From the NCBI RefSeq assembly GCF_021130785.1, contig NW_025776241.1:124001-188000 (forward strand): a DNA stretch of 64,000 bases, written 5' to 3'. A program made the translations under genes and the position numbers. Each line of letters opens with the position of its first letter. Positions within the stretch are counted from its first letter, which is position 1. The notes below the pieces were generated by a model. That model worked only from the letters and a program-made list of their open reading frames with translations, did no database searches and was not told the origin of the DNA. This DNA comes from Homalodisca vitripennis (Eukaryota > Arthropoda > Insecta > Hemiptera > Cicadellidae). Shown one piece after another: positions 1-64,000 of this stretch.

Positions 1-650
1 ATGCGGGAATTTAGATGTCCTCGGAGAATGAATGGTCCTATTAATCGATCATGAATGAGTCCACACCATACATTTACACTAAATCTGTGTTGAAAGTTGC
101 GCACGATTGTACTATGTGGATTTCCCTCTGCCCAAGTGTGTTCATTGTGAAGGTTGTTGACGCCATCTCGGGTAAATTGAGCTTCATCAGTGAATAAAAT
201 GGTTCTATGATGTTGACGGTTTCTAATTAACCAGTTGCAAAATTCCAATCGAAGAGGAGGATCTGTTGGTTGAATACTTTGAACTTGTTGTTTATGGTAA
301 GGGAACATGCTATTTTTGCGCAAAGTTCTCCATACTTCAGACTGAGACACTGCGAATCGCCTAGAAAGACGCCGTGTACTGACACCAGGACTGCGTTCAG
401 TAGCCATGATTATAGCCTCTTCCATATCTACATTATTCTGGGCAGGGCGATCCCGATAATTATTAATACTAGGAAGTTTACCTGTTACTCTTAGGGTACG
501 AAATGATCCACTGATCGTTTTTGGGTTTGGAACCCTGCGATTAGGAAATCGTCTTCGGTATTCTGCAGTAGCAGCGGTTGCATTTCCGTCACAAACGCCT
601 AAGACAAATACCATGTCGGCATATTCTTCCGTTGTAAATAACAAAGGCAT
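1..650 (-). pseudogene. DUF4817-type Tc1/mariner-like transposase, N-terminal part, frameshifted and cut by window edge
   Basis: The minus strand from an ATG at 650 translates to a helix-turn-helix start (MPLLFTTEEYADMVF) like the DUF4817 domain common in insect transposases. It continues with a second HTH (RRLSRRFAVSQSEVWRTLRK) and the first catalytic-core aspartate block (TILFTDEAQFTRDGV), then RFSVNVWCGLIHDRLIGPF before the window ends. One extra base near 540 shifts the frame, so the first ~37 codons and the rest lie in different frames. The product would bind and cut its own transposon ends in the nucleus. The remaining catalytic residues lie outside the window, so intactness there is unknown. 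No terminal repeat was seen between 651 and 887. Family assignment by motif recognition is strong. Confidence 0.8.
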
Positions 651-887
651 TGCAATTGTGATAGTAAGTTACTTTAAAATACACTTCACTAACAAACGAG
701 TAGTAAATTAATTGTATTAAATTGCACTCATTAAACTAGTACAGAATTGGTAACAAATAATTTGGATTCCTCAATAAATTGCAGTGTATTGTTGAACAGC
801 TGTATATGGTATATGGTATATACATGCAGAAAATCGTTTTTTAATGTTATTTACCAAAAAAACTTTTTCAAAAATGTGTGTTATCCA

Positions 888-1022
888 GTAGTTGCCAGTA
901 TCCAAAAAATATGTACCCAAAATCCAAAATTATATTTTATAACAACACTTTATAATGAATAAAAATACAAAGTTTTATTGCATTTGAACCACAAATAACT
1001 GCACAAAAAATTTTTTTTTTTA
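888..1022. repeat. 135-bp direct repeat, copy 1
   Basis: This AT-rich block, beginning GTTGCCAGTATCC and ending in a T run plus TTAA, recurs almost base for base at 2858-2992 in the same orientation. It lies on the 3' side of the decayed piggyBac gene at 1224-2858. No coding potential was recognised. Confidence 0.85.
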
Positions 1023-1223
1023 ATGTCAAATAGTGCCAAAAATGTTTTTCTGCATTATATTTGTCCTATCATTTAGTTATGAATATCCAAATGGGTTTTT
1101 ATCTTAATCTAAATTCTTGTAATAATATAAAAGTTTAGAATAATTAAATTACAAAGTTTTATTATAGTTGAACAAAAGATATTGAATAATAAAATAATAA
1201 AAGGGCACCGCGTAGAATTTGTA

Positions 1224-2858
1224 CTAACACTTGTGAATAGGAAAGCACTTGGTATGTAAACCTTTCTTACACTTATAACAAATGTACAATGACTTTTTTC
1301 TTTTGCCACCACCTTTGGTACTTGCTGCACTACATTCACAACAGTTTCTTTGCATATTATTTGGCAGTTTTTCAAAAAAGTTGTTACCTCCACCTTGCTT
1401 TTCTTCGTCACCACCAAAGTCAAAATCTGGCCTAGGGGGTCTTTGTTCTTTTATGTCAAACCATTCACGTGCTAAGTTATCAACCAAGGTTACAGTAAAT
1501 TTAAGTCTAGACATGGGTGTGGTTGTATTACTTTTGTACAAAATGAGTATATTTAAAATCATCCTAGATAAAAGATTAAAAGTGATCTTTTTCCAAAACT
1601 TGGTTGACTTACGGTCTCCCATATACTGGTGTAACATCTGGTCATGGCCATCTACACCACCCATGTAACAATTATAATCCCTAATAATCTTAGGTTTACT
1701 TGTAATGTATACTTTGTTTCCTCTTTTCTTTGATTTTTGTTGCTCCCCAGCCTTGGAGTCAGTTGACAACAACAATACTGGTTTGGATTTAGTTGCTCTT
1801 TGCCTGTAACCTAGTAACATCATGTAATTTTTTATATTTCCTTTGGCCTACTGCATAATTTGCTTTTAAATCTAAAGGTATGCCTCTTCAGTTGATTCTT
1901 ATAGTTCCTGTAATATGAGTAAGCTTTTTATACAACGCTTTAGCCAATCTAATTGATGAAAAGAAATTATCTACGAATAAATGAAACCCTTTGGATAAAT
2001 AATTTTCTGCATCAAGAAGTTTCATCGTAACATTGTACCCAAGCCCTTGTTCTTTGACCTGCTGTCTATCTGCATTTTTGCCCCTTTGTAAACAAAAAAA
2101 TGAAAACAATAATGGGTTATTGCGCCACACAATAACCACAACTTGACGCCGAATCTGTGATGTTTTTTAGGTAGGCATTGCATCAATGGATTATGGCATT
2201 TGGTGGGTATTATGCTCTCATCAATTGATAAAAATTAGTTTGGGGCATAATATAACTTAGAAACCTGGTTCATGTGGTCAATAAGGGGTTGAACACGGGA
2301 GCAAGGGTCATAATTTGGTTCTTTTGGCTTAGGAATATTTCTTTACTATGTGAAAATAAGCCAAAATATCTTGGAATCTGTTTCGACTAAACATTCTCTG
2401 AAACCACTTTACACATTGACTTTCGGTAGACCACCAATAACTTGCTATTGTGGGTTTGCGGTTTAGGCCCATGTTTATTAGTACACAAATAAACGCCTGG
2501 TTTACACAAAACACCTGGATTTCAGCAGGTGTAACACGTTGTCATGTTCGAAAGTTATCATTTGGCCCCTTTGTTAAGTTGTATCTAGTAACAACTTCTT
2601 CAGCATACATGTTAGTATATGTTGCAAACATTTAAGTAATGTAGTTGTAAAAAAGAGCCTAAAGTAGTCTATGACTGGGGAATTCACAGGGGGACAGTGC
2701 TTTACTCCGGTAAACTCCGAAAAAGAAAAAGAATGATCGTACCCTGGGTCATTATCCTCGTTCACATCCTCCTAACCATCATTATTCTCACCACTAGATT
2801 TATCATTTGAACTAAAATTGGTAGATCTAGATGCTGGCGGCCTTCCCTTAGTTCCCTG
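1224..2858 (-). pseudogene. piggyBac-type transposase, multiply frameshifted, N-terminus missing
   Basis: Minus-strand pieces follow the piggyBac (DDE_Tnp_1_7) order. EFTGVKHCPPVNSPVIDYFRLF is at about 2700-2640. INMGLNRKPTIASYWWST is at 2480-2420, GFHLFVDNFFSSIRLAKALY at 1990-1920 and IRDYNCYMGGVDGHDQML at 1690-1620. At the C-terminus (1330-1230) is a Cys-rich zinc-binding domain with CC-x-C, C-x2-C and H/C pairs. The pieces lie in different frames with several indels, so no protein can be made. About 90 acidic N-terminal residues expected from the related copy at 60228-61547 are absent, because homology stops where the 135-bp repeat begins at 2858. No paired TTAACCC ends were found, so the element boundaries are uncertain. 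Confidence 0.85.
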
Positions 2859-2992
2859 TAGTTGCCAGTATCCAAAAAATATGTACCCAAAATCCAAAAT
2901 TATATTTTACAACAACACTTTATAATGAATAAAAATACAAAGTTTTATTGCATTTGAACCACAAATAACTGCACAAAAATTTTTTTTTTTAA
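2858..2992. repeat. 135-bp direct repeat, copy 2
   Basis: This is a near-identical copy of 888-1022. Its terminal TTAA (2989-2992) is directly followed by the GGGGAGCTGAACGG end of the next element, so it doubles as that element's probable target site. Confidence 0.85.
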
Positions 2993-3424
2993 GGGGAGCT
3001 GAACGGTCCATAAGACTCCATGTTAAATTTGAATACTTTAAGACCCATCACCTCAGCAACACTTATTCCCACAGAACTGAAATTTTGGCACAGCATAGAT
3101 ACACTCTTTATAAAGGTACTGTATTAGAATTAGATTTTTTCAGTAACAATTTCATATAAAAAATTTTTTGTTTGTTTTAATATAATTTTTTGTAATAAAA
3201 TTGAAACAATTTTGCTCATGACATTTTTTATTTCTGTCTAATACACATAAATCTACTACAGTGTATCAATATATGGTTCATTTATAATCAGTAAAAATTT
3301 CATAGAGATATCTTTAGTAGTTTCTGAGAAAATGGGTTTTTAGTCCTGAAAAAATTGATTTCCGGAAAACTGGCGACAAAGTAAAATGTTATTTTCAAAC
3401 ATGCAAAACTTTTAAAAAGTTACC

Positions 3425-3893
3425 TTAAAATCCTCCTGGACAATAATCTTCATTAAGGTCCTCTTCCTCAGCTAGCATTTGTCTCCTTTTCTTGACTCTG
3501 GCATCCTTGGTCATGTCTTCAGCCGCTTTTTGAGCTTTACGTAGGCGCTCCAGATCCAAGCGATGCAGTGCTCGAACGGTGAACTTTCCCAAGTCTCTCA
3601 CACCCAACTGCTGTAGAGGTTGAAGCCTCCCCTTGTTTCCATCATTGAAAGTCTGAACACTGTCCCAAACACCTATTTCCAATGTTTTTTTTGCCAACAA
3701 ATGTTCCTTTGGGCACACGGGTCCACACACGTTATTAAATGACTCATTGACATTTTGCGTTTTGCCGTGTAAACATTTCCGCAGTAAATCTGGGGCAACC
3801 AAAGCGTTGTATACAGGCCTAATTGCTTCTACAACCGGTTCAGGAAGAGAGTTTTTGTGCTGAAAAGAGCTGAGGGTATAACTGAGCAGTTCT
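3425..3893 (-). pseudogene. PF20700 transposase A, C-terminal part
   Basis: This is the C-terminal end of the transposase whose N-terminal part lies at 5847-7066. It carries SLPEPVVEAIRPVYNALVA, the conserved CLHGKTQNVNESFNN block at about 3780-3735 (its Glu is a candidate catalytic residue), and a basic, coiled-coil-like tail ending YCPGGF. The stop is TAA at 3425-3427, followed at once by GGTAA, which looks like a splice donor. The frame on this side does not match the N-terminal part exactly across the reconstructed empty site, so at least one additional indel lies nearby. Confidence 0.85.
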
Positions 3894-4206
3894 AGCAAGA
3901 GCCGTGACCGGCGCGAGAGGGGAAGTGGAGTAAGGCATAGAGGGGCGAGAGGGAGGGAAGCACTAAGCCGCCCGCCTGGCCTCGCCGAGCGGCGCCGACG
4001 TGCTCACAAGCAACCACTATTCACAGATACCACATTCTAACCGCCGTCATAGCTACTTATTCCTTAATATTAATATTAGTAATTACATCATCTATGGCTT
4101 TAAACTATATATGACGAAATAATATTATCTAACCTATATAAAATCCTAGAACTATTTAAATAAAATAAAAAACTTACAGTTATTTAAATCAGGGGTTCTA
4201 TTCCAC

Positions 4207-5524
4207 TCAAGTCCACGTCATCCATTTCATCATCACTTTCTGGATGGCTGTCATCATTGTCATCTGTTCTAATGCCAAGTAATCCAATTCCACTTTTACA
4301 TGGTTCACACGAGCACTCCACTGTTCTCGTGTTATCTGGCTACATATCTCTACTACCAGTTGTTGAACTTCAGCTAATTTAAACGAAACGTTTCTTTTGG
4401 CTACACTTTCCTTAAGTAAACTCCATACCATTTCAATAGGATTTAAATCTGGGTGGTATGGTGGTAACCTTAAAACAGAATGGCCGGCTTCTGCCAGAAT
4501 AGCATCTACTTTAAACATTTTGTACTTTGGTTTATTTTCTTTAATAACTGAGTACAATTCTGGTTTTAACATTTCTTTAGAAAAGTGTATGTTTCGTTCT
4601 GATAGCCACTGTATCATGTCTGCCTTTAAAGTTGACGACGTGGGAGCTGGGTTCAACTGCACATTGTGGTAGGGTGCATTATCAATAACAATAACTGAGT
4701 TTTGGGGTATGTTAGGAATTAATTGTGTTCGTATCCATTTTTCATAGTTGCTGAAATTCATGTCACCATGATAATCCCCTGTTTTTTTTCCAGATATGAA
4801 CGTCAATTGTGCATTATTTACAAAGCCATCTTCGTTACCGGCATGAACTATTATTATTCTCTCTCCCTTACTAATAGGGGTTTTTAAACCTGCCTCGCTT
4901 CCATCACTCCAACTCAAGGGTTTTGTGTGTGTGTAGAATGAACGTAGGTCTCGTCCATATAGATTACTGGCCTACCTTCCGATCGATAATTCTGGATATT
5001 CCTCAAATATTTTAAACGTAGTTCCCTTATATCACTTTCTTCAACCAATACTTTCCTGTTATTAACTGATTTCCTCCAGCGAAAGTTTAGCTTGTGTAAA
5101 ACCTTACCTAATGACCATTTACTCCCTGTAAAATTAATTTTTTCTCTGAGAGCTGGTAATAGAGTTTTAACTGTTGGTCGTTCGCCATTGATTTTGTGGA
5201 ACTCATTTACAGTTCGCCTGACAACGCACAAATCAAACTCATCTAACTCCGTTTTGTTCTTTGCTCTATGTCGTTTTTTATTTGGCGTAGTAAACTGGGT
5301 TTCAGTCTGAACAACGGTTTTGCTTTCTGCAATAATTCTCTTTACAGACGTCAGTGATACACCCGTGGCTTCCGCTACACGACATTGAATTTTTTTAAAT
5401 GTATTGCAGCTCCAGTTTCAGCTTCACGTTTCATAAATTTGTACACATTTGCAATGATTTCTCGACATTGGCTATGCAATACTTTTCGTCCACCAATTAG
5501 TTTACGATGCTGCTGAGCTTCCAT
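4207..5524 (-). pseudogene. DD82E Tc1/mariner-superfamily transposase, nearly complete, two single-base frameshifts
   Basis: The ATG at 5524 opens MEAQQHRKLIGGRKVLHSQC, followed by an HTH (CRVAEATGVSLTSVKRIIAE). The catalytic core shows YMDETYVHS (first Asp, about 4965), VIVIDNAPYHN (second Asp, about 4685) and HPDLNPIEMVW (Glu, about 4430). Counting residues gives 82 between the second Asp and the Glu, much longer than the 34-41 of ordinary mariner/Tc1 families. Breaks are one indel in the A/T run near 5390 and one in an (AC)n run near 4925. Correcting both would give about 430 residues, so decay is recent. The tail is acidic/Met-rich. I recall a DD82E family named Sailor; that name is from memory. 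Confidence 0.85.
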
Positions 5525-5527
5525 ATT

Positions 5528-5702
5528 AATATGAGTACAAACAACAATAACACAACCACTATATAACACCTACAACGACAGCACTTAATATGAGTACAAA
5601 CAACAATAACACAACCACTATATAACACCTACAACGACAGCACTTAATATAAGTACAAACAACAATAACACAACCACTATATAACACATACAACAACGAC
5701 AG
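5528..5702. repeat. Three tandem copies of a 59-bp unit
   Basis: The unit begins ATGAGTACAAACAACAATAA and recurs with starts near 5531, 5590 and 5649, so the period is 59. The third copy has a small change and a short insertion near its end. It lies just upstream of the DD82E transposase start, in the subterminal region of that element, and could carry repeated transposase-binding or promoter sites (inference). Confidence 0.9.
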
Positions 5703-5846
5703 CACGGCCACGTGAACGCTAGATGTCAGCACAACTTAACGACACGACTCCAACGCCTGACAGCAGTGAACTGAGCCGGCTGCTACCCCCACTCCTACAT
5801 CTGACCACCTCTAGGCTACTGCGCATCTTTGGCCCACGGCTCTTGC

Positions 5847-7066
5847 TAGACCTGCTCTGCTGTACCTTCATGCTTGGCAATGTTGTATTTACACCAAGAG
5901 TTTGGGCCTTCTGGGCATAGCTGGTGTTCTGGCTTCTCGTCCGTTGAACGGGAATGACAGTAAGTTGCCCACACTGCCCTTCTCATTCCTTGTAAATCTC
6001 CAGAATTGTCCCTTATTGCTTTGCCATAATACGATTGCAACTGATCAATTCTTTTGTCTGTAAGCCTATGGGCTCCACCTAGAGGCTTATCGTCGCTAAT
6101 TTTGATTCCCTTCATTTTTTGTTTCAAGTTTCTAAGGCGTGTGCCCATTCGCTTCTCAACATGGCCTACACATTCAATTTTGCGTGTATCAAAGGTAGGG
6201 CCATAAGGTTGTGCACTTTTAACCCGCTCGAAGGCTTTTGAGTCACCGTCGCCTAACATTTCCATGTACCGGACACCTTTCTCTGCTATCGACCTGTTGA
6301 ACATTGTCACCGCGCCTACACCCTCCATTCCACCACTAGCTCCCTCATAGTTTTTAACACAGTTTCTTTCATGCTGAATTTTTTTAGCATTGTCTTTTGG
6401 TGGTAGTTTTGAACAGCCACTACAAAACTTGGTTAAAACTTCAGTATCAAGCACTTTTCCTGTATCTAAGTTTGTAATATTAGTGTAACCGTTCTTGGAT
6501 CTAAACCCACGCTTCTGCCAGCTTCCGTCAAATCCAATGGAGAGATCTGTGTTGGGCTCATTTAAATTCAATTCCACAGCTTCCTTAGCAGCTGCTGCTA
6601 TTGAACCCTTGGCAACAGTTTCAATCGATTCATGGAGTAAATCTGTGTACTTACCGCGTGCAGTACTTGGAGGAGGAAGATTGAGTAAAGCACATAACAC
6701 CTTCCCAGAATCAAGTCCTCGACCAATACAGCGTAGGCCATAAAACAATCTAATGTTAGTTTCAAACATGTTAGGCCTACCAGTACATTTGTCTGAAGTC
6801 CACACACTAAAGTCATGATGACAAGAAGTACACATAATGCAAAATTTACTTGCCAAGCCGTTCCGTTCGCCCTCAACTTCCTCAATATTTAGAACACCAC
6901 CACATTTCTTACATCCTAAATTTTTAATCAATGTTTCCAAGGCAACAAAATTTACAATGAAATTTCTAGACCTAGCTTCAAATTCACCAAAGTGATCACA
7001 GTCACTAACAAGGCTTAGGCCTAGTTTCTTTCTACTAGCACTAGTTCTTGAGATATATGACATCAA
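5847..7066 (-). pseudogene. PF20700 transposase A, N-terminal and central part
   Basis: This 406-codon open stretch begins at 7066 and ends in a TAG created at the DD82E insertion point. In order it shows a Cys4 zinc-binding pair (CKKCGG and CIMCTSC), NIRLFYGLRCIGRG, FDGSWQKRGFRSKNGY (candidate first catalytic Asp), YEGASGGMEG, MLGDGDSKAFERV (candidate second Asp), VGHVEKRMGTRLRNLK, LGGAHRLTDKRIDQLQSYYG and WCKYN. Copies D and CE have a small basic first exon upstream; here that is absent and replaced by the 3' end of copy B. The remaining C-terminal ~150 codons are at 3425-3893. Which residues are catalytic is inferred from conservation among the copies in this window. Confidence 0.9.
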
Positions 7067-7140
7067 ATGTACAAAAATGCTATTTTGCGGAAAACTACAA
7101 AAATGTAAAAATTAACATCAAAATATAAGTGATATTACCT

Positions 7141-8990
7141 TTAATGTAATCCTGTACCATAAGATGGGTTGTCTGGGTCTTCTGACTCCTTGTAAATGTC
7201 TTCCAGTCATCTTTTGCCTAATGTCCTGCTTTGTCGGATTTTTTTCAAGGTCAGTCATGGCCTTTTCTGCTTTTCGGAGTCAGTCCAAGTCCATCTTCTT
7301 CATAGCGGCAAGCATGTTAGATCCTACTTCCAGCCCTAACCCCTCTATATATTTTACACTTGCAGGAAAACCCTTCATTAATTTATAACACAGCATCATG
7401 TGCGCCAAATGTCAAGGTGTGTAATCGAACAAAAGTCCTTTTAGGAATACGAGACCATATGAGGTTGTTTAGTGACTCATTTGGGTTCTGGGACTTCCCT
7501 TTGAGGCACTTTGCTAATAACTGTGGATCAGACAGGCTCTTGAAAATTGGTTTTAATTTCAACATAATGGCTTCAGGGAGATGGAAATGTTTGCCATGGT
7601 CATAGGAGTTATTTTCGAGTTCTGCTTTTTTATATTTACACCACGTCAATTCATCATTCGGACACAATTGATATGTTGGCGTTTCATTTGTAGATTGGAC
7701 ATGAAAATATGTTGCCCAAACAGCTTTCTTCATCTCAACTACACTATGGGTGTTTCTCCTAATTGATAATCCATAAAACGTCTGAAGCTTTTGAACCGCA
7801 GCAGTCGTTAGTCGGTTTTTCCCAGACAAAGGTTTCCCATCTGACAATTTTTCTTTTTTACATTTATCTTTTAAAGTGCGTAGGCGAGTCCCCATACGCT
7901 TCTGTACATGACCTACGCACTCTAGTTTTCTAATTACTACATCAGGTACATAAGGTGGGGATTCTGAAACTGATTTATAGCCATTGGAATCCCCATCGCC
8001 CAAATAATCGATGTATCGTACATCATACTTAGACACTGATCTATGAAACAGATTTATTGCTCCGTCCACTTCCATACCTCCACTGGTCCCTAAATAATTA
8101 GCAATGCAATTCAGTTGGTGTTCTTTTTTTTCTTTTAGAGGACATAAACAAAACTTACTCATTGCATGAATGTCTTTTCCTTGTGAAGACTTCCTGTGTC
8201 AACTGAAGTAAGCTATACAATTCCATTCAGCGAAACATGTCACCTCTTCTGCCATGAAACCATCTACGGCAACACAAAGATCTCTCTTTTCAGGCCTATC
8301 ATTTTCCTTTACTGCTTCCTCAACAGCATGCTTCATTGATTGTTCAAAAACAGTTTGGGTTGAATCAGCTAAAACTTTCTCATGTCGCAAATACATAGTC
8401 GGAGGAGGAGTTAAGTTCATTATTCCACATATATTTTTGGCAGCACTGTACCCTTTGCCTATTGATCTCAATCCATATACTAACCTAAGGTTTAGATCAT
8501 ATAGGACTACATTATCATTAGCACTAACATATTTGGAATTGAGCAATGATTTATCTTTACCACAACTTGTAAAAATGAGGTTGAACTCGGAAACTAAACC
8601 TACTACTGACTTGCAACTTAGTTTCAATTTAGAATGACAACTTTAACAGACGGCAATTTCCTCAATAAATTCTCCAAAACTATCAATATCTATAAGATTA
8701 TATTTTTAAATTGCTCATTTTGTTGTCATAATATGACAAATTACCTTCTAACTTAGCCTTAGAACCAGAATCTACTTTAGGCCTAAGCCTACCATCAGGA
8801 TTAGATGGACTTGCAGTTGAGACTTTACTTGCCTATTCTTTTTAGCTTTGTTATAAGCTTTATATCTTGTACCAATCTTCTTTTTGTTACCCAGGATAGC
8901 AAATTCAAACACTTTATCACTTCACTTACTAAAATACACACAATTTATTCACAGAACAATAATGTTGTTTGTTCTATTCATAAATAAAAC
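7141..8990 (-). pseudogene. PF20700 transposase B, degraded
   Basis: The central part at 8627-8199 has LNLRLVYGLRSIGKG and CVAVDG but has lost the WQKRG motif. The second half at 8162-7383 has YLGTSGGMEVDGAINLFHRS, YIDYLGDGDSNGYKSV, LECVGHVQKRMGTRLRTLK, NRLTTAAVQKLQTFYG, WCKYKKAELENNSYDHG and CLKGKSQNPNESLNN. After a further frameshift a C-terminal tail ends PSYGTGLH at 7141. Remnants of a basic first exon (GNKKKIGTRYKAYNKAKKNR) are at about 8890-8830. Several indels and a small internal loss make it non-functional. The order and spacing of motifs equal those of copies A and D. Confidence 0.85.
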
Positions 8991-9326
8991 ATAAACAAAC
9001 AAATAAGCAGCTGGTTTCAGTTTCATGCATCTATTCATCTGCTTCAACTAACAGGTTAGCCAACACTAGAAAACAAAATTATACAGCTGCTATAAGTATT
9101 AGTAGCACTATAAAAAGTTCAGATTGATACAATTGCACGACCAAGGAGCTTTTTTACTAAAACTGAGTTGCAGGCCTTATTTCATTGATTTTTTCATGGC
9201 TTTATGATTTATGTATTACAAAGTGTTATATATCATTGGAAAGAGGAAATTTCAAACTGTAATATTCAATAAAAAAACCCCAAATTGAAAAATAGTAATT
9301 TATTTTTCAATTTAGACTCCCCTTAC
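7141..9326 (-). mobile_element. PF20700-type DNA transposon B
   Basis: The element is read from a probable 5' end at about 9326 (minus-strand AAGGGGAGTC, matching the GGGGA termini of the other copies, with TTAA degenerate to GTAA) to the transposase stop at 7141. The 3' untranslated part is missing because copy A begins within 75 bases of the stop. The 5' region 8650-9320 is non-coding apart from remnants of the first exon. Confidence 0.6.
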
Positions 9327-9422
9327 AAAAATATTTTACTGGACGTCCTAAAATTAGGACGTTGGGATCAAACGAAATTGTACCCCACGTCCTAAAATTA
9401 GGACGTTGGGATCGTAAGGGTT
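9327..9422. mobile_element. Residual piggyBac-like right end with two identical near-palindromes
   Basis: Reading inward from 9422 on the minus strand gives TTAACCCTTACGATCCCAAC, the TTAA-CCCT form of a piggyBac terminus. The hairpin-forming unit CGTCCTAAAATTAGGACG (8-bp arms, 2-base centre) occurs at 9344-9361 and again at 9388-9405. The rest of this element is not adjacent, because the 5' end of copy B interrupts at about 9326. Confidence 0.5.
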
Positions 9423-9594
9423 AAAGTGTTCAAATAATAGCCTAGAATATGTTGTAAAAATTTCAGTTTGATATCTCAAATGGTTTTTGAAAAAAGTGTT
9501 CCACAATGTAAAAAATGCAACTTTCGGGAATCGCGATTTATTAATGCGTACTATTTCAATGCTATAAAAAACAGATTTTACTTACAAATTGTGT

Positions 9595-9930
9595 TTAACT
9601 GATCACGAATCTCACAAAGATTTGATTGGTTAAAATTTTTATATGCACAACACAATCACAGGGCGAATTTATATCTGCGTTATGAGCTACAGTTACGGAT
9701 GGTGTATTCTCTATGCATACACTCTGTTCCTCCTGCAGCGGCTTCTTGCAGTCGTCACACAAAAAATTGGACTTTTCACCTTTAGAATACGAATATTCTT
9801 TTTTAGATTTCCCCACACACTCAAAATGAAACCACTTCATGCACTTTCCCTCGCACATTAATCCACCAGTAGTATTAGTAACCTTTTTAGGACACGCTCC
9901 ACAGACTGGATTCTTACTTGCAGGCGCCAT
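9595..9930 (-). CDS. PHD-finger protein fragment, possibly LINE ORF1-derived
   Basis: From an ATG at 9930 the product starts MAPASKNPVCGAC and shows a complete PHD-type Zn finger: C-x2-C, then C-x3-C, W-x2-C/H-x2-C and C-x2-C, ending FLCDDCKKPLQE. PHD fingers bind histone tails or DNA-associated proteins. In insects such short PHD proteins are often the 5' part of LINE ORF1 (family knowledge). The reading frame stays open only about 112 codons and ends without further domain. It lies beside a degenerate LINE reverse transcriptase (10270-11288) but on its 3' side, so it cannot be that element's own ORF1. A host gene is less likely given the surroundings. Confidence 0.55.
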   Translation of the reverse strand: MAPASKNPVCGACPKKVTNTTGGLMCEGKCMKWFHFECVGKSKKEYSYSKGEKSNFLCDDCKKPLQEEQSVCIENTPSVTVAHNADINSPCDCVVHIKILTNQIFVRFVIS

Positions 9931-10269
9931 TGTGAGTAATGACGCATGATAACAGACACCTGTAGACACCCATACAAATGCTGTCCTATATCATAAAGCA
10001 TTTTCAGTTATGCTGGAGCCCTGATGACAACACCAAGGTTGAGATTTAAGCTCCCATGAAGTACTTTGTGGAAAAACCAAAAATACACAACAAGATTATG
10101 ATTCCATGATCAGAAATCCAAATTCTTGCCACAAATCATTCTCAAGAATAGCATAGGCCCCAAGAAACTTGAAGGCCATTTAAGAAAAGAAAACCTCCTC
10201 TGAACCCCCTCAATAGCATCACAGGTATACCCCTAATCGCTATTCCAGATGGCACCGGCTTATTCAAGA
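9931..10269. other. No recognisable gene
   Basis: This stretch joins the PHD fragment to the reverse-transcriptase remnant. It may be LINE 3' sequence, but I could not identify a poly(A) tail or a duplicated target site. Confidence 0.4.
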
Positions 10270-11288
10270 TGACATCTCACAAGTGACATCAGACAGGTCT
10301 CTTTTATATGTACGTGTCTAGTAATCCACTTATTGAGCCCAAGATTACATTTTGTTTTAGATATGGCAAAATCAACATGCTGAGACATTAACAGCCTGGA
10401 ATCAAGCAACATACCCATGTCTGTAACAATAATCTTTCATGCCACAGGCTGGTCATCAATAACATAAGGAAAGAGAGATGTATCGACCTCTTGAATAAAA
10501 GACATTACCAAAATCTACCCCAGGTTCAAGTGTAAAATAGGTATTGTCCTTAATCCACTGATCAATCCTATTAACAGGTTTGAAGAAGATGATGATGATC
10601 AGTACCAAGGATTGGCAATGATATTATTTTTGATGTCATCAGCATAAAGATTAACATTGCATTCTAAAACCGATACTATATCATTGATGAAAAGAAGAAA
10701 AAAGTAGTGGGGCAAGATTTAATCCTTATGGCGCCCCTGAGAATCCAGTGAAACAGTCAAACATTATGTCCCCAAACAATACTCTGAAAAGCCTTTGTTG
10801 CACATACAACTGTGTCCAAGAAACAAGATCTGCAGAGAAACCAAAAGCAGGCAGTTACATTAATATTAAATGGTGAGGGAGCTTATCAAAAGCTTTCTTT
10901 AAGTCAAAATATATGGTATCAACTTGCCCAAGACTTTCAACCATTGCACCATCAACAAGAAAAAGATAAATCAGATTACATATTATAGAATGCCCACTTA
11001 AAAAGCTATATTGATAAGGGAAAAACTATGGAATACTTTCCCATAAATATATTTGAACATGACGATAGTCACTGTAGGAACAGCAGTAGGATTCTCCTAA
11101 ACCTGTTCATATACTTCCAAAAGTTAACTGGATTAGACTTCATCTCCTCTTCAACATCCTGACAAAACATTTTCTTACAAAGAACTAGTTTAGCCTGGAC
11201 GTCTTTTCTGAGGCAGGAGCAAATTGCATAGTCAATAGGTTTATCAATCCTCCTGAATTGTCTATGGTCTGTTTTCTTCTGCTTAAAA
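10270..11288 (-). pseudogene. LINE (CR1/jockey-like) reverse transcriptase fragment
   Basis: Minus-strand translation shows the linker between endonuclease and RT (CSCLRKDVQAKLVLCK then SNPVNFWKYMNRFR, 11220-11110). It continues with DTIYFDLKKAFDKLPHHL (RT palm, 10920-10865), a degenerate SGVPQG region, the catalytic box CNVNLYADDIKNN (10670-10635) and a thumb-like stretch at 10560-10300. Numerous frameshifts separate the blocks. Its 5' truncation point falls inside the C-terminal tail of the PF20700 gene at 11288, consistent with a 5'-truncated insertion there. It differs from the RNase H-bearing LINE family found elsewhere in the window. Confidence 0.75.
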
Positions 11289-12100
11289 AAAAACAGGCCA
11301 GCCCCATAACTTGGATTGTCTGTGTCTTCTTCCTTGTCCTCCAGCTTCCTTTTAGATTGCCTCTTGGTCTGCCTTGCCCTTTTCTTTAATTCAGGAGAAG
11401 CGCGCATTGAATTTCGAAGCCTCTCGTTGTCTAGTAATTTCATTGTAGAAACAGTGTTGTTGCCAATAGAAATGGCCAATTTCTGTAGGACCTTACATTT
11501 AGTAATCTGTCCTGTATTAAAAGTTGAAACAGTTTCATAAGCTCCAAAATGTAAGGTCTTTATAGCCACAAATCCAGGTTTTGGTAGGCGAGCCCATATC
11601 GCACTTTTTACACTTTTGTTAGGGTTTTGGGTCTTTTTGTGTAAACACTTTTTCAAGAGATCAGGATCTGACGGCTCCTAAACACTGGCCTAATAAACTC
11701 CATAATAACTGAGGGGATATTATTTGTATGTTTGTATGTCTCACCACTTACAAGAGATCGTTGATACTTGCACCAACTTTCAGCGCCTTTTGTGCAAAGA
11801 CCATGTTAAGGATTTTTATCACTGGATGACTTGTGATAAAATAAAGCCCATATTCCTTGCTTCATCTCTTGAACTGTATTGCTCCTACTTATGGCTTGGC
11901 CATAATAGGCCTGGAGCTGGTCTATAGCACTTGATGAAAGGCGGTTTTTACCATTCAGTGGTTTACCATCAGCAAGTTTTATGGACTTATTATCGGACTT
12001 TAGTTTGCGTAGCCTAGTACCCATCCGCTTTTCTATGTGTCCAATACACTCTAATTTGTCTGTTAGGACATCTGCTCCATAAGGCATCATCTCCTTTACT
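11289..12100 (-). pseudogene. PF20700 transposase 'CE', C-terminal half
   Basis: The stretch 12090-11806 carries MMPYGADVLTDKLECIGHIE, KRMGTRLRKLK and NRLSSSAIDQLQAYYG. The stretch 11656-11289 carries KKCLHKKTQNPNKSVKSAIW (Glu replaced by Lys in the usually invariant NES) and a basic tail ending NPSYGAGLF. The sequence begins exactly at the DUF7869 element boundary (TSD TACT 12097-12100). Its missing N-terminal half is found 13.7 kb away at 25819-26740, so the two were one gene before that insertion. Confidence 0.85.
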
Positions 12101-12679
12101 CTGCCCTACTATGGAAAAAAAACCTTAACTCCACTTCGGCTAAAACTGAGATATTTAACAAAACGTAAAAATTAACATTTATATAAGTATTTTTTAACAC
12201 AAGAAAGTAAATAACCATTAAAGTTATTTAAAAAATATAAACTTTTTTCAATGCAGTTAAAAAAATGTATTATTATATTTTTCTATGAAAAAATGGACTT
12301 AAGGTCTTTTTGCCTCAAACTCCTCAATTTCATTAGTATTGAGAAAGCCTTATCCCCTCGTTTTATTGGCATGTTGAAATACAGTTGTTTGCTTTAACGA
12401 AAGACTCCTTGTAGAATTACTTAAATCTCAACATGTTTTTACAAATTTAACTATTTTTGACTTCTAAATTGTTCAACCAGTTGAAAGTGAATTTGCTGTA
12501 GATTTTTTTTCGTTGGTTAATAAAAATTATATTGGTTTGTTCTAACATAGCAATGCTTACCACTTCTAAAATATTCATTTAGCTACTTTTGAAAATAAAT
12601 CAGAACACAGGAATTAAAAATACAAGACTGTATTCATACATTGTTTATTACAACAAATGTCATATTACTATTAGGCTTC

Positions 12680-13030
12680 ACACTCCTCATTACCAAGCTT
12701 AGTAAATGATATCTTCATTTCCTTGAGAACAGCTCTGTACAAATCTTACGAGCACTTAACACTAGAGTGTTGAGACCTGAAATTCATATGCATGTTATGT
12801 ATGGTTATGTCACTGGGTAAATAACGCCTCAGTGGAGCATGCTCTCTTCTGTAATGAGCAATTGCTGGGTTAAATGATTCCACATGTTCTTTTATTATAT
12901 CTCTGTCCACTTTGGTTGAAGGGGTACTTTTACCTCGACCATCAGGTTTGATGTTAGTTGGCTCTTTATCAACAGATAAAACATTATGGAGAACTGTATT
13001 ATTGTTTTTTATGTAACCTAAAGTTGTTGG
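12680..13030 (-). pseudogene. DUF7869 protein of Y1, middle segment
   Basis: The segment translates as TLGYIKNNNTVLHNVL, DGRGKSTPSTKVDRDIIKEH, FNPAIAHYRREHAPLRRYLP and, after a break at about 12746, EMKISFTKLGNEECEAC. The order matches Y2 and Y3, where a KTFFLSTLGYDKNNDRVL-type block is followed by a basic linker, a SHY-x-R block and a Cys-rich block. Downstream to 12101 no further coding was seen, so the D-N-C-S-A-Q-N-K-N catalytic region is absent from this copy. Confidence 0.7.
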
Positions 13031-13133
13031 GGACAGGTACGTCCCTATGCTACCAATGTTAAATTTGCTATTTTTCGGTACCGTTTTAATAAAAAGTATT
13101 TGACCTAAGGGCTTGAAATTTGGTGTGCTTATT

Positions 13134-13654
13134 GGGTCATTCCATGTCAATTCAACCAGGTCATTTCACCAAACACCTCAGATTTTATGAAAACTTGGTA
13201 CATTTTGTTCTATATATAGAGATTAATAACACCACCAAATTTTAAATTTTTATCTCACATACTTTTTAGTTATGGCACTTTAAAGTTTGGTCGTTTCTCA
13301 GTTTCCGAGCATTGGATAGTGCCCAGTAAAACGTGTATTAGGATAGAAAAAAAAATTCTCATTCACTTATTTGACACCCAATCTTGGTGGAAATTTTTAA
13401 GGTAGGTTTATATAAGTATAAGGAAGTTAAAAAAATATATAACATAACCCTAAGCTAAGCATAAAATATTATATAAAAAAATATTTTTTGAACTTTTTTA
13501 CAATTTAAAAAACGGGAACATGGCTCAGAGTAAAATTTAAATATCTCAAAAAGGAAATGAGATAATCAAGAATTTTTTCCCCCCTAAATTATCTATATGA
13601 AATGGGCTTTAAATTTTAATAAAATAAAAGTTTTGTGTATTTTCTTCCTTCTAT
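13134..13654. repeat. X1 left long terminal inverted repeat
   Basis: Roughly 520 bases match 18839-19367 in inverted orientation with few indels. Shared landmarks include GCCCAGTAAAACGTGTATTA and the run ending CTTCCTTCTATT. Confidence 0.9.
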
Positions 13655-14135
13655 TTATTGATACCATTGAAAGTGACATTATATTACTTACGAGCAATGT
13701 GAAGTTCGCCTGGTTTCAATAAATGGGTATAGCTTGTTAAACAAGGATAAATTACATTTTTATGTTTGGAAATCATAATTCACCCTTTCACTGTACTTAT
13801 TTTAAGGCTTTGAAAGTTAATGAACCATTAGCTTTTCAATTAATTTTATGCACTCTGGTGAGAATTGATATGTTCTTCCAGTCGAGGTGTGTGGAGGCTC
13901 AACCACTGCAAGGATGTGTGGAATAGGCACATCACATATATCATCTCGTTTTGGCCAGTAAAATGAGGGGGGATGGTCCTGCTGGATGAAGAAATTTTAC
14001 TGTAGCGTCTCCATCTTCCTTGGCAACATTTGTTATTATCCCAAAGAACCAAAGATTGTCGTATTTACAAGCAATGTAGCGTGAGGGGTACAAATCTATT
14101 TCTCTTACATTTAAGGCCAACCCTCTCCTTAAATT

Positions 14136-14890
14136 TCATCAGTACTAATTCGCCTTGCTTCTAATGTTCCTGAAGAGTCCAAGGGTCTAAAGTTGTGAAA
14201 ACTTCTGGTACCTGGAAGAGTATTAAGGTTTTCAAAACGTGTTTCAAGCTGTCGGCGAACATCATCTGCTGATTCTTTTGAAATGAAATGGAAATTTATT
14301 TTGGATATGTTTGATTTACAAAACTCGTAAAAGGTAAGCTGCTGTTAGTATTTGATCTTGAAGAGGCCTTTGAAGACTTGCTTTTCTCGCCAACCTTTTA
14401 AACAGTTCCCCAATACCGTCACATTCAGTTTTGCCGTGGCTTGTAGCAAAGAAAGACCATTGGCCTTTAATTTTGAAGTCTTTTTCATGAAGTGAAAGGT
14501 TCATGAAGTTGTATTTGTTCTTGTACTGTCCGGCGCAACCCGTCACTGTAATAGTGAACATCCGTGACATTGGGATAATTTTCCTTGACATACTCTAACA
14601 GGGTTTCTTGTATTTTATAAACCATACAAACATCATGATTTAAGTCATCGGAGATTACACAATGTGATGAGACTATTTTTTCCTCGTCAACACAACATGT
14701 TAATAATTACTGGATGAACAGTACAGGAGTCTGAGGTCCAATGATAACCTGCACCTCATCTTGAATCACAAATGAGAAATTCTCTCACTAAAGTCCATTG
14801 ATATAATGGCTTCGTTTGGCGCACAGTTATCCTTTAAGCTTTTAAAATAGCTGGACTGGCTTTTTGCAATATAAGAATGAGGGATCAGTT
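14136..14890 (-). pseudogene. X1 transposase-like protein, C-terminal part
   Basis: The diagnostic block is YYSDG, then a one-base insertion, then CAGQYKNKYNFMNLSLHEKD (about 14565-14490), followed by WSFFATSHGKTECDGIG and KRLARKASLQRPL, then a weaker tail (FHFISKESADDVRRQLETRF) to about 14136. The D-G-C-A-G-Q-Y-K-N block with FFATSHGK-x-x-CDGIG is a hallmark I know from unnamed, repeated insect and hydrozoan proteins; no domain name is certain. The N-terminal part continues at 16738-17924 beyond the LINE. At least two frameshifts are present. Confidence 0.75.
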
Positions 14891-14901
14891 TTTCTATTTT
14901 T

Positions 14902-16692
14902 CATGGGGGGGCTGACAGGACATGCATGCTCAGGTTCTACAAGCCACCATCCGTTCCTGTCTAGATTATGGATGTCAAAGCATATGGGTCCGCAAGACCC
15001 AGTGCTCTCAAAATGCTTGACCCAGTCCATAATTCTGCTTTAAGACTGGCCACTGGAGCTTTTCGATCTTCTCCTATTAACAGTCTTCTCGCAGAAACGG
15101 GAGAACCCCCTCTTTCGCATAGACGACAACATCTGTCCCTAAACTATGTTCACGCTCTTTCAGGGAAGCCAGAAAACCCTGCGTTTGAACCGGTCCTGCG
15201 AAATCCACTCTATAATTCTTTCCTAGCGAGACCAAATCTTCCTTCACCCTTAGGCGTTAGGGCCAAATCCTACGCTTATGAAATAGGCCTAAACGATTAC
15301 CAGTTTAAAGTCGTTCATCAATGTGATATCCCACCCTGGAGCGTCTCAATGCCAAAAATTATTTTTAAATCTCTGTAGGTTTAAAAAAGTCTCCACTCCA
15401 GAAACAGTCTACCAACAAGAAATTCCGTCAAATTACTAGGCAGCCTCGCACCTTGCGATGTTGTCTACACTGACGGGTCAAAGGAACGTTGTAGAACTGG
15501 ATGTGTGCTTTCGTCACTGGGGTAAGACGATACGGATTTCGTCTCCCCAACGACTCTTCTATTTTCACGGCCGAATTAACAGCCATCCAAAAGGCCCTAA
15601 ATATAAAGTTTTCCTATGACTAAAAAATTGGTTATCTGCAGCGACTCCCTTAGTGGTATACAAAGCCATCAGCGACATGTTTTCAAAACACATCATCATC
15701 CGCGAAATATGGCACTCTTTGTCTTCCCTTCAGTCCGAAGGTGTGCTGTCTTCCTTGTCTGGGTACCTGGACACATTGAGTATCCGGAAACGAGCTGGCA
15801 GATAGAGGAGCTAAGGAAGCATTACAAACTCCAGCCCTTACACCGCACGGATGATTTCTTCCGACATTACCCGGTGAGTGAAGGCCAAACTGAAAGCCAA
15901 ATGGAATAGCGATTGGCGGGCAGTCGTCAACAACAAGTTACGGCTTATTAAAGACTGCGTTGGACTCTGGGAAACAGCGAACGCCTGAGTCGTCGTGAGG
16001 AGGTTGTGTTGTGTCGCGCCTGGCGGCTAGGCCACACGCTTCTCACACATGGCTTCCTCATGAGTAGAGATGATCCTCCGGTCTGCGACACATGTGACAC
16101 TGTCATTACTGTCAAAACATGTGCTTGTTGACTGCCCTCGCTATTCGGTACATAGGCGCAACTCGAATCTGCCGGCTTCGTTGAACGATATTCTTTGTGA
16201 CGACGAGACGGTAAACTCAAAGATTGCTGTGTTTTCTGAATGCAACGTCGGCTGATTAATAAAATATAATTTAAATTTTTAAATTTATTTATTCAGATTA
16301 TCTATTGTTGTTAATATTTATAAATTTTATTATTTATTTTATATATCATTATCTTGACAGCTGCCAAAATTAGCCCCTTTACAGCTAACTTGGTGGCAGT
16401 AAATTGTGTTAAGTTTTTACAGTTTATTTAATTAATGTTATGTAACCTTGTCCTTATTTATGTTCTATTTATCTTTTAGTCCTTATATAGGTTAAGACCT
16501 CTCTACAGTCTTTCCCTCGTCATATTTATTGTTATGTAGTTTTAAGTATAAATTATTTACTCACCTACTTGTCGTAATTCCTATTTTTGTTATATACAAT
16601 GTAATCTGTATGCACCTAATTGACACTACCAGATACGAGTAGGTGTCAATTCTTTCTTGAGGGCAATGATAACCTCAGCGTTTTTTTGCCCC

Positions 16693-16727
<35 letters not shown>
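14902..16727 (+). mobile_element. 5'-truncated copy of the RNase H-bearing LINE
   Basis: The copy begins GGGGCTGACAGGACATGC-like, matching position ~38740 of the full-length copy at 34428-40547, and ends in CCCCTTATA plus about 31 A residues. A 10-bp target duplication TTCTATTTTT flanks it at 14892-14901 and 16728-16737, so this is target-primed insertion with 5' truncation. It contains the end of the RT region, the RNase H domain in broken frames (CSDSLSGI at ~15640; VWVPGHI at ~15765) and the whole 3' untranslated region. The interrupted host gene is the X1 transposase. Confidence 0.92.
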
Positions 16728-16729
<2 letters not shown>

Positions 16730-16737
16730 CTATTTTT

Positions 16738-17924
16738 GTTGCCAACTCGTCAACAAATTCATCAATAGTTGAAGTTTGTGTTATCATCTGTGTCCTGTCT
16801 GTAGCTACCCACTGTTTGAATTCTATTCTATCATCTTCTTCATAGTTTTCAAACTTTGCTTGTAAGAATGTTGTCAGATTGTCTTTTGAGGGACATGTTT
16901 CACATCGCCTTAACATGCAGTTTTGAGTTGGATTTTCACATAAAAGAAGATTTTGTAGATCTTTGTGACTCTCTTCCAGTTGTGCTGCATGTATTAAGAG
17001 CAACACATTTTGATGAATAGTACACACACAAAACAGAGTGTGTTCCACTAGCACCAGCCAGAACACACCATTTGGACGAAGAGTACAAAAACTTGGAGAA
17101 CCCTATGTTTATGTCAGGATGTTCCCTTTTGAAGTTTGCAAATATTTCATTGAGGTTACTTAAAATTAATCTTTTCTTCTCATATTTTTTTCTTTCCCAG
17201 GCTTACTACATCTTTCATACCTGGCAAAACTCTTGATTGCTCGTCGCTTTGATAAAAAATTTGTGACCAACTCCACAACTTCAGGAACTGAGTTTCTTTC
17301 CTCTTCTTGATTCAGGTTCAGCCAAAAAGTCCTTTTTCTTTGTACAATTTTTGTGCCTGTCTAGCAGAATAATCAGACACTTCAAAGGCATCTTTGATTT
17401 TTGTTCTCGACCAATTCAGTGATGCTGGAAGCGTTAATAGTTGTATTTTCTTTTTTGATGAAAGTTTATTTACTTCACTTTTTATATTTTCAACAAGCAG
17501 GTCCATTTCATCTGCTTTTTGTTTCAGCTGTTTTTTGCAATTTAGGTATTTTTTGGTGGCAACTGAACATCTAAAACTGTTTCAATTTTCTTTTTTACAT
17601 TTTGATGCAGTTTTTCTAATTTATTTTGTGCATAACCAATTTTTGGAGTTTTCATTCAACGCATGTAATTTAAGAGGTGAACAAACCAATATCCGTTAAA
17701 GAGGAAATTTAGAGAGAATCAATAGCCTCTTCTTTTTGTAACTGAGTTTCAGTTTCAGTCGGCAGTGTAAAAAGATCATCATCATGTGATTCTTCTTCAC
17801 AGTCATTTGGAGTAGAGAATATATTTTTAGAGCAATTGGTGCACAACTTTTCCCCTGGTTTTACCTTTAAACCTTTTGTGATACAGGCCTGACTTTGCTG
17901 AATACTTACAACTCTTAAAGCCAT
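16738..17924 (-). pseudogene. X1 transposase-like protein, N-terminal part
   Basis: Reading from 17924: MALRVVSIQQSQACITKGLK and a C-x2-C pair (GEKLCTNCSKNIF), then an acidic stretch. Next come SKKKIQLLTLPASLNWSR and an HTH-like block TKIKDAFEVSDYSARQAQKL (17410-17340). After frameshifts follow HTLFCVCTIHQNVLLLIHAA, CMLRRCETCPSKDNL (Cys-rich) and EFKQWVATDRTQMITQTSTI to the LINE junction at 16737. The block order equals that of X2 on the plus strand at 51142-52670. Not intact. Function inferred as the transposase of the long-TIR element because it is its only gene. Confidence 0.75.
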
Positions 17925-17999
17925 TTTTAATGGGTTTCTTATGTTTTTTTAAAAGGATCACAACAGACTTTTTGGAGGAATTCGTACTTGGTCAAAAAT

Positions 18000-18838
18000 A
18001 AACTCTTATGATGCAAACAAATGTTAATTATTTCCTTATCATCTAATTCACTTCTTATTTTAATCAAGTGTGAGATTTTCTTCAGACAAATCACTAACAT
18101 TTTCTAGCCCTTTTTTTTGTAACATAAGTTAATTTGTGGCATTCTTTCAGTTTTAATAGCCCTATACTACACTTATTGTCCATTTCTAATTGATTTAAAA
18201 GCAGGTTAAATTTCTCTTCTTTACAAATGCATCATAAAACAAACGAAAATTTCAAAAATTAAGTTCAAAAATTTGATCTATACAAGTATATGGAATATCA
18301 TTAATCTTTGTATTAATATTAGGTTTTTTTTAAAGATTGGCACCTTAGTTAAAACTCAATTCAACACTCAGACACACACACTAACACAAATATCATAAAT
18401 CCAAAGAAAGGTAAACACACCACTTTTATAACCACCACAGCTTATAACACTGTTACCTCTTGGGACACTAGTAAACAGGACTGGCTCATAACTGTCAGAT
18501 ACACTGCCTAGAAAAGCAGCCTGTCATGACATGAAAACCTCGTGTTGCAACTTGCCCAGATTAGGAGGGTAGAATATCTGCCTGTTTATTTCTGTAGTCT
18601 AATCTATTTAAACATGAATGTTGACATTGAACTTAGGTACAGTACTGTGTTAAACTAAGCTTCTATATAAATATTATAATAATTATAATGTTTATATAGA
18701 ACATTATAATTATTAAAATGTTAAATTAAAATTATTAAAAATTTTATTTAATTTTCATTAACAATCTGTAGCCATTGAGACTGGTACAACCTCGCTTTGA
18801 TTGTAATTAATATATTGTAACTTGCAATGGCCTTAGTT
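18000..18838. other. Non-coding interior of X1
   Basis: AT-rich sequence between the transposase start and the right long inverted repeat. No coding segment or RNA gene was recognised; it probably holds the element's promoter and 5' leader. Confidence 0.5.
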
Positions 18839-19367
18839 AATAGAAGGAAGAAAATACACAAAACTTTTATTTTATTAAATTAAAGCCCACTTCATATAGA
18901 TAATTTAGGGGGGAAAAATTCTTGATTATCTCATTCCATTTTTGAGATATTTATTTAATTTTACGCTGAGCCATGTTCCCGTTTTTTAAATTGTAAAAAG
19001 TTCAAAAAATATTTTTTTTTATAATATTTTATGCTTAGCTTAGGGTTATGTTATATATTTTTTTTAACTTCCTTATACTTATATAAACCTACCTTGAAAA
19101 TTTCACCAAGATTGGGTGCCAAATAAGTGAATGAGAATTTTTTTTCTATCCTAATACACGTTTTACTGGGCACTATCCAAGGCTCGGAAATTGAGAAACG
19201 ACCAAACTTTAAAGTGCCATAACTAAAAAAGTATGTGAGATAAAAATTTAAAATTTGGTGGTGTTATTAATCTCTATATATAGAACAAATGTACCAAGTT
19301 TCATAAAAATCTGAGGTGTTTGGTGAAAAAATTATTTTTTTCTGGTTGAATTGATGTGGAATGACCC
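18839..19367. repeat. X1 right long terminal inverted repeat
   Basis: Inverted counterpart of 13134-13654; ends in TGGAATGACCC directly before the duplicated TATT. Confidence 0.9.
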
Positions 19368-19697
19368 TATTGCAATGACTAATATTGACAAAAATAAGGT
19401 GTTATAGACTTTTCCTAACTATAGTTTGTGTTTTATAACTTTTTTTATAAAGCGATAAAAAAATCGAATAGTTTTGAAACTTTATTTTTTTAAGAAACTA
19501 TTTTTTGAAATATTTTGCTATAAAACCTTATAATTGTTTATTATGTTATAAAGAACTCCTATGCAAAATTTCTTTGAATTTGGACCATTAGTTTAGGAAA
19601 AAAAGTGTACCAACGTTCGGAAAATGTGTATTTTCGGAAAAACACATTTAAAAATAAATTACGTATTTCTATGCAATTCAAAACAAACAACTTTCAT

Positions 19698-21316
19698 TCA
19701 ATAAGCTCCAGGGTCATAATCTGGATCATCTGAGCCTTCTTCATTTTCTACAAGCCTCCTCTTCCTATTTATCTTTGCTTGAGAAGCCCTTTTTTCAATT
19801 TCCTGTAGTTGTTTTTCAGCATGGTACACACGAACTTGATCTTGCGATTTTAGTCCAACAACACTGTTTGGTCCACAACTGCCACATAACTTCTGTAGTA
19901 CTTTTACTTTACTAAGGACACCCTCATTATAAGATATAACTGAGTCAAGCACTCCAATCTTTAGAGTAAATAGGCCTACAAATGTGTTTTTTGGTATCCT
20001 CGACCAAATCAGATTATTAAATGACTCATTTTGATTCTGAGTTTTCCCGTGCAAGCACTTTCTAAGCAAGTTGGGGTCAGCTAAATCTTTATAAATTGGT
20101 TTTATAGTTTCCATGACGACCATTGGTAAAACTTTTTTGGTGCTGGTAAATCAATTTTTAGGGCTTTTGCTCGATTGTATTTGCACCATGAGGTTGTTTC
20201 AGTAGGACAAAGTCCATGCAAAGGTTTTTCAGCGGTTGAAGCCTTATGGAAAAAAGTAGCCCATCCTGCTTTTTTCATGTTGTCAATATTGTCACTATTA
20301 TTTCTAATAGCTTCGCCATAATAGCTCTGTAGCTCATATATTACATTGTCTGTTAACCGATTTTTACCGCCAAGGGGTTTTTCCATCTTCCAACACCGTA
20401 CCTTTCATTTTTTGACAAAGTCTGCGCAGTCTGGTGCCCATCCTCTTCTGGATGTGACCAATACATTCCAGTTTTTTTTATCTCTATATTATCTCCATAG
20501 GGTTTCTTCTGGCTCACCACTGCAAATGATTTACTATCAATGTCCCCTAAATAGTTAGTGTACATGGCAGGATTACTCACTGTGTTAGAACGGTCATATA
20601 ATACTTCAACGCCTTGAATCTCCATGCCCCCACTAGTTCCTTTGTAGTTAGCTTGGCAGCCTTCATGGTTACCAATGTCCTTTCCTTTACAAATAAAGCA
20701 GTATTTGGACATACAATGAACATCCAAAACTTTCCCTGTGTCCAAGCTAGTAACAGTTACTACACCATTCAAGGTTAAAAATCCTCGCTTTTGCCAGCTG
20801 CCGTCAAAAATTACACTTATTTTATTGTCCCCATCATTTTCTGCTATAGCTTGCATAATAGCATTATTCATTGATTCATTAGCTACTTCACTTATGCATT
20901 TATACAGCTGTTTATCATACCTGTTAAATCTAGCAGGAGGTTTAGGTAAGTTCATAATGGAGCAGAATGTTTGGGCTGCCGCCCGACCTTTGCCGATATT
21001 TCGGCAAGCATAAACTAACCTAAGGTTATTTTTATAGAACTTAGACTCTGTAAGTTTTGAGGACATGAACTGTTTTTTAGCACTACAATTATTACAGGAC
21101 AGTTTTGATTTGGAAACTATTCCTCGGCGCATGCCTATGTCTTCCGAAAGTTCAATCAACAATTCTTTTGAACAACGTTTACATTTCGCAAATTCACCAA
21201 TTGCTTTACTTAGAATACTAATATTTACAATAACATTACCGTCTTGGAATGCATTGGGTGTATCATAATAATCATTGTCATCACTACACATACTCAAGTA
21301 CTGCAGTTTCTTCTTA
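19698..21316 (-). pseudogene. PF20700 transposase D, main coding block
   Basis: The stretch 21297-20353 is one long open segment with CKRCSKE and SCNNCS (zinc-binding Cys pairs), NNLRLVYACRNIGKGRAA, VIFDGSWQKRGFLTLNG, GTSGGMEIQGVEVLYDRS and TNYLGDIDSKSF (usual GDGDS altered to GDIDS). A frameshift near 20470 precedes the conserved GH-x-x-KRMGTRL stretch, which remains readable in another frame. A second segment (20386-20102) holds LGGKNRLTDNVIYELQSYYG and WCKYNRAKALK. The last (20123-19698) holds CLHGKTQNQNESFNN and ends DPDYDPGAY. The first exon is at 23811-23962, separated by a LINE whose 12-bp target duplication lies at 21305-21316. Confidence 0.9.
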
Positions 21317-23809
21317 CCGTCCTGGTATGACGTTTAAACTGCCCACACCCACCTAAACCATTTCCTTAATTCCTACCCAATCCCCCTCCAGGGTCTATTA
21401 GTACCCGCTCTGTTCGACCGTTCCAGTGCCATGGCTCGCTGGGAGTGCTTAAGCCGGCACTAGGTGCCCTATCTGGTGTCCGGTGAGAGCTGATGTGAGC
21501 TTGTCTCTGCCGAGGCGTAAGTCATGTACTGGTTCAGAAGCCAGCCACTTCGATGTCCTTGGTCAGGAAGTGTGTATTGAGCAGGAGTGTCGGAGCTCCT
21601 GCTGCAACGTGCGAGCCCAGGCCGTGCGAGCATACCCAGCCTGGTTAAACGAGTCAACACCGGGCCCCGGGGATCTGGGGTAGATTAACCTGGGCTCCCA
21701 CGGGACCCAGTTTTATCGAGGGCGTGCCCATTCCCGGTGTATCTCGGCCTTCACCCTTACACACGATGCGCTGGTTAAAATATTTATGGAAACTGAAAAC
21801 CACCCCAAAACTAGGGCGAAGCGTAGTAACTAGAGATCAAAGTGATCTAGAGAAGAAACGGCAGTTGTCCTGACCTCAGAATGTGAGCTCGATCAAAACA
21901 AGCAAAGAAAAATGGAAAAAGAACAAACCGACGATGAGATAAAATATTCCTACTCCCTTATTTCTTGTGCTAAGTTATAAGGAAGATGGAAAGACTTTGA
22001 CTAAGTTGAGCCCGTTCCTTATCCACAAATCTTTAGTAGCCTGTGGAGGGGCAACCTAAATCTATAAGGAAGCTGAGGAAAATGGAACTATCCTGTTGGA
22101 GAAGCCTGCAAATTGCATCCAATCCAAGAAGTATCCTTAAAATGACGAGTTTTTTTGACCAGTAGCGATTACTGTCCCAGCCTCATGCCTCTCTGAACTC
22201 TTCCAAGGGAATCGTTATTCTGTCGAGACCTTATGGACTGCAGTGAAGAGGAAATAAAGGTTGAGCTGCAGTGCGAGGATGGTGACCCTGATGTGTTTCA
22301 GGATTGTTCGGACCGAAAACGGGGTAATAGGTTTCCTACCCCGGGTCTTATTTTAACCTTTGCAAAACCCCATATCCGCCAAAACCATCAAAGCCGTTTA
22401 TATGTCTTTGTCTGTGCGCCCGTACTTTAAAAAACCCCCAGCGGTGTTTTCCGCTGTCAGAGGTTCGGGCACTCCAGTAAAGTGTGTTCGAACCCGAGAC
22501 ATGTTCCCGCTGTGGTGATGAAGGACACCAAGAGGAGGAGTGCAAAAATGAGACCGCGATGCATCAATTGCAAGGGAAAACAATCCGGCATACTCAAGAG
22601 AGTGTAACATCTTTAAAGAAGAAAAAGAAATATTAAAAATTATGACTATCGAAAAGCTTTCATTTAACGAGGCGCGTAAAGAGTACAGGAGGACGGGTCG
22701 CCCCAACTCCAAAAAAAGGAGTTTCCCTACTCTGAAGCTGTATCTGTCCCTGTTCAGACTGCACAGTGTTCCTCATGTACAGTCTTGGAGGGTATGGTGC
22801 GCTGCTATTGACTGAGCAGGTGGCTGCACTGGTTTCAGCACCCTCGCCGCAGGTGCTGGGGAACAGTCTGTGGGGTCCTTTGCCCAGTAAATCCTCCCCG
22901 AGACGTTCAGACCCTCCTCTAAACCTAATGCACAGTCTTATGTTAAACCCCCTTCACCAGGAGGTCTTACGTAATAGAGATAAAGTTCAGCAAAAAATTT
23001 GAAACCTGCCTTAAGTTTTAGAAGAGAGAAAGAAATTGTCAGAAAAGCTTAAGAAGAATATTCAAACTAAAGTCGATAACAGGTCAAAAGTACCTGTTAG
23101 GAACCCAAACACGTCATCATCTAAGTCATCTCAACTGTCCATCAATGATGATGGACACGACTGAGATCCTTTGGAGCTCCGGACGGAGTTCCAAACGTTA
23201 CTGGAACTTTTCCCGCCCTGTTACAGAAAACAAAGAAAGAAAATCACTGATGTATAAAGAAGTAAAATATTGCATGCATTATAATAATAAAATAAAAACA
23301 TGCTTTATTCAATGGATAAACGCTGATAAACAAAATATAGTATTGGTGTTTAAGTTTATCTATTCCGATTATTAATTGTTGTTAATAATTTATTAATTTT
23401 ATTATTTAATTTTTATTTATGACCAGCTTGCCAAATTAGCCCCTTTACAGCTACCTTGGTAGCAGTAAAATTTGTTAAGTTTTTACAGTTTTATTTAATT
23501 AATGTTATGTACCTTTGTCCTTAATTTATGTTCTATTTATATTTTTAGCTCCTATATGGATTAAAGACCTCTCTACAGTCTTTCCCTTGTTACATGTATT
23601 GTTATCTAGTTATAAGTTATTTAAAAATTATTTACTTCACCTACTTGCCTTTGATTCCTATTTTATATTTTTTATTATAGAATGTAATCTATGTTTGCCT
23701 AATTGACACCACCAAATACGAGTAGGTGCCAATTTTCTCTTGAGGGCGATGATAAACCGCTGCGTTTTTCGCCCCTTATAAAAAAAAAAAAAAAAAAAAA
23801 AAACAACAA
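21317..23809 (+). mobile_element. Internally deleted copy of the RNase H-bearing LINE
   Basis: The 5' end CCGTCCTGGTATGACG is the same as in the full-length copy (34428), and the 3' end has CCCCTTATA plus A-rich tail. A 12-bp duplication AGTTTCTTCTTA flanks it (21305-21316 and 23810-23821). ORF1 is present in broken frames: MDCSEEEIKVELQ at 22233, zinc knuckles at about 22450-22600. At about 23320 the sequence jumps from the ORF2 start (TTATTCAATGGA) directly to the 3' untranslated region (GCTGATAAACAAAATATAG), deleting about 3.7 kb including endonuclease, RT and RNase H. It could not have coded for its own retrotransposition if the deletion predates insertion. Confidence 0.9.
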
Positions 23810-23810
23810 A

Positions 23811-23962
23811 GTTTCTTCTTAGAAGAGCTCAGTTTAGGCCTAGGAGAAGTCTTTGGTTGGGCTAAGGTTAGAAGTACTAGGTTTAGAACTGTTCACTTCT
23901 TGGCTTACATTAGGGCTACTACTGTTCTTTCTCCTCTTCCCAAATTTCCTTATTCTAGACAT
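23811..23962 (-). pseudogene. PF20700 transposase D, basic first exon
   Basis: The ATG at 23962 opens MSRIRKFGKRRKNSSSPNVS followed by Ser-rich sequence. After a one-base shift, PRPKLSSSKKKL runs to the LINE junction and continues on the other side as QYLSMCSDDNDYYD. Short, Lys/Arg-rich N-termini of this kind precede the zinc-binding pairs in copies CE, F and H as well, and likely act in nuclear import or DNA contact (inference). Confidence 0.75.
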
Positions 23963-24409
23963 CACATTTGATTCAATAACAACAACTCACAAAGAAAATA
24001 TAATATAAACACTACTCACAACATCAATCAACAATCACTTTAAACAACAATAATATGGCTGTTACTGTTGGTAGAACGAACGCGACATTTTGGAGAACAG
24101 ACAGGCTCAGATAAAAGAAAACAGGTTAGCCAACACAAGAGCATTGAAAAATGCCCATAGCCAACTACTTTATTGTACAGTGCATTGTAAGAAATGTCTA
24201 AAGCGACTACTCATGGCGACTTCGCGCTCAATGTCCCTTGCAATCATTACGTAAATTAACGTTTACACTATGAAATGATTATGTAAAGTGCATGTATTTG
24301 GTATCATTTTATTCAGGAAAAGGCAAGGAATAATAAATGCAAAATAACAAAATTTGTAAAAAAAATTTTTTTTGGACGTACCTGTCCCCTTCCCGGTTCA
24401 CATTTAAAA

Positions 24410-25240
24410 TTAAGTAAGGAACGTCTTACACACTTTTTTTTTTCGTTCTCATTACTCAAAAAGTATTTAAATGAAAATTTCCTGTTTGAAGTCTCACTAC
24501 CTCGTCGCCTTTTCACACCTTGCCTACATGAAGAAATCAATAAAAAAATTCTTTGGTCATGCCAGCTTTTTTAGCAATACAATTCATTAATGGCTTTTCT
24601 TCTGCTTTCTATTATAATTGTGGAACATTTTAAACGACAATTTTGACAAGGGGGCCGTACTGGGTGGTTCACTGTAAAATTCTCAAGTTTTTTTAAAATT
24701 CTTTATCCTTTTTGGTCATAGTTGATTTTTTCCGAATCCGTGGAGTCCCTTTTTTGTCAGACCGTCTTGTCCATTGCCATCTGCAGTTGGGGAAGAATCC
24801 ATATCCGGTACATGATCTTCAATTACAATCTCATTATTACAAGTAATTATATTACTATAGGAACTACTGTTGCTAGGTACATTTACTGATGTAGGTGAGC
24901 TTTCACAGTCAATTTGATAACCAAATCATAAATTTGGATCAGTGATGGAAGTGTTACCACAAATGTTTCGGTCCTCTTGAACAGGCTTCACAGCATTACT
25001 ATGATTTTGTACCATAGAACAACACTTTATAGGCGAAAGTTCAGTCAAAACATAGCTAGAATCATGGTCAGTGTAATCCGGTATACAGTCAGGATTTTTA
25101 ACAGGAGTACAAAGTCTGGAATTGGTGGTGATCTCGGGTGCCGAATGGCAAAGAGAAAGCTCAGAATCGTCTTCATCACTTACATCATCATTCAGCAATT
25201 TTGCAATATAATTATCCCTCAAAGTACTATAATAACTCAT
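24410..25240 (-). pseudogene. DUF7869 protein of Y1, N-terminal segment
   Basis: The segment 25240-24926 gives an acidic N-terminus (SDEDDSELSLCHSAPEITTN, CIPDYTDHDSSYVL). Frames then break; PPCQNCRLKCSTI at about 24660-24620 is the C-x-C-x3-C zinc-like block seen as PNCQCRNKCF in Y3. The segment 24540-24313 gives GVKRRRGSETSNRKFSFKYF and KVCKTFL, matching the RRR...C-K-x-F-F block that precedes TLGY in relatives. The next block (TLGYIKNNN) is on the other side of element D at 13030. Multiple frameshifts; not functional. Confidence 0.7.
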
Positions 25241-25259
25241 TTTGTCCAGTTAAACAACA

Positions 25260-25756
25260 TTTAATGTGTTAAATATACAAATATGTTACATGAAGTACAC
25301 TAACACACTTCACAGATCCACTACACACCTTTCCACAATTCTATGAATGCACTGAGAGGTTATGCCAAACATAAAAACTCAGTTTAGAGGGAAACACTGA
25401 CTGAAAGCTGACTAACTAATTTGTTAAATCATTTGTTATTTATTAGACCAAAAAATCAACCATTCAGAGAGAAGAAAACCTTAACTCCAACTGTACACAG
25501 GAGATAATGCTTTCATCCTTCTTATGGTGTGATGAACTGCCTTGCTGTTTGAAGATAAAAGACCTTATGTATAGGAACAAGTGGACATAAGGCTTTCTTC
25601 ACTAAAATGTGTCAGATAAAGCCTTTTTACTTAACATAGAGGCACTATTTGGTGTTAAGGTAAAGTTTGTTGATGATTTTAAGGGTAAAAAAAATGTTTT
25701 TAATGCCTTTTCCCTATTTTTAGAACACGTGTTTTAATGCATACTATCAGAAATAA
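25260..25756. other. Subterminal non-coding region of Y1
   Basis: Between the DUF7869 start and the right end at 25814. Contains several copies of a CCTTAACTCCA / TAAGGC-like motif (for example at ~25490, ~25590 and 25780) reminiscent of the terminal repeat, but no gene. Confidence 0.5.
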
Positions 25757-25818
25757 TTAAAAACTCAAAAATAAAGAAAAATTGGAGTTAAGGCCTTTTT
25801 GCTTAGCAGGGCAGTACT

Positions 25819-26740
25819 GATTGGAATTTGAGTCTCCGTCACCGAGGTACTTAGTATACCGAACATTATAAGCACTAACGGATTTATTGAAAATTTCTCT
25901 GGCCCCATGTACTTCCATCCCTCCGCTTGGTCCATGATAATTAGCCTTACATGAATCTAGATGTTGTTCGGTTAGACTTTTTGGGCATTTACAATGTTTT
26001 GACATAATGGAAACATCTATAATTTTCCCCGTATCAAAACTAGTTACAGCCCCATTCAAAGATTTATGGCCACGCTTTTGCCACGTGCAATCAATAGCAT
26101 CTGGGATGTCACGGTTACCTTCATTTACCAATACTGCTTCCTCAACTGCATCCTTCATAGTCTCAAAACACACATTCTCAGTTACTGATCCTAGAACCTC
26201 ATTGTAAGGTAAAAATTTTAGTGGGGGTTGAGGCAAGTTCATGATGCCACAAAAGGTTTTCGCTGCTTCACAGCCTTTGCCTATGGCACGGAAGGCGTAA
26301 ACTAACCGTAAGTTAGTTTCAAACAAACTGTTTATTTAATTTGAACTAAAAAAATGATGACTGTACATACAACTTTTGCAAAATATTTCAAGTTTAGAGC
26401 TTAGGCCTACACTGCTAATGTTTCGAATTTCGACAGTAGCGGACAAACTATTTGAACAAGCCAAACATTGTGATAATGCATTGTTCAGCAAGGTTAGGTC
26501 AATTAAAATATTTTCATTCATTTGATCTTCATATTTTTTATATGTTTCCTATATGTTTATGTTTGTTTGTTATATCTTCGAAGCACTTTCAATAGGGATT
26601 GAATCAATATCAGAATCTAGGCTAGTACTAGGCTTAGGTGTGGAATTGTTACAAACTGGAACAACGTTACCTCTAGTTTGCCCAACATTTCTTCTTTTCT
26701 TGAACACAGTTCTTGGCTTCTTAGGTCTTCTTCGTTCCAT
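25819..26740 (-). pseudogene. PF20700 transposase 'CE', N-terminal half
   Basis: The ATG at 26740 opens MERRRPKKPRTVFKKRRNVG, a basic first exon. After a break come a Cys pair region (CLACSNSL and CKSCMYSHHF, 26521-26340). Then follows 26326-25819 with TNLRLVYAFRAIGKGCEAAK, CTWQKRGHKSLNG (usual DG-x-WQKRG with Asp retained as DAIDCTW), GPSGGMEVHGAREIFNKS and TKYLGDGDSNSNQ. It stops at the DUF7869 element boundary (TACT 25815-25818). The C-terminal half continues at 12100-11289. Confidence 0.88.
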
Positions 26741-27154
26741 TATAATAATATATAAATAGGCTACCACTAACAGAAATAATAAGTTATATTCAATAAAAAC
26801 ACAAAAAGTTGCTATAAGTAAACAAACAAAACCTCAAACAACACAACACACATTTATGATCAATGTAAACAAACGCAGTATTGCTATCCTTGTTGTGTTT
26901 GCAGATTAGCCAACAGTAACACACTAAATCATCATCATAATTAAAAGTAATGAGTACTATACTGCCCTCCTAAGCCTAAAAGACGTATCTCATTAAAACC
27001 ATAACTTTCGGAAAAGAGCAATCTAGTAAAATGATTATTTTCACCCAGTTATTCATTAAATTAATTAATTTTTTTTTAAACTACATTTATTTAATTTTGT
27101 TTCTGTGTTTGATTACTATCTTTAATTAGATAAAATTTTCACTAATTTATGCTT

Positions 27155-27235
27155 TTTTTTGTGAGATACGTCTTTTTTCTTTAGTAAAATCTGCCGTACC
27201 GTTATGTTTATAAAGTCGTATCTTATTAAAAAAAA
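27155..27235. repeat. Left subterminal motif copies of Y2
   Basis: GTGAGATACGTCTTTTTTCT at 27160 and AAAGTCGTATCTTATT at 27211 are direct and inverted relatives of the terminal AAGACGTATCTCA block; likely repeated transposase-binding sites. Confidence 0.65.
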
Positions 27236-27466
27236 GGTAGTAATTAAGAAAACAATAATAGCATTGATATAGAACATTTTGTCTATGGCTGCATTTTCTT
27301 ATTTAATTTTTTTTATTCAAAAAGGTAAATAAGAAACAAACATTTAAGAATAAAATGCTTATTTTATTCATATTATAATATTCCATAAGTTAACACAAAA
27401 ATAATTTTAATTATAAAAATTCTGAACACAAAATACTCTTGCATCTTAGCCACATATGGAAATCTT

Positions 27467-29699
27467 TTATGGCTCTGGGAGATTTTCCCAAAACAAGAGT
27501 CTGCTCTTTTCGATTACACCTCCTATATTTTTTAGAATGTTCTTTTTCTTCTCTGCAGGAATACAATTTACTTTCACCTGTTTTTTTTGGGTTTTGGTAA
27601 AGCCACTGATTTGACTATTATACTTTGTGCTCAAAAAGTTGAGCTCTACATGTTCAGTATCAGAGAAATCATTTTTGTACTAAAACCGATTGTGCTCCTC
27701 TAGTGAAGATGACTTCGACCATTTCACTTAAATACGGCCTAGGTTGAATACGGCCTAACTTATATTGTGACGAGAAGTCATTCCATAAAAAAAAGTGTTT
27801 TTAAGTCCATGGCAAGTACTTCACATTTTGGAGATGCATTTTTCACGGCTTGTATAAAATCTGCAAAATCATACAACTTATTACCCATCCTTTGCATGGA
27901 TACCTCAACTCTGTGGTGAAAAGAATCTGCTGCCATGAAGGTATGTCCGGGCTCAAAGTATCGTAGGATGATCTGTGAGGTACTAATTTCAGGAGAGTTA
28001 ATAATAAAAAAGAGGAATGAAAAAAAGTGTCCCAATTTTTATTCTGAGCTGAACAATTGTCCAGCACACAGAGTGATCTGTCTTGTATCTCGCTTATACA
28101 ACAAAAATTGATAAAATGTACTAATCAATTTCATCCTTTGTTCTTCCAAACACACCTTCATGCCATACAGCAGCAAATACATTAGACTTTTTTTTTTTGT
28201 TTTTTACCTACAGGCACAAAACTTTCATTGTATGCCACAATTCTGTTTGTAAATATTGCTGACTTAAACATATCCAGACGTGGCAACATAATAACTTTTT
28301 TCCATGTCTGCAAAGTATATAATTGAATCAAAATCTTCTGCTCTCTCCTTATCAGCCACATAAACAGATCGAGATCTTGTTGCTTTGTCATAGTGCTTTT
28401 TCCAATTTTGGCAAATTTTGCAAGTATCATCCAAATTTTTCTTTTGTGTGTAGATTACTGTGTAAATTAAAACTCCTCACACGATTCGCATTCTTCATGG
28501 CCTAACTTTACTATCGATATCTTCATTTTTTTGGCAACGGTTCGGTATTTTCCATAGGAACACGTGTTACCATATTTTTATCTTATAGTCATTGTACATT
28601 TTAGTAAAAGACAAATCACTCGATAGGTATAAGCGATTTGGGGCATGTTCTCGCCGATAGTGAGATATAGTTGGTCCAAAAGAATTTATATGATTTTCGG
28701 ATTGGTTCTTCTCCGATTTTGTTATGAGGTTCCTTTGACCCTCTCTGATCTTTTTTTGCTTCTACAGAGGTTGTTGAAGTTAGTGCAGTTCGTAATACCC
28801 TGTCGTTATTCTTGTCATAACCCAAGGTACTTAAAAAGAACGTTTTACAGACTGTCTGAGATTTTCCGTTCTCATCCTTAAAGCGAATACCTAAATGTTT
28901 GGTTTCTTCTAAATCGGTTTCCTTCCCATTTGGCACTGTTCTCTGCTTAACAGAAATAGTTGACACATGGTGTAACATTAATGATTTTCTAGCTGTGGAA
29001 TCTTCAATTTGCCAAAATTCTGAGTTGAGTACTAGTCTTCTTTCATTAGAGAATTTGCTTGTGCACTTATGTACACAAGTGTTATTGCAACCAGGTTTAA
29101 CATTGTGTTTTAGTACAACTGACTTAAATTTATTTATTTTTCTCTGTTCAAGAGAAACATTATGCTTTTTTTCTCTTTCTTAAATGTACCCTTTTTTGTA
29201 TAATCAAGAAACATTATTTTGTGCCTTATCAGATACTGCACTGCCACTTCTCAGTATTGGTTCAGATGGCTTGGTATTTTTGTAACACATTCAAATTGGT
29301 CATTTCGGTTGCAACTGTTTTGAAGAGGTTGTAGCTGTACTAAGTTGTTTGCTTCCCTGTTGGTAATGTTATCATTGTTCAAAATTATACTTGGATTTTC
29401 ATTTTCATTAAGTACTACCTGTGTACATGTAGGTGGTTGAGGCATAACTTCAATAAGGTTTTCTTCATAATTAATTTGTAGGCCTACATCTTCCTTATCC
29501 TTAATACTAGACGTACCTTCAATTTCCAATGAATTAGATATAGAAGTCCTCACTGTCAAACACAAAGTCTGGGATGTAGTCATCATCAATCACTCTTTTT
29601 CTTTTTAAAGGGGGTTTGCCTGCTCGATCCAGCAAAACTCCTTTTCGTTTCTTGATTCAGAGCTGCCATAAGCATTTTTCTCCCTCTAGATCTCTCCAT
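27467..29699 (-). pseudogene. DUF7869-type protein of Y2, full length but frameshifted
   Basis: The ATG at 29699 opens MERSRGRKMLMAALNQETKR, then a basic stretch and, after a shift, DDDYIPDFVFDSEDFY. The middle (28978-28616) has VPNGKETDLEETKHLGIRF, a VCKTFFLSTLGYDKNNDRVL block and KSYKFF, then a KKCESCEE Cys region near 28490. The catalytic-type block LDNCSAQNKNW is at about 28067-28035, followed by YFEPGHTFMAADSFHHRVE (PEPGHSYLP-D-R in Y3) at 27960. The tail ends RLLFWENLPEP at 27467. At least four frameshifts. The D-N-C-S-A-Q-N-K-N and E-P-G-H motifs are typical of proteins labelled DUF7869 in insect genomes (label from memory). Placement between TIRs argues it is a transposase. Confidence 0.8.
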
Positions 29700-30329
29700 G
29701 ACTGGGCTGGAAATAAACAGAACAATTAGAAATCAATTAAAACAAACAAGAAATTAGGCAAGGCTACCGAATCCATTAGGGTCTTTAGATTTGTAGGTTA
29801 GAAAAGTATAAGTTTGCATAGTAAAAATGGTAAAATTTGGGCTTCAATCTGAGAAGTAAGTTAGTAGGCCTACTTGCTTAACGGGACAACTGCAAGCCAG
29901 TGCATTAAAGTATATTTTCGTTTAAACAAATGTAAAATAGTAAATCTTAATACCTTAACTATCTAGTAAACTTGTAGGCCTATGAACACTCATTTCTAAA
30001 CCAATTACTTGCGTAGATTTTACTGCCTCTAAAGTGAAAACAAGTATCTGCCCAACATAATCTCTCTTAAAGTTTGTGTAAATAACCTATTAGTTTGTTA
30101 ATTGAGTAAGCTTGAATAAGCTTATGTTTAATCACAATTATTAAGAAGAGGAAATTTGTTTCAAAGAATATAATACTAATAACTTAAGATGAGGACAAAA
30201 TGTATTGCAATTTATATTTACCTGTATACTGAAGAGTGAAACCAACAAAAAACTGTTACTGACACAATTTAAAACAACACAGCCATCAGCTGATTACCCA
30301 GCATTCTCCACTGTGAGCATCAGTGTCTC

Positions 30330-30655
30330 CTAAGCAAATAAGACGTATATTCTAGATACGACTATTTTGTTTATGAAAGGACAATCATTTTATTTCTAAG
30401 TTGTGAAGCGGAAAAGTCGTATCTCTGAGATGCGACTTGTTGGCTTAGGAAATTGAGATACTGCTAAAATGCTTAGGATTTTCATTGTTATTTTGAGATA
30501 GGTCTTATTTTTTTATCGATTTTATACTGTTTAGATGTGAAATACGTCTTTTCCGCTTAGGGAAAAAAGATGGGTTAGCTCCCCAACATTACTTAGACGT
30601 CAAAAACGAAAAATCGAAAAAAATTGAGATACGTCTTCTACGCTTAGGAGGGCAG
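30330..30655. repeat. Right subterminal motif array of Y2
   Basis: Within ~320 bases the ATACGTCTT / GTCGTATCTC motif and GCTTAGG recur in both orientations: near 30340, 30352, 30410, 30419 (GATGCGACTT), 30432 (GGCTTAGG), 30500, 30541, 30555, 30628 and the terminal copy at 30640. Confidence 0.75.
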
Positions 30656-30733
30656 TATAACAAATAAGTTGCGTTGCTCAGCTATGAGGTTTTGTTGCCT
30701 TGCCATATTTACGTAAACACACTTTCGAATATA

Positions 30734-31521
30734 CAAGGGCGGTTCAGAAAGTAAGTTTCTTTGGTTAATAAAAAAATGCAGAATATACTTACAGATTTTT
30801 TATTACACACATAACTATTACACTATTTTTCAACATAATTACCAAAATTAACACGTATCATATCTGGTTACGAGTTCTCAATACCCGCCGCGTAGAAGTC
30901 TGCCGCATGTGCACCTAACCAGCCGCTAACGGAGTTTTTAAGTCTGTAAAGCGCTAAGATCCCAGCCATTTCTTCATATTGGGAAAAAGGTGAAAATCGC
31001 TGGGTGCCAAATCTGGACTGTAGGGGGGATGGTTCAAAGATGTCCCAGGCAAAACTGTTCAAAAGGTCCTGAGTTCGGGCAGCTGTATGCAGCCGCGCAT
31101 TGTCATGCAGGAGAACAATGCCTGAAGTCAACATTTCCCGCCTACGATTCTGTATAGCCCTTCTCAATGTTTTGAGTGTCAGAATAGACTGCAGCGTTTA
31201 TGGTTGTCCCTCTTTCCATGAATTCCACTAGAGTAATCCCTTTTTTGTCTCAAAACACTGTTGCCATAAGTTTTCTTTTCGAAAATGTTACATTTCACGG
31301 GTTTTCTTGGCGATGACGTGTGACCCCATTCCATCGATTGTCTCTTTGTTCATCCATGTCTCGTCACCTGTCACAATCTGACTAAGGAATTCTTCATCTT
31401 CTTCATGGTAGTGCGAAAGAAATGTTAAAGCGGATCCCATTCTCTTCTTTTTGTGCTCATCAGTCAAAAGTTTAGTGACCCAACGAGCACAAAATTTGTG
31501 AAAACCAAGTCTCTTTGTCAC
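30734..31521 (-). pseudogene. mariner-family element fragment with transposase C-terminal two thirds
   Basis: A TA followed by CAAGGGCGGTTCAGAAAGTA at 30732-30753 resembles a mariner terminus. Minus-strand translation gives GFHKFCARWVTKLLTDEHKK, IVTGDETWMNK (first catalytic Asp), after a shift MEWGHTSSPRKPVKCN, and VLLHDNARLHTAARTQDLL (second Asp, about 31105). Downstream the frame degrades before the third Asp. The N-terminal third is absent: the gene is cut at 31522 by a Tc1-like element starting after TA. Confidence 0.8.
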
Positions 31522-31523
31522 TA

Positions 31524-32061
31524 CAGTGCTTACAAAAAGTTTAGGGACAGGGTTGAAAAAGCGAAACTTTAGCTATAACATTGTTTGTATTGATACAAAA
31601 ATTATGAAATTACATTGGTTATGTAAAACAACTAATACAAATAGACTTAATAGTCAATTGGGAGTCCTTTAGCCTTGTAGCAAGCATTAACTCGACTTGG
31701 AATAGAGTTAAACAATTTCCGGCAATCTTCTTTAGTGAACTGGCGCAAGATGCTGTTAATCATAAACTTGAGCTCGTCCTTGTTGGATGGCTTTTGTTTT
31801 TCCAGGCGTTTAGCCATCACATTCCATAGGTTCTCTATGGGGTTTAAGTCGGGGCTACGGGCAGGCCATGGCAGGACTTCAATATCGTGTTGTTGAAACC
31901 AGTCCATTGTGAAGCAGGACTTGTGGCACCGGGCATTGTCCTGTTGGAATAAGAAATTTTCCCCCAACAATCTGTTAGCAGACGGAATCATTACTTCTTC
32001 TAAAATGGAGCAGTATTTCTGGCTATTAATACTGCCATCCACCATCAAAAGTTCACCTGGG
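31524..32061 (-). pseudogene. Tc1-like transposase, C-terminal part, with left terminal repeat
   Basis: The left end CAGTGCTTACAAAAAGTTTA begins after TA at 31522-31523. The gene stops at 31647 (tail GLPIDY). It carries FLFQQDNARCHKS (second catalytic Asp) and ARSPDLNPIENLWNVMAKRL (Glu), a DD34E arrangement typical of Tc1. It reads open up to the P element at 32062; upstream codons continue at 45661, where ITSEGPG joins ELLMVDGSIN across one CCTGGG target copy. Confidence 0.88.
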
Positions 32062-32172
32062 TCAAGGCCACACTAGCATCCCAGGCCTCGCTGCTGCCCT
32101 GTCGCTGGCTGCGTGATGTTACGGTAAGGGGCAGGCTCCGGCTCAACTATCTCGGCGTTTCGCACCCTCATA
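32062..32172. repeat. P-element terminal block, 5' side
   Basis: The ~110-bp GC-rich block is almost identical, in inverted orientation, to 61978-62096, so the P family has at least one other end in this window. It includes a CGTGATGTTACGG core where the other copies read GTGACGTCAC. Confidence 0.8.
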
Positions 32173-32175
32173 CTT

Positions 32176-33729
32176 TTACTTACTTTCACTTGTCATTGAC
32201 ACCAGTCTATTGTGAACGTGAGTTAGCACTAGATATCTAGTTTCATTGCCCTTATTAAAATTTAAAATGGCATCATAGACTCCAAATTTTAGGGTTTTCA
32301 GGCCTACAAATACTGTTTTAGGTAGTCGCGACCAAATCACTGCATTGACCGATTCGTTAGGGTTTTGTGACTTGCCATGAAGGCATTTCTTTAGTAGATT
32401 AGGGTCTGACAGATCCTGGAAAATAGGTTTTATGGCAGTCATAATAGCTTCAGGTATGTGCATGTGCTGACGGTGGTCATATTTTTCTTTTTTGGCTATG
32501 GCTCGCTGGTATTTGCACCAACTGTCTTCACCTTTTTCACAAAGTCCGAGCTGGGGGGTTTCATTTGTGGATAACATGTGAAAATATTCAGCCCATATAG
32601 CTTTCTTCATTCCGTCCAAATTCCCAGAATTCCTCCTGTTAGCCAAGCCGTAAAATTTTTGTATAGCTAAGATGCGCTCATCGGTAAGTCGATCTCTTCC
32701 TCCAATAGTTTTTCCATCAGAAAGAACATTTTTCCAACATTTCATTTTTAGTTTCCTAAGTCTTGAGCCCATACGCTTTTGAACATGTCCACAACACTCC
32801 AGTTTTTCAACCACACATTGGTCTCCATATGGCCTGTACTGAACGCACTTGAATCTCCGTCCCCTAAGTAATACTTATACCTAACACCATAATTAGGCTC
32901 AGATCTGTTGAAAAATTTTTAGCACCAAATGATTACATTGCACCACTAATGCCTATGAAATTTGAAGTACATTTATTGTCATATTCACCCTTTAGTTTGT
33001 TCTTACAAGTACAGTACTTACTTACAACAGGCACATCTAGCACACAGCCTGTGTCGACACTCGTTACTGTCACAACTCCGTTATTTGATTGGCCCCTCTT
33101 CTGCCAAGTACCATCCACTGCTACGGTAAGTTCTTTATTCATGTCATTTTCTTCCACAGCCTTCTCTACAGCTTCCTTCATTACATTTTTAGAAACAGTT
33201 TCAGTGACTTTGCCCAATAAATTATTGTACAGTGTGAATTTTGTTGGGGGCTTTGGAAGATTGAGTATAGCACAAAGTATCTTACCTGCCGTTTGTCCTT
33301 TTCCAACAGTACGTAGTGCATATACTAGTCTAGTATTAAATATCATACAATTTTGTTTCTTTTGTTGGTTCAGAGTTATGGTAGATTACTTCCAAGTCAC
33401 ATTGTGTACAATACAACTGGCAGTTTGTTGCTAATCCACATAAAGAGTTTCTTTTGTAGGCTAATTCACCGCCACATGATTTACAAACACTAATTGTCAA
33501 CAGTAGATTCATAAAAGCCTCTATGTCTACTAGGTCATATATATTCTTTCCATCATACTCACTATAACTTGAATTTAAGTTTCCAAACTTCTTCTTTGAA
33601 GTACTGACTTTGGTAAGTTATCGTGGTTAGGGCTATTACCAATTGTTTGGTTATTCACTTTCATAGTACCATTAGATTTTCAAACTCCTACATTTTCCTT
33701 TTCTTGAAAACTCCTCTAGGTTTTGTCAT
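32176..33729 (-). pseudogene. PF20700 transposase F, C-terminus truncated
   Basis: The ATG at 33729 opens MTKPRGVFKKRK (basic first exon). Degenerate Cys-rich sequence follows to about 33350. The stretch 33346-32933 has NTRLVYALRTVGKGQTAGK, VAVDGTWQKRGQSNNG and CTCKNKL. The stretch 32814-32176 is a clean open segment with VEKLECCGHVQKRMGSRLRK, GGRDRLTDERILAIQKFYGL, WCKYQRAIAKKEKYDHRQHM, CLHGKSQNPNESVNAVIWSR and KTLKFGVYDAILNFNKG. The last ~60 residues and the 3' terminus are missing because homology stops at the P-element terminal block (32172). Confidence 0.88.
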
Positions 33730-34193
33730 GTTTAAAATAATATGAAAACACTATAACACAAAAATTCTCCCTAATAGTAAATAAACAGAACTCAATGTTG
33801 CAAAATGTCAACAAGCAGTAATAACAACAAAATTTTGTCTGCAAAAGTGTAATAGAGGTTATACAAACACATCAGATTAGTCAACAAGCATAGACCACTA
33901 AACAAAAGCCCTTTTGAATATACTATTCATCATACATAATTCAAATATGTGAGTACTTGTAAAAAAAACTTGTGAGTATCTTACAAAACTACCCAGCATT
34001 TGCGTGGCAGGCGAATGCAAAGGGAAAAACGTCATGACAATTCCTACATAAAGTTGAATTACTCCGTTTGTATTTATAGTACAATCGTGGGAGTGGTCTT
34101 AAATTAAAACTAAGATGCAGAGGAATACAAAAATGCAATAAAAAAATTACGATATTTTTGAAGAATTATGCCTACCGAACCCCCTTAACAGTT
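33730..34193 (-). mobile_element. 5' region and terminus of PF20700 element F
   Basis: The terminus is at 34193: on the minus strand TTAA then GGGGGTTCGGTAGGC. Beyond it P-element THAP sequence resumes, showing F inserted at a TTAA in the P gene. No coding between 33730 and 34193. Confidence 0.7.
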
Positions 34194-34204
34194 AAGCGGG
34201 ATTG

Positions 34205-34410
34205 GCTAAAGTGAAGGAACGATGCGGTTCCAACAATTTTTGAAAACTTGCCTAACTACATTGGAATGTATCTGCCGGCTGAGAAGAAGGATCCAGAAGA
34301 AAGAAGAAGGGAAGCAGAAGAGCGACACCAAAAACAAATCCAAGAGGAAGAACGGCGGGACACAATTGACTCATTAAGCTGTCTCACAAATACAGTAATT
34401 ACAGTAAGAT
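34205..34410 (+). pseudogene. P-element transposase: end of THAP domain and coiled coil
   Basis: Plus-strand translation gives AVPTIFENLPNYIGMYLPAE, the AVPTIF signature that closes THAP DNA-binding domains, followed by a strongly charged coiled-coil stretch (EERRREAEERHQKQIQEEER). The Cys2CysHis zinc part of THAP should precede it but is missing, presumably lost together with the 3' end of element F. It is cut at 34427 by the LINE and resumes at about 40556. Confidence 0.7.
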
Positions 34411-34897
34411 GTGTAACTTAGAACTTACCGTCCTGGGTATGACGTTAAACTGCCCACACCCACCTAACCATTTCCTTCATTCCTACCCAATCCCCCTTCC
34501 AGGGTCTTATTAGTACCCGCTCTGTTCGACCGTTTCCAGTATATGGCTCGCTGGGAGTGCTTAAGCCGGCACTAGGTGCCCTATCTGGTGTCGGTGAGAG
34601 CTGATGTGAGCTTGTCTCTGCCGAGGCGTAAGTCATGTACTGGTTCAGAAGCCAGCCACTTCGATGTCCTTGGTCAGGAAGTGTGTATTGAGCAGGAGTG
34701 TCGGAGCTCCTGCTGCAACGTGCGAGCCCAGGCCGTGCGAGCATACCCAGCCTGGTTAAACGAGTCAACACCGGGCCCCGGGGATCTGGGGTAGATTAAC
34801 CTGGGGCTCCCACGGGACCCAGTTTTATCGAGGGCGTGCCCGTTCCCGGTGTATCTCGGCCTGCACCCTTACACACGATGCGCTGGTTAAAATACCT

Positions 34898-35836
34898 ATG
34901 GAAACCGAAACCACCCCAAAACTAGGGCAAAGTGTAGTAGCAAGAGATCAAAGTGATCTAGAGAAGAAACGGCAGTTGTCTGACTCAGACTGTGAGCTTG
35001 ATCAAAACAAGCAAAGAAAATTGGAAAATAAACAAACCGACGATGAGATAAATATGCCTACTCCCTTATTTCTTGTGCTAAGTCATAAGGAAGATGGAAA
35101 AACTTTGACTAAGGTGAGCCCGTTCCTTATCCACAAATCTTTAGTAGCCTGTGGAGGGCAACCTAAATCTACAAGGAAGCTGAGGAATGGAACTATCCTG
35201 GTGGAGGCTGCAAATTGCATCCAATCCAAGAAGTTCCTTAAAATGACGAGCTTTTTTTTTTTCGACCAGGTAGCGGTTACTGTCCAGCCACATGCCTCTC
35301 TGAACTCTTCCAAGGGAATCGTTTTCTGTCGAGACCTTATGGACTGCAGTGAAGAGGAAATAAAGGATGAGCCGCAGTGCGAGATGGTGACAGATGTGGG
35401 TCAGGATTGTTCGGACCGAAAACGGGGGTAAAGGTTCCTACCCCGGGTCTCATTATAAACATTTGCAAAACCCTAATCCACCAGAAACCATCAAAGCCGG
35501 ATATTTGTCTCTGTCCGTGCGGCCGTATTTTAAAAATCCCCAGCGGTGTTTTCCGCTGCCAGAGGTTCGGGCACTCAAGTAAAGTGTGTTCGAACCCGGA
35601 GACGTGTTCCCGCTGTGGTGATGAAGGACACCAAGAGGAGGGGTGCAAAACTGAGACGCGATGCATAAATTGCAAGGGAAAACATCCGGCATATTCAAGA
35701 GAGTGTAATATTTTTAAAGAAGAAAGAGAAATATTAAAAATCATGACTATAGAAAAGCTTTCGTTTAACGAGGCGCGTAAAGAGTACAGGAGGAGGTCGC
35801 CCCCAGCTCCAAAAAAAGGAGTTTTCCTACTCTGAA
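34898..35836 (+). pseudogene. LINE ORF1 (Gag-like, three zinc knuckles), one frameshift
   Basis: The product starts METETTPKLGQSVVARDQSD and includes an RRM-like region (PLFLVLSHKEDGKTLTKVSP, LRNGTILVEAANCIQSKKFL). After a frameshift near 35400 it continues with CFRCQRFGHSSKVC, CSRCGDEGHQEEGC and CINCKGKHPAYSREC (35550-35700), three CCHC-type knuckles. The end NEARKEYRRRSPPAP is typical of insect LINE ORF1. The protein would coat LINE RNA. Apart from the frameshift it is well preserved. Confidence 0.88.
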
Positions 35837-36388
35837 GCTGTATCTGTCCTGTTCAGGCCGCACAGTGTTCCTCATGTACAGTCTTTGAGGGTATGGTGCG
35901 TGCATTGACTGAGGCAGGTGGCTGCTCTGGTTCAGCACCTCGCCGCAGGTGCTGGGGAACAGTCTGTGGTCCTGCCCAGTAAATCTCCCCGAGACTTTCA
36001 GACCTCATCTAAACCTAATGTACAGTCTTATGTTAAACCTTTATCAGGAGGTCCTTACATACAGAGATAAAGTTCAGCAAAAATTTGAAACCTGCCTTAA
36101 GCTTAGAAGAGAGAAAGAAATTGTCAGAAAAGCTTAAGAAGAATATTCAAAGTAAAGTCGATAACAGGTCAAAAGCGCCTGTTAAGAATCTTAACACGCC
36201 ATCATCTAAGTCATCTCAACTGTCCATCAATGATGATGGCACAGCTGAGGATCCTTTGGAGCTCCGAACGGAGTTCCAAACGTTAGGTGGAACTTTCCGA
36301 CCTGTAACAAAACAAAGAAAAAAAATCACTATGTAGTAAAGAAGTAAAATATTGCATGCATTATAATAATAAAATAAAATCATGCTTA

Positions 36389-39300
36389 TTCAATGGAATA
36401 TTAATGGTTTAAGAAGTCATTTTAGAGGATTTAAAACTACTTATAAATACAAAAAGGCCCAAAATAATCTGTATTCAAGAAACTAAATTAGCTCCTCACA
36501 TACCACTTAAAATCAATGGTTATGACACGTTTCGATTAGATCACCAGCAAGAAATAGCCTGTGGCGGTGTTGCGATCCTTTCAGATTCTTGTTTGAACGC
36601 CAGAGTCTTGAACATCGTCACACAAATCTACAAGCAATTATAATAGCAATAAACATTCCTATTAAAATAACAAATCTGCTCTATATACATCCCACCTCTA
36701 CCTTACGACCTGGTCCTTGACGATCTGCGTGATCTAATCACTCAGCTTCCCTCTCCGTTCTTGATTGTTGGCGATTTCAACGCACATCATCGTTTCCTGG
36801 GGTTCCAGTCATTGTAGTCAAAGGGGTAACATGCTCTCGGGGTTGTGGGATGAGGTGCAAACGGTCGTACTCAATGACGGGTCGGCCACCTACATGTGTC
36901 CTAGGACCGGCGTGTGGTCGGCAATTGATTTGTCGATATGCAGTCCGTGTTTAGGAACCAGGGTCCACTGGTCCGTTCTTCCCGACCTGTCCGGGGAGTG
37001 ACCATGCGCCCATTACCGTAGCCTTTCAATCGCTTCCTTCTGCAATCGACAGGCCTCCAAGGTGGAAAATTCAGAAAGCGGATTGGAATGAATTTAGAAG
37101 TAGCTTAAATCCTCTAACCATTAATACACAAAATACTGACATTGAAATACTAACTGCATCGTTTACATCAGCTCTTCTGTCAGCGGCCGAATTGAGGCAT
37201 TCCCCAAGTCCTCAGGGAAACAAAGTCACCACGCAGTTCCGTTGGTGGTCAGAGGAATGTTCGAAGGCTCTAAAAGACCGTAGAAAAATGTCTTAAGGTA
37301 TTTAACAGACGTCCTACGGCACAAAATCATGAAAATTACAGAAGATCGAGAGCAAAGGCAAGGCAAATTTTCAGGTTGAGTCGGCGACAGTCCTGTGGTT
37401 AGACTATATATGATAAAATAAAAGAGAACTACTCCTACGTCTGATCTTTGGAAAAAACTACGTTCAGTTTGCAGCAGGCCCTCTCCACCTTTCCATAATT
37501 GGTCTAGAACGTCGTGGCGATATAGTGACAGATCCTCAAACAGTTGCCAACTTGTTTTCCGGCTCACTTTGGAGCAAGTTTCTAAGACGTCGTCATATTG
37601 CCTCGACTTTCAACATTTTAAAAGCTGCTCAGGAAAGGTTGCCTATTACTTTAAATCGAAATAACGACTCCCCTTTAAAACCTTCCCTTTACTATAAATG
37701 AACTCGATTTGTCCCTTAGGGCCACATCAATCAAACTCCGCACCAGGTCCTGACAATATACATTATGCCATGTTGCGGAACCTGACGGAGGAAATTAAGA
37801 AAGAAACTTTAACGTTATATAACAGAATTTATTTAGAAAATATATTTCCTACATCTTGGCGTCGTTCACATATTACCGCTCTACATAAACCGGGCCAGGA
37901 TAGAGCGTCTCCAGGTAGCTATCGGCCTATATCCCTTACTAGTTGCCTCTGCAAAGTCCTTGAAAAGAATGGTCAATAGAAGGCTTGTGTGGTATTTTGG
38001 AAAAAAAAACAATCTTCTGGCGACTGCTGCAGTGTGGATTTCGGCAGGGTAGGTCTACTGCTGACCATCTGTTGTGTTTTGGAGACTTTTCATCCTTAAC
38101 TCTTTTATTCAAGGAAAACACTTAGCTGCTGTTTTCTTTGACCTGTCGAAAAGCCTATGACACTGCATGGAGAAGGGGTATTGTAAATAAACTAATATCT
38201 TGGGGTGTTGGTAGTCACATGGTGGCATTCATAAATGGCGTTTTTGTCTGACAGAACCATTCAAGTAAGACTCGGGAAAACTCTTTCTGATCCTCTTGTT
38301 CAAGAAAATGGAATCCCGCAAGGAAGTGTGTTAAGCTGCACTCTGTTTACCATTGCAATAAATGAAATTGCATCGTACGTTATACCTCCTGTACGCTGTT
38401 CTTTGTTTGTAGACGATTTTGCTATTTTTATCTCGGCAAAGAAACTGTCTACATCTGAAAGAACTTTGCAGTTGACTATAAACCGGCTTGAACAGTGGTC
38501 TAGAGTAACGGGTTTTTCTTTTTCCCCATCGAAAACTAAGTGCATGGTCTTTTCTAGGCTCCAAACCATGGAGAAGCCAACACTAACTTTGATGGGACAG
38601 AGAATACCAAACGTCGAGGAAATAAAATTCCTGGGTCTCACGTTTGATACCCGCTAACTTGGGTGCCTCACCTGATAGACCTAAAAGATCGATGCATGAA
38701 ACGCTTGAATATACTTAGAGCCCTTAGCGGAACAAAATGGGGAGCTGACAGGACGTGCATTCTCAGATTTTACAATGCCACCATTCGTTCCTGTTTAGAC
38801 TATGGATGTCAAGCATATGGGTCCGCAAGACCCAGTGCTCTAAAAATGCTTTGACCCTGTCCATAATTCTGCCTTAAGACTGGCCACTGGAGCTTTTCGA
38901 TCTTCTCCTATTAACAGTCTTCTTGCAGAAAACAGGAGAACCTCCTCTTTTCGCATAGACGGCAACAACTGTCCCTGAACTATGTTTCACGCTCTTTCAG
39001 GGAAGCCAGACAACCCTGCATTTGAACCGGTCCTGCGAAATCCACTCTATAATTCTTTCCTAGCGAGACCAAATCTTCCTTCACCCTTAGGCGTTAGGGC
39101 CAAATCCTACGCTTATGAAATAGGGCTAAACAATTACCAGTTTAAAGTCGTTCATCAATGTGATATCCCACCCTGGAGCGTATCAATGCCAAAAAATTAT
39201 TTTAAATCTCTCTAGGTTAAAAAAGTCTCCACTCCAGAAACAGTCTACCAACAAGAATTCCGTCAAATACTAGGCAGACCTCGCACCTTGCGATGTTGTC

Positions 39301-40095
39301 TATACTGACGGGTCAAAGGAACGTTTGTAGAACTGGATGTGCTTTTGTCACCGGCGTAAGACGATACGGATTTCGTCTCCCCAACGACTCTTTCCATTTT
39401 CACGGCTGAATTAACAGCCATCCAAAAGGCCCTAAATATAACTTTTCCTATGACAAAAAAATTGGTTATCTGCAGCGACTCCCTTAGTGGTATACAAGCC
39501 ATCAGCGATATGTATTCCAAACACATTATCATCCGCGAAATATGGCACTCTTTGTCTTCCCTTCAGTCCCGAAGGTGTTGCTGTCTTTCTTGTCTGGGTA
39601 CCTGGACATATTGGAGTATCCGGAAACGAGCCTGGGGCAGATAGAGGAGCTAAGGAAGCATTACAACTCCCAGCCTTACACCGCACGATGATTTCTTCCG
39701 ACATTATCCCGGTAGTGATAGGGCAAACTGAAAGCCAAATGGAACAGCGAATGGCGGGCAGTCGTCAACAACAAGTTTTACGACTTTATTAAAGACTGCG
39801 TTGGACTCTGGGAAACAGCGAACCGCCCGAGTCGTCGTGAGGAGGTTGTGTTGTGTCGCCTGCGGCTAGGCCACACGCTTCTCACACAATGGCTTCCTCA
39901 TGAGTAGAGATGATCCTCCGGTCTGCGACACATGTGACACACTGTCCATTACTGTCAAACTTGTGCTTGTTGGACTGCCCTCGCTACTCGGTACATAGGC
40001 TCAACTCGAATCTGCCGGCTTCGTTGAACGATATTCTTCTGTGATGACGAGACGGCAACTCAAAGACTACTATGTTTTCCTAAATACAACGTCCG
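36389..40095 (+). pseudogene. LINE ORF2: endonuclease, reverse transcriptase, RNase H, frameshifted
   Basis: The AP-endonuclease domain starts LIQWNINGLRSH (36389); further blocks are IQETKLAPH, CGGVAILSD, FLIVGDFNAHH (36765) and a GSDHAPITVAF-type end near 37010. The RT domain has SAPGPDNIHYAMLRNL (37725), YRPISLTSCLCKVLEK (37920), FFDLSK-AYDTAW (38140), GIPQGSVLSCTLFTIAIN (38310), SLFVDDFAIFIS (catalytic FVDD, 38400) and SPSKTKCMVFSRL. RNase H has VYTDGSKE (39300), AELTAIQKAL (39410), CSDSLSGIQA (39470) and VWVPGHIGVSGNE (39595). A Cys/His block VCDTCD...HVLVDCP follows. At least eight frameshifts separate the domains. Confidence 0.9.
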
Positions 40096-40449
40096 CTGAT
40101 TAATAAAATATAGTATTGTGTTAAGTTTATTTATTCTGATTATCCATTGTTGTTAATATTTATAAATTTTATTATTTAATTTTTATCTATTATTACAGCT
40201 GCCAAATTAGCCCCATTTACAGCTACCTTGGTGGCAGTAAAATGTGTTAAGTTTTTATAGTTTTTATTTAATTAATGTTATGTACCCTTGTCCTTATTTA
40301 TGTTCTATTTATATTTTTAGTCCTTATATAGGTTAAGACCTCTCTACAGTCTTTCCCTTGTTATATTTATTGTTATCTAGTTTTTAAGTTTAAATTATTT
40401 ACTCACCTACTTGTCGTAATTCCTGTTTTTTGTTATCTACAATGTAATC

Positions 40450-40547
40450 TTTACGTACCTAATTGACACTACCAGATACGAGTAGGTGTCAATTTCTTTC
40501 TTGAGGGCAATGATAACCTCAGCGTTTTTTGCCCCTTATAATAAAAA
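40450..40547 (+). promoter_or_regulatory. LINE 3' terminal hairpin and A-rich end
   Basis: AATTGACAC at 40461 pairs with GTGTCAATT near 40485 around a loop containing CCAGATACGAGTAG. The same hairpin occurs at ~16618 in the truncated copy and, with one mismatch, at ~23700. It probably marks the RNA for the element's reverse transcriptase (known for other LINEs; inferred here). Confidence 0.65.
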
Positions 40548-40555
40548 AGAACTTA

Positions 40556-41784
40556 ACAATGTATATTCTCAACAGGACAACAACCAACTATTTTTATTTT
40601 TAGTTTCCATTAAAGACAATATTTACCTAACAGTTACATTGTCCTTAAACATTAAATACGACTTGTCCTTTTATTTAGTTAAAAATAATAACTTGATCAA
40701 GAATAGTAATTGCGAACGTTTTCACAGAACTTAAAAATTGACAGTTGGTCCAAGGTAAGAAATATAATTAAAAAGCTATCCTCTGAAGTAATAGACATAC
40801 CAAAATCAGACAAAATAGAATGTATAAGCAGTTTGTTGGATGGGATGTTAGAAGAAACAACAGACACTAATGTTGCAGAAAAGTTAACTTTCTTTAAAGA
40901 ACAAATTAAATTAGCAGCTTCAGTTATAATTTCATATTGTACGTCTTCCTTAATTTGGTTTGCAACGTTATTCTTTTGTTTTCCAGCTGCATACAAAAAG
41001 ATTAGAGATGCTAAAGTTTTGACTATGCCCCATCCACGATACTTGCAATCTTTTACCTCCTTAGGAACTGGTAGCTCTGGAATAGGTACTACTCACATTA
41101 GATATCTAAAAAAATTATCCTGTATGAAATAAAATGAAAATGTATGTAGCTTACTCATTGATAAAATTTATGTAAAGCCAGAAATGAGCTATTACAGGTG
41201 GTAAATTGGAAAGACTAGCTCATAATCAAAACCAAAACTCTATTGGATTAGCAACAACCATTCAGCCATTTATGATAAGCTTACTACTTTCACACAATAA
41301 AGATGTTGTAAGGTTATTTCCCTATAGAGATTTAACCAGTGATTATGTATTTGTATAGTCTAATTTTACAAGTATTAAAAATGTTAACTGATGTTGGGTA
41401 TATAGTGCTAACAATTATTTCCGACAACAATGGTGTTAACAGAGCTATGTTTACAAAGCTTTGCGGCGGAACACTTAAGAGTAGTTTTTTCAATCCTTAT
41501 AACAAACAACAGGAAATTTTGGTTATGTTTGACACTGTTCACCTTTTTAAATGTATAAGAAACAACTGGCTGAACCAATCAGACAGTAATCAATCATTTA
41601 TCTTCCTTGACTTTTATGATAGTAATAATAATCATTTTGCAAGTGTTTCACATCTAAAAATTATTTAAGAATTAGAAGAAAGTAATGTTGTTAAAACAGC
41701 CCCATCATTAACAAAAAAAGTTTTATTTCCAACTAATATTGAGAGACAAAACGTAGATTTATGTGTGAAACTGTTTGATGTTAA
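40556..41784 (+). pseudogene. P-element transposase, central part
   Basis: Plus-strand blocks include IDSWSKVRNIIKKLSSEV and an RYLQSFTSLGTGSSG region. After breaks come LEYK-like debris and the clear THAP9/P catalytic-core stretch VLKMLTDVGYIVLTIISDNN, NRAMFTKLCGGTL and VMFDTVHLFKCIRNNWLNQS (about 41360-41575), then FASVSHLKII. The SDN and FDTVHLFKC motifs hold the acidic residues of the RNase H-like fold in this family. It ends CVKLFDV at the TTAA occupied by the piggyBac (41781-44217). Multiple stops. Confidence 0.85.
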
Positions 41785-44217
41785 CCCTGGATTCCTACAC
41801 TTACTTTCCAAAGACACTAATCCTACACTGGAGTACGGGATGCCCCAAAAGTAAAAAAAAAAAACATAAATTTTACTGGTAAACCAAAATTTTATTTATA
41901 AAACACACCGAATCAATAGTTTTATATATAATAAGCTACTTAAAATTAGTTTTAGAACATATACCTTACATCTATTACTATTAATTGAACAAAAATTAAA
42001 AACTTGCATTTATGAGTTAACTTTTGCAACATATGAGTTTTTTTTTCAATTTTCCACAAAATTTATTCTTTACAATTGACACAAACAGACAGGGTATGAC
42101 TTTTGCACACAAACATCTTGCACTCAGCACACTTGATCGTCGTTTTAGTGTCTTTGGTACGTGGACAGATGCAACACCTTCCGGCCCTCCTGTTCTCGTC
42201 ATCTTGCTGTCGTGGCAATTGTACACCAAGCTGTTCCGCAATCGCTATGCGGATTCCCCTTCTGAGTGTTGGTACTTCTAGCCTTTGAGCTAACCAAGGC
42301 TTCATCAGATCTTCTGCCAATGTAGGTTGTGGTGTCTGTTTGGACAGAAACATATTTTCCTTGTAGATTAGATATGAATTTACACATGTACTATTCAGGA
42401 TCCCATAAAATAGGCACATCGGCCACCTTCTTGTCTTCCTACTGCAAGAGTATTGAGCTGACATTTGGTCTAATAAATCAACTCTTCCTTTAGTGCTGTT
42501 GTAGAAGTGAATGATCTCCGGTAGCTTTGTATTCTTATGCATGGAATATCCCTGGTGCATATTTGACAGAAGGATTACATTCTTCTTTTTCTTAGGTGCA
42601 AAAGACACCATGGTCAATTCTCTATCAAAAGCAAACATTGTCGTTTCCGCAGGTTTAGATTGCAACATTTCTGATGGTATATGAGGTTTGTTTTTGCGTA
42701 ATGTTCCGACCATTGTCAAGTTGTACTTACTCAGCATATCATTGAACAGTGGAACTGAACTAAACCAATTATCTACGGTAATATTTCTATTACTGCCACG
42801 TATAGTGTTTGACTGTTTATCTACAAAATAATAAGCCTGCGGTTGTCGTCCAGTGTCCATTTTCTTCCCAGTATATGGAATGGCATTGATCAAGTAGCCA
42901 TTAGAGTTGCAGAGCATGACTAGCTTGAAACCATATTTCGCGCAGGTTTGTTAGGTATGTACATGCGAAACTGTGAATTTCCCCTAAAAGCAAGGAGCTG
43001 TTCATGAATACAACAATAGGGTCCGGGTATGTAATACACTTTGCAGTGTTCAATAAATTTGTCCCAGACTTCTCGAATCGGTGCATCTCGAGTTGACCTT
43101 TCATCATATCTCAGTGTTTTTATCAAAAACCCAAATCTTGCTAAAGGCATTACAGTTCTGGTAATGCGAAGACCTCTAGTTTCATGCCAAAGAATCTTTA
43201 GAGATGTGTGGTTATGATTTAATGCTCCAAAGTAAATTACGAGTCCCAATAAGGCCCTAATTTCCTTATCAGTAGTATCTTTGGTAAAACTTTGATCACT
43301 GTATTTTTCTTTCTGCACTGAAATTTCTTCATTTGTGTGTTTGACAATTAAATCTATTATGGTATAATCTACAAATATAAAGAAAACAAATTTGCAGCAT
43401 TTGTAACACCACAAGCAGCTCCGGCTGGTCGAGATCTCATGAGAACTATGTTTCTTCTAGGTGTTCGCCCAGCCCTTTTTGGAGGTGTTGCTGACCATCT
43501 GTATTTATTTTTCCCTAACAGTTGTTTTTTTCTATGAACAATAATACTTTCAGGCAAGGTTAGCATTGTATCCATACTTTGTATTCCTTCCTCTTCTCTT
43601 TCTGTCACAGTCTGACCTGCAATGGAAGTCCCAGGTTGCAGATTTTCATTAACAACTTTTCTTCTTTTTTTCGTCCATGGTTGGTGTTTTTTCATCCTCA
43701 TCCTCGTCATCTGAATGGGGCACGTACTCGTCTTCTGACGTATCGGGTGAAAATACGTCAGGCAGGACATCATCTTCCTAAATACAGTCAATTTCACATT
43801 CACTATCTGCATTGTCCTCAAAGTCACGTTTTCCTCATTAGTCACGTTTTCCTGATTATGGACAGAATCTGGCTCCGATTTGCACAGTTCTGCTAAAACG
43901 TCATCGTCTGTGAGTGTTTTATCCATAACTGTAGCTAAATCACCTGTAATTACATAAAAAACGAAGAAATAAATCAAAACATAACAATAATGCACTTGGC
44001 TGAGAACTTACACCAATACTATACTGGGGTACTGAGTGCGCCTGTAGCAGAAAGGGGATGTGTCATAAAAGAGACGAACACAACGACTGATTGACAGTCA
44101 AGGCCAAGTAAAAGTCGTGGCCAATGGGCGCGGTAAGTGTTGCCACTACAAATTTAAAGCAAAACGAAAATTTGCTACAGCAGCGTTCAGTACCCCGGTG
44201 TAGGGTTCCAGGGTTAA
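41781..44217 (-). mobile_element. piggyBac element inserted in the P-element gene
   Basis: TTAA at 41781-41784 and 44214-44217 flank inverted ends CCCTGGATTCCTACAC and CCCTGGAACCCTACAC. Removing the element and one TTAA restores the P-element reading frame exactly (KLFDV joined to KNIAALKHH). Size 2.4 kb with one minus-strand transposase gene. Confidence 0.95.
42063..43925 (-). pseudogene. piggyBac transposase, nearly complete, few frameshifts
   Basis: The ATG at 43925 opens MDKTLTDDDVLAELCKSEPD, then an acidic region in shifted frames. Next comes YRWSATPPKRAGRTPRRNIV and, after a break near 43414, the catalytic core. Core motifs are DKEIRALLGLVIYFGALNHN, FRMYIPNKPAR, a one-base insertion at about 42940, LVMLCNSNGYLINAIPYTGK, NITVDNWFSSVPLFND (Asp of the DNWF motif) and STKGRVDLLDQMSAQYSCSR (Asp of the GVD-type motif, here GRVDLLD). 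The C-terminal Cys-rich domain is CCICPRTKDTKTTIKCAECK then CVNC. It resembles the classic lepidopteran piggyBac layout. Only two or three frameshifts separate it from a complete protein. Confidence 0.93.
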
Positions 44218-45374
44218 GAACATAGCTGCTCTAAAGCACCATGCTACTCAAAATAACAATAATGCATTTTTTGGCACAACAATGTTTTTAGACATAATTC
44301 TTACGTGGTGCAAGATTGTTAACGTAAAGAACCCCTTCAAAGGTGTGAGGTTTAATGATAAGTTTTGTAATCCAGTGCAAACCTTGACAGATGAAAGCGT
44401 GTTATAATTTAATGAAGTTTGTTGAGTGGTTAGAAGCATGGGACAGCTTGCCAGTTCAAGGGGAGGAAACGGGTAATAGAAGGAAACGAAATGGTAAACT
44501 CACTTTGGAGACACTGAAACTGCCTTGGTTCACAGTGTAAAGACTATAATAGTTGTAATTAAGTACTTATTAAATAGTTTTAAGTATAAATATGTACTAA
44601 TAGGTAAATTTCAAACAGATAACTTAGAAGCGAGGTTTGGGCAGTACAGACAAATGTGCGGAGGATGCTACAATAATTCTGTTGTACAAGTTCTTGAGGC
44701 AGAAAAAAAAACTGAAAGCTGTCAGCCTAATAAAGGTTGTATCTGCTTCTAATAAGATATTTGAGATCAAAGATTTATTTATTACAGACCAAGACCTTGT
44801 TGAAGAAAGTGATAGTTTTGATTTTAATAATATTGATTTTGAAAATGTAATTACAGCATCAAATGATGTTGCCATCTCAGAGAATGACTTAGTAGCCTTA
44901 GTTTACATAGGTGGGTACATATGTTTAAAAATGCTAAAATCGAATACTTGTAAACAATGTTAAAAATGCTTTGTAGAATACAAAGAGCTAGTCTCTAGCA
45001 ACAATGTGTACAGTTCTTATCTACAGGTCATTGACAGGGGAAGTTTGAAGTACCCATCTAGTTTAGTTGTAAATATTTTAGCTGATTGTCTTAAACTCTT
45101 TAAACTTGTTGTAAGCGACAGGTATGAAAAAATGTTTCTAATGTTAAAACAACAGAGAAAAGTTTTGAGCAATTTAATGTTAGATCACCTTAGTCTCTCA
45201 TACATTTTTCCATGTAAAACTTGTTCTGTTAGTTCTTTGATTTATGTAAAAAAGTGCATAAATATCTTTACTGATATTCTTTTAAATAACTATAGCAAAC
45301 AAACTAGGGGAAAAATTGTAGAAAAGGAGCGTGGCAAATGTAAAAAAAGAAAGATTAATAAGTTAAGCCAATAA
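44218..45374 (+). pseudogene. P-element transposase, C-terminal part
   Basis: The sequence resumes as KNIAALKHHATQ, FLDIILTWCKIVNVKNPFKG, WLEAWDSLP and GKLTLETLKLPW, then the family's FKQTDNLEARFGQYRQMCGG (44620-44680), YNNSVVQVLEAEKKLK and LVALVYIGGYICLKMLK (YIxGY-type C-terminal motif). The last open stretch 45006-45374 ends with a Lys-rich tail. Several stops and shifts. Together with 34205-34410 and 40556-41784 it reconstitutes the order of a THAP9/P transposase. Confidence 0.85.
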
Positions 45375-45574
45375 ATAGTAACGTTTATAATAAGAATAAC
45401 TTTTGTATTGCTTATTCCATTTACCTAATAATTCCAAATGAATTAAATATTTATGTACTATGATGAAGTATTTGTGCTAAAGGGATACTCCTGAGATAGG
45501 ATAACTACCTTTACCTGTTATGCTGAAATATTGATAAGTTTCATGGTGAGTCCTGGTGGCCAATGCTATTCTTA

Positions 45575-45654
45575 CGAGACGAGCTCTGCTCGCCCGCCCC
45601 TTACTGTGACGTCACAACATGAGCAGCGCGGCCTGGGATTCTAGTGTGGCCTTG
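45575..45654. repeat. P-element terminal block, 3' side
   Basis: GCCCGCCCCTTACTGTGACG through CTAGTGTGGCCTTG. Related to the blocks at 32062-32172 (inverted) and 61978-62096 (same orientation) but with a 3' variant interior. Confidence 0.75.
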
Positions 45655-45660
45655 CCTGGG

Positions 45661-46194
45661 CCTTCAGACGTGATGCAGCCCCACACCATTACAGAATCGC
45701 CACCCTGTTGCACAGCAGGAGCAACGCATGAAGGCAAACATTTTTCTGTTTTTTAACGCCTGACACGAATTTTTCGCCGTGGAAACAGTTCGAATCTGCT
45801 TTCATCAGAGAAAATAACCCTCTGTCAAGCTTCTTTTAGCCAACCTCGGCGTTCTTTGCACCAAATCTTGAGTCGTTTTTGTGCCAAAGGGTTGAGCAAA
45901 GGCCTGCGAATAGCAAAGAATGATTGCATACCTTTTTCACGCAGTCGATTTGAGACAGATGCAGTGCCTATGTCGTATGAAGGGTCTTCTTTCTTCATTA
46001 GACTTAATAAATCACTAACACTCGCTCGTCTGTTGCGTGATATTTTTACGAGCTTACGGTCTCTGCGTTCTGTAGTTTTCCGAGGGCGTCCACTCCTAGG
46101 AGCTTGAAGAACGGTACCACTTTCATTAAAACGTTTCACTGTGTTCTCAACACAAGTTTTAGACACGCTTAATGCACTTCCGATTGCTCGGTAG
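45661..46194 (-). pseudogene. Tc1-like transposase, N-terminal and central part
   Basis: The part 46190-45825 carries the HTH pair: YRAIGSALSVSKTCVENTVK, GRPRKTTERRDRKLVKI and the second HTH RASVSDLLSLMKKED. After a frameshift near 45840 come VIFSDESRFELFPRRK (first catalytic Asp) and VMVWGCITSEGPG (45690-45661), which meets the P element. The C-terminal part is at 31647-32061. Upstream it is interrupted by a solo LTR at 46195-46813. Confidence 0.88.
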
Positions 46195-46813
46195 TGTTGT
46201 ATAGTAACATTATTTTGTAATAATATTAGTATGTAAGATCATGTAGCCATGATTGTATGTATTATTCAATGTGTATCAATAACTGTAATAGTGTTAGCGT
46301 GAGAAGAGTAGACGTTAGATAAGTAATAGATATACAACATTATCATTAACAAATTGTCACTGCTCACACAGCAATCTACAGATCATTAGCACTTTGGACA
46401 ATGATATGTACAGAGCGATAATCGCTTTTAATGGGCTGTGTTATGCCCTGCGAGGCGCAGAGTAGTCATCAGTCTCCGCTGACTGCACAGTGAGGAACGG
46501 TCTCGGTGTTGGGATCAGTCTCCGCAGACTGCACAGCGAGGAACCGGCCGCGGTAGTAGGCAGAATAGTTAGATGTTGGAATTGTGAAACATAAGTACCA
46601 CAAAGTATAGTGTTAATAGTTTATTCTCAGTAGTAATTTTATACAGGTGTTTTCATTTTACGTGTTGGGAACAGAGTTGTGCCAAGTGACTATTTTCAAT
46701 AAACTTATTTTAACCCGATGTACTGAGTCATCTCTTGAGTTCCTACTCTTCAAGGTGAACATTGTTACGGGTTATCTAGCCACTCGGGTAGCCCGCTAAC
46801 CGTCTCCGCAACA
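46195..46813 (+). mobile_element. Solo LTR (Gypsy/BEL-like)
   Basis: The 619-bp segment begins TGTTGTATAG and ends CTCCGCAACA, so it has the TG...CA ends with a 5-base inverted TGTTG/CAACA. It contains AATAAA near 46698 followed by a GT-rich stretch, as in an LTR polyadenylation region. Flanks GTAG and ATAG could be a 4-bp duplication with one change. It sits between codons 17 and about 20 of the Tc1 transposase. It contains two imperfect copies of a CAGTCTCCGC-x-GACTGCACAG unit (46466 and 46510). No internal retroelement sequence is present. Confidence 0.75.
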
Positions 46814-46853
46814 ATAGGGCATTGCGGTCTTGTGCATACCAATTATTTGCCAT
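46814..46853 (-). pseudogene. Tc1-like transposase, start codon segment
   Basis: ATG at 46853 gives MANNWYAQDRNALL, which leads into YRAIGSALSV across the solo LTR. Short N-terminal tail of the same Tc1 gene. Confidence 0.6.
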
Positions 46854-46879
46854 TATGAACATCAACACTTGATCGCCCC

Positions 46880-47567
46880 ATGAATCACGAAAACAAGTTC
46901 ACAAAATGTCGAGGAAAAAGTAAGGTTATGAACAAGAGTTAAGCAAACACCAAAACAATGACAGCTGTGCAGTATTGGCTGTTTTCTCTCAGCCAGGACA
47001 CGAGAAATCCGGTGGTACCAACCGCTACGCTCTAACTCGCTCCGTTTAGAAGTTACACTGTATCAAAGATAGCGAATTTTCTGTTTGAAATTTTAAAATA
47101 CAAAAGTAAGTTTCACCAGTTGTCAAATGAGTACAGAATTTTTGTATATAATTCGAAATGAATTTTTAAATTTCTGATGTTATACGGAATTTAAAAATAA
47201 ATTATGAACGTGATCGGACATTAGTATTTCTTGTCAAATATTTTTGTCTTAAAAACAGGGGTTTCCTAAAAATGTGTTGGAGGGCTAATTTGTTTATATT
47301 TTTTTAACCCTTTCCGATCTGTATTGTGTCTTTAGGAAATGTCCTCTCGGGTCTGTTGGCCGCAGCCATTTATCAGCTAGGTCGGTGACATTCCACATGG
47401 GTTTGTACTCCCCAGTCTATTGGCCAGCTGTGCTGGCCATGGCTGCCGCGCAGTCAACTCTGAACAAACAACGCCATTGCACCCAGCCAGTTTGAGCCTA
47501 TTTTTATACTTACCTCGTATTGAGGACAAGGTAAGGGGTTTTTAAAAATTAAAAGGGCAAGTGGGTT
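46880..47567. other. No gene; possible piggyBac-type end at 47304
   Basis: AT-rich DNA. TTAACCCTTTCCGATCTG starts at 47304 and has the TTAA-CCC form of a piggyBac end, but no partner end was found in the window. I could not identify the right terminus of the Tc1 element here. Confidence 0.4.
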
Positions 47568-50142
47568 TTAACCCTCCAATGGTTTCACTGTATTATACCT
47601 GGTGGTTCAGCCTATTTTGTGCATTCTGCAGACGTTTTTAAAAAAATTCCAAAAAATATATTTTTTTATTTGGGTAAGCAGTATTATATATCATTTTTGT
47701 TCAGGAAATTCTAAAGAATTATAAAATATGGTAAAAAAATTACTTACCATGTATTTGTCATTGTTCATTTCTGGAGAGAAGAAGAAGAATTGCAAAATGT
47801 AAAAAAAACTTTTACTTTTTCACTCTTACAAAATAAAAACTAAACACTTTTTAGTATTTCTGAAATAGCCAGTTTAACACCCAGTGTATTACTGAATAAG
47901 AAAATATCAACTTTTATGAACTTATTTACAAAAACAAAAAATATATGTACAAAAAAATTAAATATGTGCACGTTTGTGGAAACCGTTCATTCTGACGAAC
48001 TCCCACTGCCAGGTGCTGCACTTTTTCCTACCTCCCTTCTTGGGTCTCCAGAAGTGTTGTAGTTGTGGTAGCACTCCCTGTGACTCCACAATTACAACCT
48101 GGACACCAGAACCTGGACCTCCCCCTTTTTTTTTCAGTGGTTTTGCAAACCACACACAAGTCCACTCTGACTTGCCGGGCAATTTATCAAGTTTATGGCT
48201 TCCATCTCCAGCAGGACCAGGAGCATGCACAGGATCTTCTTCGATTGCTGCCAAAGATTCCACTACACTAATTATAAAATCTCTCTGCGTTGCATAGGCT
48301 TGTCCGTGTTTAGTTTGTAAAGCACGTACGCATTGAAGAGAGCAATGTCAATGATGTTGAAAAAAATCTTTTTCCAATATTTTGTAGTGTGGCGGTTGCA
48401 GGAGTTATGGTACACTGCCTTATCACTGGCATCCACACCACCCATATACTGATTGTACTTGTGAATAACAATAGGCTTTACCCCTCTAATATTAGTTTTT
48501 TTACTCTGCACTACTTTATCTTCAGCATGGGTAGCCGTAGAAATGAGAATGACAGGTTTTCGCGTTGCTGTTTGTCTAAAGTTTACAACTAACACATCTC
48601 CTTGCCTGAAATATAAACTTTCCCTAGCAGGTAACTTGGCTTTTTTTCACAGTTTCTGGTAAATATTTAGACCTAATATATGTATAGTTCCTGTTAGGTA
48701 GGTATTTCTGTCCATGAGTTTGCGAGCTAGTGGTATTTTAGTATAAAAGTTATCAGTAAATAAGTGATGACCTTTATCTAGCAATGCACTTTTTTCCATG
48801 ACCTCAAATATAACTCTTTCTGTAAAAGGCTGGTCATTCTCAGTTGCTAAATAATCTTTTCCACTATAAAGCTCAATGTGATGTACATAATTTGTTTGGC
48901 TGTCGCAACACTCAAATTTTTTTATGCCATATTGTTTGTGTTTTTTATTTGGCATGTACATAATAAATGGGCATCTGTTTTTTCATACCTATAAGACTTT
49001 CGTCAATGCAAACATTTTGCCAAGGATGAAATAATTTTTTAAAAATACTGTTGAAATGATCCAAGAAAAAATCTTACTTTGATCCAAGGATCATAGCCCG
49101 GCTCACCTTTGCGAACTCCTTCTCTAGCTGTAAGGTGAAAGTTAGACAAAATTAATTCAAATCTGTTTACATCCATTGTTTTTGGAAAAGAAGGAATTTG
49201 TGTTGAGAACGCCTTGTGTCCCAAAAAGCCCTCCTAGGCTTAGTACTGTCACCATTCAAACCCATGTTTATCAACAGAGAAAAAAAAAACTTTTTCATTT
49301 CAGTGTGTGACACATCAAACCATTTTTTTTAATCCTACTAAACCGTTTCAATCGTGCCAGAGTTTCTTTTTCTTTCAATAATTTTATTAGCATACTTATT
49401 AGTTTGGTCAACAACAGTAATCCAAAAATTAGCAGTAAAAAATAGCAATGCATAGGAGATGGGTGGACTGTTTCTTCTGGGTAAGGTATGCCTAGGACCT
49501 GGTTGTCTCACTCTAAAATTTGGGCCTATATCTAATTCTGGCTCAGGTGGATATGCTCGTAACCAAGGAGTCAAAACAGGAATGTTTTTGAGGGGTAGTA
49601 GGCCTAGGCATCAAAGGGCTTGGAGGATCATTAGTCCACATCTTCCCTATCTGAAGTTTCCATTTCATCAATATCCGGAACGTACTCCTCTTCACTTCCA
49701 GACGAAAAATCCAGTAAATCAAAGTCCGAAGGCACATCTTCAGCTCCAATGTCACTTTCACCATCACTCGAATCAATTAGATGATTATCTAACTCTCTGT
49801 CAATCTCACTTGTATGTAAATTATCCATTTTCAATCACTATGAACACAATACTAACCTCAACTAGTCAACGTGACCGCGAGAGCGCATGTAAACAACGAC
49901 GGCGCGAACAGCTGGTAGTTTTTGTATTGTAATATTTTTGTCTAGTCACCGTCAGGAGCATAGAATGTTCACTAAATGAAGAGCGAAATCAGCTGTTTTT
50001 AAACGATACCAAATACAACATGTTTAGAGAAAGAAGGACACATGAAATATTGAAAATAAACAATTGACGACGCATCGGCAATGAACCACCGCAGTTACGT
50101 TAATGCTGCCGACGCGTCGGCAATAAACCATCGGAGGGTTAA
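47568..50142 (-). mobile_element. piggyBac element with both ends
   Basis: TTAA at 47568-47571 and 50139-50142 flank inverted ends CCCTCCAATGGTTT and CCCTCCGATGGTTT. The right subterminal region carries a direct repeat GACGCRTCGGCAAT at 50068 and 50110. Size 2.6 kb. The single gene is on the minus strand. Confidence 0.92.
47958..49834 (-). pseudogene. piggyBac transposase, at least five frameshifts
   Basis: The start MKMDNLHTSEIDRELDNHLI leads into an acidic region (SGSEEEYVPDIDEMETSDRE). Then come WLRAYPPEPELDIGPNFRVR, TKPRR...GHKAFSTQIPSFPK, FELILSNFHLTAREGVRKGE, MYMPNKKHKQYGIKKFECCD, GHHLFTDNFYTKIPLARKLM (Asp of DNFYT), VIHKYNQYMGGVDASDKAVY (Asp of GGVD) and KKIFFNIIDIALFNAYVLYK. A C-terminal zinc block, CVVC...WCPGCNCGVT, is in a shifted frame at 48180-48090. 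Close relative of the gene at 55330-57117 (same MYMPNK, DNxYT, WCPGCNCG motifs). Confidence 0.9.
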
Positions 50143-50334
50143 ATGACAAGAATGTAATTGACTTATAAAATTAAAGTCCCAGGCTTTACAATATACAGTA
50201 AGTATTTAGAATAAAATAAAATAAGTACATACATTTATAATTAATGTTAAAAAACTAGTTTAAAAAGTTGGAAAAAATTTGTACATTTTCTTTTGGCAAT
50301 TGAATAGAAATTAATTTTTAAAATTTTTTCAGTG

Positions 50335-50648
50335 TGATATATCTCAAAGCACATTCCGGCACATAGTCCAGGCTTGTTTTGACAGGTTTTACAAAAGAAT
50401 TTGGTACGTTTTATAGCTCCTGGTGTGTTCCTGTCACTGCACAGTCTTTCGTTTGTCTATTTTCAAGTGGGTACATCAAGTGGAGTGTTCCGTCTAATCG
50501 CTGATCTTCTATTATGTCTGATGGTCTGCGTTTGTTGTTGTTTTTTACTGCTGCTGTTGATTGTTTGACAAGTTTCTTCCTAAATTGTCTTTGTTGCACT
50601 TGTTCTTTTTTTGGCTTGTTGATGTTAAATAAGATCAACGAATTGACT
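50335..50648 (-). pseudogene. PGBD4-like piggyBac transposase, C-terminal remnant
   Basis: Minus strand: DPIVNSLILFNINKPKKEQV, QRQFRKKLVKQ, a RLDGTLHLMYPLENRQTKDC stretch and, in another frame, FFCKTCQNKPGLCAGMCFEI then YHTEKI. That C-x2-C...LC-x4-CF-x-x-YH ending is typical of PGBD4-type piggyBac proteins. The remnant is cut at 50651 by the left end of the X2 element, so it was probably the target of that insertion. Confidence 0.7.
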
Positions 50649-50651
50649 ATG

Positions 50652-51000
50652 GGGTCATTCCATGTCAAATCACCCAGTAAATAATTAATTTGACACCCAC
50701 CTCTTTAGATTTTGATGAAACTTGGCACAATTGTTGCATTTGCTATCCTATTGATAAATACCAAATTTTTTTCTCTATCTCTTATAGTTTTTTTTCTACA
50801 AATTTTTTAAATTTCTTAATTTAACGCGATTTTAGGCCTCGGATTTCGCGTCTTGCAATGTAACTTGTAGCTTAAAAAATTAATATCTTGAAAACTAATT
50901 GAGATATCACCATGAAACTTTGCATAATATTTAATTAATATATTTAAAATAAAGAAACAATACATTCACTAACCTATCTCAAATCCAAAAAATAATAAAA
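50652..51000. repeat. X2 left long terminal repeat
   Basis: Begins GGGTCATTCCATGTCAA like the X1 ends, then diverges into its own family sequence. The same block recurs in direct, not inverted, orientation at 59617-59925. Confidence 0.8.
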
Positions 51001-51141
51001 ATATTATTATATTATTATTATATTATATTATTATATTAAAAATATTAACAAGAGTCAATTTTCTCTGACTCAGTGATTGTGTAAAACTAAGTGATTAGGC
51101 TAGTTACAGGTTGTACCTATTTTTCTTCTTGGACTTTTAAA

Positions 51142-52670
51142 ATGGGGTAAGCGGAAATCAAAACGACAAATCCTCAAGCTTGTAGCATTGGACTAGTTAA
51201 ACAATCAGACTGTTTTCAGACAACTTATACACTTTCCAAAAAATTACAATCTGTATCAGAATTAACTGAGGAAGAAAAAGAATTAATTCAACTTAGATCT
51301 GGAATCAATTTAATTGAATATAAAAATGTTAGTTCCCATCACAGCTACTACTTTCTCAATGTGTTTGAAAAATATCAAACAGTATGCATAGATCCATTAA
51401 AAAAACACAAAAAGCCAATAAAAAGGTAACTAAGAAGTGTATCTTTAAGTTTTTCAAAACAATTGTGTAAAAAAAATATTTTTATTAAACCTGGACAAAA
51501 GATAAGCCCTTCATGTCGAAACTTCTGTGAAGAAAAAACTAAAATCACTGAAAATGAATCTGATGACGAACTAATGATTGAATTTGATTCATTTAAATCT
51601 AGAAATGTCTCACTTTCACAAACAAATGCAGTCTTAGATGATTTGGGTAACTCCAATTAAACTCCATAATTTGTCATCACATAGTAAGGGATCGTATTAC
51701 AAAAGAAAAGTTGAAAAAGTAACAAAAGAAATAAAGAAAAAATCTCCAAAGCTCTAGATTATGACATTGAAATGTCAGAAGACGAAAAAGAAGATGAAAG
51801 AAATGTTATGAAAATGCAGATTTTTATAAGCTCGTGGGCCTTTTAAAAGAAATACTTATGTCTGTTGGGAGATTCCAAAAAGTCCAGATTCTGACTTTGG
51901 TGCCAGAATCTTTGAGCCAGAAAAACGTTGCTACAGAATTTCAGGTGACCGAATATATGGTAAAACAAGCAAGAACACTTAAACGAGAGAAAGGTATCCT
52001 TGCTATCCCTGACCCTAAAGAAGATAACACACTCTCCGAAAACACAGTTAAACTTGTGACAAAGTGATGAGGATTCAAGAGTTTTACCCGGAGCAAAAGA
52101 TAAAGTGAGCATTAAAAAAATATTTATATGCAAAAAAGACTTATTCTCAGTAATTTGAGAGAGCTTTACTCTTGTTTTAAATGGGAATGCCCCGACTTGA
52201 AAATAGGATTCTCGAAATTTTCCAGTTTAAGACCAAAGTGGTGTGTCCTTGCTGGGTCAGGAAGTACCCATACAGTATGTGTATGCAGCATACACCAGAA
52301 TGTGAAATTGTTACTAGATGCTGTAAAAATTGAAGAAAGTTACAAAGATTTGATCAAGATGTTGGTTTGTAATGTTGAAAACAGTGAGTGTATGCTACGC
52401 CATTGTTACAACTATCCGTCTGATGATGCCCTGATTGAATACTTAACTGCAAAATTGAGCGAAGGTTATGATTTAGAAGAAGAAATAATTATAAGCCAAT
52501 GGGTTAATACTGACAGGACAGAAATGGTTAAGCAATCAATCAGCGTTGAAGACTTTATTTCTTTACTGAGAAAATCTGTAGAAAACCTAATCCCACATTC
52601 ATATATTACAAAATCACAGTCTAAAACTTTCAAAAAACTGAAAGAAGATCCGCCTTTGAATACAGCAATT
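51142..52670 (+). pseudogene. X2 transposase-like protein, N-terminal and central part
   Basis: From about 51142: KTTNPQACSIGLVKQSDCFQ, LTEEEKELIQLRSGINLIEY, FIKPGQKISPSCRNFCEE (Cys block). Next is an HTH-like stretch (KVQILTLVPESLSQKNVATE, VTEYMVKQARTLKREKGI), then a clean 189-codon segment (52128-52670). That segment has MQKRLILSNLRELYSCFKW, LRPKWCVLAGSGSTHTVCVC, SIHQNVKLLLDAVKIEESYK, CMLRHCYNYPSDDALIEYL, WVNTDRTEMVKQSISVEDFI and NTAI, ending at the DUF7869 element. It resumes at 59084 as VVMDFSENYS. Same order as X1. Several frameshifts in the first half. Confidence 0.82.
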
Positions 52671-55329
52671 GAAGACCCCCGTGCAAGATTCAGGTAGCTC
52701 CAAAAACAATAATTTTTCAGTAAATTTGGTTACATTTAAGCCTTATTTTACACAAATGTTTCAAAAATACTTCTTAAAATGAGTAACATAGCAACAATCG
52801 GCCATATAAAAATGGAGTTGTCTGGTTTTTTGCCCCGAACACCTTTGGTTTTCAGGGTTAGTAATAAAAAACTATACTATTTTCTTAATAAAATGATAAT
52901 TTATTGCACTAAAACATTTAAACATTGTATTAGATGAATATGTCAGATTATTTAGATAAAAAAGAGCATTTTAAGTTGTTTGATTACTTCATTGTTAGGC
53001 TTATCAACTCAGTTATCACTGTCCTCCCCACTTAGTTCACCAATTTTACTAGGTACTTCATTATCACTGGACTTTAATGTGCTGTAGAACCATTGGCAAT
53101 CTTGAGGAACATACTTTGCTGCAAGTTGAAGAACATCATTGTACTTGTTTCTCTTGGTACCTAATGCTTCATGATACAAAATATTATTAGGATCCGGTAG
53201 TGAAAAACTTGGACCTTTTTTCTCTAACATGAAAGCATCTTTAATCAAAGATGATGCTGTGGTACTACATAACATTTCATTTGTATTGTATTCAATACAC
53301 CTGTACTTAGAGATTGTAAATTTCACACCTTTCTTAACTTTTCTGGCTTTAATTTGTTTGCTTGATTGACCACTGTCATTTACTACAGCATAGACTGTAT
53401 TTAGTTTTAGAAATGTGTCACTGAAATGTTCTGAGAAGTTCTTAAACATATACTGGCCTGTGTTGACAACTAAGAACTTTTCTGAAGCTTTTTGAACCAT
53501 ATGTTTATAGTCTTCGGGTATATATACCCTTTCTATTTTCCGCCTTTCTTTCTCGATTACTCCAAAAGTGCGGTCTCATGGTAGGTAACTGTGACCTGGT
53601 TCAGGATATCTGTGTATTATCCTATTGAATCTTTTATAGCCTTTCACAAGTGTGTACAGATGTTGGAGTAATACATAATTTTTATTTTGCGCTGAGCAGT
53701 TGTCTGAAAATATGTATAATGTTTTTATATTTTCATCTACTTCATTCTTTAAAAAGTGATCAATTATACTAATGACTTCATTTTGCCTCTTTTTACCAGT
53801 TGTTTCATCAAACATAAAACAATAAGACTTCCCCTTTTTAGCTGAACATATTGTAAAGTTGTAGACCCACTGTCTTTTATAAAACACATCCCCGCTAGGA
53901 ACGGAAAGTAAAGGCATATTTTGCTGAAAATCAAATGAAATCAATTCAACGTCATCTTTTTCTTTAGCCACAGTTGACAGTTTTTGCAAATCATTGTAAA
54001 ACTCACCAGCCTTCCTCAAGTGTATTTCCTTTTTTAATTTAAGTTCTTGTAAAATTATTGGGTCTTTTTATAATTTCATTCCATTTTCTAGCTGGTCACA
54101 AGTCTGACACGTATCATACCTTGGTGCACCAAAGTGCAGATTGTATTGTTCATTGAAATGACGGCAATAAAAGTCGTATGATACAACTGGCTTGCACTGT
54201 TCACCTTTATTTAATTTGTCATAAATTTGTGGTTAGTAATTTTTTAAGTAAAGTTTATGCATTTTGCTTAAACTTAAGTCAGGTGAGAGTTATTTAACAT
54301 TAGGGTTTTTGTTTCTACTGTAATGTGAACTTCTTGATGGAAAACTTTGTATATGCTCATCAATATTTTTAATATTTTCCAATGGAATTTTATTAGGCCT
54401 GTTATGGTGTTTCCCGCGATTGTCTGTAGGTATTGGGTTCGCATCTTGTAAGTTACGTATAATTCTTTCAACTCTTTTCTTTTTGCACACAATTTGCTCA
54501 AAAATACCCAACTTTATTTTGTAATTACACGAGTAAGCTCGTTGTTGTCCTTTACCAGTTTTTGGCCTACGTCTCTGAATGGTTACTAACGAAATAAGAC
54601 CACTGATGTAAATGTCTTGCTTTTCTCTACTCGATATAGTATTGAAGTTATTCAAAATGTCATGTTTGATGTTGTCAGAGATTTTTGAAAAGCATTTATT
54701 CCTACACTGGCAATTAGGACCTGTTGTGCGAACAGGAATAACATTTCCTAAAGAATTTACATTCTCAACACCGCTAGCTCTCTGTTTTTTATAAGTGTTC
54801 CTTTTCCATTGCGACTCATTCCTTTGACGTTTCCTACTCTTACTATTTGTTTTTTTAATTAGAGACTCGCTATTATTATCATTTAAGTTTGATGTAGAAC
54901 AAGCTATAGGTTGAATTAACCCTCTAAGTGGCGGTCATTTGTGGTCTCAGTGGCAGGCCGTTTTCGGGTAAATTGCCGTGATCGTTAAACTTATTTTTAG
55001 AAAATATTGTCTAAGTGATTACTTATCAACATTATATATTTTTGTTTTCCTTATGATCTACAGAATAAGAATAAATATATTATTTGGTTCCTTACCTGTA
55101 TTTTCAGATGAATATCTTTGTAGATGTGTAAAGATTTTGTTTTTGAAAAAATATATTTTGAGTTCTACTGTCCGTCACTTTGAAACTACTGGAGCTACAA
55201 AATAATGTCAAATGCACAGAATATACAAAATTTTATTCTAAACAAATTACTTTTTATAATTTTTTTTTCTATTTACAATAACAAAAAAGTTATATGGGAA
55301 AAACTACATCTATGTACAAACTGATCTTT

Positions 55330-57117
55330 TTACTCCGAGTCACTAGAAGGGGCTTGTCTTTTCCTCCAAGTAGTGTAGGGCCTATAATAGTGGCTTAGTT
55401 TGTCATAGCACAGTGGATGAATGCCACAGTTGCAGCCTGGGCACCAGTATACACTTTTCTTTCTCTTTACTGTAGGGTCTTTTGCGCAAATTATGCAAAC
55501 CCTTTCTTTTTTTTCCTTCAAAATGAACAATTGCATGTTTTTTACTAGGGCCTACTTGGTGTGGACCTGCAACCAAAGTGTCGGGAATGGTTTCTTTTCT
55601 TACTAATTCTTGAACCACTGAATCTACAAAATCATCTCTTGCCATAGGCTTGTCTGAGTTTTGGAAATACAATATGTAGGCATTGAAAATCGCGATGTCA
55701 AGCATATTGAAAAATATCTTTTTCCAATACTTCTTGCTTTGTCTTGCGCAAGAAAGGTGATAAATACTCTTGTCACTGCTGTCCACAGCGCCCATTTTTA
55801 AGTTGTATTTATTTATAACAACTGGTTTTACTGCTTGCAGTCCACTTTTGCTGGTAATTAATTTATTTTCACCGTGACAGCCAGTTGTCAATAAATATAC
55901 AGGTTTCCTAAATTTTGTTTGTTTGTATTTTACAAGCAAAATTTCACCTTGCCTATAGTAAATACTTTCTTGCTCCCCCAACTGAGCAGCAATGATATTC
56001 TTACACAATTCTTTAGAATTCTTATTTATTGTTCCAGTCAAAAATGTTTTCGTACTTAGTAATTCACGGGCCAGTGGGAGTTTGGTGTAGTAATTATCTG
56101 TAAAAACATGATGACCTTTATTTAGAAGGTTACAAGAAGTTAACTGGTCAATCACAACTTTTTTTGTGAATGGGCCTGGATTTTGTGTTAAAAAGTCTTT
56201 TCCAGTGTACAGTGCCACATTCAAAACATAATTTGTGTTGCTATCACACATCTCAAATTTTTTTATCCCATACCGGGCATGTTCTTTATTCGGCATGTAC
56301 ATTATAAATACACAACGGTTTTTCATGGCTATGAGGGACTCGTCTATTGCAAGATTTTGCCCAGGTACAAAATGCTCTTTTAGTTTTAAATTGAAATAAT
56401 CATAAAATGTCCTAATTTTATTCCATGGATCAAAAAATTTGGATCACTACGTTGTACATTTTGAGAGCGGCTTACATGAAACATAGAGCTAATAAGTTGA
56501 AATTTTCTCAGAGTCATGTTCTCGGGAAAACATGGATGGTATCTATTACTTTTGGTACTCCAGTAATCTACTATGTTTTTTTGCCTTACTAGTCCCATAT
56601 TTAGTATCAATGCTATAAAGGTTTTTATTTCACTTTCTGTGAGGTCAACCCATTCTTTCAGCCTAGAAAATCGTCTAAGCTCACCAGAATTTCTTTTGTC
56701 TCTCATAGTTTTTGCAGCATAAAAGTTAGTTTCGTTTGTTATCAGCTTCCATAGGTAGTTAGTAAAGAAAAGGTAAAAGTATTCCACAGGCCTAGAGTTT
56801 CTGGCAGGACAGTCTTTGATACCAGGGTTTCTTACGCTGAACTCAGCTTCAATATTTCTGTCTGGCTCGGGTGGAAGTACTTGGATCCAAGCAAGCGGTT
56901 GTGGGGGCTGTGGAAGTCTATGTACAAGGGGGGTTTCAGAGTCAGATGCACTTAAATCTTCATCACTAAGTTGGTTTTCGTCTTCACTGCTTGAGGAAAT
57001 ATCTCGCAACGAAACATTATCCGGTATTTCATCAGCGGGCACATCACCTTCCTCGTCAGAACTAATAGTTTCCTCTTGCAATAATTCAAGAATATCACTA
57101 GAACCAACATTTTCCAT
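55330..57117 (-). pseudogene. piggyBac transposase, two frameshifts
   Basis: The ATG at 57117 opens MENVGSSDILELLQEETISS, then an acidic region. Next come WIQVLPPEPDRNIEAEFSVR, CPARNSRPVEYFYLFFTNYL, LTESEIKTFIALILNMGLVR, FQLISSMFHVSRSQNVQRSD, a frameshift near 56440, and NKEHARYGIKKFEMCDSNTN. The core has GHHVFTDNYYTKLPLARELL (Asp of DNYYT), YNLKMGAVDSSDKSIYHLSC (Asp of AVD) and YWKKIFFNMLDIAIFNAYIL. A second frameshift near 55515 precedes the C-terminal zinc domain CIICAKD...WCPGCNCGIHPLCYD. Very close to an intact 590-residue transposase. Confidence 0.95.
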
Positions 57118-57439
57118 GACGAACAAATAACCTAAACATTTACCGGTAACACAAACAACGCGATACTGACAATAACAGTACGCAAAGCCGCCAAACAAAA
57201 CAGTGACGAGACGAGCAGCCAGCTGTTCTGTCGTCTGCCGCCAAGTCAAAAGAAAACTGTTGGATTCATTTGGGAACCGTGTAACCAAAAAATCGAAAAA
57301 TTGTCAATTTTCAGGTTATAATTTAAAATAATTCTACTCTTTTTCCTGTTTAAAATGGTGTATAAATTATAAAAATATGATAAGTATAAATGCTTGAAAC
57401 AATTTTTTGAAGTTTGCTATACACTGAGAAATTTTCCTC

Positions 57440-58374
57440 ATGGACTAGTTGTGAGCAGCAAATTTGTGTGTTTGTTAATGAAAAATATGACCATACTTCA
57501 CATTTTCATCTGCCTGAAGCTATCATGGAGGTTGTAAAGCCTATATACAAGGATCTAGCTGCACCTGATTTACTAAAAAAATGCTTGCATGGAAAAAGCC
57601 AGAACCCCAATGAATCCTTCAACAATGTAGTATGGAACCGAATTCCGAAGAATACATTTGTTCAACTAAAAACACTTCAACTGGGAGCTTATGATGCAGT
57701 TAGTGCCTTCAACAAAGGAAACATCAGCAAGTGCTTGGTTCTGAATAATTTGGGCCTTCAAGTTGGAAAACACTCTGCAAAAGTATTCAAAACCTTTGAT
57801 GACCAGCGCATATGGAGAGCGGATCGACTAAATGCAGAAATTCAAAAAAAGCCAGACAGTCAAAACAACTATCTAAAAAGAAACTGGAGGAGTTGTATGC
57901 TGAGGAAAAGGGGCCAGAACAACCATCATATGCATCTGGATCGTATTAAATAAATAGGTAATGTCAAAAATTCTCTTTGTTTTCTTTCTTTTGCGTTTTC
58001 CGAAAGTTTACTTTTTTATTATGTATGTACCTTTTTCTCAGCAACCATACAAGATATCAAGATACAGTTTTTTTTTGTGTTTGTCTTATAGTCTTCTACA
58101 TTTTTATAACTTTTGGTTGTTGTAAATTATACGTAAGCATTTTTTACAAAATTAAAACATATTTTTTTTAAATAATTTTGTTTACACTTACAAAAGAATT
58201 AACAAAACTCCTACTATGAACCAATTATTACAAAAAGTTATAAATGTGTACAAAAAGGTGTATAGTACATAGGGTAAAAATTTCAAGCACACATTTTTTA
58301 TAGTTTTTGAGATAAAGGTACATAAAGTTGGCAAAATTAACATGGGAAGGATAGAGGTTACGTGGTCCCCTTAA
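57440..58374 (+). pseudogene. PF20700 transposase G, C-terminal fragment with 3' terminus
   Basis: An open plus-strand segment 57475-57953 reads EKYDHTSHFHLPEAIMEVVK, CLHGKSQNPNESFNNVVWNR, KTLQLGAYDAVSAFNKGN, then a shifted Lys-rich tail and stop. The following 3' region ends GAGGTTACGTGGTCCCC-TTAA at 58374, i.e. TTAAGGGGACCACG on the minus strand, matching the 3' terminus of copy A in form. The 5' two thirds are missing. It sits within the piggyBac at 54916-58582, either as a nested, then truncated, insertion or as captured sequence. Confidence 0.8.
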
Positions 58375-58865
58375 GCCAGTAAACATTAGTAACATGAATA
58401 CACACTATATTATATGATATGTATAGAGAATTTCATGGAGAATGCGATAGTTCAAACTAGGCCTAAAAATAATGGACGGTTGCGGAGCAACAGCCTTAAA
58501 TGTGAAGCGATGGCTGTGACGGCGCTTGCCACCTCACGGCGGCGTGAATCGTACGTCTCAGACTTGCCACTTAGAGTGTTAATAACCTATGATTAGAACC
58601 TGTGTCAGAAGTTGATGGAACACTTGATTGTTCTAGGCTAGTTGTCGACTTACAGTTATCATTTGAAGGAATGAAGTCCGGATCACTATCTGTGTCATCT
58701 GGATCACTTTCGTGCAAAAATGATAAAGAATTATCAATCATATTTAACAAAAAGAAAGGATAAACACCAAACAATAACCTCAATGTGCAATTTCACAATA
58801 CTATACTCCAAACAACAACACGATTCTGACACTAACGACTCTAGTGGATAAAAATTGAACTACAT

Positions 58866-58914
58866 CCGGTGCAAGAACCAGACTGCTCCAGGAGTTGTCT
58901 GATTCTTGCATCGG
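58866..58914. repeat. 49-bp imperfect palindrome of Y3 end motifs
   Basis: CCGGTGCAAGAACCAGACTG meets its inverted relative ending TGATTCTTGCATCGG around a centre CTCCAGGAG. Each arm matches the first ~25 bases of the Y3 terminus. It lies 165 bp inside the right end. Confidence 0.85.
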
Positions 58915-59083
58915 CCAAATCCACAGTATAAGTCCATCACCATTGTAGCTCATAGTCTGTTTATTGGAGCTGTATAGTTGTTGCAGTCAATGATAGAGAA
59001 TTTTTTTGTGAGCCAATAACAGTAAAAATCTAACAATATGAAAAAAATGGAGTTGTCTCGTTCTTGCACCGGGGTCTTCAATT

Positions 59084-59612
59084 GTAGTAATGGATTTCAG
59101 TGAAAATTATTCTTACACCATTCAAAATGAAATCGAAAGTTATCACTAGAACAGAGGTGGATGCACAATTCATCCAGTTGGTCTCTACTTGAAAAAGGAT
59201 GATAAAGTTTAATTTCAAACCATTGTTTCATAAGTGATGATTTACAATATGTCACTTGTTTTGTGAATTACGTACAAAAAGAAATTTCGAATTGACTGAA
59301 AGAAAATCATCCCGAAATAAACCAAGTTCATTATTTCACTGACGGTTGTGCTGGTCAATACAAAAATAGAAATAGAGTTTCAAAAACCTAACAAACCATC
59401 ATGAAGACTTTGGAATAAAGCCGAACATTCATTATTTGCAACAAGCCACGGGAAATCAATATGTGATGGCTTGGGAGGAACTGTTAAGAGAATTTTTAGA
59501 AAAGCCAGCCTTCAACTTTCAGACGAAAATCAAATCAAGACAGCGACTGCAGTTTATGACTTGTGTAAAGTAAACATTGATAAAATAATTGACACAAAAA
59601 ATGCAAAAATGC
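59084..59612 (+). pseudogene. X2 transposase-like protein, C-terminal part
   Basis: It resumes after the AATT target copy as VVMDFSENYSYTIQNEIE, then degraded frames, and YFTDGCAGQYKNRNR (about 59335-59380). Next come FATSHGKSICDGLGGTVKRI, FRKASLQLSDENQIKTATAV and YDLCKVNIDKI. The D-G-C-A-G-Q-Y-K-N motif with the SHGK-x-x-CDG block equals X1. The coding stops at about 59612, where another left-end-like repeat of the family begins, so the normal C-terminal tail (FHFISKE in X1) is missing. Confidence 0.8.
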
Positions 59613-59616
59613 CCTA

Positions 59617-59925
59617 GGGTTATTCCATGTTAAATCACTCAGTAAAGAATTAATTTGACACCCACCTCTTTAGATTTTGATGAAACTTGGCACAATTGTG
59701 ACAAATTTTATAATTTTCTTAATTTAACGCGATTTTAGGCCTCGGATTTCGCGTCTTGCAATGTAACTTGTAGCTTAAAAAATTAATATCTTGAAAACTA
59801 TTTGAGGTATCACCATGAAACTATGCATAATATTTAATTAATATATTTAAAATAAATAAAAAGTACATTCACTAACCTATCTCAACTCCAAAAAATAATA
59901 AAAATATTATAATCAGAAATTTTTT
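59617..59925. repeat. Second X2-type terminal repeat in direct orientation
   Basis: GGGTTATTCCATGTTAAATC matches 50652 onward with one ~70-bp internal deletion. Same orientation as the first copy, so it is the left end of another, truncated X element or the product of a rearrangement, not the partner inverted end. Confidence 0.8.
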
Positions 59926-60227
59926 TATTTGAAAACCGTTGTTGGGATTTACTAAAATTGCAATATCTCAGGTCTCAGACCTGGTAGAGTGTTCATATTT
60001 TTTTTACATACCCCTAGATACATAGGCTAACAGATAAACAAAAAAGATGTATGGCTTTTTCACATGTTTGACTGATATTCAACAATATTTATGAGAAACA
60101 AAATTACAGACCAACTAAAAGAATACGCTATTTGAAACATTTGGTTTAGAAGTAAATTAAAGTTTAATTTTAACTTTTCTTATATTAAGTTGTTATCAGA
60201 ATAAAAATACTCAATTAAACTTCATCT
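59926..60227. other. No gene recognised
   Basis: AT-rich sequence between the X-type repeat and the piggyBac fragment; perhaps interior 5' sequence of the truncated X copy. Confidence 0.4.
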
Positions 60228-61547
60228 TTTTTTGAAGTACTTCTTTTCTCCCACTTTGAACTTAGGTTTTACTGAATCAGGAAGTCCTTTGCGGTTTATA
60301 CGCATGGTACCCGTAAAAAATGTACATTTACTGTAAAGTTATTTAGCAAGCTTTAGAGAAGTAAAGAAATTATCACAGAAAATGTGATAGCCTTTATTTA
60401 ATAGGCCAGCCATCTCCAAAAGTCTTTTCACAATCAAATAGCCCAATCCATTAGATTTAATTTCATCTTTGTCACTGCCATTCGCCCCTTTATAGACAAA
60501 GAAATTCAAGCAGTAATGGGTGACCGAGTCACATAGCATCTAAAGCTTTATTCCCCACCGATGTCGCTTCTTTGGTAAGTACTGCCTCAGCTGACTGTGC
60601 GATTTGGAACTTATAATACACTCGTCAATCGCAAGGTTTTGACCGGGGGAAAAATGAAATTTAAAAACCTTATGTACATGGTCAATCGGTGGTTTGAACC
60701 GAGCGCACGCATCATAATATGGCTCACCTGGTTTTGCAAGCGGAACTGTGTCGACCATATGCAAAAATCTCAATATTGCTTGAAATCTATTCCTGTTAAA
60801 CATTCTTGGGAACCAGGCAATGAATTGACTAGAACTGGTCCACCAGTAGCTGTAAATAGTTGGCTGTTTTTTTATACCCATATTTATTAGCATTGCTAAA
60901 AAGGCCTGCATCTCTAAGAGAGACACAGGTTTCCAGGTGTTTGCCCGGCTGTGTGGTTTTAATTGACTTTTATTTATAAATTCTGTGGCATACTTATTGG
61001 TCCATTTTACAAATGTTTCTAGGAGGGCTGTTGTAAAAAAAGTTTGAAATAATTTGACGGGGAGGAGTTACGAGGAGGAGCATGTTTTGGACCCGTTAGC
61101 TCATCAAATGAAAACTGATGGCAAAAACCAATATTCCCATCCATTTCCACCTCATCCCATCCCATACCATCCTCAGAATCTGAAGAGGAGGTTTCAGACA
61201 ATTAATAGGCCTACATTACTTGGCCGACCTCTTGGCCTTGTTTGTAGGTTAGGCCTAGGTCTAGGGGGACTTTCAAAGTCAAGTCCTATGTCTGGGGCAT
61301 CATCCTCAGATGACGAAATATCATTATGAACATTTGCTCTAAATAACAAGTTATCTAGTCTAGGCCTACTAGTATTTGAAGTTGAAGGCAACTCAGGGTG
61401 ATAATCCGGGTCACTGTCTGTGTTCTCATAACCTAAACTAGAAGACTCTTCACTCTCCGTTTCACTATCACTCACAACAACATCACTATCGTCTTCTAAC
61501 ACTCTCTGTAAAGTGTTTTCAGTAAGAGATGATGCACTACGCTTCAT
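60228..61547 (-). pseudogene. piggyBac-type transposase, N-terminal half
   Basis: The ATG at 61547 opens MKRSASSLTENTLQRVLEDD, a long acidic region with SDPDYHPELPSTSN and RPRPNLQTRPRGRPSN. After a shift come FSFDELTGPKHAPPRNSSPS, MSLLEMQAFLAMLINMGIKK, YSYWWTSSSQFIAWFPRMFN and HFSPGQNLAIDECIISSKSH. After another break come NGLGYLIVKRLLEMAGLLNK and YHIFCDNFFTSLKLAK (Asp of DNFF, near 60350), then TMRINRKGLPDSVKPKFKVG to about 60228, where homology stops. The C-terminal third with the last Asp and the zinc domain is absent. It is the same subfamily as the gene at 1224-2858. Confidence 0.88.
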
Positions 61548-61549
61548 TT

Positions 61550-61977
61550 TGTAAACATTTTACAACATTAAACAAAACAACAACAAGTTAACTCGGCGCA
61601 ATCGGCGAAACTGCGTAGTTCGTTAGTAAACAACAGGCGACAGGTGACTCAGACTAGCGTCGTCCATAGCCACTTCTATTTTGTTTTATTTATAACACTA
61701 ATGTAATGGAAATACATTCAACTGAATGTTTTTTATTAGTTTATATCTTTATAAATACAATTATAACAAAATGAGCACAACGCAATTAATTCACAAATTG
61801 TATTACAACTCGTGAATTGGCACAAGCGAATGTTTTTAGGGCGGCACGTATAGAAGACTGGTGACCGAAGTTCACAAGGCTAAATACGGCAACAGACTGA
61901 GCCGCTCCACCCCCCACCACTTTAGTTCCGTCTTTGCCTACGGCGCATCTCGAAGCCACCGGTCATGCTATACCTTC
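61550..61977. other. No gene recognised
   Basis: Upstream of the piggyBac start; AT-rich then GC-richer towards 61900. No terminal repeat or coding sequence identified; the last part probably belongs to the P-type end that follows. Confidence 0.4.
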
Positions 61978-62096
61978 TCTACAATATGAGGGTGCGAAAC
62001 GCCGAGATGGTTGAGCCGGAGCCCGCCTCTTACCGTGACGTCACGCAGCCAGCGGCAGGGCAGCAGCGAGGCCTGAGATTCTAGTGTGGCCTACTT
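61978..62096. repeat. P-element terminal block, isolated copy
   Basis: ATGAGGGTGCGAAACGCCGA through CTAGTGTGGCCT. About 105 bases match the reverse complement of 32062-32172 nearly perfectly, with a palindromic GTGACGTCAC core. No P transposase lies on the element side (left), so this is a solo end or a short non-autonomous derivative. Confidence 0.8.
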
Positions 62097-62109
62097 GAGC
62101 TACAGGGAC

Positions 62110-62655
62110 TAGGGCTAACCAAAACATTAGGCAATTCACTATTAGACTCACCTAGGCCTATTAATAGATGGTATAGTAGATTTGTACTGGTTTCCTCTAA
62201 AATTCCTTTTCTTACACAGTTTATTTGTTCTAGGCATTATTTCTCTATAGAAATATAACAAAAACACAACTACTTTACTAATCACAATTCACAATACTGA
62301 GTTGTTCGTAAACAAAACAAAATACAAAAATAACCAAATGAAAACTGTCAAATAAACAAAGTAATAACAGGTTACCCAACACAACAATATGATAAACATT
62401 AGCAGTACAGTTGTGTGTATGTATACTTGCACTAACTGGATTATTCAACCTCGCATGGCAACTATTACAGTGCTATTTTATTCCTGCTGACAGCGATCAG
62501 TCATTTTTCAAAAATTTATATTTTTACCAAGCAACGGCCAAATATGCAAGTATTATATATCACTCGACTTACTTTCTCGAAAACTCCATACTTTAAGAGA
62601 AAAAAAAAAACATTTTTGATTTTTTTTTACGATTTAGGCGTACATCTCCCCTTAA
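62110..62655 (-). mobile_element. PF20700 element H, 5' end only
   Basis: The terminus TTAA-GGGGAGATGTACGCC is read on the minus strand from 62655. About 400 bases of 5' sequence precede a first exon (62237-62152) coding MPRTNKLCKKRNFRGNQYKS and ending at GGCCTAG/GTGAGTC, a consensus splice donor. The rest of the element is absent; at about 62100 the P-type block abuts. Confidence 0.65.
62152..62237 (-). CDS. PF20700 element H first coding exon
   Basis: Twenty-eight codons from ATG at 62237, strongly basic (MPRTNKLCKKRNFRGNQYKS then TIPSINRP), like the first exons of copies CE, D and F. It is followed by GTGAGT, so the family's transposase is probably spliced here. Too short to stand alone; supported by the adjacent element terminus. 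Confidence 0.6.
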
Positions 62656-62961
62656 ACTGTTTGTCTTGGTAATACTACTTACTAACAAACCGCAACAACT
62701 CACACATACTATTTTAGACCTCAATGACCTAGCCACATATCCTGCCACATACTCGACCATATCACGTCTTATTTCTGTCGTAGCCCCTAAAATATTTACA
62801 ATACTTTCATCATTTAGTAGGTCGTTGTTGTTGGAGGTAGCTGGATAAACTCTGCATGAGGGGTTATTATTATATCTTCCGCGAGAACGTATATATCGGA
62901 ACAAAAACGTTCCAGGTAATTTGGTTAGTTTTATACAGCGGTAAATATTTAACACGTTCAA
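62656..62961 (-). pseudogene. P/THAP9-like transposase C-terminal fragment
   Basis: Minus strand: SNNNDLLNDESIVNILGATT, EIRRDMVEYVAGYVARSLRS, KIVCVSCCGLL. The YVAGYVxRxLxxKIxCxxC pattern is the conserved C-terminal block of P-type and related transposases. Both ends are cut: the PF20700 terminus replaces the sequence below 62656. It belongs to a different P lineage from the one at 32062-45654 (little identity in the shared block). Confidence 0.65.
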
Positions 62962-63079
62962 GCCCAGCCCTTTTTTCCGTGTATAGCACCCGGAATCCCA
63001 AACTTATTTTTTTAGCTTATTGTGTTCGTGTAGCATTACAAATCTATGCCAGCTGCGTAAAGTGTTAAGTCCAAAAACA

Positions 63080-63740
63080 TTGTTTTGAGATATTCACGTT
63101 TGAAGTTTTCAGTAAATCTGAAACCTACACTTTTTAATAGTTTGTGGACATTTTACTCCTGCAGACCTCCTATTTTCATTTAAATATAGTTTGTGTATTA
63201 CCTTAAAAGGTACTATACTTCAAAATAACATAACAATGTTTTCTGTTATTAGAAAAAAATGTAAAACTTTTTTGGCTTGGACTTAACATGGTTTACACTA
63301 ATTGCATGGACTTAACTTATTTTACACTAGAAGAAAGCTGCGATTTGAAACAGTAAACTTTTATTACACTGTCTTTAAATATTTAAATTGTTTGTAGGGT
63401 TAAAAAAAACAAACTTTAAGTAGTATATTGTTTAATTAAGTCAAAGGCTAGATTAAATATTTATACAGACACAAAAGTTTTACTCTGGCAAACATATTGG
63501 TAAATTGACAAAATTTATTTTTTTTGTTTAGGAATAGCTGTAAAAAGTTAACAATTCTCTAATCTTACAGAGCAGTGAATTATTAATATTCAAACAATTA
63601 ATTATTTTTTGAAAATGTCTATTAACTCTTTCCTTTGGCAGATTGTTTTTATATTTATTTATTTTCGTTTTGATCACATGTTTTCTTCTTTTTTGAATTT
63701 TGTGCGTTCCTCCTAGTAGTTTTTACAACTAATGGTACTG
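63080..63740. other. No gene recognised
   Basis: AT-rich DNA with homopolymer runs. I see no coding segment, terminal repeat or RNA gene. Confidence 0.5.
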
Positions 63741-63769
63741 CCTCTTCAAGTAGAGAGGAAATGTATGTT

Positions 63770-64000
63770 CTGGAGCACAAGGTCACATGACGTCATCACT
63801 TAGGAATGCGGAATCAACAATCCCCCCTCCACCCCCCTCGCCCACAGAGGTCAATGCCTTCCCCCCTCCTGCCTACTCAGGTCATTGACCCCGACAAGGT
63901 CGGTCGTTGACCTGTCGACCTTGGCCTTCAAGGTCACGCGATGACCTTGGATTTCAAGGGCACCAGATGACCTTGAACTTGGATTTCTAGGTCAGCCGAT
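63770..64000. repeat. GC-rich cluster of AGGTCA/TGACCT half-sites, continuing past the window
   Basis: In about 230 bases AGGTCA or its reverse complement TGACCT occurs at least ten times in both orientations, several as TCAAGGTCA or TGACCTTGA. There is no constant period, but ATGACCTTGRA-type phrases recur (63940, 63968). May be the start of a minisatellite or of a regulatory region. Confidence 0.75.

Follow-up and report, generated by a model that had tools for sequence, protein, structure and literature searches.

The transposon nest at positions 11289-26740 of the window, the 64,000-nucleotide stretch of Homalodisca vitripennis DNA analysed here, was very probably (about 95%) built by successive insertions: E1 into O, D into E1, X1 and LINE2 into D, and LINE1 into X1. 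The nest reaches past these limits, to about 9420-30732. All junctions named in the initial annotation were found in the sequence, and searches of the same genome (2.305 Gb, 14,901 contigs) recovered counterparts of each host element that are uninterrupted at these junctions, as the stated order of layers would have it. Hosts with a single target site were found for E1 and E2, a second transposon of the same type, in O; for D in E1; for X1 and LINE2 in D; and for LINE1 in X1. The five levels originally listed therefore stand in their order, but the list missed further insertions in O (E2, an insert termed F, and probable piggyBac- and mariner-type elements). The nest is genuine and ordinary in kind, transposon nests of this sort being an already known phenomenon, and the step-by-step evidence for it is unusually complete.

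O, the outermost element found, is Kolobok-like (PF20700) and lies on the minus strand at 9420..30732, in pieces (9420-9598, 11290-12100, 25819-26961, and 30660-30732) that are collinear with, and 91.7-96.7% identical to, four copies (L051-L054). These were fetched from 12 O-like places elsewhere, which show 86-94% identity with most of the query covered. TTAA flanks both sides of O in L051 and the one visible side in L052-L054. The copies put the left limit of O at 9420, and neither end of O was found within the window. A left end near 10.9 kb was rejected, as the 3' region of D scored 50 against the supposed 3' region of O, with a shuffle mean of 61. The stretch of O beyond E2 is 94.7-96.0% identical to the O copies and scores 28 against D (shuffles, 32). 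In a Pfam scan, the right half of O matched PF20700 (E = 7.5e-31); the left half scanned alone did not, but does align with relatives. The annotated PF20700 gene in two halves is recovered when E1 and one TACT are deleted, the halves then joining exactly at residues 293/294 of a relative. Once rejoined, they sit in two frames, with the window relative at 5846-7111 as reference. This frame change fits a 4-base deletion, since O in the window has four bases fewer beside the E1 site than L051. Stop codons are also present in the gene, and O is decayed.

E1, a DUF7869-type transposon on the minus strand (12101..25814; TIR CTGCCCT), lies in the gene of O, where TACT at 12097-12100 and 25815-25818 flanks CTGCCCT...AGGGCAG. 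All four O copies have a single TACT and no E1 at this site. The proposed splitting of a PF20700 gene by a DUF7869 element at TACT is thus upheld for the insertion and its target, but E1 remains without the catalytic DUF7869 domain: its alignment to P0121 ends at residue 422, ahead of D481, D561, and D605. E1, 2353 bp long without D, is a non-autonomous relic. D is absent from all four near-full E1 copies outside the nest (L041-L044), and D-free E1 copies read AAAGTTGTTAAAAGGAAC at the D site, where the target is TTAA. E-type elements have target site duplications (TSDs) of 4 bp (TACT, TATA, TGCT, and TATT), with L044 ambiguous and L041 without a left end.

Further insertions interrupt O on either side of E1. 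E2, also DUF7869-type and on the minus strand (26962-30655; TSD TATA, TIR CTGCCCTCCTAAGC), occupies a site that reads as a single TATA in L051-L054 (four of four). Its catalytic region is present in broken frames, and its own pieces gave no Pfam match; PF25273 (DUF7869) is carried by 118 of 120 E2 relatives among the matches listed. The named DUF7869 relatives in that listing are from insects, mostly beetles. F (9599-11285), a further insert, lies between TTAA at 9595-9598 and 11286-11289 and is absent from the same four O copies. Next to the TTAA of O at 9420, a probable piggyBac-type element has its outer end at 9405..9419 (CCCTTACGATCCC when read inward); its other end was looked for and not found. 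On the right, O is cut by a probable mariner-type element at approximately 30733..31540, of which one end was found. Both the piggyBac and the mariner label are putative and were assigned from the end sequences.

D, on the minus strand at 13029..24389, is a PF20700 element (E = 2.7e-44) with the terminal repeat originally reported: GGGGACAGGTACGTCC stands at 13029-13044 and, inverted, at 24374-24389, giving perfect 16-bp ends where 0.07 would be expected by chance with up to three mismatches. The claim that every level is backed by a TSD or by split gene halves holds for E1 in O, X1, LINE1, and LINE2, but D has no intact target duplication in the window. Its junction reads AAAGTTGTT-D-TTCCCGGTTCACATTTAAAATTAAGT-AAGGAAC, in which the left flank retains the TT of TTAA and an extra 26 bp beside D (24390..24415) replaces the AA of D-free copies. 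In this arrangement, D has entered TTAA, with AA lost on one side and the 26 bp occupying its place on the other. The damaged duplication and the extra 26 bp count against the reading of D as a simple insertion. The collinear contig C198 has the same D-flank arrangement with one base different.

The best 40 of 413 candidates in the D search were scored, and the seven closest besides the window, at 96-98% identity, were analysed; of the 68% group, two rows were looked at. The X1 site is uninterrupted in six of the seven (L002-L006 and L008) and deleted in L007. The LINE2 site is uninterrupted in five (L002-L006), L007 and L008 being deleted or unaligned there. TTAA flanks L008 on both sides and L003, L004, and L007 on the one visible side, TCAA flanks L006 on both sides, and L005 shows no TTAA duplication. 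The X1 junction was also spanned when D, with X1 deleted, was aligned to a related 3' end at 57881-58420 (score of 152; shuffles reached at most 102), a comparison later superseded by the real D copies. In this alignment and in the divergence counts given below, the cut in D was placed a few bases away from the X1 target site.

X1, on the minus strand (13134..19367), has long TIRs, the two arms being 88.9% identical over 647 alignment columns, and TATT at 13130-13133 and 19368-19371; its reported position in the 3' region of D is confirmed, and D copies without it exist. Its gene is disrupted by LINE1, frameshifts, and stops. LINE1 (14902..16727, plus strand) is, as annotated, truncated, here at its 5' end, and flanked by a 10-bp duplication, TTCTATTTTT, at 14892 and 16728. 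X1 copies without it were found with a query across the LINE1 junction: among the best 40 of 452 candidates, the match continues to the far side in the window alone, and the other 39 halt at the junction. In 31 of these 39 listed X1 copies, the match adjoins a far-side match with 0-2 bases between; the rest comprise one with 3,095 bases between and seven without a partner in the far-side list. LINE2 (21317..23809, plus strand), of the same family as LINE1, bears out the claim of a second LINE in D with its own TSD, as the 12-bp AGTTTCTTCTTA is duplicated at 21305 and 23810. Both LINEs resemble non-LTR retrotransposons in their A tails, the length of their duplications, the 5' truncation of LINE1, and the reverse transcriptase of a fuller copy of the family (RVT_1, E = 1.4e-16, at 38235-38654). 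LINE2 differs in that it retains the 5' end of the family and has an internal deletion in place of a 5' truncation; no splice signals were seen on reading its internal join.

Contig C198 offers a second view of the locus. Listed differences aside, it matches window positions 1-26735 at 98.5-98.8% and, on the other side, about 4.3 kb of the next 6.3 kb at 99%. It holds O, E1, and D, without X1 and its LINE1 and without LINE2, and has a single clean TATT at the X1 site and a single AGTTTCTTCTTA at the LINE2 site. Two stretches are found in C198 only: one of 5.8 kb near 1555, whose piggyBac-like ends lie at TTAA, and one of 7.4 kb near 9975. The window contig, C127, is in turn longer by about 2 kb at 119886-121892. 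C198 runs into a LINE at 26735 and the contigs no longer match beyond, so that the E2 site lies outside the match. The two contigs are thus about 1% apart, and at least five large insertions or deletions separate them within some 33 kb. They are likeliest to be alleles. A recent segmental duplication is a less probable reading, though one of some weight, given that the assembly keeps them as two contigs and that their match ends at 26735; about 1% divergence with collinearity over some 33 kb fits alleles equally well or better.

Private substitutions, counted as differences of the nest from the 75% majority of sampled copies, number 70/1715 (4.08%) in O, 49/2158 (2.27%) in E1, 37/2543 (1.45%) in D, and 29/4347 (0.67%) in X1. 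Private divergence drops with depth, and this ranking agrees with the nest order while giving no ages. The figures depend on the sample, as the best-matching copies were the ones taken, with L007 of short length and L008 misaligned across its deletion. The window shares 66, 44, and 32 of the substitutions in O, E1, and D with C198, leaving 4, 5, and 5 in the window only (14/6416 in total). Since the private divergence of X1 exceeds these changes since the C198 split, X1 is possibly older than the empty C198 site suggests. Compared with six copies, X1 shows 31 unique positions, which a hand count groups into 18 clusters; this still exceeds the 14/6416 changes confined to the window in O, E1, and D. 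Alternatively, the window X1 may stem from a separate sub-lineage.

The excess of changes in X1 could be accommodated if C198 had lost X1 by precise excision, its site being healed rather than never hit. This is unlikely, as no footprint marks the C198 X1 site and X1 is likewise missing from five other D copies that lie outside the nest. LINE1 could also have entered X1 at another locus, the pair then moving into D, in which case LINE1 would be older than the arrival of X1. The private divergence of the window X1, 0.67%, is higher than the 0.05-0.16% of other sampled X1 copies and thus implies some separate history, but a copy with the LINE1 junction would rank top among the 452 candidates and none of the 39 others among the best 40 matches across it, so this order of events is quite improbable. 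The nest order is most improbably an artefact of assembly: the genome is rich in repeats, both nest copies do sit on contigs that are short and unplaced, and C198 departs from the window at 26735, but the junctions coincide exactly with element ends and duplicated targets, and C198 has the same O/E1/D junctions with clean single targets at the inner sites. That the nest is one conserved mobile unit was rejected on the searches for D, X1, E1, and O copies. Separate copies with the whole nested order, which would count against the initial annotation, did not appear: O, E1, and D occur together only in C127 and the collinear C198, with none on a third contig in genome searches in which the best candidates were scored, and among these candidates the nest does not recur as a unit.

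Under the preferred reading of successive insertions, Kolobok-like O would have taken the deleted, DUF7869-type E1 into its gene at TACT, and a second Kolobok-like transposon, D, would then have entered E1 at TTAA. D would have received long-TIR X1 (at TATT) and LINE2 (with a 12-bp duplication) independently of each other, in either order, and 5'-truncated LINE1 would have entered the X1 transposase gene, making its 10-bp duplication. O, E1, D, and X1 presumably moved by cut-and-paste through DDE/D transposases, and the LINEs probably inserted by target-primed reverse transcription.

Relative order is drawn here from which element interrupts which, the principle by which TEnest reportedly orders nested transposable elements. 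REANNOTATE likewise resolves the order of insertions in time (PMC2672092). Against such interruption-based ordering, nothing here is new in principle; the present case differs in that most of the hosts are DNA transposons and that, for each step, uninterrupted copies from the same genome add further support. Because layering, empty sites, and divergence are concordant in one locus, the nest can serve as a calibration point when transposon activity in this genome is dated, and the large differences between C127 and C198 make present-day activity testable.

Kolobok elements are defined by a TTAA target duplication, 5'-RR...YY-3' ends, and C/DxxH between the second D and the E of the transposase (PMC9587614). 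O and D are alike in the TTAA targets of their other copies and their GGGG...CCCC ends (GG...CC). A putative counterpart of the third feature, CxxH after GDGDS, reads ECVGH or ECIGH in the window relative at 5846-7111 and in O. D in the window differs in that its TTAA duplication is not intact, and the likeness is to the description rather than to a reference Kolobok protein. E- and X-type elements may resemble the Sola superfamily in their 4-bp TSDs and in a core that is predicted to be integrase-like and carries three invariant aspartates; this likeness is to the general description of the superfamily rather than to Sola1/2/3 sequences, and the E- and X-type profiles do not align mutually. 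Aligned on their cores, the X and DUF7869 profiles gave a probability of 2.6%. No papers on DUF7869 or PF20700 were found in a literature search, and public domain libraries leave function open for the DUF7869 and X-type groups, for both of which the copies supply ends, target sites, and predicted folds.

The most interesting by-product of the analysis is the family of X1. Among named proteins, the closest to that of X1 is a partial one from Homalodisca vitripennis (81%); in four relatives scanned, nothing in Pfam exceeded the cut-off, a sequence search found no relative of P0001 with a solved structure, and Foldseek alone returned nothing convincing. An integrase-like DDD core with a Tudor-like C-terminal domain is predicted. 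The family has been active recently, and X-type TSDs are 4 bp long (TATT, TAAG, TAGA, TTTA, and TAAA), with one mismatch in L047 and L046 cut off.

Three copies of O, the outermost Kolobok-like (PF20700) transposon of the main nest, occur elsewhere in the same genome (L051, L052 and L053, on contigs C126, C8 and C6, respectively) and differ from one another by 0-0.06%. The family of O has thus been mobile recently, though the copy in the window is old. Additional PF20700-type genes or fragments are found at 3428-8600 and 32224-33358, making this stretch rich in Kolobok-like elements. Next to D, the Kolobok-like transposon within E1, 26 bp (24390-24415) replace the AA of the TTAA target; C198, the collinear second contig, shares this stretch, with one base difference.

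Another transposon nest lies at 50652-59640. Here, an X-type gene (named for X1, the long-TIR transposon in D) on the forward strand is split into 51181-52670 and 59066-59587 by an element at about 52671-59079, which has the ends GAAGACCCC and is flanked by AATT. Within this inserted element, the segment 53576-54067 matches DUF7869, 55403-57303 holds a broken-up piggyBac-type transposase, and 57444-57881 is a fragment of Kolobok-like type.

A more complete copy of the LINE1/LINE2 family is located at 34428-40550, with the duplication AGAACTTA. LINE2, the internally deleted copy in D, lacks the stretch corresponding to 36398-40093. The LINE that C198 has at the point corresponding to window position 26735 starts near 36378 of the fuller copy, after a G run. 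Beyond the X1 and LINE2 differences, C198 carries a 5.8-kb piggyBac-like insert and a further insert of 7.4 kb relative to C127, the contig of the window, and C127 has ~2 kb that C198 lacks.

Other repeats in the window include a 59-bp unit in three tandem copies (5526-5702) and a 108-nt inverted repeat (32065-32172 and 61985-62092), the arms of which are 93% complementary and spaced 29.8 kb apart.
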